Positions 1 to 64,000 of a stretch of DNA of 64,000 nt are shown here, one piece after another (positions within the stretch are counted from its first letter, which is position 1; the number at the start of each line of letters is the position of its first letter). The notes under the pieces were generated by a model that saw only the letters and a program-made list of their open reading frames with translations, did no database searches and had not been told where the DNA came from. The stretch covers positions 24,103,168 through 24,167,167 of the forward strand of contig NC_092569.1 in the NCBI RefSeq assembly GCF_037975245.1, written 5' to 3'. Source of the DNA: Apostichopus japonicus (taxonomy: Eukaryota > Echinodermata > Holothuroidea > Aspidochirotida > Stichopodidae). The translations under genes were made by a program, and so were the position numbers.

Positions 1-619
1 TTAGATATACGGTAATTTTGATCTCAAAATTTAAGTATCCTTTGACGATATGTGTATTTTAGTGTACACGCATTAGCTTATGAATAAGTATAGATCAACA
101 TTATGAGGCCCATTAGAGACACATGTTGGCGGAGTGGTATACGTGCGCTCTCTATATATACAGGCGCACACCTGTGATCACGTGCATGACTAATTAAAAT
201 GTCAACATGTCGTTCAAAACATCGCAAATAAAGCAGTTTAATATTTTGACTATAATTGACACACTTTCTTCTCACCTGTTGATTGTCTTGAAGTTCTTCT
301 CTCCTCGTTTCTTTCGATGGGGTGCAATCGTTCTTGAAGAAGAGCGGTTGGGTCGTTGGGGGTGTAAGCTGGAGGGGCAGCGGGGTACATGGTGAGGTCA
401 GCAATGGTGTTGAATTCGGTATATGGTGGTGGGGGTTCGTTATAAATACTGCAATCGTTGTAACTTGGAGGTCCAGAAACAGAATTCCGACGTCTGACAA
501 TGATTTACAAAAGCAAACAAAATATTCAGATGAAAATAATAATAAGAAGAATATTTATAATAGTAGAATAATAATAATTAATAATAATAATAATAACAAT
601 CATAATAATAATGATGATA

Positions 620-654
<35 letters not shown>

Positions 655-1037
655 GGCATATATTTTAATTCGATAGAAACGACATAGGAATTAGCAATAC
701 AGAGGTTTCTAAGTCGAAATTTCGACTGTATCCCGAGATTTCTAACGTTGTGTCGGCCAAATTTGAACGTTTTAATGTTCCTCCTGTCATGTAAGCATTA
801 GTCATCGTTGTAAACATTGTCACATGAAACTACATATGATATGGAATAGAGTTGTTGGCAGTTCCAGTGATAAAATTCATTCCTTTTCATGATAGACTTT
901 AAGCAAACAGAAAAGAGATTGCCGACATAATAAATTACAGCAACAACAACAACAGATATAAGGAGAAAACAATCGATACAAGCGTGTCATATGGATATAC
1001 CGTATACAGATAACAACCATAAGGTAAACCAATGTCA
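1..1037. other. Intergenic, no gene seen
   Basis: AT-rich DNA with no coding signal or family similarity that I recognise. Open frames here are short and mostly follow low-complexity sequence. The only clear structure is the (AAT)n-rich block listed separately. Confidence 0.6.
535..654. repeat. (AAT)n-type microsatellite, imperfect
   Basis: About 120 bases of repeated AAT/ATA triplets broken by AAG, AAC and ATG variants. This is simple-sequence DNA. Its reading frames (runs of Asn and Ile) are not evidence of a protein. Confidence 0.85.
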
Positions 1038-1045
1038 ATTTATAA

Positions 1046-1436
1046 CAGTGGCGTAGGAAAGTACTTTTGAGTGGGGGGGGGGGGGCTGAAGACTGATGGC
1101 CGGCCTGGGGGAGGGGTCTAAGGGGAGGGGGTGTCCCCCTCCCCTTAGGAATTTTTTTGCATTTCCAGGTGGCCTCAGATGCAATTTGGTGCAATATAGT
1201 ACACTTCAACCCACCCATTCCATTTTGTATATAATTTTGCATTTTCACCTGGTCCTAGATGCAATTTGGTGCTCCAAATGAGATTTTTTTCTCATTTGGA
1301 AATGAAAAAGGGGTTTTCTGACTTGCGAAGCGGGGGGGGGGGGGGCGGAATGATACTTCCGCCCTCCACATTTTTCACTGGGGGGCTGGCGCCCCCCAGC
1401 CCCCCCCCCCGGTTCCTACGCCCTTGATTTATAATG
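1046..1436 (+). mobile_element. hAT-type MITE, family 1, intact copy
   Basis: A 391-bp non-coding element. It begins CAGTGGCGTAGGAA and ends TTCCTACGCCCTTG, which are imperfect terminal inverted repeats. It is flanked by a perfect 8-bp direct repeat, ATTTATAA, at 1038-1045 and 1437-1444. An 8-bp target duplication with CAG..CTG-like ends is the hallmark of hAT DNA transposons. Inside are poly-G and poly-C runs, a short inverted pair around TCATTTGGA, and two copies of GATGCAATTTGGTGC. It has no transposase, so it must have been moved by an autonomous hAT elsewhere. Other copies lie at 21160-21526, 54349-54701 and 57598-57931. Confidence 0.85.
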
Positions 1437-3397
1437 AAGATGAGAAATATCAGACAAACTAAAACATTGTAATTCAAATGAATTTTGGTTCAACTTGAGT
1501 GAAGGCCATACGGGCAGCTTTAATGCACCATTGCGCGCAGTCACGTGACTTAAAAATATTACCGGCTATTATATACATGTGGTATATAAAGTGTTAGCTA
1601 CGGTATACGCATCACAGCCCGCTTTTATCATACACACACCCTTCATCCGCATATCATAAAAAAAGTTAACCGCGATAATAAAAGACGGTTGAATACAGTG
1701 ACAAATTATTGAGGGTACTCTAAATCGCATGACAGAAATGTTGAGGCGCCTCTTCCTCTCTTTATATAGTCTTTACTATATTACCATCAGCTAGCCTATA
1801 TTATGGTATAGGCCTAACTATATAGGACGTACTTCACCAACAGCTAGTAACATATACAGCACAGATATGCAATATATAAGGAATGCAGACTGTGCCTGTT
1901 TTTATGTTGATAGTAAATGCCACGCTAGGAATGCTTTCATAGATTAAGCAGTTATGAGAAGAGATTTATATTCTTAATTAGTTATGTCTTTACGTACTGC
2001 AGGCCTATAGAGGGCAAAAGATTATAAATCAAAAATGATATGATAATGCTGTTATGATCATGAGTCAGGTAAGAATAATGCAGCTTCCAATTGTGTGTGA
2101 TGGCAGGGACGAAAATTCTTTTTGTTTTTTGTTGTTGTTTCAAATATTGCTGTTTATGAGCCCTGATTGGTTCAATTTTGCAATGGTTAATATGAACTAT
2201 TATTGAGGTCTGTTCACAATTAGGGCTGTACTTTTTAGGATGTAATCTCCCCGGACTTTCGATGCAGTAGCTAGCTATAGAATGTCAGTGGAACGATAGA
2301 AAAGTCAGATATATCCTATACATGAAGAGTATACCATATATACGAAATCACGAGATAAATAAATAACGTAGAAATATAGGAATGCTTGACCAATATTACT
2401 ATCTAACTGCAATTATATGAAAAAAGTATTTAATCCTTATCGATTAATCATAGGCCACACGGAAGACAGAATCATTGAAAAGGATTCTGCCATGCCGGAA
2501 AAATATATCGTAAATGATAAAAAATATAAAGATAAAAAACAGGTTAAAAAAGTCAGCTAAATTGTCGCAGAAGAGTAAACATACCTTCTTAAATGCTTCT
2601 TGAAAATAGCCTTCCCTCGTTTTCCGAAAGAGGTGATTGGATTCATACTGGTGTTAATTTTTTTACTCCACAAATGAAAAAAAAGTCTTTTAGTAGGTAT
2701 AACACAAATCACCGCAGTTGTTCTCGAGTCGTCTGTAGTAGCAATGACTTTCCCTAACTTTTACAATGTTTTGTTAATTGAGCTGGTTTGCAGACGGCTG
2801 TGTCTTTTACTTCTGTGAAAATACTGCCGAGGTCTCCCTTATTTGAACATAACCGCGCAACTGAACTTTTCTATATGTTTGCCTGCCAACATCCCACACG
2901 CGACAGCACGCGAGGTTCGCTAACCGCTCCGATGACGTCAGCGTATTACGGTATCCTATTGGCTGAGCTTTTGTCAATGGAGATGTACATAAGCGTAGTC
3001 GAAGCATGACGTGTTTTTTGTTGAGAGTTGTTATCACCAATGCCATCTTCACATTTCAAAAAAAAAAGGGTCGTCCTAGATCACGACGGAAGAACCGCAA
3101 ATCCCATTAGTGATAAATGCAACATTTTAGATTCACAGTTCTCTGAAACCAATTGTCATATTTATAAACGATTCCTCGTTAATTTCAGGAATACCGGAAT
3201 AGAGTTTTGGTAAAATTGGTATTGATTTTAAATCACTTTGACCATATTCTACTGGGTGCATTGAATGAGAATTTCAAGGTTTGCTTTGGAAGCGGACTTT
3301 TCAGTAAAATAATGGGATGAGACGGGGTAGACACGTGAAAGCATAGAGAGAAGGAGAGTAAGTATACCGTACTTGCATGGAAGTAAAAAAAAGAAAA

Positions 3398-3540
3398 TGG
3401 GGAGGGGTCGGAGAGAGAGGGGTCGGGAGGGAGGGTCGGGAGGGAGGGGTTGGGGAGGGAGGGGTCGGGGAGGGAGGGGTCGTGGAGGGTGGGGTCGTGG
3501 AGGGAAGGGAAGGGGAACCTGGGGAGGGGTAAAAGGGAGG
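3398..3540 (+). repeat. G-rich minisatellite (GGGAGGGAGGGGTCG-like units)
   Basis: Tandem degenerate units of about 15 bases built from GGGAGGGAGGGGTCG, strongly purine-skewed on the + strand. The pattern GGG-N-GGG-N-GGGG fits G-quadruplex-forming sequence. Both strands are stop-free here because of composition, so the proline-rich or glycine-rich frames are artefacts. Confidence 0.8.
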
Positions 3541-4595
3541 ACAAGAAAACACAAAAGATGGCAAAAGAAGTCTGAATCGGGGCATCAGGGGATTAACTGT
3601 TATTCCTTTTCGGTAATTGTCTCCGAGGGCCCCCAGGGGTCCGGCTGGCCGGATCGGCCTAGTTACGCTGCTGGATTTACATTTACATGTATAGGAAGAA
3701 TTCAGCTTGAATATATGAATATGAGAACAACTTGGTTCTAAGCGCAAGTAAGAGCTTTTAAAGAGACTAAATACGTACCTCATGGTAAATAATATTCCAC
3801 AATGTTAGATTTTTTTCCATTCAATTTCTTTATTCCAGTATAAATTACAAAATTTATAAATAGGACACATAATAATTATACACAACAGACGTAAACTGTA
3901 CAATCATGAAAGCATGAAAAAATAAGAAATAAGATGGAGGATTAGAAGTTTTTTTTTATAGAATGAAAGATTTGAAAGGATTAAAAAGATTATAACACAG
4001 ATTCTAAGAAACCATTATGAATATAAATGGCTGCTCTGTAAATTAGTTCTTAAAAAGCATAATTCTAAAAGTTGGCAAGATAGTAGGATTTCGTAGATTG
4101 TATTTGTTTGTTTACTTGCACAGAGTGATCAACTCGGAGTGAAGTGGGTGATCTTTAGAACTATGTATTTTCTTAGCTAGTATTATGAAGTCATTTCTAG
4201 CAGCAGTGTTTACTTTACCAACCAGGCTTTCATAGTCGAGATAAAATACATTTGAGCTATTATTTCAAGAAACTTCTGATGAAAACCCCACCTGATAATT
4301 TGAAAGTAGCTTACATTTTATTGGCTTACCCCTCGACTTGTTCTTTGGAGTGGATCACAGATACTGATCTGTGATATCATCAGGTTAGATGCTCTTTACT
4401 TTCGTATTATAATCTGTTCTCTTTCTTTCTTGTGATTGTTTGTGTATAACTACTAGGTATAACTTGAGAAACAAAGCAATAACACCAAAATTCAGAATTA
4501 ATGTGTGTAGATAATAGTTTTATTTATCGTGCTGCTATTTATTTACGAAATGGTAATCTGAAAAATTTATTGTAGACAGTTGCACCTGTACGTTT

Positions 4596-4751
4596 TGTAT
4601 ATATATCTATGTATATGTATGTATATGTATGTATGTGTATATGTATGTATGTGTATATATGTGTATGTGTGTGTATGTGCATATATGTGTACATATGTGT
4701 ATATGTATGTGTGTATATGTATATGTGTATATATATGTATATATATATTTT
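4596..4751. repeat. TA/TGTA microsatellite
   Basis: About 155 bases of alternating TATG, TGTA and TA units. Two overlapping stop-free frames (Tyr/Cys/Val/Met repeats) follow from the repeat and are not genes. Confidence 0.85.
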
Positions 4752-5294
4752 TTTATTTATTGTTTTTGTGTTTTTTACACTAACATTTTAAAATAATTTC
4801 TTGTTACATACTCACTTTTGATGTCCTTTTTATAAATATTTATATTTATACTGGAAATAAATAAATGAAAATGAAAATACAATGAAATGTTTAGGTTAAA
4901 ATTACGGTATAAAGCTGCATGTCTATATGCTAGACATTGTAATTAAATTTAATCAAAATGCAAACTTGTCTGTCGAATTATTACCCTTTTTATACACTGT
5001 GGATAAGTGAGTTAAAATATTTGAATGAAAAGTCAAAATTATATTAACAACTCAATCGCTATATATGATGAGATCATTTACTATTTATGAAAAGCAGATG
5101 TATTCACAAAATATCACCAAAATAAAAATATAGCAAACTAGAAAAGTCATAGTTTTGCTCTACAACCTAAATCATTATGAGGATATGACTTAAAGATGCA
5201 GAACATTTCCAGCATATAAAAAAGTATAAATCCGTACTGAGGGATAGTATACCATTACATATGCATTGAAACTATAGAATATATACGAGTATTC

Positions 5295-5632
5295 CAGGTG
5301 CGTATCCAGGGGGGCGTTGGGGGCGCGCGCCCCCGTGTAAGAAAAAGAGGAGAGAAAAAAGAGAAGAAAAAGGAAAAAAAGAGGGGGAAAAAAGAGGAGG
5401 AGGAGAGGAAGGAAGGGAAAAGAAATAGAAGAGAGAGAGAAAAGGGAGAAAAGGAGGGAGTAAAAGAGAAACGCCTAGACACCGGGAAGAGAACGAGGAA
5501 CAGTGACATCATTACAGCGCTGATCCCTATTATATACACACGGTAGCCAGTGATGGATCAAGGATTTCGGAAGGGGCGTGTGCCTCACCCTACCCCTCCA
5601 TTTTTGACGTTTCCATTTTTCCTCTCTCACTA
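5295..5632 (+). repeat. Dispersed repeat A/D, copy 1
   Basis: Starts with the terminus-like CAGGTGCGTATCCAGG, then a GGGGCGC/GCGCCCC stretch, then a 170-bp purine-rich (GAAAA/GAGG) tract. It continues through a block containing ACACCGGGAAGAGAACGAGG and a second segment beginning CAGTGATGGATCAAGG at 5553. The same order of parts occurs reversed at 25405-25804, so the whole stretch behaves as one repeat. A hAT-like terminus is plausible, but I see no target duplication. Confidence 0.65.
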
Positions 5633-5789
5633 ATGATGTATATATATATTATATATGGTCTATCATACCGCGTGTATGTGTATATACGCCTTAAACAATG
5701 GAAGAATTGTTCTATGAAACCAACTGTGGCTGGTCTCGAACGCGACCGTGTCGTCGGGGAACATGACGCATATCGGGAAGGGGCGACCG

Positions 5790-6025
5790 CCTCCCCCCCC
5801 CCCACCTTCAGCATGTTTCTTTATGATATCGCTAGTAATTTCAAAATAGAAAATGCTTAGATGCAACTTATAAGGCCTGGGAAGTGTCATTTCCAGCGAT
5901 CTGGGAGACATTTTCGGCCAAAATTTGCTTGTACGCTTCGCGCCAACTCATGGTGGAGCTATACGCTTAGATAATTTGCCTACAGGCTTCGCTCCTCCCT
6001 TGGCAAATTCCTCGCTACGCGCCTG
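5790..6025 (-). mobile_element. hAT-like MITE fragment related to family B
   Basis: Read on the minus strand it starts CAGGCGCGTAGCGAGG at 6025. It then carries the family-B-like core (TTGGCGCGAAGCGTACAAG, then CCCAGATCGCTGGAAATG), followed by a poly-G run near 5795. A related fragment lies at 24960-25100. The far end is not clear. Confidence 0.5.
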
Positions 6026-6084
6026 TTCGAATTTCTAAAGCAAACAGCAGATATCACATCATATCAGTGAGCATGAAAATGGCG

Positions 6085-6394
6085 TTCCAGGATGAACAGC
6101 CTCAAAACTGCCCGACTTGCCCGAAAAAAATAACCAAAAATTTTCGCGCGCTCCGCGTGCGTTCAACATGTCAATGTCATATAAGTAAGCATCGGTTATT
6201 ACAGCGCATGCCATCGTGTACCACACGATTCGTGAAAGTTGCGCAGTATACCGCGGGATGCTAATGTAAAAAACGAAGTGTCTTATGCAGATGGAGAAAA
6301 AGCATGGAGGTATAATTATTTAAGAACTCTCTTTTACAGTAGACATGGCGAATTAAGGCTGCAGCCCCCCCCCCCCCCGCCTCCTACGCCTATG
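6085..6394 (+). mobile_element. Family C hAT-type MITE, partial copy
   Basis: Shares the internal segment ACCAAAAATTTTCGCGCGCT and the following CATCGGTT..GCATGCCA with the intact copy at 9329-9710. It ends with the same poly-C run and CTCCTACGCCTATG terminus at 6394. The left terminus is missing or too diverged to place, so no target duplication can be shown. Confidence 0.6.
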
Positions 6395-6484
6395 TGTGTT
6401 GTGTTCGGCTTTGGAAATATCTGCTATTTTTCATTTCCTTCAACCAGTTTTATAATAGCCGTTATAAGAAGTTTTAATATTTGT

Positions 6485-7050
6485 ACAAATTAACTGTATC
6501 TGAATTTTCGAAAATTTCCTGACCAACATTCTTCATCATACTTCTCTCTATACTCGTGCAATTTTGACCGGTCTGTTAGGGGTTGAAGGAGGTTTTTCTA
6601 TATCGGTTGTCCATAGATAAAATTTTGTGCAACATTATGGGTATGTTTTGAAGTGAGTTTATTCACGAGAAATGTGAATTTACCAATTCTGAACAAATAA
6701 TTGGCTTAAAACCTTGAAAAGTGGGGCTGACGGGTATTGTGGGCCGCGACGTAGAATCACCTACAAAAGCAATGATCCACAGGACATACTATGAGGTCGA
6801 ACATGATTTGTGACTGGTGACAATCTTCAAAAAGGTGATGGGTGGAAAAAAACTATTGGGAAATACTTGGTTCTCAGGCAAAAGTATACATCTGGTTGGT
6901 CATTTTCAAGCCCGAGAAGTGCCATTTCCGGTGATCTGGGGGGTATCAAAACCAGAAATTTTCTTGTACGCTGCGCGCCAACCGATGGTGGCGCTCCGCT
7001 TAGATAGTAATTCGCGCCCCCCGGGTTAGAAAATCCTGGATACGCCCCTG
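6485..7050 (-). mobile_element. Family B repeat, minus-strand copy
   Basis: A non-coding repeat of about 566 bp, the inverted counterpart of 24357-24930. Read on the minus strand it starts CAGGGGCGTATCCAGGATTT at 7050, then a G-run, then GCGGAGCGCCACCATCGGTT. It then runs colinearly with the other copy through GACCGGTC..TTGC to ACAGTTAATTTGT. The start matches the CAGGGGCG termini of hAT-like elements. The other terminus is not resolved. Confidence 0.75.
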
Positions 7051-7107
7051 TATACGGCTAGGTATTAGGGCTAAGGCAAGGATGTATCCGGTGAGTTATA
7101 CCATGCA

Positions 7108-7405
7108 CTAACATAATAATAATAATAATAATATTTGCTTTTTATGTAGCGCTTTATACCAGCGATAGGTCTCAAAGCGCTTTACAGACGTTATATTACC
7201 CCTGGTCAATGATAACCTGTCACATGCAGAGACAATCCCTCCATTCGGCAGCAGTTATATACTGCGCCCAATGACAAGTTACCTCACAGGTACCCATTAA
7301 CCCCTGGGTGGAGAGAATATAATTTGTGCGCATTACTCCTCACTCAGCTGGCCCGTTCCATTGTTTTCCCCCTCTCAGTGATGCCGGTCTCGATAGCCCG
7401 TGGGT
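7108..7405. repeat. Dispersed repeat with AGCGCTTTA core and (AAT)n end
   Basis: An (ATA)n run at 7110-7130 followed by ATGTAGCGCTTTATACC and CAAAGCGCTTTACAG, then about 230 bp of mixed sequence. A microsatellite joined to a pair of GCGCTTTA motifs is a common arrangement for LINE/SINE 3' tails in marine invertebrate genomes. I infer a reverse-oriented retroelement tail, but no coding part remains. Confidence 0.5.
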
Positions 7406-8840
7406 GGGTGGGTGGGAGAGGGGAGGGGGGGGGGGTAGCGTCAGGCGATTTCCATAATGAGCAGCGGGAATTTCTCAGACAGAACGTTTCATAATCCTAA
7501 TATTAGTAACCCGATATCGACGTTGCACGTAACGTTACGTTGTGAGTATCGCGCGACGTTACTTTGGGCGCATTACGCTACACTGGGTTGTCCCCTCTTC
7601 TATCATACCGTTCTAGAGAGCCCCAGGGTGTGTGTTTGTGGGTGGCTGGATGGGGCGGGGGGGGGGTCCGGAATCGGAATTCTCAAACATGACAGCCACG
7701 GCAAAAACCAATGATGGGGACGAAAATGATTGTTACGCGAAACAAATGTCGATCGAATATCTGTTGTTCTTTTTTTTTTCTCTACTAAAGCTGTCCTCTA
7801 TTTCTGTCAGTTCTCCCCCGCATTAAAGTTCGTTACGTACGTAATACCCAGTTTAGACTGGCATTATTGCTCCCTATAGTCACATATAAAAAGTACATTT
7901 ATTTGTTTTCCTTCTGTGAATGTTTGATTGAAGTTTCTCAGAAGACCTTTTCCTTTTTTTCTCATGTCATTCTTTCTTGTTTCTTCGTGCACGTGTGCGG
8001 TCGACCTCCACAACCCTATATAGATGACTTGTAAATGACTCCAATGTTCCCCGTGTAGATCTTATTGGTTCTATATACTGTGGGGTCATCCAATGAGGTG
8101 AGCTGACACGTGACGATGTGTTCATTTTAATACTCATATCAGTTGCATTTGCGTAAACACTCCATGCACGAACACGTCATTGTGACGTATATAGTAAAAC
8201 CTGAGTCTAAATAACGTACAAGTTGCAGAGTTTCTTAGTTTCTTCACTTTAGAGGATATGTTGTAGACAGGGACGTCGCTAGAGGGGGTGTGGGGGTGTC
8301 TCACCCCCCCCCCCTAAACGGTAAAACTGACGATAGTTGGAAAATTTCAAGTGCGACAGTCGGAAATTCCGGCTGTCACACTTTAATTTTTCCGACTGTT
8401 GCACTCTAATTTTCACATATTCTTGTAATTAATTTGAGGGTGACCTAAAACTGTCGGTCAAAATTGACCTTTAATCACTCATATTTACCACGTTTTCCTT
8501 GTCATATTGAGAAATTGTATCTCGCGATCCTTATACTCCACCATACAAAACTTCGTATGATTTTGAATACTCTAAAAAAAAAATGCCTAATAGGTCTACT
8601 GTACAACGTTCGCCAGCTTCAATTCGGATAATTTATGTATTAATTTTGCTATTGGGTGGGTTGACCCTGTTCGCTAGCTTCAAGTAAGTTCAGGATATAC
8701 ATTTTCTGTATGGTATACAATTAAAACTCTCAATGCTAATCTACGGAAGCTTAATAGTGCCACCAACATAAGAAAACCTTTGCCCCATAAGGTGACATTT
8801 TTCAGTAAATTGTTTAGATAACAAGATAAAATCTTATCAA
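7406..8840. other. Intergenic, no gene seen
   Basis: No coding signal. There is a hAT-like terminus-like motif, CAGGGACGTCGCTAGAGGGG, near 8267-8286, followed by a poly-C run. I cannot find a matching second end. A mirrored CCGACTGT/ACAGTCGG pair lies near 8350-8400. Confidence 0.45.
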
Positions 8841-9120
8841 AAAATCAGAAAAATGCTGGATTGCTCAGTTCCTATAACTGAGCAGTTGAACAATTTTCTG
8901 AAAAATGTATCGCCTAATTGACAACTTATCATATCTCGTCAATTGGACATTTTGCTGCAAAATGTTCAATTGTTCACTTCATTCCATCCGAGCAATTGAA
9001 AAAATATTCTGCAAAATGTTTGACAACTTATCGTATCTCGTCAACTCAACATTTTTCTGCAAAATGTTTAATTATTCACTTCATTCCAAATGCTCAGTTA
9101 GAATGAAGTGAACAATTGAT
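8841..9120. repeat. About 100-bp tandem duplication with hairpins
   Basis: Two degenerate units. Each starts GACAACTTATC(A/G)TATCTCGTC and continues through CTGCAAAATGTT and TTCACTTCATTCCA, at about 8921 and 9022. A hairpin, GCTCAGTT-loop-AACTGAGC, lies at 8869-8889. The inverted copy GAATGAAGTGAACAATTG at the right end pairs with CAATTGTTCACTTCATTC inside the first unit. Short open frames here follow the duplication. Confidence 0.7.
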
Positions 9121-9328
9121 TTTTTTTTTCATGATGAGTGATAAAAAGCCCCACCCCCCCCCCACAAAGAAAATAATATTAAGCGCTTAGAAAAAGCACT
9201 GTATTTTTTGGTAATTCACTATGTCATCGAATATAATTTGTTGAAAAAAAAAAGTGTTTCCCCTTTGTTACATTAACATAGCTTTTGTAGTCAGTAGTCT
9301 ATATAGCCTTCAAGCAGATAACTATACT

Positions 9329-9710
9329 CATAGGCGTAGGAGCCCAATTGATTTGGGAGGGCTGTAACGAGTTGCCCGAAAAATACAACCAAAAATTTTC
9401 GCGCGCTCCGCGCGCGTTCGAATTATCAATGTGCATATCATATATGCATGCATCGGTTTTTACATTGCATGCCAATAACATACAATCATTTTGCCGTGTT
9501 ATTACCCTTCCATATTGGTTAGAGTTATTGGGTAAGTCGTTACAATAATAATGGTAATAATAATATCAGTTTAACCATTGAAAAACACATTGCAAATTAT
9601 TTTTCTTTCAGTAGGTGCCCGAAAAATTATCCGCATATTGCCCGAATTTTCACAACAAACTTTGGTTGGAGGGGCTGCAGACCCCCCCCCCCCCCTCCTA
9701 TACGCATATG
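9329..9710 (+). mobile_element. Family C hAT-type MITE, intact copy
   Basis: A 382-bp non-coding element with terminal inverted repeats: left CATAGGCGTAGGAG, right CTCCTATACGCATATG. It is flanked by a perfect 8-bp direct repeat, ACTATACT, at 9321-9328 and 9711-9718. The 8-bp duplication points to the hAT superfamily. Its terminus shares GGCGTAGGA with family 1, suggesting the same or a related transposase. A 15-base C-run lies beside the right end. A partial copy is at 6085-6394. Confidence 0.85.
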
Positions 9711-10035
9711 ACTATACTCAAGTCTTGCTTAACCAGAGGGATTAAAAAGTTTGTGAAGTGAGGGCCAGTGGGTACAAATATATCGAAAAAAAAGTTCGGA
9801 ACAAAAGTGCAGTCGCGAAAGATGGGGTGTCTGAGTGACACTGTCCGTATCGTTGACGAGTAGTGCAGGGAGGGGGTGGGGGAGTACAAGGCAGCAGTCG
9901 GAATTTTCTGGCTCCAAAACCCATCCAGTTGGAATTTCAGCCACTACACCCCCCCCCCCCCTCAATCATCAGGCCTTATAGCTACGTCTCTGGTTGCAGA
10001 CTCTTAATAAACACAGCTGTAGGTCCAGGTTAAAA

Positions 10036-10037
<2 letters not shown>

Positions 10038-10109
<72 letters not shown>

Positions 10110-10110
10110 G

Positions 10111-10175
<65 letters not shown>

Positions 10176-10176
10176 G

Positions 10177-10211
<35 letters not shown>
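10038..10211. repeat. (CA)n-(TA)n microsatellite
   Basis: Short (AC)n followed by about 160 bases of (TA)n, interrupted twice by the same AATGAAA. Perfect self-complementarity makes it prone to cruciform formation and to assembly length error. Confidence 0.9.
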
Positions 10212-10215
<4 letters not shown>

Positions 10216-13200
10216 ATGTGTAAACGTAGAGAAACTTTTTGTTTAGGCTTTTAGATATACCCTCGAAGTAGCTTCCATCTCACGTACAGCTTGTGATGTT
10301 AATGGTATTTAACTCTGTTAAGTCTGTCTGCCTACATGGGGATAATTTCGATTTTCCGAAACTCCATAAAAAAATAAAAAAACATTTTGGAAATGCTATC
10401 AATGTTTAACATCCATGCATATATGTTTAGGCTGTACGGGCATACATACTTATAAACTTTAGCAAATGATTAGGTTAGGACGGAATAGGTAGTTGGTTTA
10501 AGGGTCAGTGTGTGTTGACTTTCTTATATACTAAACAACAGAAGTTTCCACGATTGGGATTTCCCCCATGCTGTTCTGCAACCGATATTTTTCCATTATC
10601 GGTTTAAGATACCAGTCTATATTGATGGTCCAAAACGAAACTGCCGTATAGTCATATGGAAAATAGCGGGAAATTTACTAGTTTACACAAAATATCAGTT
10701 CTATATATAGCCTACTGCCTCGCCACTATACAGCACGACTTGAAGACGTATAGGGGATGTACAGGTGACAGACGAATGTTGTTGTTTTTTTTAAACTTTT
10801 AGTGATGAACAGTTGAAAACACTTGATCTCAATATCTTATAACTCTATAGTCATGAAAGTATATTACTTCCATAATATAGATATGCAGGTTGTTTTGATT
10901 AAAGCTATTTCAATGCAGATAAAATCTTTTCTAGTTGATCGAATACTTGATATGTCATTTCGGTAGATGATGCTTCAAACGTCTTACTTCCAATGAAAAT
11001 ATATATGTTTTTGATATTTTCTTGAAATGTGTGATACATTTTGAATTTTTTTTCCCCTTCTTTACACTTGTGCAATGTTTCTCTAAAAAGTTTTTTTTTT
11101 ATAAATAAAAATATTACTCTCAGGTCCTATCGTATATTTACTGCTGTTTTTGCCATTTATTGACCTGACAATCTTTAACAGAAATATGAATGAATTAACT
11201 TAGAGTTTTAAGTAAGCTCTTTCGTGTTGTCATTGTTGATTAGTATAGGCCTGTTTGCATTGGAACATGAACGTGAAAAGTTAAATTTGTGTTTTGAGCA
11301 ACTCTAAATCCCGCGAAACTTTTTTTGTTTGAAATCGGCAATTATAGAAATATCGATATAATATATGATAATATATCTTTTGCAATGACCTATTTCCATC
11401 ATGTCAATTGCGCATCCGTAGATTGAAATATCAGAAAATAGGCTACTATCGCAAGATTCGTTTCATAACCTCTAATAACAGTTTGACAATGTATGGCAAA
11501 GGGACAAACGTTCTTTAACTTGCAACTGATTTTTTTTTTATCTCTATATTTTGTGGAGATGTTACGAATCCTAAAAATTTTGCCTCAAGACTTCGGCCAT
11601 TACTTCAGTTTTTAATTACAGAGGACCGACGTACGAGTCCAATAAAAAACAAAACATAAGATAAGACACTGTTGCTGATAAAGTTTTCTTTTAGGACCGC
11701 CGAATAACCCGGTCAATATCAGCAGTATATATCTTACAACACGTTTTACTACAATCATTGCAGCAGACTATCATATGGGTATAACACCATGAGTACCGTG
11801 TGAGTAAGTAATTATTGTATATAATTATTGTCATATTGCTGTGCGTATATACGAGTACAAAGAAGTTAGCACGATTAAAAACGAGTGCATACTTTGTTCA
11901 TTAGTTCCTATATACTATACTCTTGAAAATACATCGAGTATAAGGACGAGTTCAAACCCACAAGGCTGAATACCAATGCAGATGCATATATGCTAGAATA
12001 TGAGTACCAATAAAGACTCACTTAGCGTCTACATGTACCATGTACCACAACGTTCAACTTATACTCAGTTCCACCAGTTACGGATAGGCAAGTGGGAGGG
12101 AGGGGGGGGGGTCGTAAACGAAACCATAAGTAAAAATAGGCATTTGTTCTAATTACGAATTATCCTTCATATAGTTTATGTTTTAATGGTATATAACCCC
12201 TATGAAATATATCGACACACAGCATTAAACATGAGAAGTCTGGGTTCACCTGTGAATCAAAGCCGGGAAATCCTTTATTTAACGACATTTCTTATAATCA
12301 GACAGTCACATCCGTTACTAAGTAAACCAACAACTATCATGTTTCTGAAAGTCCGTCTGGTATAAACCGATAACGCTAATCATTTCCTATATGTATATGA
12401 CCTAGAGTTCCTTTTCTTTGGTTATCAATTCACTTGTGATTTATTTCTATAGCGTTGTGAGGTTGTCAATATCAATAGTATTATCTGTTTGAATTGGTCT
12501 ATATATAATGTAATTATGCCATAACTTTGATGACGTGGAGGGCTGATACAATGACCTCCATTGTAGAGTTGAAATCATTTCACTATCTGGTCCTCGATTA
12601 TGACTATTGAGTCTTAAGAAAATTTAAAAGCTGCATGTAAACACTTCGTTGACAATTAAAGGGATATTCCTGATGCATTTGAAATGTTTGATTCGTTATC
12701 AATATATGTAAATAAATAATAATTTATATAGGTACGGTATTAATCGAACGTCGGACCTTCATGTTACAGTCCTTACCACTCGGTAACAGGGATTTAATTA
12801 GTTGAGGGGGGGGGGGTGGGTCTTGAGCTGGTACTACATGATTATACCGTTAAAGGCTGTGGGGCCTATACTTGCGAATTCCATTACAAGTTATCATACA
12901 CGCGCACACAAATCTTAATCACTGCCCCAGTGAACACAGTAACGATAAAATAAGCTTATAACATACTGCCTATCTTATAAATCTAACGTACATTTTTAGC
13001 GGCTATTAACCATGCAGACTACAGCTAAGAATCTCTCCGAAGACCGAACAGGAAGGATTGGGCTAGGGCAACCCAAGTTGTTTATATGATAATTTTTTTC
13101 ATTTAACCAAGTTTGGACTTTCCACCAATAAGCATATTACCTTGATTAGCTTACACTCAATCAGTTAATTGCATTCTCTCTGCCCACTAAGGCATATGAA

Positions 13201-16200
13201 GACACGCGCAAATTATAAATCTGTCTATAGCTCTCACTCGGGAAGACAAACTTTTTAACGGCTCGTTTATCTTCGTAATCAAAGTTTATCTTATTTAGTC
13301 TTGCTCATGTGTGCGTGTGTATAGACGATATTTAAGTGATATAGCAATGGAATCTTCACACGCAGAGACGATATCAAGAATGGAGCGTAATGAAGCAGGT
13401 GAAACCATGGAGCTATAAACAGATAGCTCCATGGTGAAACAGAGATGAGCGTACTTAATTCAGTCACAGCAATGACAACGTCTAGCTGGAGACATGAGTA
13501 GTTACGCGATGTTACTTTAAAACATCACGCAGGCAGGATTTCCTTCTAGAAGCATCACGGATAGAATTAGACAAGTCAACGACAATGACAAACAAAAACA
13601 TAGCCTATTCTATAGGCTCAACTTCAGCTTCAGCCTGGCAATCACCTATACAGTTAGTGTATACATCAGTATACAGTGGGGCATATATAAAGACATCTTC
13701 TAAGCTTCTTTGAGTGCAGAAGTATAGCCTATGTGTTCATTCAATTTGAGTATCGTACACAATAATGTCAACGTTCTAGAGGGAATTACACAGACAAGTA
13801 CGGCATTGCTATGGGACAGTGACACTGTATAGAACGTAAACAGAAAGATTATAGTATGCAGAACTAAAGGCATTCCAATCCCTGTGCTTTTCTATTATAT
13901 TCAAACAGTAATTCGGCCTATATTAGGTAAAACATAGATATATTACCTGATTACATGCACAATATGTGACTTTTCCACGCAAGGCTGACTAAGAGAAAGG
14001 GGTGGGGTGTGTTGCGGATGTAATTCTGCCCTCCTAAGGAGACACACACAAACACACGCGCGCACGCACACGACAGAGCCTACCCCGATGACCGGGATGT
14101 TTACCACAAGTGGCATTTCACTCACAGGCGGCCGGTAGCATCCGGGATCTTCTAGCTATAGGGTCCCGTTGAGTAGCCCTCCATCAGAGGTGAGCTTGGG
14201 TGTCCAATGAGTCTTCGAACGGTTACTAGAGTACACAAGGATGCAATAACCAGTGGATGATCCATGTAGGATGGTACCTACAGGTGGAATTTGTCCCTGG
14301 GGTCGTTGCCACGGCTAGGGCCGCCTCCTAGTGAAGTCAGCTATTCCCTTCCTCTGGCTGACACTATAGTTTTTTTTACGCTTCCTGTCTGAAAAATTAT
14401 TCCTAGAGGTATTTGAAGCCGACTCCCATGTAAAGTGCCAGCTCGACTGTGGATGGGGGGGGGGGGGGGTTGGGCACGAAAATATCATATCAATATTATA
14501 CGTCAGATGGTGCATTTTGCGGAATACTAGACTAATAGATAACATAAGTCTATAAATATATAGGTCTTTAAGTCTGTTTATAGCTCCATGGGTTGTGCTA
14601 ACAACTATTTTTACTACTTGTGTGATGTTGAAAGGTTGTAGCCTCAGGATCCGCTCTTGGTAATCAAATCAGTTTGTTTGCGTTTTCTCTTTATAGTAAC
14701 GTCACGTAGAATTCGACAAAAAAATATATTGAGCGTACGAAAATCTCTCAGGCTGGATCAAATCCACTCGGAAAGGTTACATGGAGAAGGAAAGGTAACT
14801 TGTCGCGGACAAAATGTTGTTAGATAACTATTTCGTAATAAACTTTCAGGAGTTCAGAAGTTCTCCGGAGATCGAATGGGATTTGATTTTGTGTGTGTGT
14901 GTGCATCGTGTGGGTGGGTGTGTGTGTGTTTAACAGTTTCACAAGTATGGTCTTTGTAAAGGCATATTGAAAACATTGGTTTGAAAAGGGAACATATAAG
15001 ACACAGTTTAGCCCCCCGCCCCCCTCACACCACACCACTATACTAACCCCATTAAAATAAAACGAAATATAAAACTGGACATAAGTTAAACAAAACAAGA
15101 CAATCGGCAAATGTTCAAGCGATGTTTACAACTAAATAAATGTAAATCATTGACTTAGACTGAAACCCGTTATAGCTGTTGTCAACGTTTATGACCTATG
15201 TAAAGGACCTTTTCAGCTTCCGTAGTTTTTTTTCTGATTTAAGACTGGCGCCTTCCGTAATGAGTTGGCTTTCTGATACACAATCTGATCAGACGAAAGC
15301 AAAAGCGATGGTAAATCTCTCCAAAAGTTTAATCAAATAAATTCTTAGAAAGTCAAGTCAAAGAATTTGTATCAATCTTAAGGGCTGATGTAAAGACTTT
15401 CTAGAAAATAGCAATTTGTGAAATTAACAAAATACGTGCGCATGACTTGATCTTGTAATGTCACACCACATTGGTCAAAAGCAGACAGATTGAAACACGT
15501 CCATGTTATTCTTCACTGTAGAGAGGGGGGGGGGGGGGCGGTGAGAGGAGTGTCGAGAGGGGGCAATACCCTCATTTTCGCTTATGACGTTGATTCTTTA
15601 TATAATTAACTTTTCATGCGATTTTTGTTAAATCTATATTGGACAAAAATAAAGCAGCAAACCTAGGGTTGAATATTTTGATAATATTTTAATATTTTGA
15701 AGACAATAATTTGCCACAACAATGTACCATACGTCGTTACCCAGTGCATGATGGGACTACTATATCGTAAATGTTAGTGAAAATATCAAGGAGGGTGGCT
15801 GTGTTTTGCAGTTCGGTCAAATGAATTCTTCTACATTAACTTATACTCAAACCAAACGAAAATACACAGCAACAATAGAAATGGTACGTGCATCAATAGT
15901 AATTACGCGAAGTTATTTCCGCTATACTTTTTGGCTAAACGATCTCATCAAAATACTGCAGTGCATCACTTGGTGATTTTGAAACGATACTAATCTTCTC
16001 TTTTTTATTTTTTTTAACCCGGTCAGGTTTGAGAGGTTTAAAAGGAATAACTTAATATAGGAGTAATGGTGTAACTCGGGGGTTCAAACCGGCAGCATTA
16101 ATGCCTGCATTCATGGCATATAGCCATTCCGCTCTGTCGCAATTTCTATGTGATTTTGACACAGGGACGGGAAATGTCATTACCGAACGCTACGCGTGGT

Positions 16201-16885
16201 ACCAAGGGTGTGACTTACATACAGGAACTAGTGGGGTTGTAGAATTATCAGGGCAATTAAACTTCGTTTGGAATTCCAAGTAATGAGATAACGGCCTTCC
16301 TTATGCACCTATATTCTACTTTATCTGGTCTTGCATTGCCAACAGGAGTCAATGTGTTATGATAAAGGTCTTAGAATTCCAGTTACTGCGTATCTAATAA
16401 AGGAAGCTCTCTTCATTAAAGACTTGTCTGTTTTTTTCATTTCATTTTTGTACTCAACTTCAAATGTACAATCCCGGTGATTTGTATAGTGCGCTTTACA
16501 ATTCATGTATTTGGGGGTAGCTCTTGTGTTTAATGCACTGTCGTAGTTCCGCAAATAGAGGGCGCTTTTCAATATATCCATTTAGAGCAATATATATCTC
16601 AGGCTAGTTCTTGTATTTTGTAGTTATGTATGTTTCTTTACTTTGATTATGATTTGTTGTTGTATATATATGTTTGTTTTGTTTAGTAGTTGGTTTTCAT
16701 ATGGCTGTTGAAGTTAGAAAACAATTTCATACCCACTCAGATTAAACTATTATGAACAAATAATATGCTAGAAATATCTACAACAGTTGTACAAATACCA
16801 TTGTACTGCAATTTTCCGAAGCAGGTTACTCGTTTGTATTTCTATACATAACAGTAGATCTTTATTTTCTTTGGCGTGACGCAGA
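10212..16885. other. Intergenic, no gene seen
   Basis: About 6.7 kb of AT-rich sequence without exons that I recognise. Isolated G-runs occur at about 12103, 12806, 14456 and 15525, and a (TG)n tract near 14890-14930. Frames of 60-96 codons here show no family similarity and no splice context. Confidence 0.5.
13404..13435. repeat. Perfect 13-bp hairpin
   Basis: ACCATGGAGCTAT (13404-13416) and its exact reverse complement (13423-13435) flank the 6-base loop AAACAG. The arm core recurs at about 14575-14590 (TTTATAGCTCCATGG) and, in palindromic form, at 55369-55386. Confidence 0.75.
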
Positions 16886-16966
16886 GAGAATGGGGATGGT
16901 GGGGAATGGGTAGGGGGAGGGGTTGGTGGGAAGCTGGGAAGCTGGGAAGGTGGAAGGGAGAGTGGA
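16886..16966 (+). repeat. G-rich low-complexity tract
   Basis: Purine-rich repeats of GGGAATGGG, GGGGAGGGG and GAAGCTGGGA. This is compositional sequence, not coding. Confidence 0.6.
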
Positions 16967-17084
16967 GGCTGACATCCACGACCTTTAAAAAGTACAACGT
17001 GCAATGCTATCTTCACCGTCACCGCTCTATGAATCGCTATATGAAATCCAGACAATTGACATGTAATATAGCCGTCTTTAACCT

Positions 17085-17086
<2 letters not shown>

Positions 17087-17128
<42 letters not shown>
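17087..17128. repeat. (TA)n microsatellite
   Basis: About 42 bases of perfect alternating TA. Confidence 0.9.
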
Positions 17129-18001
17129 TCTCCATCTAGATTTGTAGGGCTATAATATATTGTCGATTCATGAAGACACAGTCCTATGAGGATAAAACTC
17201 GTCGCTTTCCATTGCGCCGGTATATCAGCGATAGCCAAGGGAATTGTCTGAGGTTAATTAGTCTGAATTTATTAAGCATGGATAATCGTACAATCACAAA
17301 TGAGGCGTGCATGCATGCACCGATCCAAAAGTAGGAAATTAGGACGACTTCGATACGCCTTAATTCTTTCTTCATTCGGACAAGAGAGAGAAAGAGAGTT
17401 CCGATCAGGCAAGTGGAACATTAAATTACTGTGAGGAGTAAGAATATATCTTGCAAATGATATGGTAATGCATAAAAATCGATTTTTGTACTTTTTTTTT
17501 TTGGTTGGGAGGAAAGATTGCAAACTAAGTGTAAGCCCGGCGCGAAACCTTCTTTTACTTCTAAATATGGAAGAATGCCCTTAAATGGAGACTTTTGAAC
17601 AAAGATATAAGCAGATAAAGGCATAATTATCAACCAGGTGCGGTACACTGGTGACTTACACATGTTTATTTCATGATAAATGAGTCACTATTCTGATATT
17701 CTTTTTTATTTATATCGTTGCTCCCTTTTTACTGGCAGAATGGAATGCCTTATTTTCATAAACTTATAATGTTAATCGCATCAGTAAAATAGTACATGAA
17801 CGTTAATTAGGTAGTACTGTAATTAATGAATCTGTTCTAAGTTTGTAAGTCGTAGGTAAGACACTTTTCAAATTAGCATCAAACCACTATATAGTGGAAA
17901 ACAATCTTTCTTTTTTCATCTCAAATTAAACTCCAGTCTTAACTAGGGTCAGCCAACTCTTATATGTAAATTTATCATAAAGTGCATGGAATGACATTTA
18001 A

Positions 18002-18484
18002 CAGGGGCGTATCCAGGATTTTCCACTAGGGGGGGGGGCGTCAGGCATGAATGATCGCCGTCCTGGGGGATGGGTCTAAGGGGAGGGGTGGACAATTTTT
18101 GCTTTCGAAGAAGGGCTGAAATGCAAAATGGTGCGATATGTGATCCATTTTTCGACCTTAATAATAAGCAACATTTCCAGTAAAAATGGACACAAAATGC
18201 ACAATTTAGTATGGCTGGCATGTCACTTAGTGTTTATAGTGATAATACAAACACAATTACCATCTATGTTTCTAAAACTATTATGCCGCCGAACTTCGCC
18301 AGAACCTTTTTTTGGCAAACAAAAAATAAAGCATACGGGACGGGGGGGGGGGGGGGGTTGAGCGATCACCGACATCTCACATAAAGGTCGTCATCAATTT
18401 TTTTTTTGCTAACCTTTTTTTTTTGGTGACGGCCAATAGGGGGGGGGGGCGCGCGCCTGTTGCGCCCCCCTGGATACGCTCCTG
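18002..18484 (+). mobile_element. Candidate hAT-like element with CAGGGGCGTATCCAGG termini
   Basis: Left end CAGGGGCGTATCCAGGATTT at 18002. The right end is CCTGGATACGCTCCTG, finishing at 18484, so the first 16 bases are inverted repeats with few mismatches. Poly-G runs sit near both ends. The 8 bases outside (ACATTTAA and TACCTCAC) do not match, so either this is two adjacent elements or the duplication has been lost. The left 100 bp also carries the family-1-like phrase GGGTCTAAGGGGAGGGG. Confidence 0.55.
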
Positions 18485-18661
18485 TACCTCACCATATCGA
18501 AAATTAAATCAAATAAAAAGTATGTTCAACCTCCAGGTTATGTTTTCCAATGGGGTCGTGATGTACACAATATACGGTATATTATGTATACGAAGAAGTG
18601 TCGAGTCAATACACTGCAGGCGTGCATAGCTTTACGCACCTCGGTTAAAATGCAGCCATGA

Positions 18662-18872
18662 CAATTTAATTCGATGTATGTCAATTTCATCCAATCAGAG
18701 CACTATAAAATAACACGTGACAATGATCGTCCAATAAGAGCACGAGAAACCAACATATGTTAATTGAATTTGACATATATGTCGATTTCTTCCAATCAGA
18801 GCGTTTAGAAAACAACATGCGACACTGGTCGTCCAATGAGAGCACGATAAACCGACATACGTCTATTTTACT
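18662..18872. repeat. 101-bp tandem duplication with four CCAAT boxes
   Basis: Two units about 101-102 bp apart. Each holds one CCAATCAGAGC (18691 and 18792) and one CCAAT(A/G)AGAGCACGA (18731 and 18833). The first CCAATCA is followed 8 bases later by TATAAAA (18704-18710). No gene that I can recognise follows, so promoter function is only a possibility. Confidence 0.65.
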
Positions 18873-21151
18873 CGATATATGCCTATATCAGGACTTATGG
18901 CACACTAGGCGCACCATACACTCATACCCAGTCAGCTTATTTACGTGCATGCAGCGTAAAATGATGTAAGAATTTAACTCACACACTTCCATATACACCG
19001 TCGCATCTTTCATCAGCGCTTAGACATCACACTTATGTCCTCGTCCCCGGGGACAAATATGTGACCCCTTCCCCATTTGGCACTCTGCAGTGTTTCCTAA
19101 ACTATATTATGAAAATAAGCACAAACTATATATCCTTCAGTTCTGTATTCCCCCATATTTGCCAGAGTAACCCCAAAATCTCGACGGTGCGCTAATTAAG
19201 CCCAGGCCTCGACATATGCTCCACCAATCCCCCCCCCCCCCCCCCCGCTCTGCCCATCTCTAACATGCTCCTGCAATCAATGAGAATCTTTGATTAAGTA
19301 AAATAAAATTTTGCATGTTTTGAAAAAAAAAATCCCGAAAAGCCCAACATGCCGCTCAGACAGAAGTTATGAATTTCTTCACCGAGGATTCCACCGAGAC
19401 GGTTCGCGGGACTCTTGATTCCCAGAAATGTCTCAGCCATCTCCACTTCAGGCAGTCATATTTTTTTTTTCATTCGGTAGTGGGAACGACCGTTCTTTCT
19501 CAAAGTGATAATCCGAACAACGTCAGCACCAATACGCCAGGTCAATTAATCTCTACATGTAGTGTTAGTATAGGAAACACAACAATAAATAACGTTTGGC
19601 ATAAGCCTATATATAATTTGACCTCTGACACTTATGACGTCAAAACGTATAGGATGAATATAACAACCGGAAACGACCGTATTCCCCGGTCGTTATATTT
19701 TTATATATATTTTTGTTTAGTCTTGCTTTGTAGTCGGAATCGGCAATCGCTGCATGAAACAAATCATGGGATTAAAGGGACAATTAATGATTAGCTAAAG
19801 AGTACACCTAACATCGATGACCACACAGTCACAGTCTCGATGCAAGGGGACTGGGGTTGAGAGCGGATCAGTCGGTTCGTTGTTTGGGTTTCTCGTGCCT
19901 CTTTCCCGGGTGACTTTCCTTACAAAAGTATATTTAGCGGAAAAGTTCTCTGTATATATGTAGATTTTCTTCAAAGTGCAATGTTTTGGTACAAATATTT
20001 ATTTTCCACTGTGGATACGTGATTAAAAAATGATATAAAATTTTTAAGCTTTATTGCCGTGATGTTATCATACACTTTTCATGAAATATCATCAAATTTA
20101 AAAAAAAACAAGTTGCCATACAAAATTCTATAAGGATGTATAAAGTTTCAAAAAAGTTAGTCCCATGAAGCAACCAACTTCGGCTAACGAAGTACTGCTG
20201 GCTGTAGGACACAGAGGCAAAGGAAGGGGGTTGCATTTGAGGGTGGGGAGGAGGGTGGGGGAGGTAGTGGGGCATGTGATTTTGGTTTATATGGGGCAAA
20301 TCACAAAGTAGAACACTTTCCGGCAAATGAATCCTCTTTTTGAATGATTTTTCAAAAGAGCACTATTTCTATTTAATTACATTATCTCTTAATTTCGTTA
20401 ACAACAGGGGCACTTAAAAAAAATAATTAAAACACCCTTAAATAACAGACGGGTTATGTTTAATCACAAAATGGATGAAACTATCCTTCTCTTACCAAAA
20501 TGGGGACTTTTTATGTATGGACATCTCACAAACTGGGTATGCATGGGGATATCCTACTCAGTCCCCACCCGCCACCCCTGACGAAAATGTCGATGTTACT
20601 TTTGATATCAGTGCGATTTTACTCGATAACATAACTCCAATAGTTGTAAGGTGGTGGTGGGACATGCAGGTATTGTAATGATATGTTAAATGAACGAGGG
20701 TATATATATATATATATGGTTAAAAGGTTAAAGAGAGGAATTTGTTCTATTTGCGGAGTACTAAAAGGGAATTCTTTGAAATTGAGCTGATAAGATAACT
20801 ACAGCGAAGTAAGTCACCAACATTCCACCACTTACAATCCGAGGTGCTGAGCTTGAGGCAATATTTTGGTGAAGTTGAACCCGCGAGAATCACTCCTTCC
20901 GTATGCGCCTTATTCATTGAGATTTTCGGGCATTTCACAAAGAGTCCGGGAAGAGCTTAGTAAAACTGAATCCGCAGAGAAGTAGCACGAACTTGGGAGT
21001 GGGGAATATAAGCAAAATTGTCACTGAAAAAAATTGTCTGGAATTTGTAAACGTGCTGATATTTTCTTATTCTATGGAGTGAGGATAAAAAAAACACCCA
21101 AATTCGATCTTGTACATTTAAATGATTCGTTGTCCATAACCCAAGGGATGT
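18873..21151. other. Intergenic, no gene seen
   Basis: An open frame of 141 codons at 19369-19794 (+) has no recognisable domain, and nothing nearby supports it as a gene. The pair AACGACCGT..TTCCCCGGTCGTTAT near 19670-19697 can form a small hairpin. C-runs lie at about 19230. Confidence 0.45.
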
Positions 21152-21159
21152 GGTAGGTG

Positions 21160-21526
21160 CAAGGGCGTAGGAGCGGGGGGGGGGGGCTGGGGGCGCCAGC
21201 CCACCCAGTGAAAAATGTGGAGGGGCGGAAGTATCATTCCGCCCCCCCCGGTTCGCAAATCAGAAAACCCCTTGTTCATTTCCAATTGAGAAAAAAATCT
21301 CATTTGGAGCACCAAATTGCATCTAAGGCCAGGTGAAAATACAAAATTAAGTTTACAAAATGGAGTGGGTGTTGAAGTGTGCTATATTGCACCAAATTGC
21401 ATCTGAGGCCACCTGGAAATGCAAAAAATTCCAAAGGGGAGGGGGCACCCCTCCCCCTTAGACCCCTCCCCCAGGCTGGCCATCAGTCTTCAGCCCCCCA
21501 CTCAAAAGTACCTTCCTACGCCACTG
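21160..21526 (-). mobile_element. hAT-type MITE, family 1, intact inverted copy
   Basis: A 367-bp copy in reverse orientation to the one at 1046. The + strand begins CAAGGGCGTAGGA and ends TTCCTACGCCACTG. It is flanked by a perfect 8-bp target duplication, GGTAGGTG, at 21152-21159 and 21527-21534. Internal sequence matches the other copies closely, including GAGATTTTTTTCTCATTTGG (reverse complement) and the paired GATGCAATTTGGTGC. With the 1046 copy it fixes the exact element borders used to judge the pair around histone H1. Confidence 0.88.
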
Positions 21527-21534
21527 GGTAGGTG

Positions 21535-22665
21535 GACCTGGTGGATGGGAGGGTGGGGGTGGATAGGGGTAAACTTAAAACCCATTTCAAAGAAAACTTG
21601 TGAACTGGATAAAGTAATAATGATATAATTGCCATCTCCGATTGGATGGTACATGTCAGTGTAACGTCCATATGTAGCAATACTTATTCGACTCGGATAT
21701 TGTCGTTTCACAATAGGGGAAATCCCGAGCTATGGCCAGACATCAACTTCTTCAATGTTATTAACCTCTGTGGTTTCGGATTATGTATCTACTATTTAAG
21801 ACTTATTTTTTCATATGTTTTGAGATTTTAAATATTTATTTTTATGAGAGTGCGCGCTCTCGAAAAAAAAAGTATTATTTGAATCGCAATAAACGGTGAA
21901 AGAATTGTTTTTTTTCTTCTTGGAAAACAAATCTCAGTTGTATATATAATATAAGTGACTCATGAAAATCCTGGATCGGACTTAAAAGGTAACTGGATTA
22001 AAAATAGAATTTGAATGCAAAGTTCAGAAAAGAGACCCTTCCATTGGCTCCAAGCACACTCTTCTACATAATCACACTACCAGCCCTCACTCCCGTCTCC
22101 TTTTCTGCCCCCCCCCGCCCCCCAAAAAAATCCATTTGAATGAGTTACAAAAAAAAATGAAAACTGCGAAAAATATAAAACAAAATTGTAGGCCTTTTAG
22201 CTGAAATAATCTGTGTTATCGCTAATAATTTTACTCTCATGGAGAAGTTGGGAAAATCTATTTATGAATACCTTCGTCAGCATGTACAAACTAGATAAGA
22301 TAGAGTTTATTGCCGGTGTGGGATGATACGACATCCTTTATTTCGTGGAGAAGCCAAACTTATAACACTTGGCAATAAAGGCCTACGTATAGTTTGTACA
22401 TTTTCTTGTATATTGATGCAGGGATGTACTCATGAATATTTGAGTGCCGTATGGATTTGTGCGGGTAGTGTGTTCCACGTCCTGGGGGAGGGGGTCTAAA
22501 TGTTGGGGTGTTCCCGCCTCTTTGGAAGTTTTTTTCTTTTTTTGCAAATAAAATTCTGCTTAGATGGCAACAAATCATTTTCCTAAGTCTGGGGCTTGCT
22601 TCTGTGCCAAGTATCCAACCGTATTCTGGAAATGGTTAAATTCAAAATAGTGCCGGGCGGAAATG
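21535..22665. other. Intergenic, no gene seen
   Basis: No coding signal. CAGGGATGTACTCA at 22419 resembles, in inverted form, the TGAGCACATCCCTA at 23498-23511 on the other side of the fold-back element. The two may be the outer ends of a larger DNA transposon, but no target duplication is visible. Confidence 0.4.
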
Positions 22666-23434
22666 TTTAAAGGGTGACATCCCTATGTTCCGACGTCTCT
22701 ATGTTCCGACGTCTCTATGTTCCGACAAATTGTTTGGACTCTAATTTTTTTGACCAAATTTTAGTCGGACCCCATTTGTGACCCAATTTTTTTCGGACCC
22801 CATTTTTTTGGACCCCATTTTTTTGGACCACAATTTTTTTGGACCACAATTTTTTTGGACCACAATTTTTGGGACACAATTTTTTTGGACCCATATTTTT
22901 TGTGCAAAATTTTTACCAACATGTTTTCGGACCAAATTTTTTTCTGACCAATGTTTTTTGGGACCCCAACTATTTTGGACCAAAATTTTTTTGGGACCCA
23001 ACTTTTGCACCAACATGATTTCTGGCCAATTTTTTCCCTGACCCCTAATTAGGTCCCAAAAAAATGGGTCCCAAAAAATTAAGTCCGAAAATATGGGTCC
23101 CCACAAATTGGGTCCACAAAAATTAGGCCCAAAAAAATTTGGTCCGAAAAAATTTTGGTCTTAAAAAATTGGGTCCAAAGAAATTGTGGTCCAAAAAAAT
23201 TGGGTCCAAAAAAATGGGCCCGAAAAAATTGGGTCCGAAAATATTGGGTCCAAAAAGAATAGGGTCCGAAAAAAAATGGGTCACAAAAAAATGGGTCCGA
23301 AAAAAATTTTGGTCAAAAAAAATTAAGAGTCCAAACAATTTGTCGGAACATAGAGACGTCGGAACATAGAGACGTCGGAACATAGAGACGTCGGAACATA
23401 GAGACGTCGGAACATAGAGATGTAACCGTTTAAA
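22666..23434. mobile_element. Fold-back element: long palindrome of degenerate GTCCAAAAAAATT units
   Basis: A 769-bp inverted repeat. The outer ends are TTTAAAGGGTGACATC (22666) and GATGTAACCGTTTAAA (ending 23434). Next come tandem 16-base units of the type ACATAGAGACGTCGGA, about three in the left arm as reverse complement and five in the right arm. The inner arms are degenerate tandem units of about 13-16 bases: TTTTTTTGGACC(C/A)CA on the left and GGGTCCAAAAAAATT on the right. The centre is near 23045. Both strands stay open for 76-144 codons because each unit lacks stops, so the Phe/Trp-rich and Lys-rich frames are by-products. The structure matches fold-back transposons in general form, but I do not recognise the family. 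Confidence 0.75.
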
Positions 23435-23597
23435 GTACTGTTTGTTCTCTACGGCATTCGGAACTGCCTGGCACAGCCGCCCGCCGCCGCCCGGCGTGAG
23501 CACATCCCTAGTGTATAAGGTAATGTGAATGGAACTGTAATGAAATGAAGACAACACAGTTTTAGACGATCGTATTTAGGAAGAAGGCAAGGTTAGG

Positions 23598-23660
23598 AAA
23601 TGATTGACAAACATACGACGGGGGAGAAGGGGGAGAAGGGGGAGAAGGACTGGGGCGGGA
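23598..23660 (+). repeat. GGGGGAGAAG tandem repeat
   Basis: Three exact tandem copies of about 10 bases followed by a G-rich run. Low complexity. Confidence 0.6.
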
Positions 23661-24356
23661 GGGTGGGAAGATCTTACTTCATTTCGTGCAAGAGATTTCC
23701 ATATTAGGAATCGATATCTACGCAGGCCCGCTAAATAAAATCCTAACTCTTATCATCACATCAGTCGACTCATGGACGTAGTTATATATGGCTGTTATAT
23801 ATGATACAGTTACGCCATGTAAAATGTATGTGTAGTATGTCCCATATCCATAAAATAATAATAGTAACAATAGGAAAGAACAATAGTAACAATAATAATA
23901 CGGTACGGTATGTGCGGTTTACATATCTTTATGATAACATATTCATGATTCTAGGTATTTTGTTTTATATATATATACAAAAAAAACAAAAAAAACTGAG
24001 ATGACAAAACTGAGTGAAGACTATTTGTGTTCCTGGTATTGCTATTGAGGCGATTTACACTGGACGTATTAAAATATTCCACATTCATACCTCTCATCGC
24101 GTTATTTCTGCAGTATATAGCGTGGAATGTTAGATATTCGGTAATATATTGCGAATCGCTGGAATGTTGCTGTTTTCCGATATAACTGTAATATCATAAT
24201 CGTAAAAGCAAGGGTTTGCATAGGTTCATAATTTATATGTTTGTATTAATAAAAAATATATATATATAAATATTACAATAATGGCCGGGTCCGGTTGTAT
24301 TGGATCAAGTTTATGAGGGGTGTGTGTGCTGATTGACAGTGCTGTAGCATGCATAA

Positions 24357-24930
24357 CAGGGGCGTATCCAGGATTTTGTAATCCGGGGGGGGGGGGGGGC
24401 GAATTACTATGTAAGCGGAGCGCCACCATCGGTTGGCGCGCAGCGTACAAGAAAATTTCTGGTTTTGATATCCCCAGATCACCGGAAATGGCACATCTCG
24501 GGCTTGAAAATGACCAACCAGATGTACACTTTTGCCTGAGAACCAAGTATTTCACAATAGTTTTTTTTCCATCCATAACCTTTTTGAAGATTTGTCACCA
24601 GTCACCTATCATGTTCGACCTCATCGCATCTCTCGTGGGTCATTGCTTTTGTAGGTCATTCTACGTCGCGGCCCACGAAACCCGTTAGCCCCACTTTTTA
24701 ATGTTTTAAGCCATTTATTTGTTCAGAATTTGAAAATTCACATTTCTCGTGAAATAAATTCACTTTAAAACATACCCAAAATGTTGCACAAATTTTCATC
24801 TATGGACAACCAATATAAAAAAAACCTCCTTCAACCCCTAACAGACCGGTCAAAATTGCATGAGTAGAGGGAAGTATGTTTAAGAATGATAGTCAGGGAA
24901 TTTCCGAAAATTCAGACACAGTTAATTTGT
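24357..24930 (+). mobile_element. Family B repeat, plus-strand copy
   Basis: Begins CAGGGGCGTATCCAGGATTT, then a 13-base G-run, then GCGGAGCGCCACCATCGGTT. It is colinear with the minus-strand copy at 6485-7050 down to CAGTTAATTTGT at about 24930. There is no coding content. The left flank is ATGCATAA, and no matching duplication is found directly after 24930. Confidence 0.75.
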
Positions 24931-24959
24931 TGTTGCATGGGCGCTGATCAGTCTTGGAT

Positions 24960-25100
24960 AATGGTGGTGACGCTTGTCTGTTCTCTGATACTATCTAAGC
25001 GGAGCACAACCACGGGTTCGCGCGTGGCGTGCAAGATTTTTTTTTGGCAAATATACCTCCCAGATCGCCGGAAATAACACTTCCCAGACCCAATGATGCT
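24960..25100 (+). repeat. Family-B-like fragment
   Basis: Contains TATCTAAGCGGAGCACAAC, TCGCGCGTGGCGTGCAAG and CTCCCAGATCGCCGGAAATA. These align with the core of family B and with the fragment at 5790-6025. Confidence 0.5.
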
Positions 25101-25404
25101 CCCAAACCTCCTTACGTTTGAAATCTCATGGGTTAGAAATTTAGTTTGGGGAAACACATGGGCGTCTGCAGAAAAAAATCAGGGGACAGATAATCCAAGT
25201 AGACCTTTGTATACGATGGGTCTGGGGTCCTCTCCCAGAAAACAACTATAGACTGCCGCAAATGCAATTTCCGTCCTATATTTAACAACTGCGGATAAAT
25301 ATAATAAAATGAGAACTGGACGTGAAGCTAGCTCAAATTGGCAACACACAGTGTGAGTTGCTAATGATTGTTTTGTTCGCACTCAGCCTGTTTTGCTGAC
25401 CACA

Positions 25405-25804
25405 AAAGAAAAATGGAAACGTCAAAAATGGAGTTGTCGGTGTCTTTATCATAATTTTATTTATTTTCATATTTATAAATTTTTAATGATTTATACTGGA
25501 AATAAAGAATTGAATTGAATTAAGGGGTAGGCTGAGGCGCACGACCCTTCCGAAACCCGAAATCCGCCACTGGCTACCCTGTGTATATAATAGGAATCCG
25601 CGCTGTAATAATTTCACTGTTCCTCTCTCTCTCTTCCCGGTGTCTTGGCGTTTTTCTTCTGCTCCCTCCTTTTCTCCCTTTCTCTTTTTTCTCTCTTTCT
25701 TCTTTTTCTTTTCCCTTCCTTCCTCCTCTTTTCCCCCTTTTTCCTTCTCTCTTTTTTCTCTCCGCTTTTTCTAACCTAGCCCCCCCCCCCTGGATACGCG
25801 CCTG
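25405..25804 (-). repeat. Dispersed repeat A/D, copy 2 (inverted)
   Basis: Reverse-orientation counterpart of 5295-5632, ending CCTGGATACGCGCCTG at 25804. It keeps the same part order: pyrimidine-rich tract, CTTCCCGGTGTCTTGGCG, then GGATTTCGGGTTTCGG as reverse complement. An extra segment of about 90 bp (about 25436-25528), ending in GAATTGAATT and with an A+T-rich LINE-tail look, interrupts it and is absent from copy 1. Confidence 0.65.
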
Positions 25805-27008
25805 CATAAGTAGCTGATCAACACCAGGTTATGCCAGCGGCAATAGACCAGTGTAGTTATGTATCCCTGGTTCCCGGCTATACTACAGGGTGAGGGTTCG
25901 GTGGGGGGGGGGGGCTGGACTACATGGAGTCATGACGACAGACCTGTCGAATTCTCTAGGGCAGTCTATTAAAAAGTGAGGATACACTGTAGAAATAACG
26001 GAATAGGTCTGTAGGCTATGAATAAGTGTTCTGAGGCACTGAAGTCAAGCTGGAGACAAGCCTGAGAACAGAGATTTACCTAATTCTGCAAAACGATTTC
26101 GAATGGTACATTCTGCTTTCCGAACTCATTGCGTATTCCGTCAACCCCACCCCCACACTCCCGACCCACGTCTCTCTCTCATGCTCTTTCTCTCCAGAAT
26201 CCCTTGTCTGACACACTGTGTGATCTTTTGGTGTTAAGTTGTGTGTTATACTTGATCGGACCAGGCACTAAAACAACTTGACACTACAAAAAATGTGATG
26301 GTCGTGTTGATAAATTAAGAGGGTTTACTTGGGTTGAATTAAGAAACTTGAAGAAGAGTCGGCCAACAAGTTAACGACGATTTTTTTGTGTCTTCATATA
26401 GTCGAACGATATGGCCGAATCTTCAAGATGTAGTTACCTTACATGCACTTATACAGACTTGACAAGTACTAACACTGTAAAATTGTTCATGCGGTCTGCG
26501 GAATTTTTTCAACACCACTGAACATTGGTAAGACTTCTTCATTTTCCCTGGTCAGACCGCCCAGCACCTAACCAATCTCAAACCTGTGTCAAATTAATGA
26601 TATGTCTTATTACGGTTGCATTTTCCCAGACGGGCAGATAACAATTTCTTATTTAAGTCTTACTATTATTATAATTAGCAGAGTCACGAATAAGAAGCCA
26701 GTCCAGCCGGCCGGCAGACGCGATATTTACTGATCCCCCTCCTAACCTAAACATGCAATAGAAAATGGACGCACGAGTGTACAATAAAGGAACTGAACTA
26801 GCTACATCGTAACATCCGTGTGTGTATTTAAACGTTCTGACTTGTAGCAAGTGCAATAGATGATTGCGCAATATGTTCTTCTCGAATCACCAGCACCGTT
26901 CATCATAACCATCTTGAACAATTACAGTACAGTAACGCATGTAACGCAGTGTGATCTATTGACTTTTTTCTTCTGTAGTAGTGTTCTAATTTATGCCCAA
27001 CGTTAGTG
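25805..27008. other. Region upstream of PAK1IP1
   Basis: No coding exon seen. It must contain the PAK1IP1 promoter and 5' UTR, but I see no convincing TATA box, and the transcription start cannot be placed. Confidence 0.4.
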
Positions 27009-30000
27009 ATGGCAACGAATACGAACATCTGTTCCAGAATCATTGCTGGATGCTATGAAAGAACTATTTTGGGTTACGACGTGGTAGAGCTTGAAGATAA
27101 CAGCGAGGTACGTACACGCAATACAAAGCACGTTGTACCTCTGAGAGTACTGCAGGCCTAGCGTTACACTACAGTGTTGCATGCATAAATGCGTGTGTGT
27201 GTTGAGTCGGTACAATGTGAAGTTTGTGTTCTTGCACTGTCAATTGTAATAAAGTCTACGGCAATGAATGCATTATTTGCCTAGGCTGTAGCTGCCCAAC
27301 GCGATGTTTGTTGTATCCGTTCACAAGTTACGAACATCAGTTTGGTGTTATATGGATCATCAATTTAAAGCAAGGAACTGGTAAATAGCAGATCCCTTGA
27401 TGAAAACTGCAAACTAGGTCTAGGCTAGCACTGCAGATATCCAACTTTTGAACTTCATTGTGACTGAATAAGGACTGAAGGAGTTGTTCCAGTAGTATGG
27501 GTCACAGAACACAACATTTTGTGTTGAATTAGCTCAAATCTGGTGATACCATGCTCAACTGCTTAAGCCTCAGGCATATGAAAAACACATGATGCTGAAA
27601 TTGACCACATATGTATATAGTTTTGACAATTAATCCTTCACTGACTTTTTCATGTTTGCTAATAGTAGTTGTACCAGAGGTCATTGTCTTATAGTAGGAC
27701 TAATATTCGGCATAACTTTTTTTCTAATAAAGTGAATGAGTGGAACAGTTTGCATGAGAAAGTTGTATTTGCAAGTAGTGTGAATGGATTTAAGAATGCT
27801 TTGGACAAGCACTTCTAGCATTGTAATCGGGTTCAGTATTTGTATCTTCAGTATTCTTTCTCTCCCATGGGGACTTGAGGTCCCTCCCGATCCCTATTTT
27901 CTACTATACTAAACATTAACTAGTTAGAGGCCTACTATCTTATAATCCACAGAAATAATATCAAAATAAGGAACTAGGCATGAGGTTTGCAACTAAATGA
28001 AAATGATACATTAAATTTGTGGGATAAAATGTTGCATTATCCCTTAGACTGAATCAGAGACTGATTTTCAAATGATATCGGGCCTCAAATTAACATTGAT
28101 ATAGAACGCAGTACTTACTGTACTTGTGGACTAGCAAAATTGGTGTTTGGCAAAAATGAAACTTATTCGAGAAGTAGATCCATAAGTGCTGTTTTCATAA
28201 AAATTATGAATGGTAAGTTTAACATCCAACTACCCAAATTTGTTTGTTTCTGTATACAGAAGAAATACTGATGTTTCTCTCTATAATATATACAGAGATA
28301 TCTTAATTTCTTTTCATTCTACAATTAATTTTCACAGGAAGAGTATGAACTGAGACCGACGTTTACAGATAATTCTCACACCGGTTGCATTAAAGTGCTA
28401 GCTTGTAACAATACATTCTTAGCATCCGGAAGCACAGATGAAACGGTACACCTCTACAACCTTGCTACAAACACCGATGTTGGCTCCTTAATGCAACATG
28501 ATGGTAAGGAAAATGGTACAATTATAGAATACAGGGCCATTCATTAACTCTTCCCAGCATCCGGATGCGCGGATGCGCGGTGTGTCTGTACATGTCCGTT
28601 CACCTATGACGCCCTCTAAAATTCCATCACGTATTTCATTTTGACTCCGCATCCGCGCATCCGCGCATCCACCCCGGCAGTACTAGGAATGGACTTAAAT
28701 AATTTTCGAAAGTTTCCCCATATACCATCACATATGTCATTTTGACTCCCTCTAATTTCCATCACGTATTTCATTTTGACTCCGCATCCGCGCATCCACC
28801 CCGGGAGTACTAGTTTCGACATATACCATCACATATTTCCAATACTGAAAGTCCCGTATGTACGAAGATATTCCACATCAATAGTGTGTCGTTCTTAAAA
28901 GGCATCCGTACATGTGTGACGCCCTCTAAAATTCCACCACAGAAGTACTGGCAAAGGACTTAGGAAATTTTTGACTCCGCATCCACGCATCCGCGCATCC
29001 ACTCAAAAAGAAAGAACTGGGACTTTGACATTTTTACTTACATTCGTACTGGGGTGAGACTGAGCATCCGCGCATCCGGATGCTCAGATAGTATCATCGA
29101 GTGGCCCTGTATTCTATAATTACTCCAGGAAAATAGCTACAGGTAGTACAGTATCTCTCATCTCATCTGCCTTCTTCTTGCCTAGAGGCATATAAGGCCT
29201 CCGCAGAGCGTCTCCATTCATCTCGGTCAACAGCTGCATTTCTGGCCTCATTCCAGGATCGCCAACCAGCCCTCTCTCTCTTTGTCTACTGTCCTGCACC
29301 ATATTGTTTTTGGTTGCCCTCTCTTTCTCCTGCCCTCTGGTGCCCAAGTCATGCTGATGTTGCTGTCGTTGTTAGGGTTTTGTTAGGGTAGTACAGTATG
29401 CCTACTTAAAAATTGAAGCCTCATTTCAGACTTGACTTGACATGACACTGAGAACAAATAGACTCAAAGTCTAGGAAATGACAAAAACCAGCAATTTTCA
29501 TCAGAAGATACTGTACCCAGTGTAACTCAAAACAATTGCAGTTGATAGGCATTTGACAGCCTACTACCTGGGTGCAAACTTGTCTACATTATTGGGATGA
29601 AACATGTCAAGCAAATTCTATTGGAGGTGCTGGGGAGTCTGCTACGAATTGATGAAGTATATAGAAGATTTATGAATGCATAGATACAAGAGCCTGCTTT
29701 ATACGTGGAAGGTGTAATGGTTACCAAGGTTTAATACATGACATGTTTTCGTGGTGGAAAATAGTAATGTGCGTACTGTATTTTAGGAAATTGTATTTTA
29801 TAAGGAAAAATGATATTTCAGGATATATATTCATCTTCCTTTCCCCCTCCCCCCCCACTCCATACACCCTTCTTTGTAGTGTCTGTTTGAATGCTGTTTT
29901 TCTCCTCCTTTTAAGGAAACCATTGCATTGAAACATTGTAGTACAATAGAGCAAACATTAGAACGCAAGATGGACATGGTTTTGAAATTGTCACTCTTCT

Positions 30001-33000
30001 TGCAAGTTAGTTGCAAACAAACAATACAAACAGTTTGTGGTAGTTTTCATCTTCCTTCCCCCCCGCCCAACCCCCTTTTGCTAGTGTCTGTTTGAATGCT
30101 GTTTTCTCCTACTTTTAAGGAAACCATGCATTATAACATTGTAGTACACTAGAGCAAACATTAGATCATTACATCATGGTTTTGAAATTGTCACTCTTCT
30201 TGCAAGTTACTTGCCTTTGAATACAAACAATTTGTTTTAGTTTAATCACTTCTCCAATCTCCAGTACAGAGTGGTACAGTCCTTGAGTTGAATGATGAAA
30301 CTTCATCTCCCGTTCCATCGGTCTCTTGCTTAAATTGTCTTCCACAATTTTTCAGGTTCAATTACATCCTTGAAGTTCTTTAAATCTACTCATTTGATGA
30401 GTGCTGGAAGTGATGGCTTGCTCTGTATTTGGAACACCAATAACTGGGACTGTCAGAAGGTCCTTAGAGGTCATAGGTGAGTGGAATATAATATATGTCG
30501 TAGACTACATTACGGACTGTTACGGGTACAAACAGGGGGAGTATAAGTACAACTACTGTAGAATTATTTCACTTTCATGTGAGTTCAGCGATGCCACTTT
30601 TCCTGATTTTCTATGGAGGCCAAAAATCTGTTCTTTTACCTAAAAAATTTCCAATCCTTTTCCACATACTCCCATGTCACAGACATCCTGTGTTGTACCA
30701 GCCGAAATACCCATTTCGGGCACACCATTTTATACAATGCATGTACGGTATCATGTCGTCTGGTTTAGCCAGTTAATTTTACGAGTTTATTTATTTTGTT
30801 TTTTCTTCTTTGTTAATCTCTGACAGAGAGGCTATTCATTCTCTTGCCGTGCATCCATCTGGGAAGCTCGCTCTAACAGCAAGTAAAGACAAGACACTAA
30901 GAACCTGGAATTTAGTGAATGGCAGACCAGCTTACACTACACACATCAAGGAAGGTACGTAGATGCTATGTTATATCGTGTTGTTGAATTTTTCTCTGTG
31001 GTGACACCCAAATTGTTAAGAGCTCTGTAATAATGCATGGATGCTGTGGTGTATGGTACTTGTTCTGGGTTGACGTAAAGTTCAAATCTTAAGTTGAAGT
31101 TTTATAGGTTGGCCCTGTGTTACTGGTAGCTTGCCACACTAACACACGTGTGTTACTGGTAGCTTGCCACACTAACACACGTGTGTTACTGGTAGCTTGC
31201 CACACTAACACACGTGTGCAGAACTCAAATATTCACTCCTGAGATACTACAGTATGTCACACTTTTCTACATTCTATGTGGTCTGTACATCGTTGAAGTA
31301 AATCTGATGATTGAACATTAATTGGGATGGTGTTCTATTTAGGTGTTGTCACCTTACAAATCTGCTAGTGCTCAACTGGATGTATCACTTTTCTGACCTT
31401 TCAGTCGCAGATGAAGTTCTGTGGAGTCCGGATGGCGCCATCTATCTGGTTATTATCGGAGATAAGATCAATATCTATGATATCACCACGGCAACCATCA
31501 CAGACACAATTGTGCACAGCAGTGCAATCCATGCAGTAACGTTCATAGAGGTAAGTTCGTCGCTGTTGTTAACTTGGTTGCTATGAGCAAATGAGGATTG
31601 ACAAACAGTTTCAATTTGAGATCTCAAGAGGTGGCTCCTTTGGTCATGCTTGAAGTGGTGACACCATTACCCAGACATGTGTACAAGGAAGGGAATGGTA
31701 ATGGGAAGGTAAGGGGAAGGGGGAGAATGGCCAATTGATCTCAAAAGTACTTGAGCCATGCAGTATCATTTATAGAGGTAAACTAGAAGCTCCTTCAGCT
31801 TCAGTGTTTTATGGCTGAGAATGCAAGCACAGTATGTACTGGTGCTGTGACTTCAAATGTGGTTTAGGGCCAGGAGGGTCAGGGGAAGTGGGACCTGTGA
31901 CAAGACATTTTTGTCCTCTGGCTTCCTCCCAACAACCTGCGTTGTACATTGTTCTTTGCTTGAGGATGAAATGATTACGGGAATGCTCGCCACATCAGAG
32001 TGGAAGACGTAAGAAGAGGTGGGGTTTGTCTCCTTTAAACGCATTGTATCATCAACACTAAAATTGGGAAATTGAAGCTACTGCAGAGGGTTTCCCTTTC
32101 TTTCGGTCTGTTAATTGGTCCATCTTATCATTTGTTTATGATTAATCGTTCGCTACTGAGTTGACCCCCTTACCTCGTCCACAGTTTGCTCCTCTATCCT
32201 GACCATGGAGTGGGCAAGTTTCATTGCTGCCCTTCAGCACCCCCACCCCCCACCCCACCCCCGACCCCCCACCCCCTCTTTGTGTTCATCTGATGGTGTT
32301 AATAACAAATCCAGTTTATTGTTCTTACAGGAAAGGATCATTGCATTGGGTGGAGAAGGGACAGATATAGTATTTTATAGTCTTGAGGATGTGACCTCTA
32401 AACCTCTCGGGCATTTTGAAGCTCACGATAAAAGGTATATATCTATACTGAACCATGCGAACATGTTTTACAATGAAACCTGTGTTATTTTTAAGGGGTA
32501 ATAGGATATATTATGTTATGGAGTTTTAACTGTCTATTTCTCCTCCCTTTACCTACTTGAAGTGATTTTGAGGTTCAGTACAATTTGCTTCAATTATGTA
32601 TGCAATGCATTGTAATAAACATGAATGAATGAATTAAATGACATTGAAGGTGACTTAAAACTATTGGGAGAAATAATTGGAATATTGGGCAGAGAGATTG
32701 GGTGAAGAGTTTAATTTAGATGGGATTTGGGAGACATTGGTATATTAGACACAGAGATTGGGAAAAAAGTTTAATTTAGACAGGATTTGGGAGACATTGG
32801 TAAGTTGGTCAGAGAGATTGTGTGAAAAGATTAAATTTAGACAGAATTTCGGAGACATTATTCGTATATTGGGCACAGAGATTGGGCAAAAAGTTTAATT
32901 TAGACAGGATTTCAGAGACATTATTGGTATATTGGGCATGGAGATTGAGTGAAAAGTATAATTTAGACTGGATTGAAAGTGTGTAGATCTTGTTGTATAA

Positions 33001-35187
33001 TAATGACATAGAGTTCTGTTTAATAGTGTATATAATACATACGTACATGTAGGAGATGCGTTAAAGGCATTGAAGACTCGCCCCAAACCGTGTGCCGTGC
33101 TCTGAAAAATTAACTTTCCGTTGCTTGCAATTGACGTTTTCTTCTTGTCGCTACAAAATGCAGACAGTTATGAAACGTGATACCTTGTTATCTTTTATCT
33201 AGACCTGAGATGTCCACGCTGCTTTGTACACTGTGTTGTGGGTATCGACCGTAGCTGTTTGTATTGACTGTACACTGGTGTCTAATTACCGACGGTAGCA
33301 AGCTGTGTGTGTATTTTCTGGGATCGATGGTGGTGTCTAACACTTCTGTTACACCTCATTGGAAACTAGGTCAGATTACCGTCATGAGACGTTTCTTTGT
33401 GCGCGAGTCTTCACACCCTTTAATAAGGATTAAAAGATAAGACATGGCGGAAGGTATGCAGATTTCAACCCCTCTTCTCCAATTCTCTCTCCAGGGTTAA
33501 AGGTCTCCAGTGTGTTTTAGACTGTAGCTCCAATGCTCTACCAGATGTCAGGTGGATTGTGTCCATATCCAGTGATGGATTCATCAAGTTATGGAAAATT
33601 AATGTCAAAAAGGTGGGTTTTTGAAAGGATGATGTTGTTTTTCGAAAACTAACAATTTTTTTTTCCTCCTCAGTTCTGTTGAGTTTTTGTTGGAAATTAA
33701 TTAGTAGTCCATAATTTGTTCAGTGTTATAAAAATAGATTGGAGAGGAGGTTTAACTGATTTCCACTAAAGCGATCTTTCCAGTACTCCTCAACCCTCCT
33801 TTGGAGTAAACTCCAACTCAACATAAAGAATGTCGTGTCTGTGGAGATGTTCAAAACTGTTTTGAAGACACACCTGTTTTCATTGTTATAATTGTTATGT
33901 TTACTCTTATTGTATATTGTGTACATATCTTTCCCTTTCTTTTGTACAGCACGGCGAGACTTTATTGTAAGTTGCACTATATAAGAACCTGTTGATTATG
34001 ATTATTACTTCATTTGAAAAAAAGGTAGATAGGTAGAAAATTTAGCTGCAGTATCATACAGAGACCAATGCAATTTAACTGTATTTGTTTTCAATTCAAA
34101 ATTGAAATACTACAATGATAGCAATGGTAACCATGAAAAATTTCACATGTAGCAACAGGAGTATGTTTTTTTTACGTTGGTCAGACCCAATCCAGTAATA
34201 TTATGGATGTGACCACTGTTTTCAGAAGTTAAACTAGCCATTTTATACTTGCAAGATTGAAAATATACAATAAAACATAAGGAAAGCTAAGGTATGATCA
34301 GAATATCAGTTGCCATGGTAACATCACAGATTATTTTACCATCCTTCACCTCAGTATTAAAATGCAATTTGATATAAAAAAATCCTCAAATATTTATATG
34401 CTTTTCTGATAGTTATTTAAGATCTAAAACTTGTCGGTGGTCAAATCCTCTCCAGGATTGCGTCATTCTGGGTTGTATATATGTATATGTATGTTAAATG
34501 GTCGATAAAGTTCCTCGGCACACTCTTATTTGCGACAGATATCAGACCTTGAACAATTTGATTTAAAGAATGGTTTCCATTTGATTCAGTTGTCAGCCAA
34601 ACCCAAGCTGCTAGCCTCAAGGAGTACCACAGCACGGTTAACCTGTGTCACCATTCAAAGTACAAAGGTGGAAGACGAAGAAGAAACCAAAGGACAGGGG
34701 AAGAGGAAACACCAGAAGGGGAAAAAAGGTAGGTAGATCAGGAGGAGGGACCTATTAATTTTATTCATTGTAATAAAAGAAACAATGAATTGTAAAGATA
34801 CCCTTCACTACTGTGAGGATCATACGTTGAAATTTTGATCAAAATTGGTGAAGCAAGTACAGCATGTTTTGGGCTGTGATTGTTAAATAGCTGATGTAAT
34901 CCTTGCTCAGCTTGGAATAGTTTGAATAGCAACCGGGAATAGTTTGGTAAATAAAGCAGATGAATTTTGAGATGATTTAATATATGGTTTAGTAAGTGTT
35001 AGAACCCCTACCACTGTACAGAACTGGCTTCAGTTAATGATGCAATCACTGATTTGAAATATTAAAATGACTGAAAATGGTGTTTTAAGTTTTAATTTCA
35101 AAGAGAAAACTAAGATGCATTGATTGTTCTCATTTTTTTTTTTTGGCAGGAGGCCAAAAGAAGAAACAGAAGAAAAGTGTGCCTTGA
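27009..35187 (+). CDS. PAK1IP1: PAK1IP1-like WD40 ribosome biogenesis protein (nine exons, about 369 aa)
   Basis: Coding exons: 27009-27107, 28338-28503, 30356-30476, 30827-30954, 31405-31550, 32331-32434, 33495-33612, 34539-34728, 35150-35187. All introns have GT-AG borders and the phases join without a break. Early sequence IIAGCYERTILGYDV matches the family N-terminus. WD-type strands follow, with SGSTDETVHLYN (exon 2), SAGSDGLLCIWN (exon 3), TASKDKTLRTWNL (exon 4), INIYDI (exon 5) and SSDGFIKLWK (exon 7). The C-tail is Lys/Glu-rich and ends KKKQKKSVP. Human PAK1IP1 is about 392 residues. Known role of the family: a nucleolar WD40 factor for 60S subunit assembly (yeast Mak11); the mammalian protein also binds and restrains PAK1. 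The ATG at 27009 is chosen because it sits just before the conserved start and the exon has a clean GTACGT donor. The gene converges on DDX24. Introns carry LINE tails and tandem repeats. Confidence 0.93.
27678..27818 (+). pseudogene. LINE reverse transcriptase C-terminus remnant (intron 1)
   Basis: A short reading stretch ends FFSNKVNEWNSL.. then SSVNGFKNALDKHF and a TAG at 27816. WNSL-(x)n-SVN-FK-LDKH is the usual C-terminal signature of CR1/L2/Jockey-type non-LTR polymerases. Only the last 45 or so codons remain, inside PAK1IP1 intron 1 on the same strand. Confidence 0.7.
28555..29090. repeat. GCATCCGC-rich dispersed minisatellite (PAK1IP1 intron 2)
   Basis: Clusters of GCATCCGCGCATCC at about 28560-28580 (inverted), 28660-28678, 28783-28800, 28978-28999 and 29064-29083. 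Between them are repeated phrases such as TTCCATCACGTATTTCATTT and GACGCCCTCTAAAATTCCA. At least three degenerate longer units of about 100-150 bp can be followed. GC-rich, CpG-containing units stand out in an AT-rich intron. Confidence 0.65.
29163..29349 (-). pseudogene. LINE polymerase C-terminus remnant (intron 2)
   Basis: The minus-strand frame from 29349 to the TGA at 29163-29165 is open. It carries GRRKRGQPKTIW, then NAAVDRDEWRRSAEALYASR close to the stop. This G-R-(K)RG-P-TW..DR-W-R pattern ends many non-LTR retrotransposon polymerases in invertebrates. It is 5'-truncated, as is normal for LINE insertions, and opposite in strand to PAK1IP1. Confidence 0.75.
29829..30213. repeat. About 215-bp tandem duplication (PAK1IP1 intron 2)
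   Basis: Two units, 29829-30014 and 30047-30213. They share TTCATCTTCCTT, a C-run, AGTGTCTGTTTGAATGCTGT, TTTTAAGGAAACCAT, AGAGCAAACATTAGA and GAAATTGTCACTCTTCTTGC. Confidence 0.8.
31118..31216. repeat. Three exact 33-bp tandem repeats (PAK1IP1 intron 4)
   Basis: Unit starts TGTTACTGGTAGCTTGCC at 31118, 31151 and 31184 and ends ACACACGTG. The three copies are identical, so the expansion is recent. Confidence 0.9.
32690..32990. repeat. About 62-bp tandem repeat, five degenerate units (PAK1IP1 intron 6)
   Basis: Repeated phrases AGAGATTGGGTGAA, GTTTAATTTAGA(C/T)(A/G)GGAT and GGGAGACATTGGTATATT recur about every 60-64 bases. Later units drift. Confidence 0.75.
33743..34010 (+). pseudogene. LINE 3' end with reverse transcriptase C-terminus (intron 7)
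   Basis: A short frame at about 33798-33890 reads LWSKLQLNIKNVVSVEMF then KTVLKTHLF. This is the LWN-LP-(x)-SVETFK-LKTHLF ending typical of CR1-like polymerases. It is followed by an AT-rich 3' UTR to GTAAGTTGCACTATATAAG and TTGATTATGATTATTA. 5'-truncated. Confidence 0.7.
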
Positions 35188-35376
35188 GAAGGTAGCAAAT
35201 TGGAGCTAAAGAGTTTGGCCAATGAACCACAAACCATCAGTACAGAAGAGACATTGTACAACCCTGTCGAAAGACCAGCATGTTGTTATATAATAGTCTA
35301 TTCACTTTTATGAGGGGCGAATATTGCATCTGGCCTGCTTAGTGATGATATGTTTTTCTCATATCTTCAATCAAAC

Positions 35377-36150
35377 TGCTGAGAAGCAGAAACTGTCATA
35401 GATAATGATTCCTAGAAGTGGGGGATCTTGCAATTACCATATCAGTTTGGGTTGGGGGGAGGGGTTCACCAGACAGGGAGAGGTTGACAGGGACTTATAG
35501 AGTAGGTGCGATATTCTAGTATTAGGCTGGGGATGTGTAGAATTGTGTGAGGAGATTGAAGAATGCATACTCCCAACTGCTGAGAGGCAGAAACTGTAGA
35601 TATTAATCTTAGGAGGGGAGGATCTTGCAATTTCCAGAGCAGTTGGGTTGGGGATGGTGGGGTTGGCAGGGTGGGGTTGGCAGGGTGGGGGTGAGGTATA
35701 CAGGAATTTATAGAGTAGGTGCCATATTCTAGTATTAGGCTGGGGATGTGTAGGATTGTGTGAGGAGACTAAAGAATGCATACTCCCAACTGCTGAGAGG
35801 CAGAAACTGTAGATATAAGTCTTAGGAGGGGAGAATCTTGCAATTACCATAGCAGTTATGTTGGGGGGTGGGGTGGGTGAAGGGGGGTTACAGGGATTTA
35901 AAGAGTAGGTGCAAGATTCTATTATAATGGGGGGGGGTAGTAAGATTGCATAAGGAGACTGAAGAATGCATACTACCAACTGCTGAGAGGCAGAAACTGT
36001 TTTAGATATTAATCCTAGATGTGGAGAATCTTGCAATTACCAGAGCAGTTAGGTTGGGGGGGGGGGAGGGGAGGTTTACATGGATTTAAAGAGTAGGTGC
36101 AAGATTCTATTATAAGAGGGGGAGGGCAAGATTGCAGGAGACTAAAGAAT
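35377..36150. repeat. About 200-bp tandem repeat, four units, in probable PAK1IP1 3' UTR
   Basis: Units start near 35377, 35577, 35790 and 35980 with CTGCTGAGAGGCAGAAACTG. Each then carries GATCTTGCAATTACCA, a G-rich GGTTGGGG stretch, AGAGTAGGTGC, ATATTCTAGTATTAGGC-like sequence and AAGAATGCATAC. They lie between the stop codon (35187) and the first downstream AATAAA (36371), so they are probably transcribed. The 200-codon minus-strand frame over them is Pro/Ser-rich repeat translation, not a gene. Confidence 0.8.
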
Positions 36151-36370
36151 GCATCATAAAATCACCAGGTAGAGGAGGATGGCAAGTTAAGCAAACTGTT
36201 AGTTGATGGATGATGTCATTAAAGACATAAAACCTGGAGCCATTAAGAAGTGCTATAAATATCAAAGAATAGAGTGGAATACAAAATGCTAGTCTCCGAA
36301 AAGGAGCGGAATCCTTTTCTAACATTTTATTTGCTTGTTCTTTAATTTCTTTCATATAATCATCGAAGAT

Positions 36371-36376
36371 AATAAA
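36371..36376 (+). terminator. Candidate PAK1IP1 polyadenylation signal
   Basis: AATAAA followed by TGTTGCTTTTATT. It is the first canonical signal that I see after the stop codon and would give a 3' UTR of about 1.2 kb. Confidence 0.45.
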
Positions 36377-38112
36377 ATGTTGCTTTTATTACAATACTAC
36401 TTCTCATCTTGTATTTTGATAAGGTGATGGATGACAAGTGTGCTCTTATTAAACTCTCAGTGTGGGTGTGTGTGTGTATGTATGTGTGTGGAGTTAGATC
36501 ATAACAGGCTTGACTTACCCTAGCTTAAAACAAAGGAGACAATAAACTGACAAAAAGTCCTGTACCTACTACCAAAAGAATTGACCCCTTCATTGCAATC
36601 TTTTTAAAGATCTTCTTGCACTGTTGCAGCATTTCGAAGTATCCATTTTGTTCCTAACCACTCTGACCTCTTCCTTCCTGACCTGACATCGCAATTATTT
36701 CAGAACGCTTAAATCCGATTTGACGGAGGTTAAAAGCTACAAACACTTGCAATCCGAGTTCTAATCGCCCCCCAAAACAGTGCTACAAATAGGAAATTGA
36801 TACTGTCTGCATGAACATTTAAATTTAAATATTTGGATATGTGTATGTTATCCTTTACCAGCAAACTATTTACATAATTCACTTGTACTAGTCATTCTCT
36901 CCAATTTTCACCATCAACATGTGTTGGTCACATACATTAAGCAGAACAGCCAATTTATTTAACATATTGTTGAATATCATGAATATGCATGTAGTTCCAA
37001 ATATTTCAGCACTCTAAAGCCTTACCATTGGCTACTTTATTCTGTATCATCTATTGTAACTGCTTTACAATCCAGCCAGTTGGGACGATTTCCTAATGCC
37101 AGTACCTCTCTAAACAGTTCTCCAATATCATGCTCTCGAAGCACTGGTATTGACAGTACAAACAGTTCCTAACCTTGATCTGATAGAAACATATTCATAC
37201 TGCTCGTACTGACAATAGGAGTGTTCTGAAGCAGGACATGACACTACAGTATAGAAAAAATTGTCCCAACTGGGTGTTACAATCTGCAACACCTGTGAAT
37301 ATTCATGAATGTGCTCATAAATACACCTTATTATCACAGTTGGGCTTGATTCCATAGAAAGTTCATTTCCATTAACAAAGGAAAATGACTTCCTTCCTAC
37401 ATATCCTTAACAATTCTGAACTCTACCTGTGGATATATCCTAGTGAGGGTGTCCATTAAATTGGGTGGTATGTGAACCCCATTATCCACATATTTGCTTA
37501 CACATATCCACAGGAAACGTTCTCTGGTTTGAAAAAAATGCGTGCAAACGAAATTTCGTTCTGCTTCAGATATACCCCAAACTTGATGTCTAACTGATAA
37601 TACGGTAGTATGTGATAGCCCTGCCATTACTACCACAATGGTGTTTTTTATATTTCAAATGTTACAGTCATTTTGGAAGCAAACATATTGTAAACTTATT
37701 TCCTTTTCCTTAGAGACTTTCCATCAGTCGATCAATCCTCCATGATGTATTCTTGTTCATGCACACAATTCCTAAAGTACCCTTCAATTTTGCAATTAAT
37801 AAAAAAAAGGGCAAACAATGACACATCCTTTCATATAGAGCAGTAAGCCTACAATGAGATCAAACTTATTCAAATTAAAGACTTCGACCAATCATTCATC
37901 CCAGAATATATCTCTAATTCATGCACATCATTCATAAAAATCCTTAAGTTTTCATATCTTATGAATAGTCATAACCTGTAACGCTATCATTCTTCACCAT
38001 CTTTTGGGTCTGAAATATTTAAAGGCCACACAAGGACATGCCAAAACAATGGACATTAATTAGTATAGTAAGCCTGTATTGAGCTTCAAATGTGTTTAAA
38101 TATTCATGAGGC
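36377..38112. other. Spacer between convergent genes, no gene seen
   Basis: About 1.7 kb between the probable 3' ends of PAK1IP1 (+) and DDX24 (-). It has a short (TG)n near 36465-36490. No exon or recognised repeat. Confidence 0.5.
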
Positions 38113-38118
38113 TTTATT
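38113..38118 (-). terminator. Candidate DDX24 polyadenylation signal
   Basis: TTTATT on the + strand is AATAAA on the minus strand, about 450 bp after the DDX24 stop codon. No stronger signal is seen between them. Confidence 0.35.
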
Positions 38119-38566
38119 AACCATCCCCATGCAGGCTGTCATCGCTACAAATTAGCAAATTTCTTGGTAACTATGACCTGAGTTGAGAGTTACTTCATGT
38201 TTTACCCAAAGGCATGGAAACCATTTTCCCTCTGCACATCTACGCTGTTACTCTCGCTACCAGTGGAATAAAGTCTTTTCTTCTGAGTATCCTTGGTTCC
38301 TAACCTCTCTCCCAATCACCTCAAATTTCCATACCAGGAAAGTACTGCTGATAAATTAATGTCTTCCACAATCGTCCACAGATTATTTTCATACCATGAT
38401 CCCTCCATCAGAAAAGAAATTCTCTTTCAACTTTCCTTCCTAAGAGGTGTTCCATGTTTGTCAATCACTTCTTCTACCTCCATCACACCGTAGAGGTCTA
38501 TCTTGTTTCTCCAATATCCCGTCCAAGAGGTAGTTCTAGCCTCTGGCTCCCTCCAATATATATTCC

Positions 38567-41500
38567 TCACCCCTCAGCGCTCTTCTTTTGATCACCCTTC
38601 CTCCCTAGATGGTGGTATTTGTTTCTTACTTTCTTCTTCGTTGACTTCTTCTCTGGTATTTCTCCCGCCTCTTCTGCCATCTCTCTCTTCTTCTTTTTCC
38701 ACTCCTCTCCTTTCTTCCGGCTTTTGTTGAACTGTTTGTCCGTTATGAGTTTTGTGAGAGCATTCTGTTTATCTTTCTGGTTCCCTACAATAAGAGAAAG
38801 AAAAACAAACCGGGGGGGGGGGGTGAGTTAATACAGCACATACTAGAAAACAAAGATGCAAATTATGAAGTACAAACCACAGACAAGGGAATACAAGAGT
38901 TCATTCCTTCTCCAACTTTATATTTTTTTGTATTATAATAAGCAATGTTATTTTACTTATTACAAACATTTCCTTATTAGCCTGTGCTTTTTGATCATAG
39001 GATTTTAGCAATATTTTTCAAATACATGAAGGACAATATATTCCCTTTTCTTGGTGAGAGGGTGGTGGATGGGTACCATCCTCTGTTGGGCACACTCATT
39101 GACACTATGTATTATGTTGACAATGTCTGGCCTCCGTGGGGTAAACATTTCTGGGCAAAAGCATTTAAGTAAAGCCCTCAATAAGAAACTTAAAACTTGG
39201 GATGGGTCTCACCTTCTAGCATGGGTGCAAGTAGGGTTCCACTAGAGGTGATATATAGCTGTGAGTGACCAGAGGGGAAAATCTTCCTCTTTAGCAAAAA
39301 CTTCAGTTGCTCTGAAATGAAAAACACAAATTGAGATGGATAAAATTTGTAAAAATTGATGGGTGCTTTCTCTACAACCACTGCTTGTTGAGCATTTTTT
39401 GAAGCCTGCAGTACAAGCAGTTGTTGATTTATTATATTTTTATTATTGACCACAATGATCCACAGTGATTTGCGGAATCAAACGTTTGATATGGATGAAC
39501 ATAACTGGACCATGCCATCATACCGACATGAGAATGTACCCGATATTGCTGGATGAGCATGCAATATTGAGGAAATTGAAAACTTGTATACACCTCAGTA
39601 GTAAAATACAGGTGTACACTATACAATACTGGTGTACACAATATAATACAGGTGTACACAATATAATACAGGTGTACACAATATACTACAGGTGTACAAT
39701 ACAGTTGTAGCACAATACACCTCAGTAGCCCAATACACCTCTGTAGCACAATACACCTCTGTAGCACAATACACCTCCGTAGCACAATGCACCCCTGTAG
39801 CACAATGCACCTCTGTAGCACAATGCACCTCTGTAGCACAATACACCTCTTTAAGCACAATACACCTCTTTAGCACAATACACCTCTTTAGCACAATACA
39901 CCCCTGTAGCACAATACACCCCTGTAGCACAATACACCTCTGTAGCACAATACACCTCTGTAGCACAATACACCTCTGTAGCACAATACACCTCTGTAGC
40001 ACAATACACCTCTGTAGCACAATACACCTCTGTAGCACAATACACCTCTGTAGCACAATACACCTCTGTAGCACAATACACCTCTGTAGCACAATACACC
40101 TCTGTAGCACAATACACCTCTGTAGCACAATACACCTCTGTAGCACAATACACCTTTGTAGCACAATACACCTCTGTAGCACAATACACCCCTGTAGCAC
40201 AATACACCCCTGTAGCACAATACACCTCTGTAGCACAATACACCCCTGTAGCACAATATAATACAGGTGTACACAATATAATACAGGTGTACACAATATA
40301 CTACAGGTGTACAATACAGTTGTAGCACAATACACCTCAGAAGCACAATACAAGTGTATACGATCATAGACACTGCAACATCTGTACTACTACATAGCTG
40401 GAAGTGCATTGAAAACTAATGAGACTTTGGTGATGTAAAACCCGTCTTTTCAAAGCATCCAGGGGTACTGGTGGCAGTTACCGCCACAAATTTGTATGGT
40501 TTCATTAACGAGATTGGAAAATAACTACCGCAACAGTTAACCATCCTGTAAAAGATCGTCCAAGGAAACAGATAATTATATCAGAGCCCTGTAGGAACAC
40601 TAGTGCCTTACCCTTTAGTGGTAATATCAGGGGTGGATCAAGGATTTGAAAGAGCAGGGGGAAGTGGTCTTGGTGTCATTTAAGCTGCCTCCCATGAAGG
40701 GCATCTGAGGTTCTCCCCCAAGAAATATAGTAAACATCTCATATGTGAAATGGTGCATACTGAAGCATATTTAGGCCATAAATTAGGTCTATAATTAGGT
40801 CCACAGGGAAAGGAGTGGGTGGACGAGGGGGTGTTACCCTACAGTGGGGTAGGGTGTTAACTCCCCCCCCTCCCCCCGGAATCGTGCCTGTACATCTTTT
40901 AAGTACTATCATCAAAAAACCACAGAGGACAGAAAGAAACAACAATCACGCACCAATGCTATTGCTTGAACACCATAGGATTGAGATTTTTAGTAGCATT
41001 ACAAGCACCCAGCAGCTTAGTTCTGCTGGAGTGCTGGTGAGTTATCTTTCTCAAATTAACACCTAAGCTTGTCAATGTCATACATGATGATACAGGATAC
41101 CAACAAATATTGATACACACCATGGATTGAGACACTGTCATAGTTACGTGAGTTGTGGTGTTACCCCACTTCTATATTCACCTTTGTGTGTGAACATCAT
41201 ACTTGTTGATATGGGACACTATGAAACAACACTGTAATGCTATTGTACACACACACCCAAACAGGATTGAGACACTTGCGTAGCATAAATAGCCTCCCCT
41301 GTCCAGCAGCACCGATACCCAGGTGCGCTGGGCTTATTCTACTAATATATACATCTTTTTGTGCGATCAACACACATATTGATACAGGGTACTACAAAGC
41401 AACACTCCAAGGCTTTTGTACAGACACTCCATGATGGTAAACTTTCTCTTACGTTTGAACATTGTGAGTTTCATCCTTCTCATTTTCTGCTCGTGGCTAG

Positions 41501-44500
41501 TTCCAAGATCCTCCAATCTGTTTCCATGCTGTTAAGGTAAACAACTATGCTATGATAAAACCAATGACTATGGATGAATCAGGATCAATGACTATGCATG
41601 AATCATGATCAATGTCTATGCATGCATCATGATCAATGACTATGCATGCATCAGGATCAATGTCTATGCATGCATCATGATCAATGACTATGCATGAATC
41701 AGGATCAATGACTATGCATGAATCATGATCAATGTCTATGTATGAATCAGGATCAATGACTATGCATGAATCAGGATCAATGACTATGCATGAATAAGGA
41801 TCAATGATTGAAGGTGAACAGGGAACAATGCAAAAGGAAAAATAAAGGTAGCCAAGACCAAGTGAAGTTTTAACAACTTGAATAATTTATCTGGCATCGT
41901 ATAGCAAAATGCTCTACAAAATGGGCAAATTTCTACACCTATGCTGAGATGCTTTGTGTCAAAATTTTCTATTCTGAAGAATTTGAGATGTATATTACTC
42001 TGGTGCTTCATCTTTATAGTCAGCTTCTGACAGAAAATCATCAAATTATGGATTTGGGGTCACAGGCTTCACAGACAGTCAGCCCAGACAAAGTGAAGTC
42101 TTAACAACTTGAATAATTTTTCTGGCAAAATGCCATACAATATATGCAAATTTCTACACCAAAAACTGAGATGATGGGGTCACAAGTTTCTATTCTCTAG
42201 CAAGGAACAAATTGAGATGTCTATTACTCTGGTACTTCTTCTACATCTTCTGAGATAAAAATTATTCGAATTATGGATTTGTGGAGTCACATGCTTCAAA
42301 GACATTGTCATCAAATTAACATCATCTTGAATTTGAGGCAATGCAGCTCACCATGTTGATTTTTGTAAATATTTTGATGTTATATTTGACGTTTACAATC
42401 TATTTTCAGTAATACTTGTAAGGTTCAGATAAACTTGTAATCAGCTGCTTGAAATGTACTTAAATAACAAAACCATGAGAAAACATTTACAAAGGATACA
42501 CTTGATCTTCCTCTAGTTCAAGGTCCATCTCTTTAGCTGCTTGTTGAAACCACTCATTCTTATGTTTCTTCTTCTCGAATTGATGTGTTAGGGTATCGAT
42601 ATCCCGAGCCAACTCGACCCTGTCCGTCACTTCTCTGAGGTATTGGTGGTCCACTGGGAAGTTGACAATCTCCTCTGGCGGGATAAGATTTGGTACAGGT
42701 AAGGTAACACATAACAAGAGAAGACCACTTGTGAATAAAACAGTTCTAGAACCAATGGTTGAAGATTTTGTCCCAACCACAAATGCCACTCATATATTTC
42801 TATATATATACATGTATATATGGATTTTCCTAATTAATTACAATTTCAAATATATATATATTCAGGTGCCTTGGTCGTTTATTTCCATTTCATTGAACAG
42901 AGTCTGTTCACAGTATTTCTTTCGAGATCTGGCCTTGGTATTCACAAATGATTTCGAGTTGGTTACAGTAGCATCATGTTTTGGTCTCTAGAGTAAGGCA
43001 AAATATGCCACCAAAAACAGAACTAGTATTGTTCGATACAGGTGACAAACGCCTACAGTGGAATTACGACCTTCCTTACTGGTTTCCAGCCTCTGGACAT
43101 ACAATCAGTGTCCTAGTGGTTAGGGTGTCCGCATAAAAAAAGGGAGGCCCAGGTTCAAATCCCGATTGAGGCTTTTTTGAGTTTCCAACTCATTACAATT
43201 TCAAATATATAGATATATAGATAAAGATTTGAAGAGCTAGTAAAGTTTGTGCCTCAGACTTCCCCCATTCTTGCTAGGACCCATACAGTCAGCAAGCTAC
43301 ATTATCCTACATATTGGGTAACCAGGGGATCACAACCCAATTTAATATTGAAATAACACAAAAACAGCACAGTAGGAAAGGAATTCCAAGAGATATTTGA
43401 CCAATCTTTCGAAAACATATACGTAATTAACCATGGAAATGTAGCGGCAAAATTTGAGGAGAGAAAAGAAGAGAAATAAGAAAACTGGAAATGAGCAAAG
43501 ATATGTTCTCTATAACAGAATCTGAACCTTGAAGCCCAGATATCCATCAGGGCAGACTACTACTTAATAAACCCCCATAATGCATGGTTAATAATTTTGA
43601 TTTGATTACCTTTGTCAAGAGTCTTACAGACCCTCCGGTAGTAAGAGATCTCCTTTGTAGATAGAAGCAACAGACTCAGACCTTGTTTCTCTTGCCGAGC
43701 CGTTCGACCGCTCCTGTGGATGTAGATCTATGAACGACGGCAGACGAGACAAAAAACAAAACAAATTTAAAAAAAACGATACACAAAACTGTTTAAAATC
43801 ACCATAAAAAGAAGGAAACCCTACACTAGATGATATTAAAAGATGTCACCCATTGATAAGAAGTTTACTGTTTGCTAGCTTTAGTATGCTTATAGTGTGA
43901 TTCATCTCCAAATATCTTTACCGTACGTTCGATTCCTGGGTCTAAATTCCGTATGGATGATTCCTGGGTCTAAGTTTAACTTTGAGCAGCCTTTCGTATT
44001 GACTTGATGACGTGCTGGTTGTAACTTTACTCTACCGTTTAAGTAAAGTGAAGTAAATTTAACCTAAGATGTAACCTGTTACTTGAGGTCACCATAATGA
44101 ATACCAGGAATGACTTAAGTTAGCAACAATTCTCATTGAAATGATTAAAATTTCACATCAATTTTGATTTTATGTATTTTATGACAATAGGTTAAGGACA
44201 GGGAATTAGCGGACTGTTATAACCGATTAGTTATGTCTAACGATTGAGTGTCGACCGAATATGTGTCAACATTTCATAGCTCTGGTGAGAATGATATGAG
44301 GTAAGGTATCAGTCATGTCTGTATCCAACAATTACTCCTGTAAAAGCAGTGACCTTTATACCTCGGTTGTCCTTGGAACTTGATAGTGAATCACATGTTG
44401 GACATTTGGTATGTCCAGACCCCTGGAGGCTACATCTGTGGCTAGTAACAAACCATTAGGATTCTCTGTAAATCTGTAAGACAAACAAATAAATAAATCA

Positions 44501-47500
44501 ATAAACAAACAAACAACCAAACAAAATAAAAAATACGTTAATAAATCAATCGATAAACAACAACAAAACAAACGACAAAATAAATCAATCAATAAATCAA
44601 TTGATAAACAAACAAACAAAATAAACAAACTAATCAATCAATAACACAATAAACAAACAACCAAACAGAATTAATCAATAAATAAATCAGTAAAAGTGGT
44701 CCATTCAGAAATATATTTCACAATTTTCAAATAAACATAAAATAAACAACAACGGAGTTTTGCTTTGTGTGCTACTTGACACATAACCCCGACATAACAG
44801 AAAGGTTTAAAAACAACTTGTTTACTTTATCTCTAATTTGGTTTTAAAGAGGATAAACCTAAAAAATATGTCAATCGACTGAAACGTTCCTTTTTCATTC
44901 AAAAGGTGATGTAGTTGTTCCCCGGTTCTAGAATTATTTGCCATACACTTTGTCCATTGATTTGTTGCCAGCCCTTAGTCCTGTTTTATATAAATTGCTT
45001 GAACTCTTTGGTATGTGTCATTTTGGTTTCTTTAATTGGTGAGGGCAATGGCTCCTTGGCCGGACTTAATTGCTACTGCACTGCTATAAAACCTACTGTC
45101 CAAAACCACAACAGAGCGAGAGATGAAACACGAGTATCATTTGATCACACCATTTCTCATTGTTAGTCCATTACACCAACAAGGCAACATAAACAGATAA
45201 TTGGTTGACCCCCCCTTCACCCCCTTCCCCATGTACCTAGAAGATTTATGCCTTTGTTTAAGGCTAAATATACAAGGGCTTCAACAGTCTACTCCAATTG
45301 TACAAAATATTGTGTCGCACGACGAAAGGATAGTTTGTAATTTGGAAGTCATTAAAAAGTGTCATTTTATTCGACTGACTCGACCGGTAAAGTTTTCCTA
45401 CATGGTCGAGTTTGCCATCACCCAGACTATGATAGATGCCTACACGGGATGCAGCTGGAAATAAGCTTTATTACCGTTCAAGGTTCTTGAGCCTCTGTCT
45501 CTGGTGCATGGAGGAATGCAGCGGGAACGGTGACCGTTGAAGTATGGTGAGGATGGAGACCAGGCGTCTGATACAATCGATGCTGTTACAGAAGACTAGA
45601 GTACGGCCGGGGTATTGCATCAGGAAGTAGAACAGGTAGATATCCTAACACCACAGGATCACAAAAATGGGACAAAAGTTGGTGAAAATTTTGATTGTCT
45701 TTTAATCTATAATTCCTATCTGGTTATTAGCTACTGTGTTGTACCCTGACTGACCCCAAAACAATGCGACTTTGTTCCGCTTTCATTAACGAAGCCGGAC
45801 AAGCAAAATGAGGCAACGATATTCTGGTGACAAACTTCAATGGATGCATGTATACATATTGCTTTCAGAATGTTCAGTTCTGAATGATAATATTAGTTTA
45901 TCTTTTCATAGAAAAACATTGCAGTGACCAAAGTCACACGAAAAACCACTGGCAGTGTCTCCCCTCGAGCATGAAGTGAACTGTTTCAGCTCTGTATACT
46001 ACACATACATGGGTAATCAATTGCAAAATGAAGTGACTCCCCACACGTTTTCATCAGAGATAATATATTCACTCAAGTCGTTGACTGACTTGGCCAGGAA
46101 AATCACCTGGTACAACTAGACACGATTGAAACATTTACATGACTTGGTACACACTCTGTACAGTTTCTTCACAGTTCTTGTGCTAGACGTAAGCCGTGGC
46201 TTGGCCAGACTCGGTGACGAATCGAGCGGCAAAACTGTTGAGAACTTATGCAGACCTTACCTTCTGTTCAACGGAACAAAATATCTTGGACTCCAGCAAT
46301 GAGGCCACGGTTCCTTCTTTCTGGGTAAGGTCTACAATCTTCGCATCCCGCTTGATTCCAATCTTGTCCATCAAAGATCCTGAAAAACAACAAAACAAAA
46401 TGAAACGAAAAAAGAAATAACATGAAGACCAAGAGATATAATCTGGCTTGTCATTTTGACTAGTGACAATGATATGACTGACTGGACGGTCACCAGTGTA
46501 GGTATCTTAAAAGCTTGACAGCCTTGGGAGGTGCTTCGCTTGAAATGATAACAAGCAATTACATTATTGATGTGACACGGTATACACTAGCATTAAGCAA
46601 ACAATCCATTTAATAGATTTCCAGCTCAGGTTAGACTCCATTTAACAGAGTGGAGATGGTTTCAAGTGGGTAAAACTGTAACTTATTCCTGAACAAAACG
46701 GTCCATTCTCTATTGATCGGTCATCCACGGATTAAACTATTGAACTCCCTGGTATGAGATTCTGTTCCACCAACTGCTGTGGGGGTTTTGTCCCCTAGAT
46801 TGTGCACCGTCAGGCAGTTAAGATATATACCACCGGGATATATGATTTGTATTAGAAATGCCACATTAAATAATGATATATATATATACTGCACACACAA
46901 ATAAGCCCCCTACTTGTCTTTTCAATGCTTCATTAACCAGGATATTCACCTAATATTTGGCCCTGTGATCTATCCTTCCAATTGAGTAGCTTTCTGAGCG
47001 GACCGTGATGGACGAGGGACAGAGTAGCTGAGAAAACCAGAGTCTGTCGTTGAGCTTTCTGCTGTGAGCTTGAAAGACGAAATAAAAACAAGAAAATGAT
47101 GGAATGAACCATTTTCATTGAGGAAGGGAAAAGTTACAGAGTGGCAAAGTTACATACAATATGTTACAACTTATAGTTCGTTAGAGTTAGATACAATATG
47201 CTACAACTTATAGCTCGGCGGAGAATATACGATATGTTACAACTCATAGCTCCGCGGAGTTATATACTTTATGCTACAACTTATAGCTCGGTGAAATTAT
47301 ATACAATATGCTACACCTTATAGCTCGTCAGAGTTATATACAATATATTACAACTTTTAGCTCCGCGGAATATGTTACAACTTATAGCTTGGTGGAGTTA
47401 TATACAATATGACTTATAGCTCGTCAGAGTTAGATACAATATGTTACATTTTATAGCTCCGCGGAGTTATATACAATATACTACAACTTATAGCTCGGTG

Positions 47501-50500
47501 GAGTTATATACCATATGCTACAACTTATAGCTCGACGGAGTTAGATACAATATGCTACCACTTATAGCTCCGCAGAATTATAAACAATATCCTAACTTCC
47601 TGCTTGGCGGAGTTATTTACATGTGTGATTGCTATTAGCCCATATCTATTACATTTGCCTTCCGCACTGCAATTGGGATAGATGCAACCTTTTATAAGAG
47701 ACATAATTAAGCCTGCTATAACATGACATGTAGTAAAATCTTCAACTACTCTTCAAATTTTTAATACTTATTAAATACTTAAGCGAACAATAAAAACAAA
47801 TTGATTAAAAAAACAGTATTTAATAGTAAGTCCTGAAATATGCTGCCTAAATAATTCTTTATCGTACCAGTTCAGGATGCCCAGTATCTCAGTGAGTTCC
47901 GCAAAATGCTTCTTTTCTACCATTCTGTCTGCTTCGTCAATGACCAAACATTTGATGCTGGAGAGGGTCAGGAGATGGGGTTCCTCCTACCAAGAAACAA
48001 AGATTCATTATTCTTTATGCAACACTATGCAATAGAATAATCATATACAGAAAGCGACATGCACGGAAGAATTTTTTTCTAGTATGACATCCCAAAATGG
48101 ACAAATCCCCCCCCCCCCCACCAGTTACACCATCCCTTCTCCAACCATGTTGATATGTACTATAGTATTGACAATTAATGATACTGTATATGTGACACAA
48201 ACATAATGATAAAGCTTACCAGTTTGATATACATTATTAACATTAAAATCTAAATATGATGAAGTTTACCCATAAAACCACCAACTGACTTACTGTACCT
48301 GTCTGTCTTAGAAACACAAGAATTTAAAGGGGCATCTATAAACCAAAATCAAATAATACATAGTTACATAGGGGAGATACTCTACACCCACCTGTTGATA
48401 AAGCTCCCAAATAATACATAGTTACATAGGGGAGATACTCTACACCCACCTGTTGATAAAGCTCCCATATAATACACAAAGGAGAGATACTCTTCACCCA
48501 CCTGTTGATAAGGCTCCCATATAATACATAGTTACAAAGGGGAGATACTCTACACCCACCTGTTGATAAAGCTCCCATATAATGCAGTGTTACATAGGGG
48601 AGAAACTCTACACCCACCTGTTGATAAGGCTCCCATATAATACATAGTTACATAGGGGAGATACTCTTCACCCACCTGTTGATAAAGCTCCCATATTCTT
48701 CCCGGAGTTCCCACCACAATCTCTGGCTTTCTCTTCAAGATTCTTGATTGCTTCTCCAAGGACATGCCTCCAACCACCACAGCAACCTAGAACGGAAAAG
48801 CAAGGTCAAGATAATTATAAAGCAACAAATGGCAAGATATTTAAAAAACAAAACAAAAGCAATGACCAGCTTCCCGAGCACTGTCAATACCATGTTTTAA
48901 AATCTGAAAATATTGTTTCAAGATCTCAAATATTCTATGGACAGGGATTGGCTTGACTTTCCTATTAAACATTTTTTCACCTCTTCATTTCCTCCTCAAA
49001 AATTTAAGGTATAAAAAGGTTTCTTGTCCTCCATATTCTAAGAAATTTTCAACATTCCAAAAAGAGTCAAACCCCCCACACCCCACTCCCCCCTTTCAGT
49101 AGGATGATCAAATGTTGCCGGTCAGCTTGTCACCGAGCAGCTACTTCTACGATGAGCTGAATCATTTGAAATAAACATGTTTTTAACATGTTTTTAATTT
49201 GTTTAATTTCACAAACCTGAACATCGGTATACTTTGCAGCAGCCATGATATGATTCTTAATTTGAACTGCCAATTCTCTGGTCGGTGTCAGTATGAGAGC
49301 CATCAGGCCGCTACTAGTGTCCTGTCCGGCACTCAAAGCATCATCGGGATTAGAATTATCGCCTGATACAACCCTCTCCACTTCTGCATCATTTTTCACA
49401 TCAGCTTTCTTGTTGGTTTTCACTGCAGCAGCACCAGAATCAGGCATCTCGACAGATTCTCCTTCGTTAAGGCTCTGGTTTGCATCTAAACCGAGAGAAA
49501 TCTCTGCATCGCACGCCTTGGATTTTTTTGACTGGTCGGCTATTGTTCCGTCTGTCCGTTTGTCTATGAGTTTGTCGGACCCTTCGGTCGAGGGTTTCGC
49601 GACTTTACCGCTGTAACCCTTCCCTCTTCTTGCCAAATACATTTCTAAAAGAGGAATGCCGAATGCTAGTGTCTTTCCACTGCCCTGTGTATGACAGCAA
49701 AAGATGGAAACGAATAGAAATAAAATAACTACACAAGATACTGAAAATGAATTATCAATATTGGCTAATCAACAGTACTCTACACTGTACACATTTAAAA
49801 ATACCTTTTTTGCAATTTTCTTAATTGCAGCACTATTTTCGGAAGAGTTTGCACGGCATGGTGACCACTTCGAGTAGATATAAACAGAGGGCTCTATAAA
49901 ATTATACATTTTACGGTCGGGTAGATGTACAGTGTTGGATAACACAATCAGAACGGTGAAGTCATATCGGGAAACAGTTTTTAATAAAGGTTAGCAGTGT
50001 GCATATGCTTGGCTAGTACACTAGTACAGTGCAGTAGAGGCAGACCTGTACGAGATGTAACCAAGGGGGGGGGGTGGTGGTGGGGGGGGGACAGTCATTG
50101 TGTCATTTCTCTTAAATAAATCCTAGAACTAATATATCCATGTAAGGAATGTAACAAAGCCTGGAACAGCTCTTTAACCAATTCATACATAATTAAGGGA
50201 AATTTAATATCGCCGACAACTCACAGTTTCGGCTCCACCCACGACATCGTTTCTCTCTTCTATGGCTGCTGTTAGGCATTCAGCTTGTATTGGGGTTGGT
50301 TTGGTGAAGCCCAGGTCCTTAAGAGCCTTCAAAACAAGGTCAGGCACTGGGAGGTCATCCCATGCGGACATATTTACTGTATAGGAAAAAAAAGCGGAAA
50401 CATTGAACAAGATGCTAGGAGAAGAATTCAAGTCAAGGATTACCAGCAAAGTCCTCAAGCTGACCAGAAAGGAACAATTTACTCCACCCTAATGGCTTGT

Positions 50501-53500
50501 TACACATCTCCAACTTTACAATACACATTTTGTCATAACAGACATTTAACAAAAGGTCCTTGCCTTGTTTTGTTGATTACCTGAAAATTAAATCAGCATT
50601 AAATCAGCATTTCAAAACAGAAAGGAAACACAAGATTGTTTCTATATAAATAACCTTCTTTCGGTAGAAGCAAAGACCATACAAACTTGCTTGGCAGGAA
50701 CTTTTGGAAAAACAATTTGTTACATATATATTCAAGTATCCTGTATGTACAGTAAAATGGTAATTTGGTAACACCAGTCCACTGAGGTGTCCAGTATTCA
50801 AAATGGTATCACAAAAATTGTGGACAATTGCTGCTAAACTTAAGTATCATGAATGCAGCATTAACAGTGAGTCCAAATATTTGCTTCTGCATATCTGTCT
50901 TCTAACTCCAGTCGGTCAACTGGGTACCGGTTCATTACAAACTACGCATCCAACTGAAGAACAAGCTAGGCATCTACTATGAGCATACATAAGCCTAAAG
51001 TTACTATGTTTAAGCAATGCAGGCCTTCAGTCATGTACACATTTATAAACTTTCAATAACGGTGCATTTTAAACCTGTGAAATCATTTACTCTGCGGTAA
51101 CATTAACTACTTTTATCCTAAACTGCTTTTTCAAAAGAAACCAAATACAATGATTTCTTCCAATGAATAGTGGTGATACCCATTGTGTAATTATGGACCA
51201 ATCACATGTAGCTTGATTCTTTCCATCATGGAAAAGATCAGTTCAACTTCTTTGGGGACTGTTCCACTAATTTCAACATAGGGATGGTCGAAGTACTAAT
51301 GCCCAAGAGTACAAAGGTCAAGATTTGCTAGTGTGCTAGCATGCAATGCAGGTAGAGATAGCTTAGACTGCACATTACAGCACACTTTACATATATGAAA
51401 AGGTAAGCAAACTTAGTTGATGAAAACTTTCTCAGGCGGGTATAGTTAACAAACTTGCACAAAAGTTTACACTAAAACACAAATCAATTATCAAAGGGAA
51501 TATCACCAAAATGGTGAAATAACGGACGAATTACAGATGAATTTTTTTGCTTCCCTTTCGTTACCTTTGAATGAAAGAGAAAGAAATGGCCAACGCTGTT
51601 AGTGATGTTTTGGTCATTTGGTGAAGAATTAAAAGGAGAAATTACTTACCCGGTTCTTCCTTCTTTTCAGCCATTTTCCTCTCTTTCCTTTTCTGTATAA
51701 TTTCTTTGTAAATTTCACGTCCAGATTTGCGCCTTCTGGTGGCGGTTGATTGTTTATGAGACTTTCCGAGACTCAAAGCTACACGCTTTCGTTTCTTCTT
51801 TGGGGGTTGCTCATTCACGAGCTTCCGCTTCTTTTCCTTCTTCTGCTTCTCACATTTCTTAGCATCACCATACAGCTGAAAGGAAGAGAGATTAACGCAG
51901 TTACAGTAGTTATCATAAAGTAGTTTTATATGAGTGAAGGAAGTGTTGACGTGGTAGTGTATAGCGTTGCGCGGGATCCCGGTAGTCAAGTGAATCCCGG
52001 TATCCCGATCCCGGTATTGACTAGTCTTGATCACAGTGCAATGTGTAACTACTATTGGTATTGGGAAAACAACCAGTATTACAATCGTTTCGGTATCATT
52101 CCCGGAAATCCTGGACATAATAACAATATCTACGTGTTACTGAAATAAAGAAAAGAAAATATGTTTATTTCTGGTTTCTGTGTTCTTAGTTTGAATAATA
52201 TCTGATCAATTTACGTACTGGCCTAGACCTATATTAACGAATCCACTTTTCACGTAGTATTTTGGACCTAGGCTACACCAAATATTGAACGTTACTTGGG
52301 CTCAGCATGTTACAGGACCTCAAAGTTATTCTGAAATTTTTGTTATTTATTCTTCCTTCGAACGATGATTGTGAAGGTTCCCATGTACAAAATCTTACCC
52401 TTATGCATTTCACCTCATTTTGTCATAATCATTATAACGATTTAATAAATTTTGAGCCGAAACCACAGGGAGTATATCCAGTTTAAACCCAACTTCGCAC
52501 GGGACTGTATATTATCATAGCCTAGGGTGCAGTACTGGTACACACAGTGCAGTGTGGTACTTGAGATTTGATGCTGTAATGAAATGGATTCATTTATTAA
52601 TGCAGGGGGTCCCACAATGTCATTTATAGTTATCTTTCACTACTTTTTAATTTTTAAGAACTTTTTTACGAACAATTGATATTGTACGTATTGAAAGTAT
52701 ATTTTCTGGAGTAAACAACAGCCGATTAACGATATAAATAAATTTGTACTATTCTTTTGTATGTAGTTTATAATCCCGTATTTACGTAGCCCCTATGTTA
52801 CATTCTTATTGTCTGAAGTTACAAACATGTGGTGACTTGTTGATAGTTAAAAACTTTTGAACTTGAAGGGGTTGCCCTATTCTAATATCATGGAATAGCG
52901 GGGAACTCCCAGTTCTGTTTGGGTACGGATAACAAGTTTAATCCATGTGCGAACATGTTTATCTATTATCGTATGTCGAGTATGAATGAAGGATGGTGTG
53001 GGTTGCTTTTTTCCAAGGTTTGTGCTTTTCTTTTTGGAAGTGTATATTAAAAATCAAAGGCCCTTATATAGCGTGTTATATTATTTTTAACTTTTTTTAT
53101 AACCGTGCGTGTAAGAGTATGTACATAGCCTAGGCCATGCATGACATTGACAGTCTCGTAACTAAGTGCTTTGAACCATAGATGAAAGTTGAGGAAAATC
53201 CTGGTTGTAGTAAAGATACCAGGATTCATGTTGCAACACTACTGGTTGTGTGAAATCCGACTACCACACAACGCTAGTAGTTTATGCTCTACTTAGGCTT
53301 ACTTAAGATTACTTAGTAAGTTAGTGTTATTCCAAGAAGAGATCACTACACAATTAATGTCACTGGAATCCCTAACATTTGCCAACCTTTCAGCAATGAT
53401 GAACTCGACGCCAACCTATTATCAAATGGTATAGTCCAAAATCAGACAGACCGACAAGAAGCAGGACTTGATCTGAAATTACTACTAGTACTCTCAAGAG

Positions 53501-54215
53501 GAGAGAAAATACTCTGCTCCATGTCTGACACCAAAGAAATATTTTACTACGGCCTATTATTACACTAGGACTCGGAGTAGGAAGGAATACTCCATGTCAC
53601 ATGGTTTAAAGTTGTTCTTACCACCCGACTACAACATTCAGTAGACAAATACAAAATACCCCTAGCCCTCTCTTTCGAACTCTTTGTGGAATACCAGCCG
53701 CTGATGATTGGGAGTGATTCTGCTCAATTGCAGAATACCCGGCAACACTCGAATCTCACAGATTATAAATGTGACTAGAAAACCCTATAATAACGTAGTG
53801 CCGTTGCTGACTTGAGGGGTATCCTGCAATTGCTCCCTTGATCCAAATTAGGAGTAAGGTAATGTTACACGTACAGTATAGCTGTACGAGTAGCGCCACA
53901 CTACACTTAACTAGCTACAGTATGCTGTAACTAGTTTCTGCATGTGGGCCTAACCATACTAACGAGTAACGTTAGGTGTAACCTAATATAGCATAGGCCT
54001 AACGTTACAGGCTACTACACATGGGAAAACTTGCATCGTTGTACCTTACTGACATCGAAGTTCGTCAGTTCCTCAAGCCCAGAAAAACCTGAAAAATCTC
54101 CATCAATGAATATATTTGGATCAACTTCAACTTTCTTCCATTCTCCAACTTCATCAAAATTGATGACTTTCCCCTTTCTCTTCTTTGCACGTTTGACCTC
54201 TGTGGAGGCAGCCAT
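38567..54215 (-). CDS. DDX24: DDX24-like DEAD-box RNA helicase (fourteen exons, about 783 aa)
   Basis: Exons in transcript order: 54215-54045, 51875-51650, 50376-50225, 49684-49217, 48786-48676, 47986-47868, 47068-46950, 46379-46261, 45644-45475, 44473-44362, 43727-43610, 42674-42502, 41528-41453, 38784-38567. Borders are GT-AG and all phases join. The N-terminus has [14 protein letters not shown], typical of DDX24. A Lys-rich nuclear segment follows, then the Q motif GFTKPTPIQ and motif I AETGSGKT (about 181-188, split by intron 3). Other motifs: Ia PTRELA (317-322), Ib TPGR (366-369), DEAD (393-396), SAT (429-431), [10 protein letters not shown] (563-572) and HRSGRTAR (593-600). All catalytic motifs are intact. 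A charged insert of about 110 residues between motifs I and Ia is also a DDX24 trait. Human DDX24 is 859 residues. Known role: nucleolar helicase for 60S assembly (yeast Mak5). The exon 12 acceptor (CCGCCAG) has a weak pyrimidine tract and is chosen by phase and homology. Confidence 0.93.
39606..40330. repeat. 18-bp minisatellite, about 30 units, with duplicated flanks (DDX24 intron 13)
   Basis: Units of TGTAGCACAATACACCTC fill about 39712-40258. Both ends carry the same different repeat, ATAATACAGGTGTACACA (about 39606-39700 and 40255-40310), followed by CAATACAGTTGTAGCACAATACACC. The border itself is therefore duplicated. The 18-base unit is a multiple of three and lacks stops in several frames, which produces frames of up to 244 codons on both strands. 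These are not genes. Confidence 0.9.
40628..40890 (+). mobile_element. Candidate hAT-like element (DDX24 intron 13)
   Basis: Begins CAGGGGTGGATCAAGGATTTG, close to the CAGTGATGGATCAAGGATTT at 5553, and ends near a C-run and GGAATCGTGCCTG at 40890. Flanking 8-mers (GGTAATAT, TACATCTT) do not match, so the right border is uncertain. Confidence 0.4.
41560..41815. repeat. 24-bp tandem repeat, about ten units (DDX24 intron 12)
   Basis: Unit CTATGCATGAATCAGGATCA plus ATGA, with variants GCATCATGATC and TGTCTATG. The repeats sit 30 bp upstream (in transcript order, downstream) of exon 13. Confidence 0.85.
41849..42312. repeat. About 230-bp tandem duplication (DDX24 intron 12)
   Basis: Two units, 41849-42081 and 42083-42312. 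They share AAGTGAAGT(T/C)TTAACAACT, ATTTCTACACC, GAGATGT(A/C)TATTACTCTGGT and CAAATTATGGATTT-like phrases. Diverged, so older than the exact arrays nearby. Confidence 0.7.
43106..43225 (+). mobile_element. tRNA-derived SINE-like fragment (DDX24 intron 11)
   Basis: Contains an A-box-like TAGTGGTTAGGGTG (43114-43127) and a B-box GGTTCAAATCC (43152-43162) at tRNA spacing. The anticodon region, GCATAAAAAAAGGG, forms no proper stem, and the acceptor ends do not pair, so this is not a working tRNA. A tail of short (ATAG)n units follows at 43204-43222. This is the plan of a SINE with a tRNA head, short body and microsatellite tail. Confidence 0.6.
44479..44712. repeat. (AAAC/AAAT)n-rich low-complexity tract (DDX24 intron 9)
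   Basis: About 230 bases of mixed AAAC, AAAT, AATC and GATA units directly behind the exon 10 acceptor. As read in the transcript it is a T-rich stretch that supplies the polypyrimidine context for exon 10. Confidence 0.75.
47120..47618. repeat. About 38-bp tandem repeat with CTCCGCGGAG palindromes (DDX24 intron 6)
   Basis: Roughly a dozen degenerate units of ACAATATGCTACAACTTATA followed by GCTC(C/G)GCGGAGTTATAT. Several units hold the self-complementary CTCCGCGGAG inside TATAGCTCCGCGGAGTTATA, which can form a small hairpin. Others have decayed to GCTCGGTGGAG or GCTCGTCAGAG. Confidence 0.85.
48350..48696 (-). repeat. 58-bp minisatellite that repeats the end of DDX24 exon 5 and its splice donor
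   Basis: Six tandem units, five of them intronic. The sixth overlaps the last 21 bases of exon 5 (48676-48696). On the minus strand each unit contains GGGAGCTTTATCAACAG joined to GTGGGTG, the coding end of exon 5 plus the 5' splice site. Copies of the donor lie at 48618, 48560, 48502, 48450 and 48392, all with the same CAG/GTGGGTG context; spacing is 58, 58, 58, 52 and 58. The true donor is set at 48676 because only this keeps the helicase frame with exon 6. Confidence 0.85.
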
Positions 54216-54348
54216 TTCTATTTTGTTTTCGATGCACGCTTTGACGGAACGCCGTTCTAGAACAATTCGACACCGCTTGCTGTGTATACTGTAATGTATA
54301 TACGTACGGGCAAACACGGACATGTCTTTCGTAAACTTCATTTCAGTT

Positions 54349-54701
54349 CAGTCTCGTAGGAAGGTACTTTTTTGAGTGGGGGGGGGGAGGGCTGAAGACT
54401 GATGGACGGCCTGGGGGAGGGGTCTAAGGGGAGGGAATTTGTTTTGCATTTCCAAGTGGCCTTAGACGCAATTTGGTGCAATATAGCACACTTCAACACC
54501 CACTCCATTTTGTAAATAATGCATTTTCACCTGGCCTTAGATGCAATTTGGTGCTCCAAATGAGATTTTTTTCTCATTTGGAAATGAAAAATGGATTTTC
54601 TGACTTGCGAAGCGGGGGGCGGAATGATACTTCCGCCCCCATATTTTTCACTGGGGGGGGGGAGGCTGGCGCCCCCTAGCCCCCCGGTTCCTACGCCCTT
54701 G
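54349..54701 (+). mobile_element. hAT-type MITE, family 1, left copy of composite
   Basis: A 353-bp copy starting CAGTCTCGTAGGAAGG (two changes from CAGTGGCGTAGGAAGG) and ending TTCCTACGCCCTTG. The internal order is the same as in the 1046 copy, with a short deletion in the G-rich GGTGTCCCC part. Left flank TTTCAGTT, right flank TATCCAGG: it has no target duplication of its own. Confidence 0.88.
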
Positions 54702-55849
54702 TATCCAGGCTCCTGCGGGTTAATTAGAACTTTAAGGTTGGCTAATACAGACAATAGCAATTTGAAGGAACGCATGAAGAGGAAAACAAGCAGCACACAA
54801 CTGCTTTAAACGAGTGATGGAAACTACTTAGGAAAGTAATGGGAGGTTGCCCCAGACCTGGCGAACCCACCCTACCGGGTTAGTATTTATATCCGCAAGG
54901 TAGGCCTATATATGTTTCTATATCATTTTTGCCATATAATCAGTGAAGTTCATGTGGCCAGATTAAATCAGATATAAAGCCAGATATGGGATTTCGGTAT
55001 ATGACGGCTCCAGGCCGGTACAGAGTGCGTTCCCCCTCCCCCATTTGTTCTACCACAATGTGTAAAACCTTCATATGCTGCGGGACACTGTGTGTCGAGG
55101 GAGGGGGGGGGGGCAAGCCTGATCGGTCCTTACATAGCCAAGAATAGTTATTTGAAATAAACGCATGCAGTAAGAATAAACTTAGAAAGAGCAAATTATA
55201 GGCAGGATCATGTAAGCGTTTACAAAACAATAAAAACCTGTAAGGAGAGGGAAGCGCACTTTACTGGCTGCCCAAGCCCTGACAATACTATGGCACGAGG
55301 ATTGTGCCCCCGGCGTTTTGGCTGACCCATTCCATAACAACTCCCTGATCTGAGCTTGTGTTGAACCTTGGAGCTATAGCTCCATGGTTGAACTGTGCGT
55401 AGTATGTACCTTGTAATATCGTACCGGTTATAACTTAACTTGGTCGTTTCAAACAACCGTTCATAAAATGAGTCCAATTTCCTCGCAAATGTACGATAGT
55501 GTCCAAAATGTCACAAAACTGGTACACAACAAATTAATTTCTTCTGTGGTTAGGCTGTAATACTTTTCAAAGGCCGAAAATATGTAAAAATATGGTGAAA
55601 ATATGAACAAGTTCTGTTGATTTCCTACTACCACGTAAATATTCATGAAATTTTAACGGAAATCAGCCAATTCATTCATATCATGGATTGAAAACTAAAA
55701 ATATCATCTGTTGTCAAGACAAAAACACTTTCTTTGTCAAAATGTCCTTTAGTTTGTCCACAAAATGTGAGAAAGAAAATTGTAAGACTAAAACGTTACT
55801 TGTGAGATTTGCTTTGTACAAATTGCGCTTACAATCTCGCTTTTAGCGT
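54702..55849. other. DNA inside the composite, upstream of histone H1
   Basis: No coding signal. It contains a palindrome, TTGGAGCTATAGCTCCATGG (55366-55385), whose half recurs at 13404-13435, and a 12-base G-run near 55102. Confidence 0.5.
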
Positions 55850-55994
55850 AGACCCAATCACAACGCAGGATTTGGTATATTCTCTGTCACGTCCGTCAAC
55901 TCAAATATAGATGGCGCAATACGCGATTATCTAGCAAATTTTGCGATTATCTGTCAACTTCTGAACATCAGAAACGTTACTTTACGTATTCAAT
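55850..55994 (+). promoter_or_regulatory. Probable histone H1 promoter and 5' UTR
   Basis: CCAATCA at 55854-55860, about 45 bases before an AAATATAGATGG TATA-like site at 55903-55914, which is about 85 bases before the ATG. This CCAAT-then-TATA spacing fits histone H1 promoters. I do not see a clear AAACACA box. The 5' UTR would be short and intronless. Confidence 0.5.
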
Positions 55995-56558
55995 ATGGCA
56001 ACCGAAACGAAGAAAGCAAAGAAGTCCAAGCCTACTGGCCCAACAACCCTCGATCTTGTCGTCAAGGCTATTGCAGCTCTGAATGATACAAAGGGATCGT
56101 CAGGAGTGGCCATCAAGAAGCAAATCAAAGCTACAGGTGTAGAGAGGAGCTCTGTCTTAGTGAACAAGGCCCTCAAAAGAGGCGTTGCAACTGGAGTCCT
56201 CAAGCAAGTTAAAGGTACTGGAGCCAGTGGTACTTTCAAGCTCGACACTGCAAAAGCTAAGAAAGCCGAGCAGGAAAAGGCCAAGAAGCAGAAGGCAATA
56301 CAGAGGAAGAAGGACTTGTTAGAAAAGCAGAAGAAGAAAAGGGCTGAGGCAAAGGCCAAGAAAGACGCCAAAAAGAAGGCTGCAAAAAAGGTCAAGAAAC
56401 CTGCAGCAAAGAAAGCAGTGAAGAAGAAGTCAGCAGCCAAGCCCAAGAAGGCGGTAAAGCCAAAGAAGCCAGCAGCTAAGAAGCCAACCAAAAAGGCTGC
56501 ACCAAAGAAGAAGGTTGTAAAGAAACCAGCCAAGAAGGTAGCACCCAAAAAGAAGTAG
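55995..56558 (+). CDS. Linker histone H1, intronless, 187 aa
   Basis: A single uninterrupted frame from ATG (context CAATATGG) to TAG. A short Lys-rich N-tail (1-14) is followed by a winged-helix globular domain at about 15-84, with TLDLVVKAIAALND, SSGVAIKKQIKATG and KRGVATGVLKQVKGTGASGT. The GTGASGTFKL ending is the H1/H5 signature. The C-tail (85-187) is almost pure Lys/Ala/Pro with AAKK and PKKA repeats, as expected for nucleosome-linker DNA binding. The product binds the DNA entry/exit of nucleosomes and compacts chromatin. Lack of introns and the stem-loop 54 bases after the stop mark it as a replication-dependent type. The gene stands alone here, without core histone genes, and inside a unit bounded by two MITEs. 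Opposite-strand frames over it are shadows. Confidence 0.95.
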   Translation: MATETKKAKKSKPTGPTTLDLVVKAIAALNDTKGSSGVAIKKQIKATGVERSSVLVNKALKRGVATGVLKQVKGTGASGTFKLDTAKAKKAEQEKAKKQKAIQRKKDLLEKQKKKRAEAKAKKDAKKKAAKKVKKPAAKKAVKKKSAAKPKKAVKPKKPAAKKPTKKAAPKKKVVKKPAKKVAPKKK

Positions 56559-56614
56559 GCCCTGTACCTAAATCTTACAAGGAACAACTTGGGACTACTT
56601 TGTTCAAATTCAAC

Positions 56615-56630
56615 GGCTCTTTTAAGGGCC
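56615..56630 (+). terminator. Histone mRNA 3' stem-loop
   Basis: GGCTCT-TTTA-AGGGCC: a 6-bp stem (one T-G wobble) and 4-base loop followed by ACCA, preceded by CAA. This matches the SLBP-binding stem-loop of replication-dependent histone mRNAs, which replaces the poly(A) tail. Confidence 0.9.
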
Positions 56631-56639
56631 ACCAAATAT

Positions 56640-56655
56640 ACCAGAAAGAGAAGCT
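56640..56655 (+). promoter_or_regulatory. Probable histone downstream element (U7 snRNA site)
   Basis: ACCAGAAAGAGAAGC, starting about 10 bases after the stem-loop. The purine-rich AGAAAGAG core fits the CAAGAAAGA-type element that pairs with U7 snRNA. Cleavage would be expected between it and the stem-loop. Confidence 0.7.
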
Positions 56656-56925
56656 TTTTTGCCTCCATAAACATGCATTTGTGTCTTGAGTCTTTTCTAC
56701 TATTTCCTTAAATTCGTGTTGTATACTGAACACAACAAAATATTCATTATAATAGCGTTCTGTAGGCCTAACAAAGTAACAGTAACAGTAAGAACTGTTA
56801 TGCTAGGTGGTGTAATTCTCGACTGTATTTCATGCAACAAGTTACATAGTACATCAGACATGTATTCTAGCATTCGTAGTACTTTTGAAGATGGGAGTTG
56901 AAGCTTTGGATTTCGAAAACAAGGA

Positions 56926-57048
56926 AGAAAAATTGTAAATTTCTTTCAGAGCAGATATATTGTTTTAACGAAATATAACAAATTTAATTTCAATAGCTTA
57001 TGTCTCAGAAATAAAAGAAGAAAAGGAATATGACTCAAACTAGATGAA
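56926..57048 (+). repeat. Duplicated 123-bp segment, copy 1 (inside composite)
   Basis: Runs from AGAAAAATTGTAAATTTC to CTCAAACTAGATGAA and is nearly identical to 58158-58282. It contains an AATAAA-like CAGAAATAAAAGAAG. Confidence 0.85.
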
Positions 57049-57204
57049 ACTAAAGCAACCACGGTTAAATCCAAGTCATCGGTCTTAGATCTGTGTACAT
57101 TCAATAAGATCAGACTGTTATATCTCTTTGTGACATTGTGCTTCTCAGATATAGTTCTTAAGAAGACGCTGTGTGGAGAACGATATTTCAGCCATCAGTT
57201 ATAT

Positions 57205-57205
57205 A

Positions 57206-57244
<39 letters not shown>

Positions 57245-57249
57245 CTATA

Positions 57250-57302
<53 letters not shown>

Positions 57303-57320
57303 CTATATGATATATATATG
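57205..57320. repeat. (TA)n microsatellite with TAGGCTATATGA spacers
   Basis: Three (TA)n runs separated by two identical TAGGCTATATGA spacers. Confidence 0.9.
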
Positions 57321-57597
57321 AATGAGTTTTGCAAGTTCTGAAAGTTCAAAGAGATATGGGATGCCATTTTAAAAATAGCATGTACAGACTTTATTTGCCA
57401 GTATAGGGCACGTACATTTACTATTTTGGAGAACCCCCCAGCTCGATCCTACCCCCTGAATATAATCAATAGGCTCCCCCAACCAAACCGACAGTTTCAG
57501 TCATTGAAAAAAATGCCAATTTCTATGGCAGTAAATTTACTGTGGCGGAAACTAGTTCTAAACCTAAAAAAGAAACAAAAACATATCCAGTGGCGTA

Positions 57598-57931
57598 GGA
57601 AGGTACTTTTTAGTGGGGGGGCTGGAGACTGATGGACGGCCTGGGGGAGGGGTCTAAGGGGAGGAGGTGTCCCCTCCCCTTTGGAATTGTTTTGTATTTC
57701 CAGGTGGCCTCAGATGCAATTTGGTGCAATATAGCACACTTCAACACCCACTCCATTTTGTCAATAATTTTGCATTTTCACCTGGCCTTAGATGCAATTT
57801 GGTGCTCCAAATGAGATTTTTTTCTCATTTGGAAATTGAAAAAGGGCTTTTCTGACTTGCGAAGCGGGGGCGGAATGATTCCTCCCCCCTCCATATTTTT
57901 CACTGGGGGGGGGGCGGTTCCTACGCCCTTG
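57598..57931 (+). mobile_element. hAT-type MITE, family 1, right copy of composite
   Basis: A 334-bp copy starting CAGTGGCGTAGGAAGG and ending TTCCTACGCCCTTG, in the same orientation as the copy at 54349. The CTGGCGCC part near its right end is deleted. Left flank AACATATC, right flank TTTCAGTT: it has no target duplication of its own. Confidence 0.88.
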
Positions 57932-58119
57932 TTTCAGTTCATATATGTTGCTACTCGCACATTGGCTACATGTACTTTATTGTGTTATATCTGATAACAA
58001 AGAACTATTATTCAAAGGATAAACGATAACAATTTAGTGGAATTTTGCCTTAACGAATAAGAAATGTATTATACTTTTTCTATGAAGAACCTGCGTTTTC
58101 CGGTACCCAGGAAAATAGA

Positions 58120-58282
58120 AAAATTGTAAATTTCTTTCAGAGCAGATATCCAGGAAAATAGAAAAATTGTAAATTTCTTTCAGAGCAGATATATTGTTTT
58201 AACGGAATATAACAAATTTAATTTCAATAGCTTATGTCTCAGAAATAAAAGAAGAAGAGGAATATGACTCAAACTAGATGAA
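58120..58282 (+). repeat. Duplicated segment, copy 2 (outside composite)
   Basis: Matches 56926-57048 with few changes. Its first 42 bases (AGAAAAATTGTAAATTTC..GCAGATATCC) are themselves doubled in tandem. It lies about 190 bp beyond the right edge of the composite unit. Confidence 0.85.
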
Positions 58283-60572
58283 GGGGTGTATTGGTGAATT
58301 CATTTATAAATTTAGTGCTATCCTTATTACAAGGTACAATCATTTTTAGAACCTTGAACCTTATCTATAAAGGTAGTATTCTATTAACCTTCTCAGCTTT
58401 GTTGGTGCGATTTTTGTTGTACTGGAGTACCGGTAACATATGTTGTATTGTATGTATGTCCTTTCGTGTGTATGTCAGAGAAAGTGTGACAACTTCAAAG
58501 CAAAATACAGCTGCCCAGAGAACATTAACCTCTTCTTGTTTTTTTTTTCCAGCTGTACGTTCTGTTTGCCCTAACAGGGGAGGGTTTCAAATGTGTCTTT
58601 TTTCCTAACATTGATTCAAGCATTTCTTCATCTATGACTATTGATTTTAATTGGTGTCCATTCATCACATGTACAGTAATAACAGCTGCAAAGGATGACA
58701 CAACGAGAGTATAGTAGCCTTAATTAGTTTTATATTTACACACGCAAAGAGATGAAGCAGTGGTTGATGAACTCTCTACTGATATAATTTATATTTTTCT
58801 GTTCATAAATATTTGTTTCTACTTACAGTAAACCGCGTAGAATAATATGATTCCATTTACTTAAACGAGGATGATTTGGCAAAATTGAAAAAGAAATAAT
58901 ATGTGACATCTATAACATGCACAGTAATTACTTAACTAATTAATGAAGCCTACAATAGTAGCACAGACAAAGGTCATTGGTTTTGGCGAATTATTGCATA
59001 TAAAACAAACTTCTGAAGAACACAAAATTCTGCGGTACAGCCACTAATTAACAATTAAAACTACACTCTTAATTCCAAAGGGTTAGAAATTTGAGAGTGA
59101 TATTTTGAGAGTTGCCATGCACAGTTATTACTCTTTTGACGGATTATTACGGTCTTCTCCTGAGATTGCATATAAGTTTAAAGAGTGATTCGAAGTTAAA
59201 AAGTGAAACCACTTACTAGATTCAGATCGAGTTAAATCGACATGTGAAGTAATCCTTCAACTAGAACTGTTTTTGCATGCAAATACGCGGTATTGTAGTG
59301 CTCATGGAGTGCTTGCAGTATTAGAAAGAACTTTCGGTTGTTCCTGGTGTTACTTTTTAGGCGGACAATACACCAAAGAGTATAGTCATGTTGTAGGTAC
59401 ATACAAAGTGAGGGCGCTTGTGCATGGGCGCCGTGATCTAGAGTTCTTCAGTATAAAGGAACTCTATCGTGATCGACAGGCTCAGAATAAGTTGCCTACG
59501 CAACTAGCCTCTGAAACTGCAATGTACAGAGACGATATGAAACCTTAAGTTTCAACGTCCAGTCATGTAGGTATATCGTTCACTTAGCCAGTTATGCCAA
59601 TATTGTAGCGCGCACGCGCACTACAATAATAAGAGTGACGCTTTCTCTCCCAAAGTTCACTATGCAATTTGTGCAACACAGAGATTTGTATATAGGATTA
59701 AACAATTAATAACTCCTTAATTCTAGAATGAACTTTGTTACATGGCTTGGTGATTGACACAAAGTTATCATCCAAAACAAAATGTAACATTATAAAAGTA
59801 GCAGGTTTAGAAGGTAACAACTAAATAAATATAAATATATATGTAAAAGGTAATCACGTCTGTGAAAATCATTCTCCCTGCGGTTCAGGATCATGTAGAA
59901 CATGGTAGTTGTGTACAGAGAAACTTCCAAGTAAAATCAATGTACACAAATGAATAAATCAACATTCTATCAAGCTATATATTTTTTTGTCAACTAGCTA
60001 ATTACTTAAAGAGCAGTAAATGAAAGTATTTATACAGATTGATCCTGGTGTGTGGGGAAGGCATACTATCAGCAGATGCCTGACGTTTGTATGCGTAATC
60101 TCTATGGAAATTTCCCCAAGTTCCCTTTTTCACTTTAAAGAAAACTTGAGCACGAGTGTGTCGCATTGTAGCAACTTATATTATTACTGTACAACGTATA
60201 CTCTTCCAAACATTTAAAACAATATTTCAACAATTAAATAAGCTATGGAGACCTTCATATGAGTATAGATTGGTAAACAAAATGGCGACTGATGTAAGAT
60301 CACTGTTGAACGTTGTCTCCCATATATTTTCATTTTTAAGCCTTCCAGAGGGTTCAACGTGTTTTTTCTGTATCATAAAGAGCCGCCGAATATAGAACTG
60401 ATCAACAGATTGGACTTTTTATCGATGTCAACCACGGGACTATGGATACGTTATCTGGATTTTTTTATGTTTTTTATTCTCAATGCATCTCAATTTGTAC
60501 TTTTGAACATCACCGTCTTCAAGTGTTATTTTGGTGAGTGGCTTTCTTTTCAATACTATAAAACTACCTTAA
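58283..60572. other. Intergenic, no supported gene
   Basis: Open frames of 91-105 codons (58291-58608, 59273-59548) show no family that I recognise and no splice context. AT-rich otherwise. Confidence 0.45.
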
Positions 60573-61089
60573 ATGGGTCAATTGAAAGTTTGTTCTTTTC
60601 AACACTAGAGGGGTAAGGGATAAAAGTAAGCGTAGGAAACCTTTTTGTATTTTTTTCACAGACATAAATATGATATTATGTTTTTGCAGGAAACCCATTC
60701 AACCTCAAATGAGTTTAGTTTTTGGACTAAAGATTGGGGCGGTAACATTTGTTTTTTTTTGGGTATGAATAAGAGTAAAGAGGCGTTGCTATTTTATCTA
60801 ACCCACGTTTTTCATTATCACCAATTATTGAGCTAAGAGATAATGACGGTCGTTGTATTTTTTTCTAATTATAGATATTGATGGATTGCTTGTCCGCCTC
60901 GTCAATGTATATGGTCCTAATTTGGATAGTGCTATTTATTTTTCGTATCTAGGTGATCACCTTAAAAACAATAGCCACGACTTAATAATTTGGGGTCAGG
61001 GTGACTTCAATTTTGTGTGGAATATCGATATTGACAAGACTGAGGGTTTGTCTCGTACTAATTTTAAAAACCCGCTCGGAGGTTATTAG
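60573..61089 (+). pseudogene. LINE endonuclease (APE-type) remnant, frameshifted
   Basis: Starts with ATG at 60573 followed by a beta strand and NTRG. After an early frameshift it reads KYDIMFLQETHS at about 60664-60699. Another break follows. Then LVRLVNVYGPN (about 60890-60925) and IIWGQGDFNFVW (about 60985-61020) appear, before the frame stops at 61087. QETH, the NVYGPN strand and GDFN are the ordered active-site landmarks of L1/Tx1-type APE endonucleases. The C-terminal SDH motif and the whole reverse transcriptase are missing. At least three frame disruptions make it dead. Confidence 0.8.
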
Positions 61090-61249
61090 AGATGCGCTTG
61101 TAGCCGGTCAAAAACGCAGTGACGAGGCTTAAATATATTTTTAGGTTTGGGAAGATTACAAGTGGCACCTCCAAATCAGGGTAGGGCCGATTTACTCTGA
61201 GATCGTGGGGACAACTTAAAAAGGCGGAATGCTCACACAAAAACAAACA

Positions 61250-62856
61250 AATAAAGGTAAAGTGGTGTGTTTACGATGCACATGGACGTTGTATTAATAT
61301 CAATGGGGTTACTTTAACTTAATGTGAAATTATATAAATGGGTGTAACTTACATATCTCGGAACTCTTACTTCTTATAACGAATCCACTGAACTTAATGG
61401 AAAAATAATACTTATCAGTCCCAACGAAAATAATAACAAAATCGCGGCGCGGGTCGACCGAATACAATTTGAGAACGAAATTGTCTCCTTGGGAAACTTC
61501 TAGGGCGGTTCACTTAGTTGGGGACGTCTCTGGATTGGGTGGTTCTCTGGACAGCTCGCTACTCGGGGAAATAACCTCTTGGGGCGTCTCAGCTTGGGGC
61601 GTCTCTAGGAGAAACTGTTCATCACTCGGGTTGGGTCATCGCAGGGGTTCACTTCCGGATCCAAACATTGAATAAAAATGGGAATTTATAGTTCAGTTCC
61701 ATCACAACAGAAAATTATATCGTTGCCAGATATTAGTACAGGATGAAATAAAGTTCTGCCTCCATTGGTACAGCTCCGGGTGATAAACTTTTATTAAATA
61801 TGAAATTTCCTTGTAAAACAGTTCCAGGTTTTTACTAAAATAGAATATCCATTTGTAGAACAAGCTCCAGGTATTCACTAAACTTCTATAAAAACTCCAT
61901 GGGTAAATAGCTTCAATTAAGTGTCCATTTAACTTCTAATTAATTTAATACTGGTCCTCTACTCTATTACTGGTGAAGTTAGTCTAAGGAAATAATTATG
62001 ATCTCTTGCCCATCCATTTCAAACTTAATCCTTCCCTTCTTCTCCTATTACTATTACAAACTCAACCCTCCCCCTCTGCTTCTCTAACTACTGTCACTCC
62101 TGTAAACTTAACTCGGCATCAGTGTCTTATCTTAATTTCCCCCTACCATGTTACCTTATTCACTCCATCCCATAATAATAAGAATACATCCCATAATAAT
62201 AGTACAAGGCAACTCACACATGACCACCTTAAACCAATTAAACACAAAGCTTGGTTCATTGAATATTCATGATTTAGCCTTTGTCTCAACTTTCCTCCCT
62301 CCTACTCTAGACCAGCTTGTCCTCCACTTCCTGGTATCTGAGGTCCAGTGACCAACCAGCTGTCAACTAATACTTAATACATAATTTACCAGACACATTA
62401 CTTAATTTATGGTGTCCTTTGGTACATTTAAAATAATCATCTATCACCAAAACATTCCTATCTAACCAAACAAAAGTTATAAAATTGTCTATTTAACCCA
62501 CAATTCTGAAAAGGATAGACTCTTGGAGCCACTCATATATTCCTAGAAAATAGGACCACGCAAAACAATTACTTAGCTTAAGAAAAAGACAGGTCACACA
62601 GGGCCACTCGACCACTAACTGTTGCCATGTAGTAGTTAGCAATAAAAGTGAAAATTAAGGGAACTCATAAATCTACCAAGTAAAGGTTATTCATTGTCAA
62701 ATGAATAAAAACAAAGAAACAAAAGAAAATGATCAAATGAATAAAAACAAAGATAAGAAAATGAAAGAAAATGATTAAATGGATAGAAACAAAAGGTGGA
62801 AAATAAAAGAAAATGATAACTATGCAAAACATTAACCATGTTATGCTCTGGTTACA
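61250..62856 (-). mobile_element. Probable 3' LTR of an LTR retrotransposon (inner edge clear, outer edge uncertain)
   Basis: On the minus strand the LTR would start TGTAACCAGAGC at 62856, directly after a purine tract. The outer end is not settled. One choice is GTTACA at 61344-61349, which gives TGTAAC/GTTACA ends and about 1.5 kb. Another is near 61664, where TGGATCCGGAAGTG resembles a primer-binding site. A minus-strand AATAAA lies at about 61786-61792. The other LTR is outside the window. Confidence 0.45.
62665..62840. repeat. AAAATGA/ATAAAAACAAAG tandem repeats inside the LTR
   Basis: Three or four degenerate units of about 45 bases: CAAATGAATAAAAACAAAGA followed by AAAGAAAATGAT. They look like a small expansion in the LTR just inside its 5' edge (minus strand). 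Confidence 0.6.
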
Positions 62857-62872
62857 CTTTCCCCCTGCCTCT
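62857..62872 (-). other. Polypurine tract of LTR retrotransposon
   Basis: Minus strand AGAGGCAGGGGGAAAG directly abuts TGTAACC. A purine run next to TG is the plus-strand primer and 3' LTR junction. Confidence 0.7.
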
Positions 62873-63398
62873 GGAAATGGCTCCTGACATTTCACCTTAA
62901 AACAAGTCACCACCACCTGTGACTTTTTCAAAACACTTAGTGGCATAAAACACTCTTTTTTTTTAGTTGGTAATAAATCAATTCATGACACTCATAGACA
63001 ATCTTGAGAGCAAACTGTGCAAAATGCAATCAATATGACAAAATGTTAATAATCCTTGCACTTAATAGGACTGTATCCCACCATAACATTCACTGTTTCA
63101 ACCAAGGAGAACAGGTTTCCTTCGTTAAATTTCACAGAAAAAATATTAGTTTCCTTACTTCACATCATGTACAATAGATATAAGTGGATAACTCAACCAC
63201 AAATAGTTTGTCAGAAAAAAAAAAGTAATTGTTGCCATTGGTTTCAACACACAAAACAAAATATGACCTTGTAATCATATGAAAATAAATGTAATGAGTT
63301 GTAAGTTATTTACTCAACACGTCTTTGCAGATCTGTTTCCAGTGTAGCATACTGTAACAGACAAATACTAACAGATCATATCGTTTCATCTGCAACAA

Positions 63399-63998
63399 TT
63401 AAACATTGGCTACCAAAGAGCAAATGGCCTTAGAAAACTCTTTTGGGAGATCCCTACATGACAATAAAAAATTAGTTTTCTCTTCCCAGGAGGGGCTAGT
63501 AACCTTACATTGGTTTGCTATGTGAGCATGTGACACACCTTTGCGTCGTGCTGCCAATCTTGCCGATCGTCTAGTTGGTCGTACTGCGTGCCGTACTCGT
63601 GATCCCAGCACAGGACCTGTTGGGGTGGACTTAGTCTTAGTCTTTGGGGATCGGGGTGCCGGTATAGGCGGTGTCTCTGTCGGTGGGGTAACAGCTTCTG
63701 GCTCCACTGGGATTCTTCTCTCTTCCAAACTAACGTTGTGCTCCGCCTCTTCCAATGTAGCATGCGGAGTAGTCACTTCTTGTTCCTGTAATATTGTGGG
63801 AACCTCCTCAGGGGTTAAACAAGCTCTTGACCTTCTAGCTGGTACAGGCCTTGTTACCACTGCATACCAGGATGACTGATCATCTGTATCACTATCCTCT
63901 GTAACGTCAACTAAGGGTTTATCGTGGTAACATTGTCTTGGTCTTGGGACTGGTTTCTTTGGGGTCTCTGGGGGATCACATGTACTCATCGATTCTGG
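63399..63998 (-). CDS. LTR retrotransposon polyprotein C-terminal end, partial
   Basis: The minus-strand frame is open from the window edge (codons P-E-S precede the first Met at 63989) to the stop at 63399: about 200 codons. It is Pro/Thr/Glu-rich with KPVPRPRQ, PPIPAPRSPK and then RRSARLAARRKG, followed by a short Cys-containing tail. Pro-rich linkers with an RRSARL-type basic patch are common after the integrase of Gypsy/BEL-type Pol proteins. No protease, RT, RNase H or integrase motif is inside the window, so the superfamily is not fixed. The polypurine tract and LTR edge 530 bp downstream support the assignment. The first Met is probably internal. Confidence 0.6.
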   Translation of the reverse strand, partial: PESMSTCDPPETPKKPVPRPRQCYHDKPLVDVTEDSDTDDQSSWYAVVTRPVPARRSRACLTPEEVPTILQEQEVTTPHATLEEAEHNVSLEERRIPVEPEAVTPPTETPPIPAPRSPKTKTKSTPTGPVLGSRVRHAVRPTRRSARLAARRKGVSHAHIANQCKVTSPSWEEKTNFLLSCRDLPKEFSKAICSLVANV

Positions 63999-64000
63999 AA

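Follow-up and report, generated by a model that had tools for sequence, protein, structure and literature searches.

How did an intact histone H1 gene come to lie between two MITEs of the same family on chromosome 9 of Apostichopus japonicus, and could the MITEs themselves have brought it there? We addressed this question in a stretch of 64,000 nucleotides (the window, meaning the whole of the DNA analysed), for which an initial annotation had claimed that a 3.58-kb block bounded by the two MITEs moved as one unit.

Results

The two MITEs, here called MITE A and MITE B, are both complete and bracket the intact H1 gene in direct orientation (Table 1). Direct reading bore out the arrangement described initially, namely a same-orientation pair around H1 in which neither MITE has a target duplication of its own and the outermost 8-mers are identical (TTTCAGTT). 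The inner flanks are TATCCAGG at 54702-54709, next to MITE A, and AACATATC, next to MITE B, and three different 8-mers are present in all. When 8-mer pairs were compared up to 6 bases from the termini, the best pair matched at 6/8 for MITE A and 5/8 for MITE B, at unmatched offsets in both. With base composition taken site by site over 17 target 8-mers, TTTCAGTT included, the probability that two independent targets share the 8-mer by chance was 4.8e-5, which is near the 1 in 65,000 estimated earlier. The compatible outer left and outer right ends expected of a hAT macrotransposon are present, with the left end of MITE A mutated today: it reads CAGTCTCG and not CAGTGGCG, a change that must have arisen after any transposition, and the right terminus reads CCTACGCCCTTG. 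The single target duplication of such an element, confined to the outer ends, was also found. No counterpart of the empty target GTAAACTTCATTTCAGTTCATATATG turned up at other places in the assembly when up to 3 mismatches were allowed, which is what a single-copy site should show once filled.

Table 1. Features of the composite and its surroundings, in positions of the window. C1a is the related H1 locus on another chromosome.
Feature	Position	Strand	Remark
Left outer target-site duplication, TTTCAGTT	54341-54348		Read from sequence
MITE A, hAT type, 353 bp	54349-54701	+	Without target duplication of its own
TATCCA, junction bases adjoining MITE A	54702-54707		Not collinear with the C1 source
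H1 block, copy of C1-type locus	54708-57587	+	Against L031 minus strand, 6322 to 2553
Histone H1 gene, intronless, 187 aa plus stop	55995-56558	+	Single ORF
Candidate histone 3' stem-loop region, RF00032	56610-56656	+	32.6 bits, under the gathering score (34), E 5e-8, lenient search
123-bp patch within H1 block	56926-57048	+	121/123 identical to 58160-58282
AACATATC, final bases of H1 block	57580-57587		Native in C1a as AAACATATC/TAAACAAATG
MITE B, 344 bp, oriented as MITE A	57588-57931	+	Without target duplication of its own
Right outer target-site duplication, TTTCAGTT	57932-57939		Read from sequence
Probable patch source, beyond the composite	58160-58282	+	About 220 bp outside

A search within the same genome identified a relative of the H1 block on another chromosome (C1a, C1:5502553-5506322). 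In noncoding DNA, the chromosome-9 copy differs from C1a at 114 of 1817 sites (6.3%, about 3.1% per branch), a divergence that, compared with the distances of the MITEs from their consensus, suggests that the copying took place within the period of MITE family activity. At the right edge, homology to C1a ends exactly at the first base of MITE B; at the left edge it ends 6-7 bases short of MITE A, and those bases are not collinear. Between these edges two features interrupt the chromosome-9 block, namely the 123-bp patch and a longer AT microsatellite. No match to the MITE family was found in the 10 kb around C1a, and no excision footprint at AACATATC in C1a. The claim that the MITE-bounded block moved whole is thus supported by a C1 locus without MITEs of this family, with homology that stops within 7 bases of the borders; the cargo is foreign to the chromosome-9 site and has its source elsewhere, at the C1a locus. 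Locating the source by the inner flanks, as had been proposed, succeeded on the right, where AACATATC is native on C1, but was loose on the left, where TATCCAG lies farther upstream in C1, at 184 and at 400 bp, and not at the homologous base.

A second H1 locus on C1 (C1b) is inverted and lies about 15 kb from C1a, measured between nearest ends. C1a and C1b have about 1 kb of extra upstream sequence in common, beyond the chromosome-9 block, indicating that the chromosome-9 copy is the derived, truncated one. Upstream of H1 they also share a short insert. The chromosome-9 copy lacks it, and this complicates the placement of C1a as the sister of that copy unless the C1 pair exchanged sequence. 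With regard to a donor carrying both MITEs, the non-repetitive downstream flank of C1a has no second place among the matches listed, and the upstream flank by the block was found only at C1b among them. H1 genes of the same type occur not only on C1 and chromosome 9 but also on C13, C21, C11 and C17, and five of the nine 10-kb H1 regions compared (L029, L030, L031, L032 and L037) have no match to the MITE family.

The H1 gene is real, and its ORF matches the linker histone globular domain (Pfam Linker_histone PF00538, E 3.3e-21). The candidate stem-loop region has the same sequence in C1a, C1b and the chromosome-9 copy; at the gathering score, RF00032 gave no match in the window. The gene lies 125 bp upstream of a start codon on the opposite strand, apparently that of a helicase gene. 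In the chromosome-9 copy the H1 gene still looks functional, and its coding changes since copying look constrained. The initial view that a complete H1 gene had been relocated is supported, with the refinement that the gene was copied and not removed from its source.

The characters of the MITE family place it, as judged from sequence, in the hAT superfamily: 8-bp target duplications, short terminal inverted repeats (CAGTGGCGTAGG and CCTACGCCCTTG), short length (about 343-381 bp) and a high copy number, with 2,130 exact matches to one 24-mer and 22 to its variant (2,152 together). hAT dimerisation domains (Dimer_Tnp_hAT) are common in the genome, with at least 150 matches listed (150 of 633 candidates scored). 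We surveyed target duplications in independent, uninterrupted family copies with both termini present, counting L021, L022, L025 and L026 as one insertion and L068 and L069 as another, and leaving out short fragments, L033 and L034 (nested insertions) and L072 (right end not recognisable). All 18 other independent copies had their own duplication, exact in 16 and at 7/8 in L003 and L059, with the right copy shifted by 3 bases in L059; L033, though interrupted, still displays TATGTAGA/TATGCAGA. The duplications of the other two copies in the window, at 1046 and 21160, proved as perfect as had been stated.

MITE A and MITE B are 94% identical (5.9% apart over 320 aligned sites) and lie 4.9% and 3.1% from the consensus, respectively; 14 reference MITEs lie at 1.5-4.1%. 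The pair has in common a rare C-to-A variant, found in 22 of the 2,152 24-mers, and one or two more departures from the consensus, and the two are not mutual closest relatives among the copies compared. The rare variant suggests that MITE B may have arisen as a local hop from MITE A. Among the 6 of 20 other variant copies that were compared, L071 and L073 are not nearest to either MITE, and the C6 pair with the variant (L068/L069) is one duplicated insertion.

Discussion

We consider it likely that a natural hAT macrotransposon carried a complete H1 gene in an animal. The starting point would be two MITEs of one hAT family standing in direct orientation astride H1 at a C1-type locus, the right-hand one at AACATATC in native C1 sequence. 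A hAT transposase may then have brought together the outer ends of the pair, the left one of MITE A and the right one of MITE B, so that the 3.58-kb segment would have been cut out and joined into TTTCAGTT on chromosome 9. The 8-bp target would have been duplicated beside these two ends and nowhere else, which is the arrangement seen today. A C1 copy would have survived on the homologue or sister chromatid, and the block presumably received its copy of a short piece of the chromosome-9 flank at a later time. On balance, we also lean towards the fuller reading that the direct-orientation pair is a true composite transposon, which carried a host gene, complete with promoter and the signals for 3' processing, onto a different chromosome, and that purifying selection has maintained the gene there. 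Counting against macrotransposition, the matches listed include no donor with both MITEs, the 6-7 left-junction bases are not collinear with C1a, and the variants common to MITE A and MITE B could mean homogenisation, as recombination would give.

An origin by homologous recombination, in which a break in a resident chromosome-9 MITE with TTTCAGTT on both sides was repaired from a MITE-H1-MITE donor or from a circle of H1 and a MITE to leave two chimeric MITEs, would yield the same end product, and we regard it as unlikely but not negligible. The length and identity of the two MITEs and their rare common variant agree with such an exchange; however, no chimerism is demonstrable, their nearest relatives among the copies compared are not each other, and elements of about 350 bp at 5-6% divergence are a poor substrate for recombination. 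It also requires the resident MITE as one extra insertion, and because AACATATC directly abuts MITE B, the donor must have possessed a pair of MITEs beforehand. The transposase route needs fewer events than recombination or a circle, which is an argument from economy and not a proof. Galileo in Drosophila offers a described case of ectopic recombination among non-autonomous copies with swapped target duplications (PMC2775673). Rearrangements of related kinds are out: the Galileo pattern, in which two insertions exchange their duplications reciprocally, by the presence of three different 8-mers; a tandem duplication of a MITE-bearing segment by inner flanks that differ, neither being TTTCAGTT; and joint movement of H1 and its chromosome-9 flanks from C1 by the lack of any BLAST match of at least 60 bases beyond the composite (53000-61000 against L029-L037).

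That an unrelated segmental duplication brought H1, with two MITEs inserting later at or near its edges, is very improbable. H1 dispersal without this MITE is possible, as the H1 regions with no match to it indicate, but here two insertions at two breakpoints would have been needed, both duplications would have been lost (none of the 18 other copies lost theirs), and the outer match would be a coincidence of the probability calculated above. There is similarly little chance of a Pack-type capture, in which a single hAT element took up H1 during gap repair and was duplicated. Ds elements in maize did capture gene fragments, one of them in a compound element (PMC3260210); however, each MITE here is full length, has both its termini and carries private changes that differ from those of the other, which one element is not expected to yield, and in C1a the sequence bordering the end of MITE B, AACATATC, is native. 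MITEs are repeats, and an assembly error, raised as a concern in the initial annotation, could in principle have fused two unrelated MITE-bearing regions, a possibility to which we give almost no weight. The presumed matching assembly is described as HiFi with a mean read of 14.7 kb at 64x (PMC10344927), far longer than 3.6 kb, and the chromosome-9 copy differs from C1a in noncoding DNA by the 6.3% given above. Furthermore, the patch is missing from C1a and C1b, is 98% identical to the sequence outside the composite, and was found at these two places only among the matches listed; it links the inside of the block to the flank outside and thus argues against misassembly.

In the literature surveyed, macrotransposition is described mainly for maize Ac/Ds (cited works: Huang and Dooner 2008; Wang et al. 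2022). In maize, excision and reinsertion of Ac macrotransposons are accompanied by 8-bp target duplications; the outer ends of two linked hAT elements mobilise the intervening DNA, as proposed here, with 8-bp duplications at the rearrangement endpoints and an original copy that can remain (PMC9910405). The present case departs from that system in its host, an animal, in its two ends, which belong to short MITEs, and in its cargo, a single complete gene that is apparently constrained; the event, moreover, is an old one, read from sequence instead of being directly observed. In maize Ds-l4-483, two hAT elements of the same family also bracket foreign DNA with transcribed sequence from another chromosome, and the structure likewise ends in a copy of the target duplication; its first element has the duplication on both sides, its second is truncated and its cargo is partly a retrotransposon fragment (PMC3260210), whereas in the present composite both MITEs lack a duplication of their own and a complete gene is enclosed. 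At GalileoN inversion breakpoints in Drosophila, a rearrangement is likewise betrayed by target duplications that have shifted from one non-autonomous copy to another, but those copies show opposite orientation, swapped duplications and an inversion, in contrast to the direct orientation, inserted block and three 8-mers found here (PMC2775673). By description, the MITEs resemble animal hAT MITEs such as Mar in Drosophila, which are short, non-coding members of the superfamily (PMC3517528). The literature surveyed on macrotransposition, MITE composites, dispersed H1 genes in relation to transposable elements and sea cucumber histone clusters yielded no animal MITE pair with a complete gene, which does not prove that none is in print.

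This animal case is roughly datable, its gene is intact and apparently constrained, and its source locus can be identified. It also offers a simple genome-wide test, namely a search for same-family MITE pairs with the outer duplication present and the inner ones absent. If our reading is true, tiny non-coding elements are able to relocate whole working genes, chance pairs able to mobilise a gene would always be available among the thousands of MITE copies, and single histone genes could owe part of their dispersal to this process.

Structure of the composite

The histone H1 gene lies between two hAT-type MITEs, A and B, and the same eight bases (TTTCAGTT) stand beside the outer end of each, with TATCCAGG on the inner side of A and AACATATC on that of B. 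A and B each lack a duplication of their own, as the initial annotation had stated, and one was present in all 18 independent copies of the family surveyed (16 exact, two at 7/8), a sample biased towards copies that resemble A or B or come from regions retrieved for another purpose. The survey comprised 14 independent full-length insertions and four further ones; in one of the 7/8 copies, L059, the duplication is displaced by 3 bases. The survey excluded copies broken by nested insertions (L033 and L034), one whose right end is unrecognisable (L072) and short fragments. In L033 (7384-8809) and L034 (7005-8222) the MITE is broken near base 60 by ~1 kb of sequence; the two inserts do not match each other, and that of L033 begins CAGTGGCGG, as if a second hAT element were nested there. 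Based on the base composition of 17 target 8-mers, the chance of an 8/8 match between two independent targets is 4.8e-5, a value near the initial estimate of about 1 in 65,000.

Features of the composite, its surroundings and the related loci (window positions unless a fetched locus is named)
Feature	Position	Strand	Remarks
MITE A	54349-54701		same orientation and family as MITE B
MITE B	57588-57931		same orientation and family as MITE A
Insert TACGAGGTGTATCATATCATATCATATC, C1a	L031, near 5070-5125	minus	
Insert TACGAGGTGTATCATATCATATCATATC, C1b	L029, near 6228-6274		
Open frames, perhaps of one DEAD-box helicase gene	54036-54215, 51645-52136, 49133-49768	minus	
Minisatellite	39601-40339		18-bp units
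Minisatellite	22716-23329		15-16-bp units, two opposite-strand blocks
Minisatellite	41514-41873		24-bp units
Minisatellite	47080-47615		37-bp units
Second repeat family	6662-7022, 24392-24753		inverted copies, 84-97% alike
CAGGGGCGTATCCAGG ends	24354, 17999		also hAT-like in look

The window occupies C9:24103168-24167167 of the genome searched, which comprised 671.58 Mb in 35 contigs; PMC10344927 describes a chromosome-level Apostichopus japonicus assembly of 671.6 Mb, with 34 scaffolds, 23 chromosomes and HiFi reads averaging 14.7 kb at 64x. Misassembly between the two MITEs, a concern raised at the outset, is countered by a 123-bp patch inside the H1 block (56926-57048) that is identical at 121 positions to 58160-58282, ~220 bp outside the composite. 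The patch is missing from C1a and C1b, two related H1 loci on C1, and has no third copy among the matches listed in the genome searches. Since C1a and C1b have other sequence in common there, the simplest account is that the patch was copied inwards from the flank once the block was in place, and its two differences in 123 bases, a small count, suggest an event younger than that arrival. Misassembly is not expected to yield such a patch, and the composite structure is real. A 43-bp tandem duplication (58107-58192) lies at the edge of the patch-matching sequence.

Source locus and age of the H1 block

The search for a source locus that the initial annotation had proposed gave a candidate: with the inner block as query it returned one near-complete relative on another chromosome, C1a (in L031; C1:5502553-5506322, minus strand), and a weaker one, C1b (in L029), ~15 kb from it in inverted orientation. 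No MITE of the A/B family was found at either locus in the 10 kb compared. At the right junction the chromosome 9 (C9) copy matches C1a up to AACATATC, which is native in C1a, and beyond it C9 continues into MITE B and C1a into TAAACAAATG; on the left, agreement starts at 54708, six bases inside from the end of MITE A. Homology thus ends at or near the MITE borders, in keeping with movement of the block as one unit between them. A small deletion could account for the unexplained left-junction bases, since TATCCAG, a word that covers them, is present in C1a at 184 and at 400 bp upstream; the argument is weak, as the word also turns up in 4% of shuffles and the region is repetitive. Because C1a and C1b still match each other for ~1 kb farther upstream than the C9 homology (72% identity), the C9 copy is, on sequence comparison, the truncated, derived one. 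At C1:15.40 Mb, an A/B-family MITE with its own TACGTGAA duplication (L035, 4848-5210) adjoins, or lies within, a decayed fragment of an H1 promoter.

Of 1817 noncoding sites, 114 distinguish C9 from C1a (6.3%, ~3.1% per branch; 4.2 to 10.4% in five segments), and distances from the majority MITE consensus are 1.5-4.1% for 14 reference MITEs, 4.9% for A and 3.1% for B. This comparison places the copying of H1 in the active phase of the family. The history of the block's middle part is harder to read: from ~55450 through the coding part, distances among the three copies are about the same, and C9 is closer to C1b in two of three windows of 55602-56051. Just upstream of H1, a short insert is present in both C1a and C1b but not in C9; the 9-bp direct repeats on its two sides are the same within a copy and differ between copies (AAGGCGGAA, AGATTGAAA). 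Exchange between C1a and C1b would explain both the mixed closeness and the missing insert.

The H1 gene

The initial annotation had described a complete, apparently working gene. The 187-aa ORF is indeed intact (Linker_histone, E 3.3e-21), and the putative 3′ stem-loop, identical in all three copies, reaches 32.6 bits, below the gathering score of 34. With C1b as outgroup and one three-way codon set aside, the C9 branch carries two nonsynonymous changes (F55L, inside the Pfam domain match, and V102I) and seven synonymous ones; without selection, two or fewer nonsynonymous changes in nine have a probability of 0.001-0.004. For the C9-C1a pair, dN/dS is 0.07. The gene looks constrained from these substitutions, although some portion of the C9 branch may be older than the move. 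A tandem histone array at C7:255394-433086 holds 70 of 79 H1 matches, many of them spaced by ~2.0 kb and most sharing a strand; the H1 there has only ~53% identity to the dispersed type seen in the window.

Mechanism and landing site

Every route that we see would require a donor in which H1 had a MITE on either side, since AACATATC adjoins MITE B at the exact base. From such a donor, a single event would suffice if hAT transposase used one outer end of each MITE, and this macrotransposition is the best reading and probably the right one. Homologous recombination through the MITEs would presuppose a MITE already present on chromosome 9, as well as strand exchange involving short elements that are 5-6% divergent, and we consider it unlikely, although homogenisation could give the rare variant common to A and B (22 of 2,152 exact 24-mers), which counts against macrotransposition. 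So do the now mutated outer terminus of MITE A and the lack of a donor locus with MITEs among the matches listed in the genome. The empty target is absent from the assembly examined, as expected of a single-copy, filled site.

On the minus strand, a frame that starts with an ATG at 54215 is open over the 60 lysine-rich codons translated, and farther along lies a DEAD-box helicase exon (49133-49768), the only one of three frames with a Pfam match. We infer that these frames are pieces of one helicase gene, presumably DDX24-like. Only 125 bases separate the apparent ATG from the composite's left duplication, so H1 apparently landed head to head in the promoter region of this putative gene.

The Ac/Ds macrotransposon (PMC9910405) has the same arrangement as the H1 composite, the compound element Ds-l4-483 (PMC3260210) resembles it, and for a mosquito MITE one proposed origin is that two P-element copies moved en bloc (PMC1562414). 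Given these likenesses, the H1 composite fits a known kind of arrangement and is not a new category; unlike Ac/Ds and Ds-l4-483, it involves two MITEs, an animal host and a complete gene that looks constrained.
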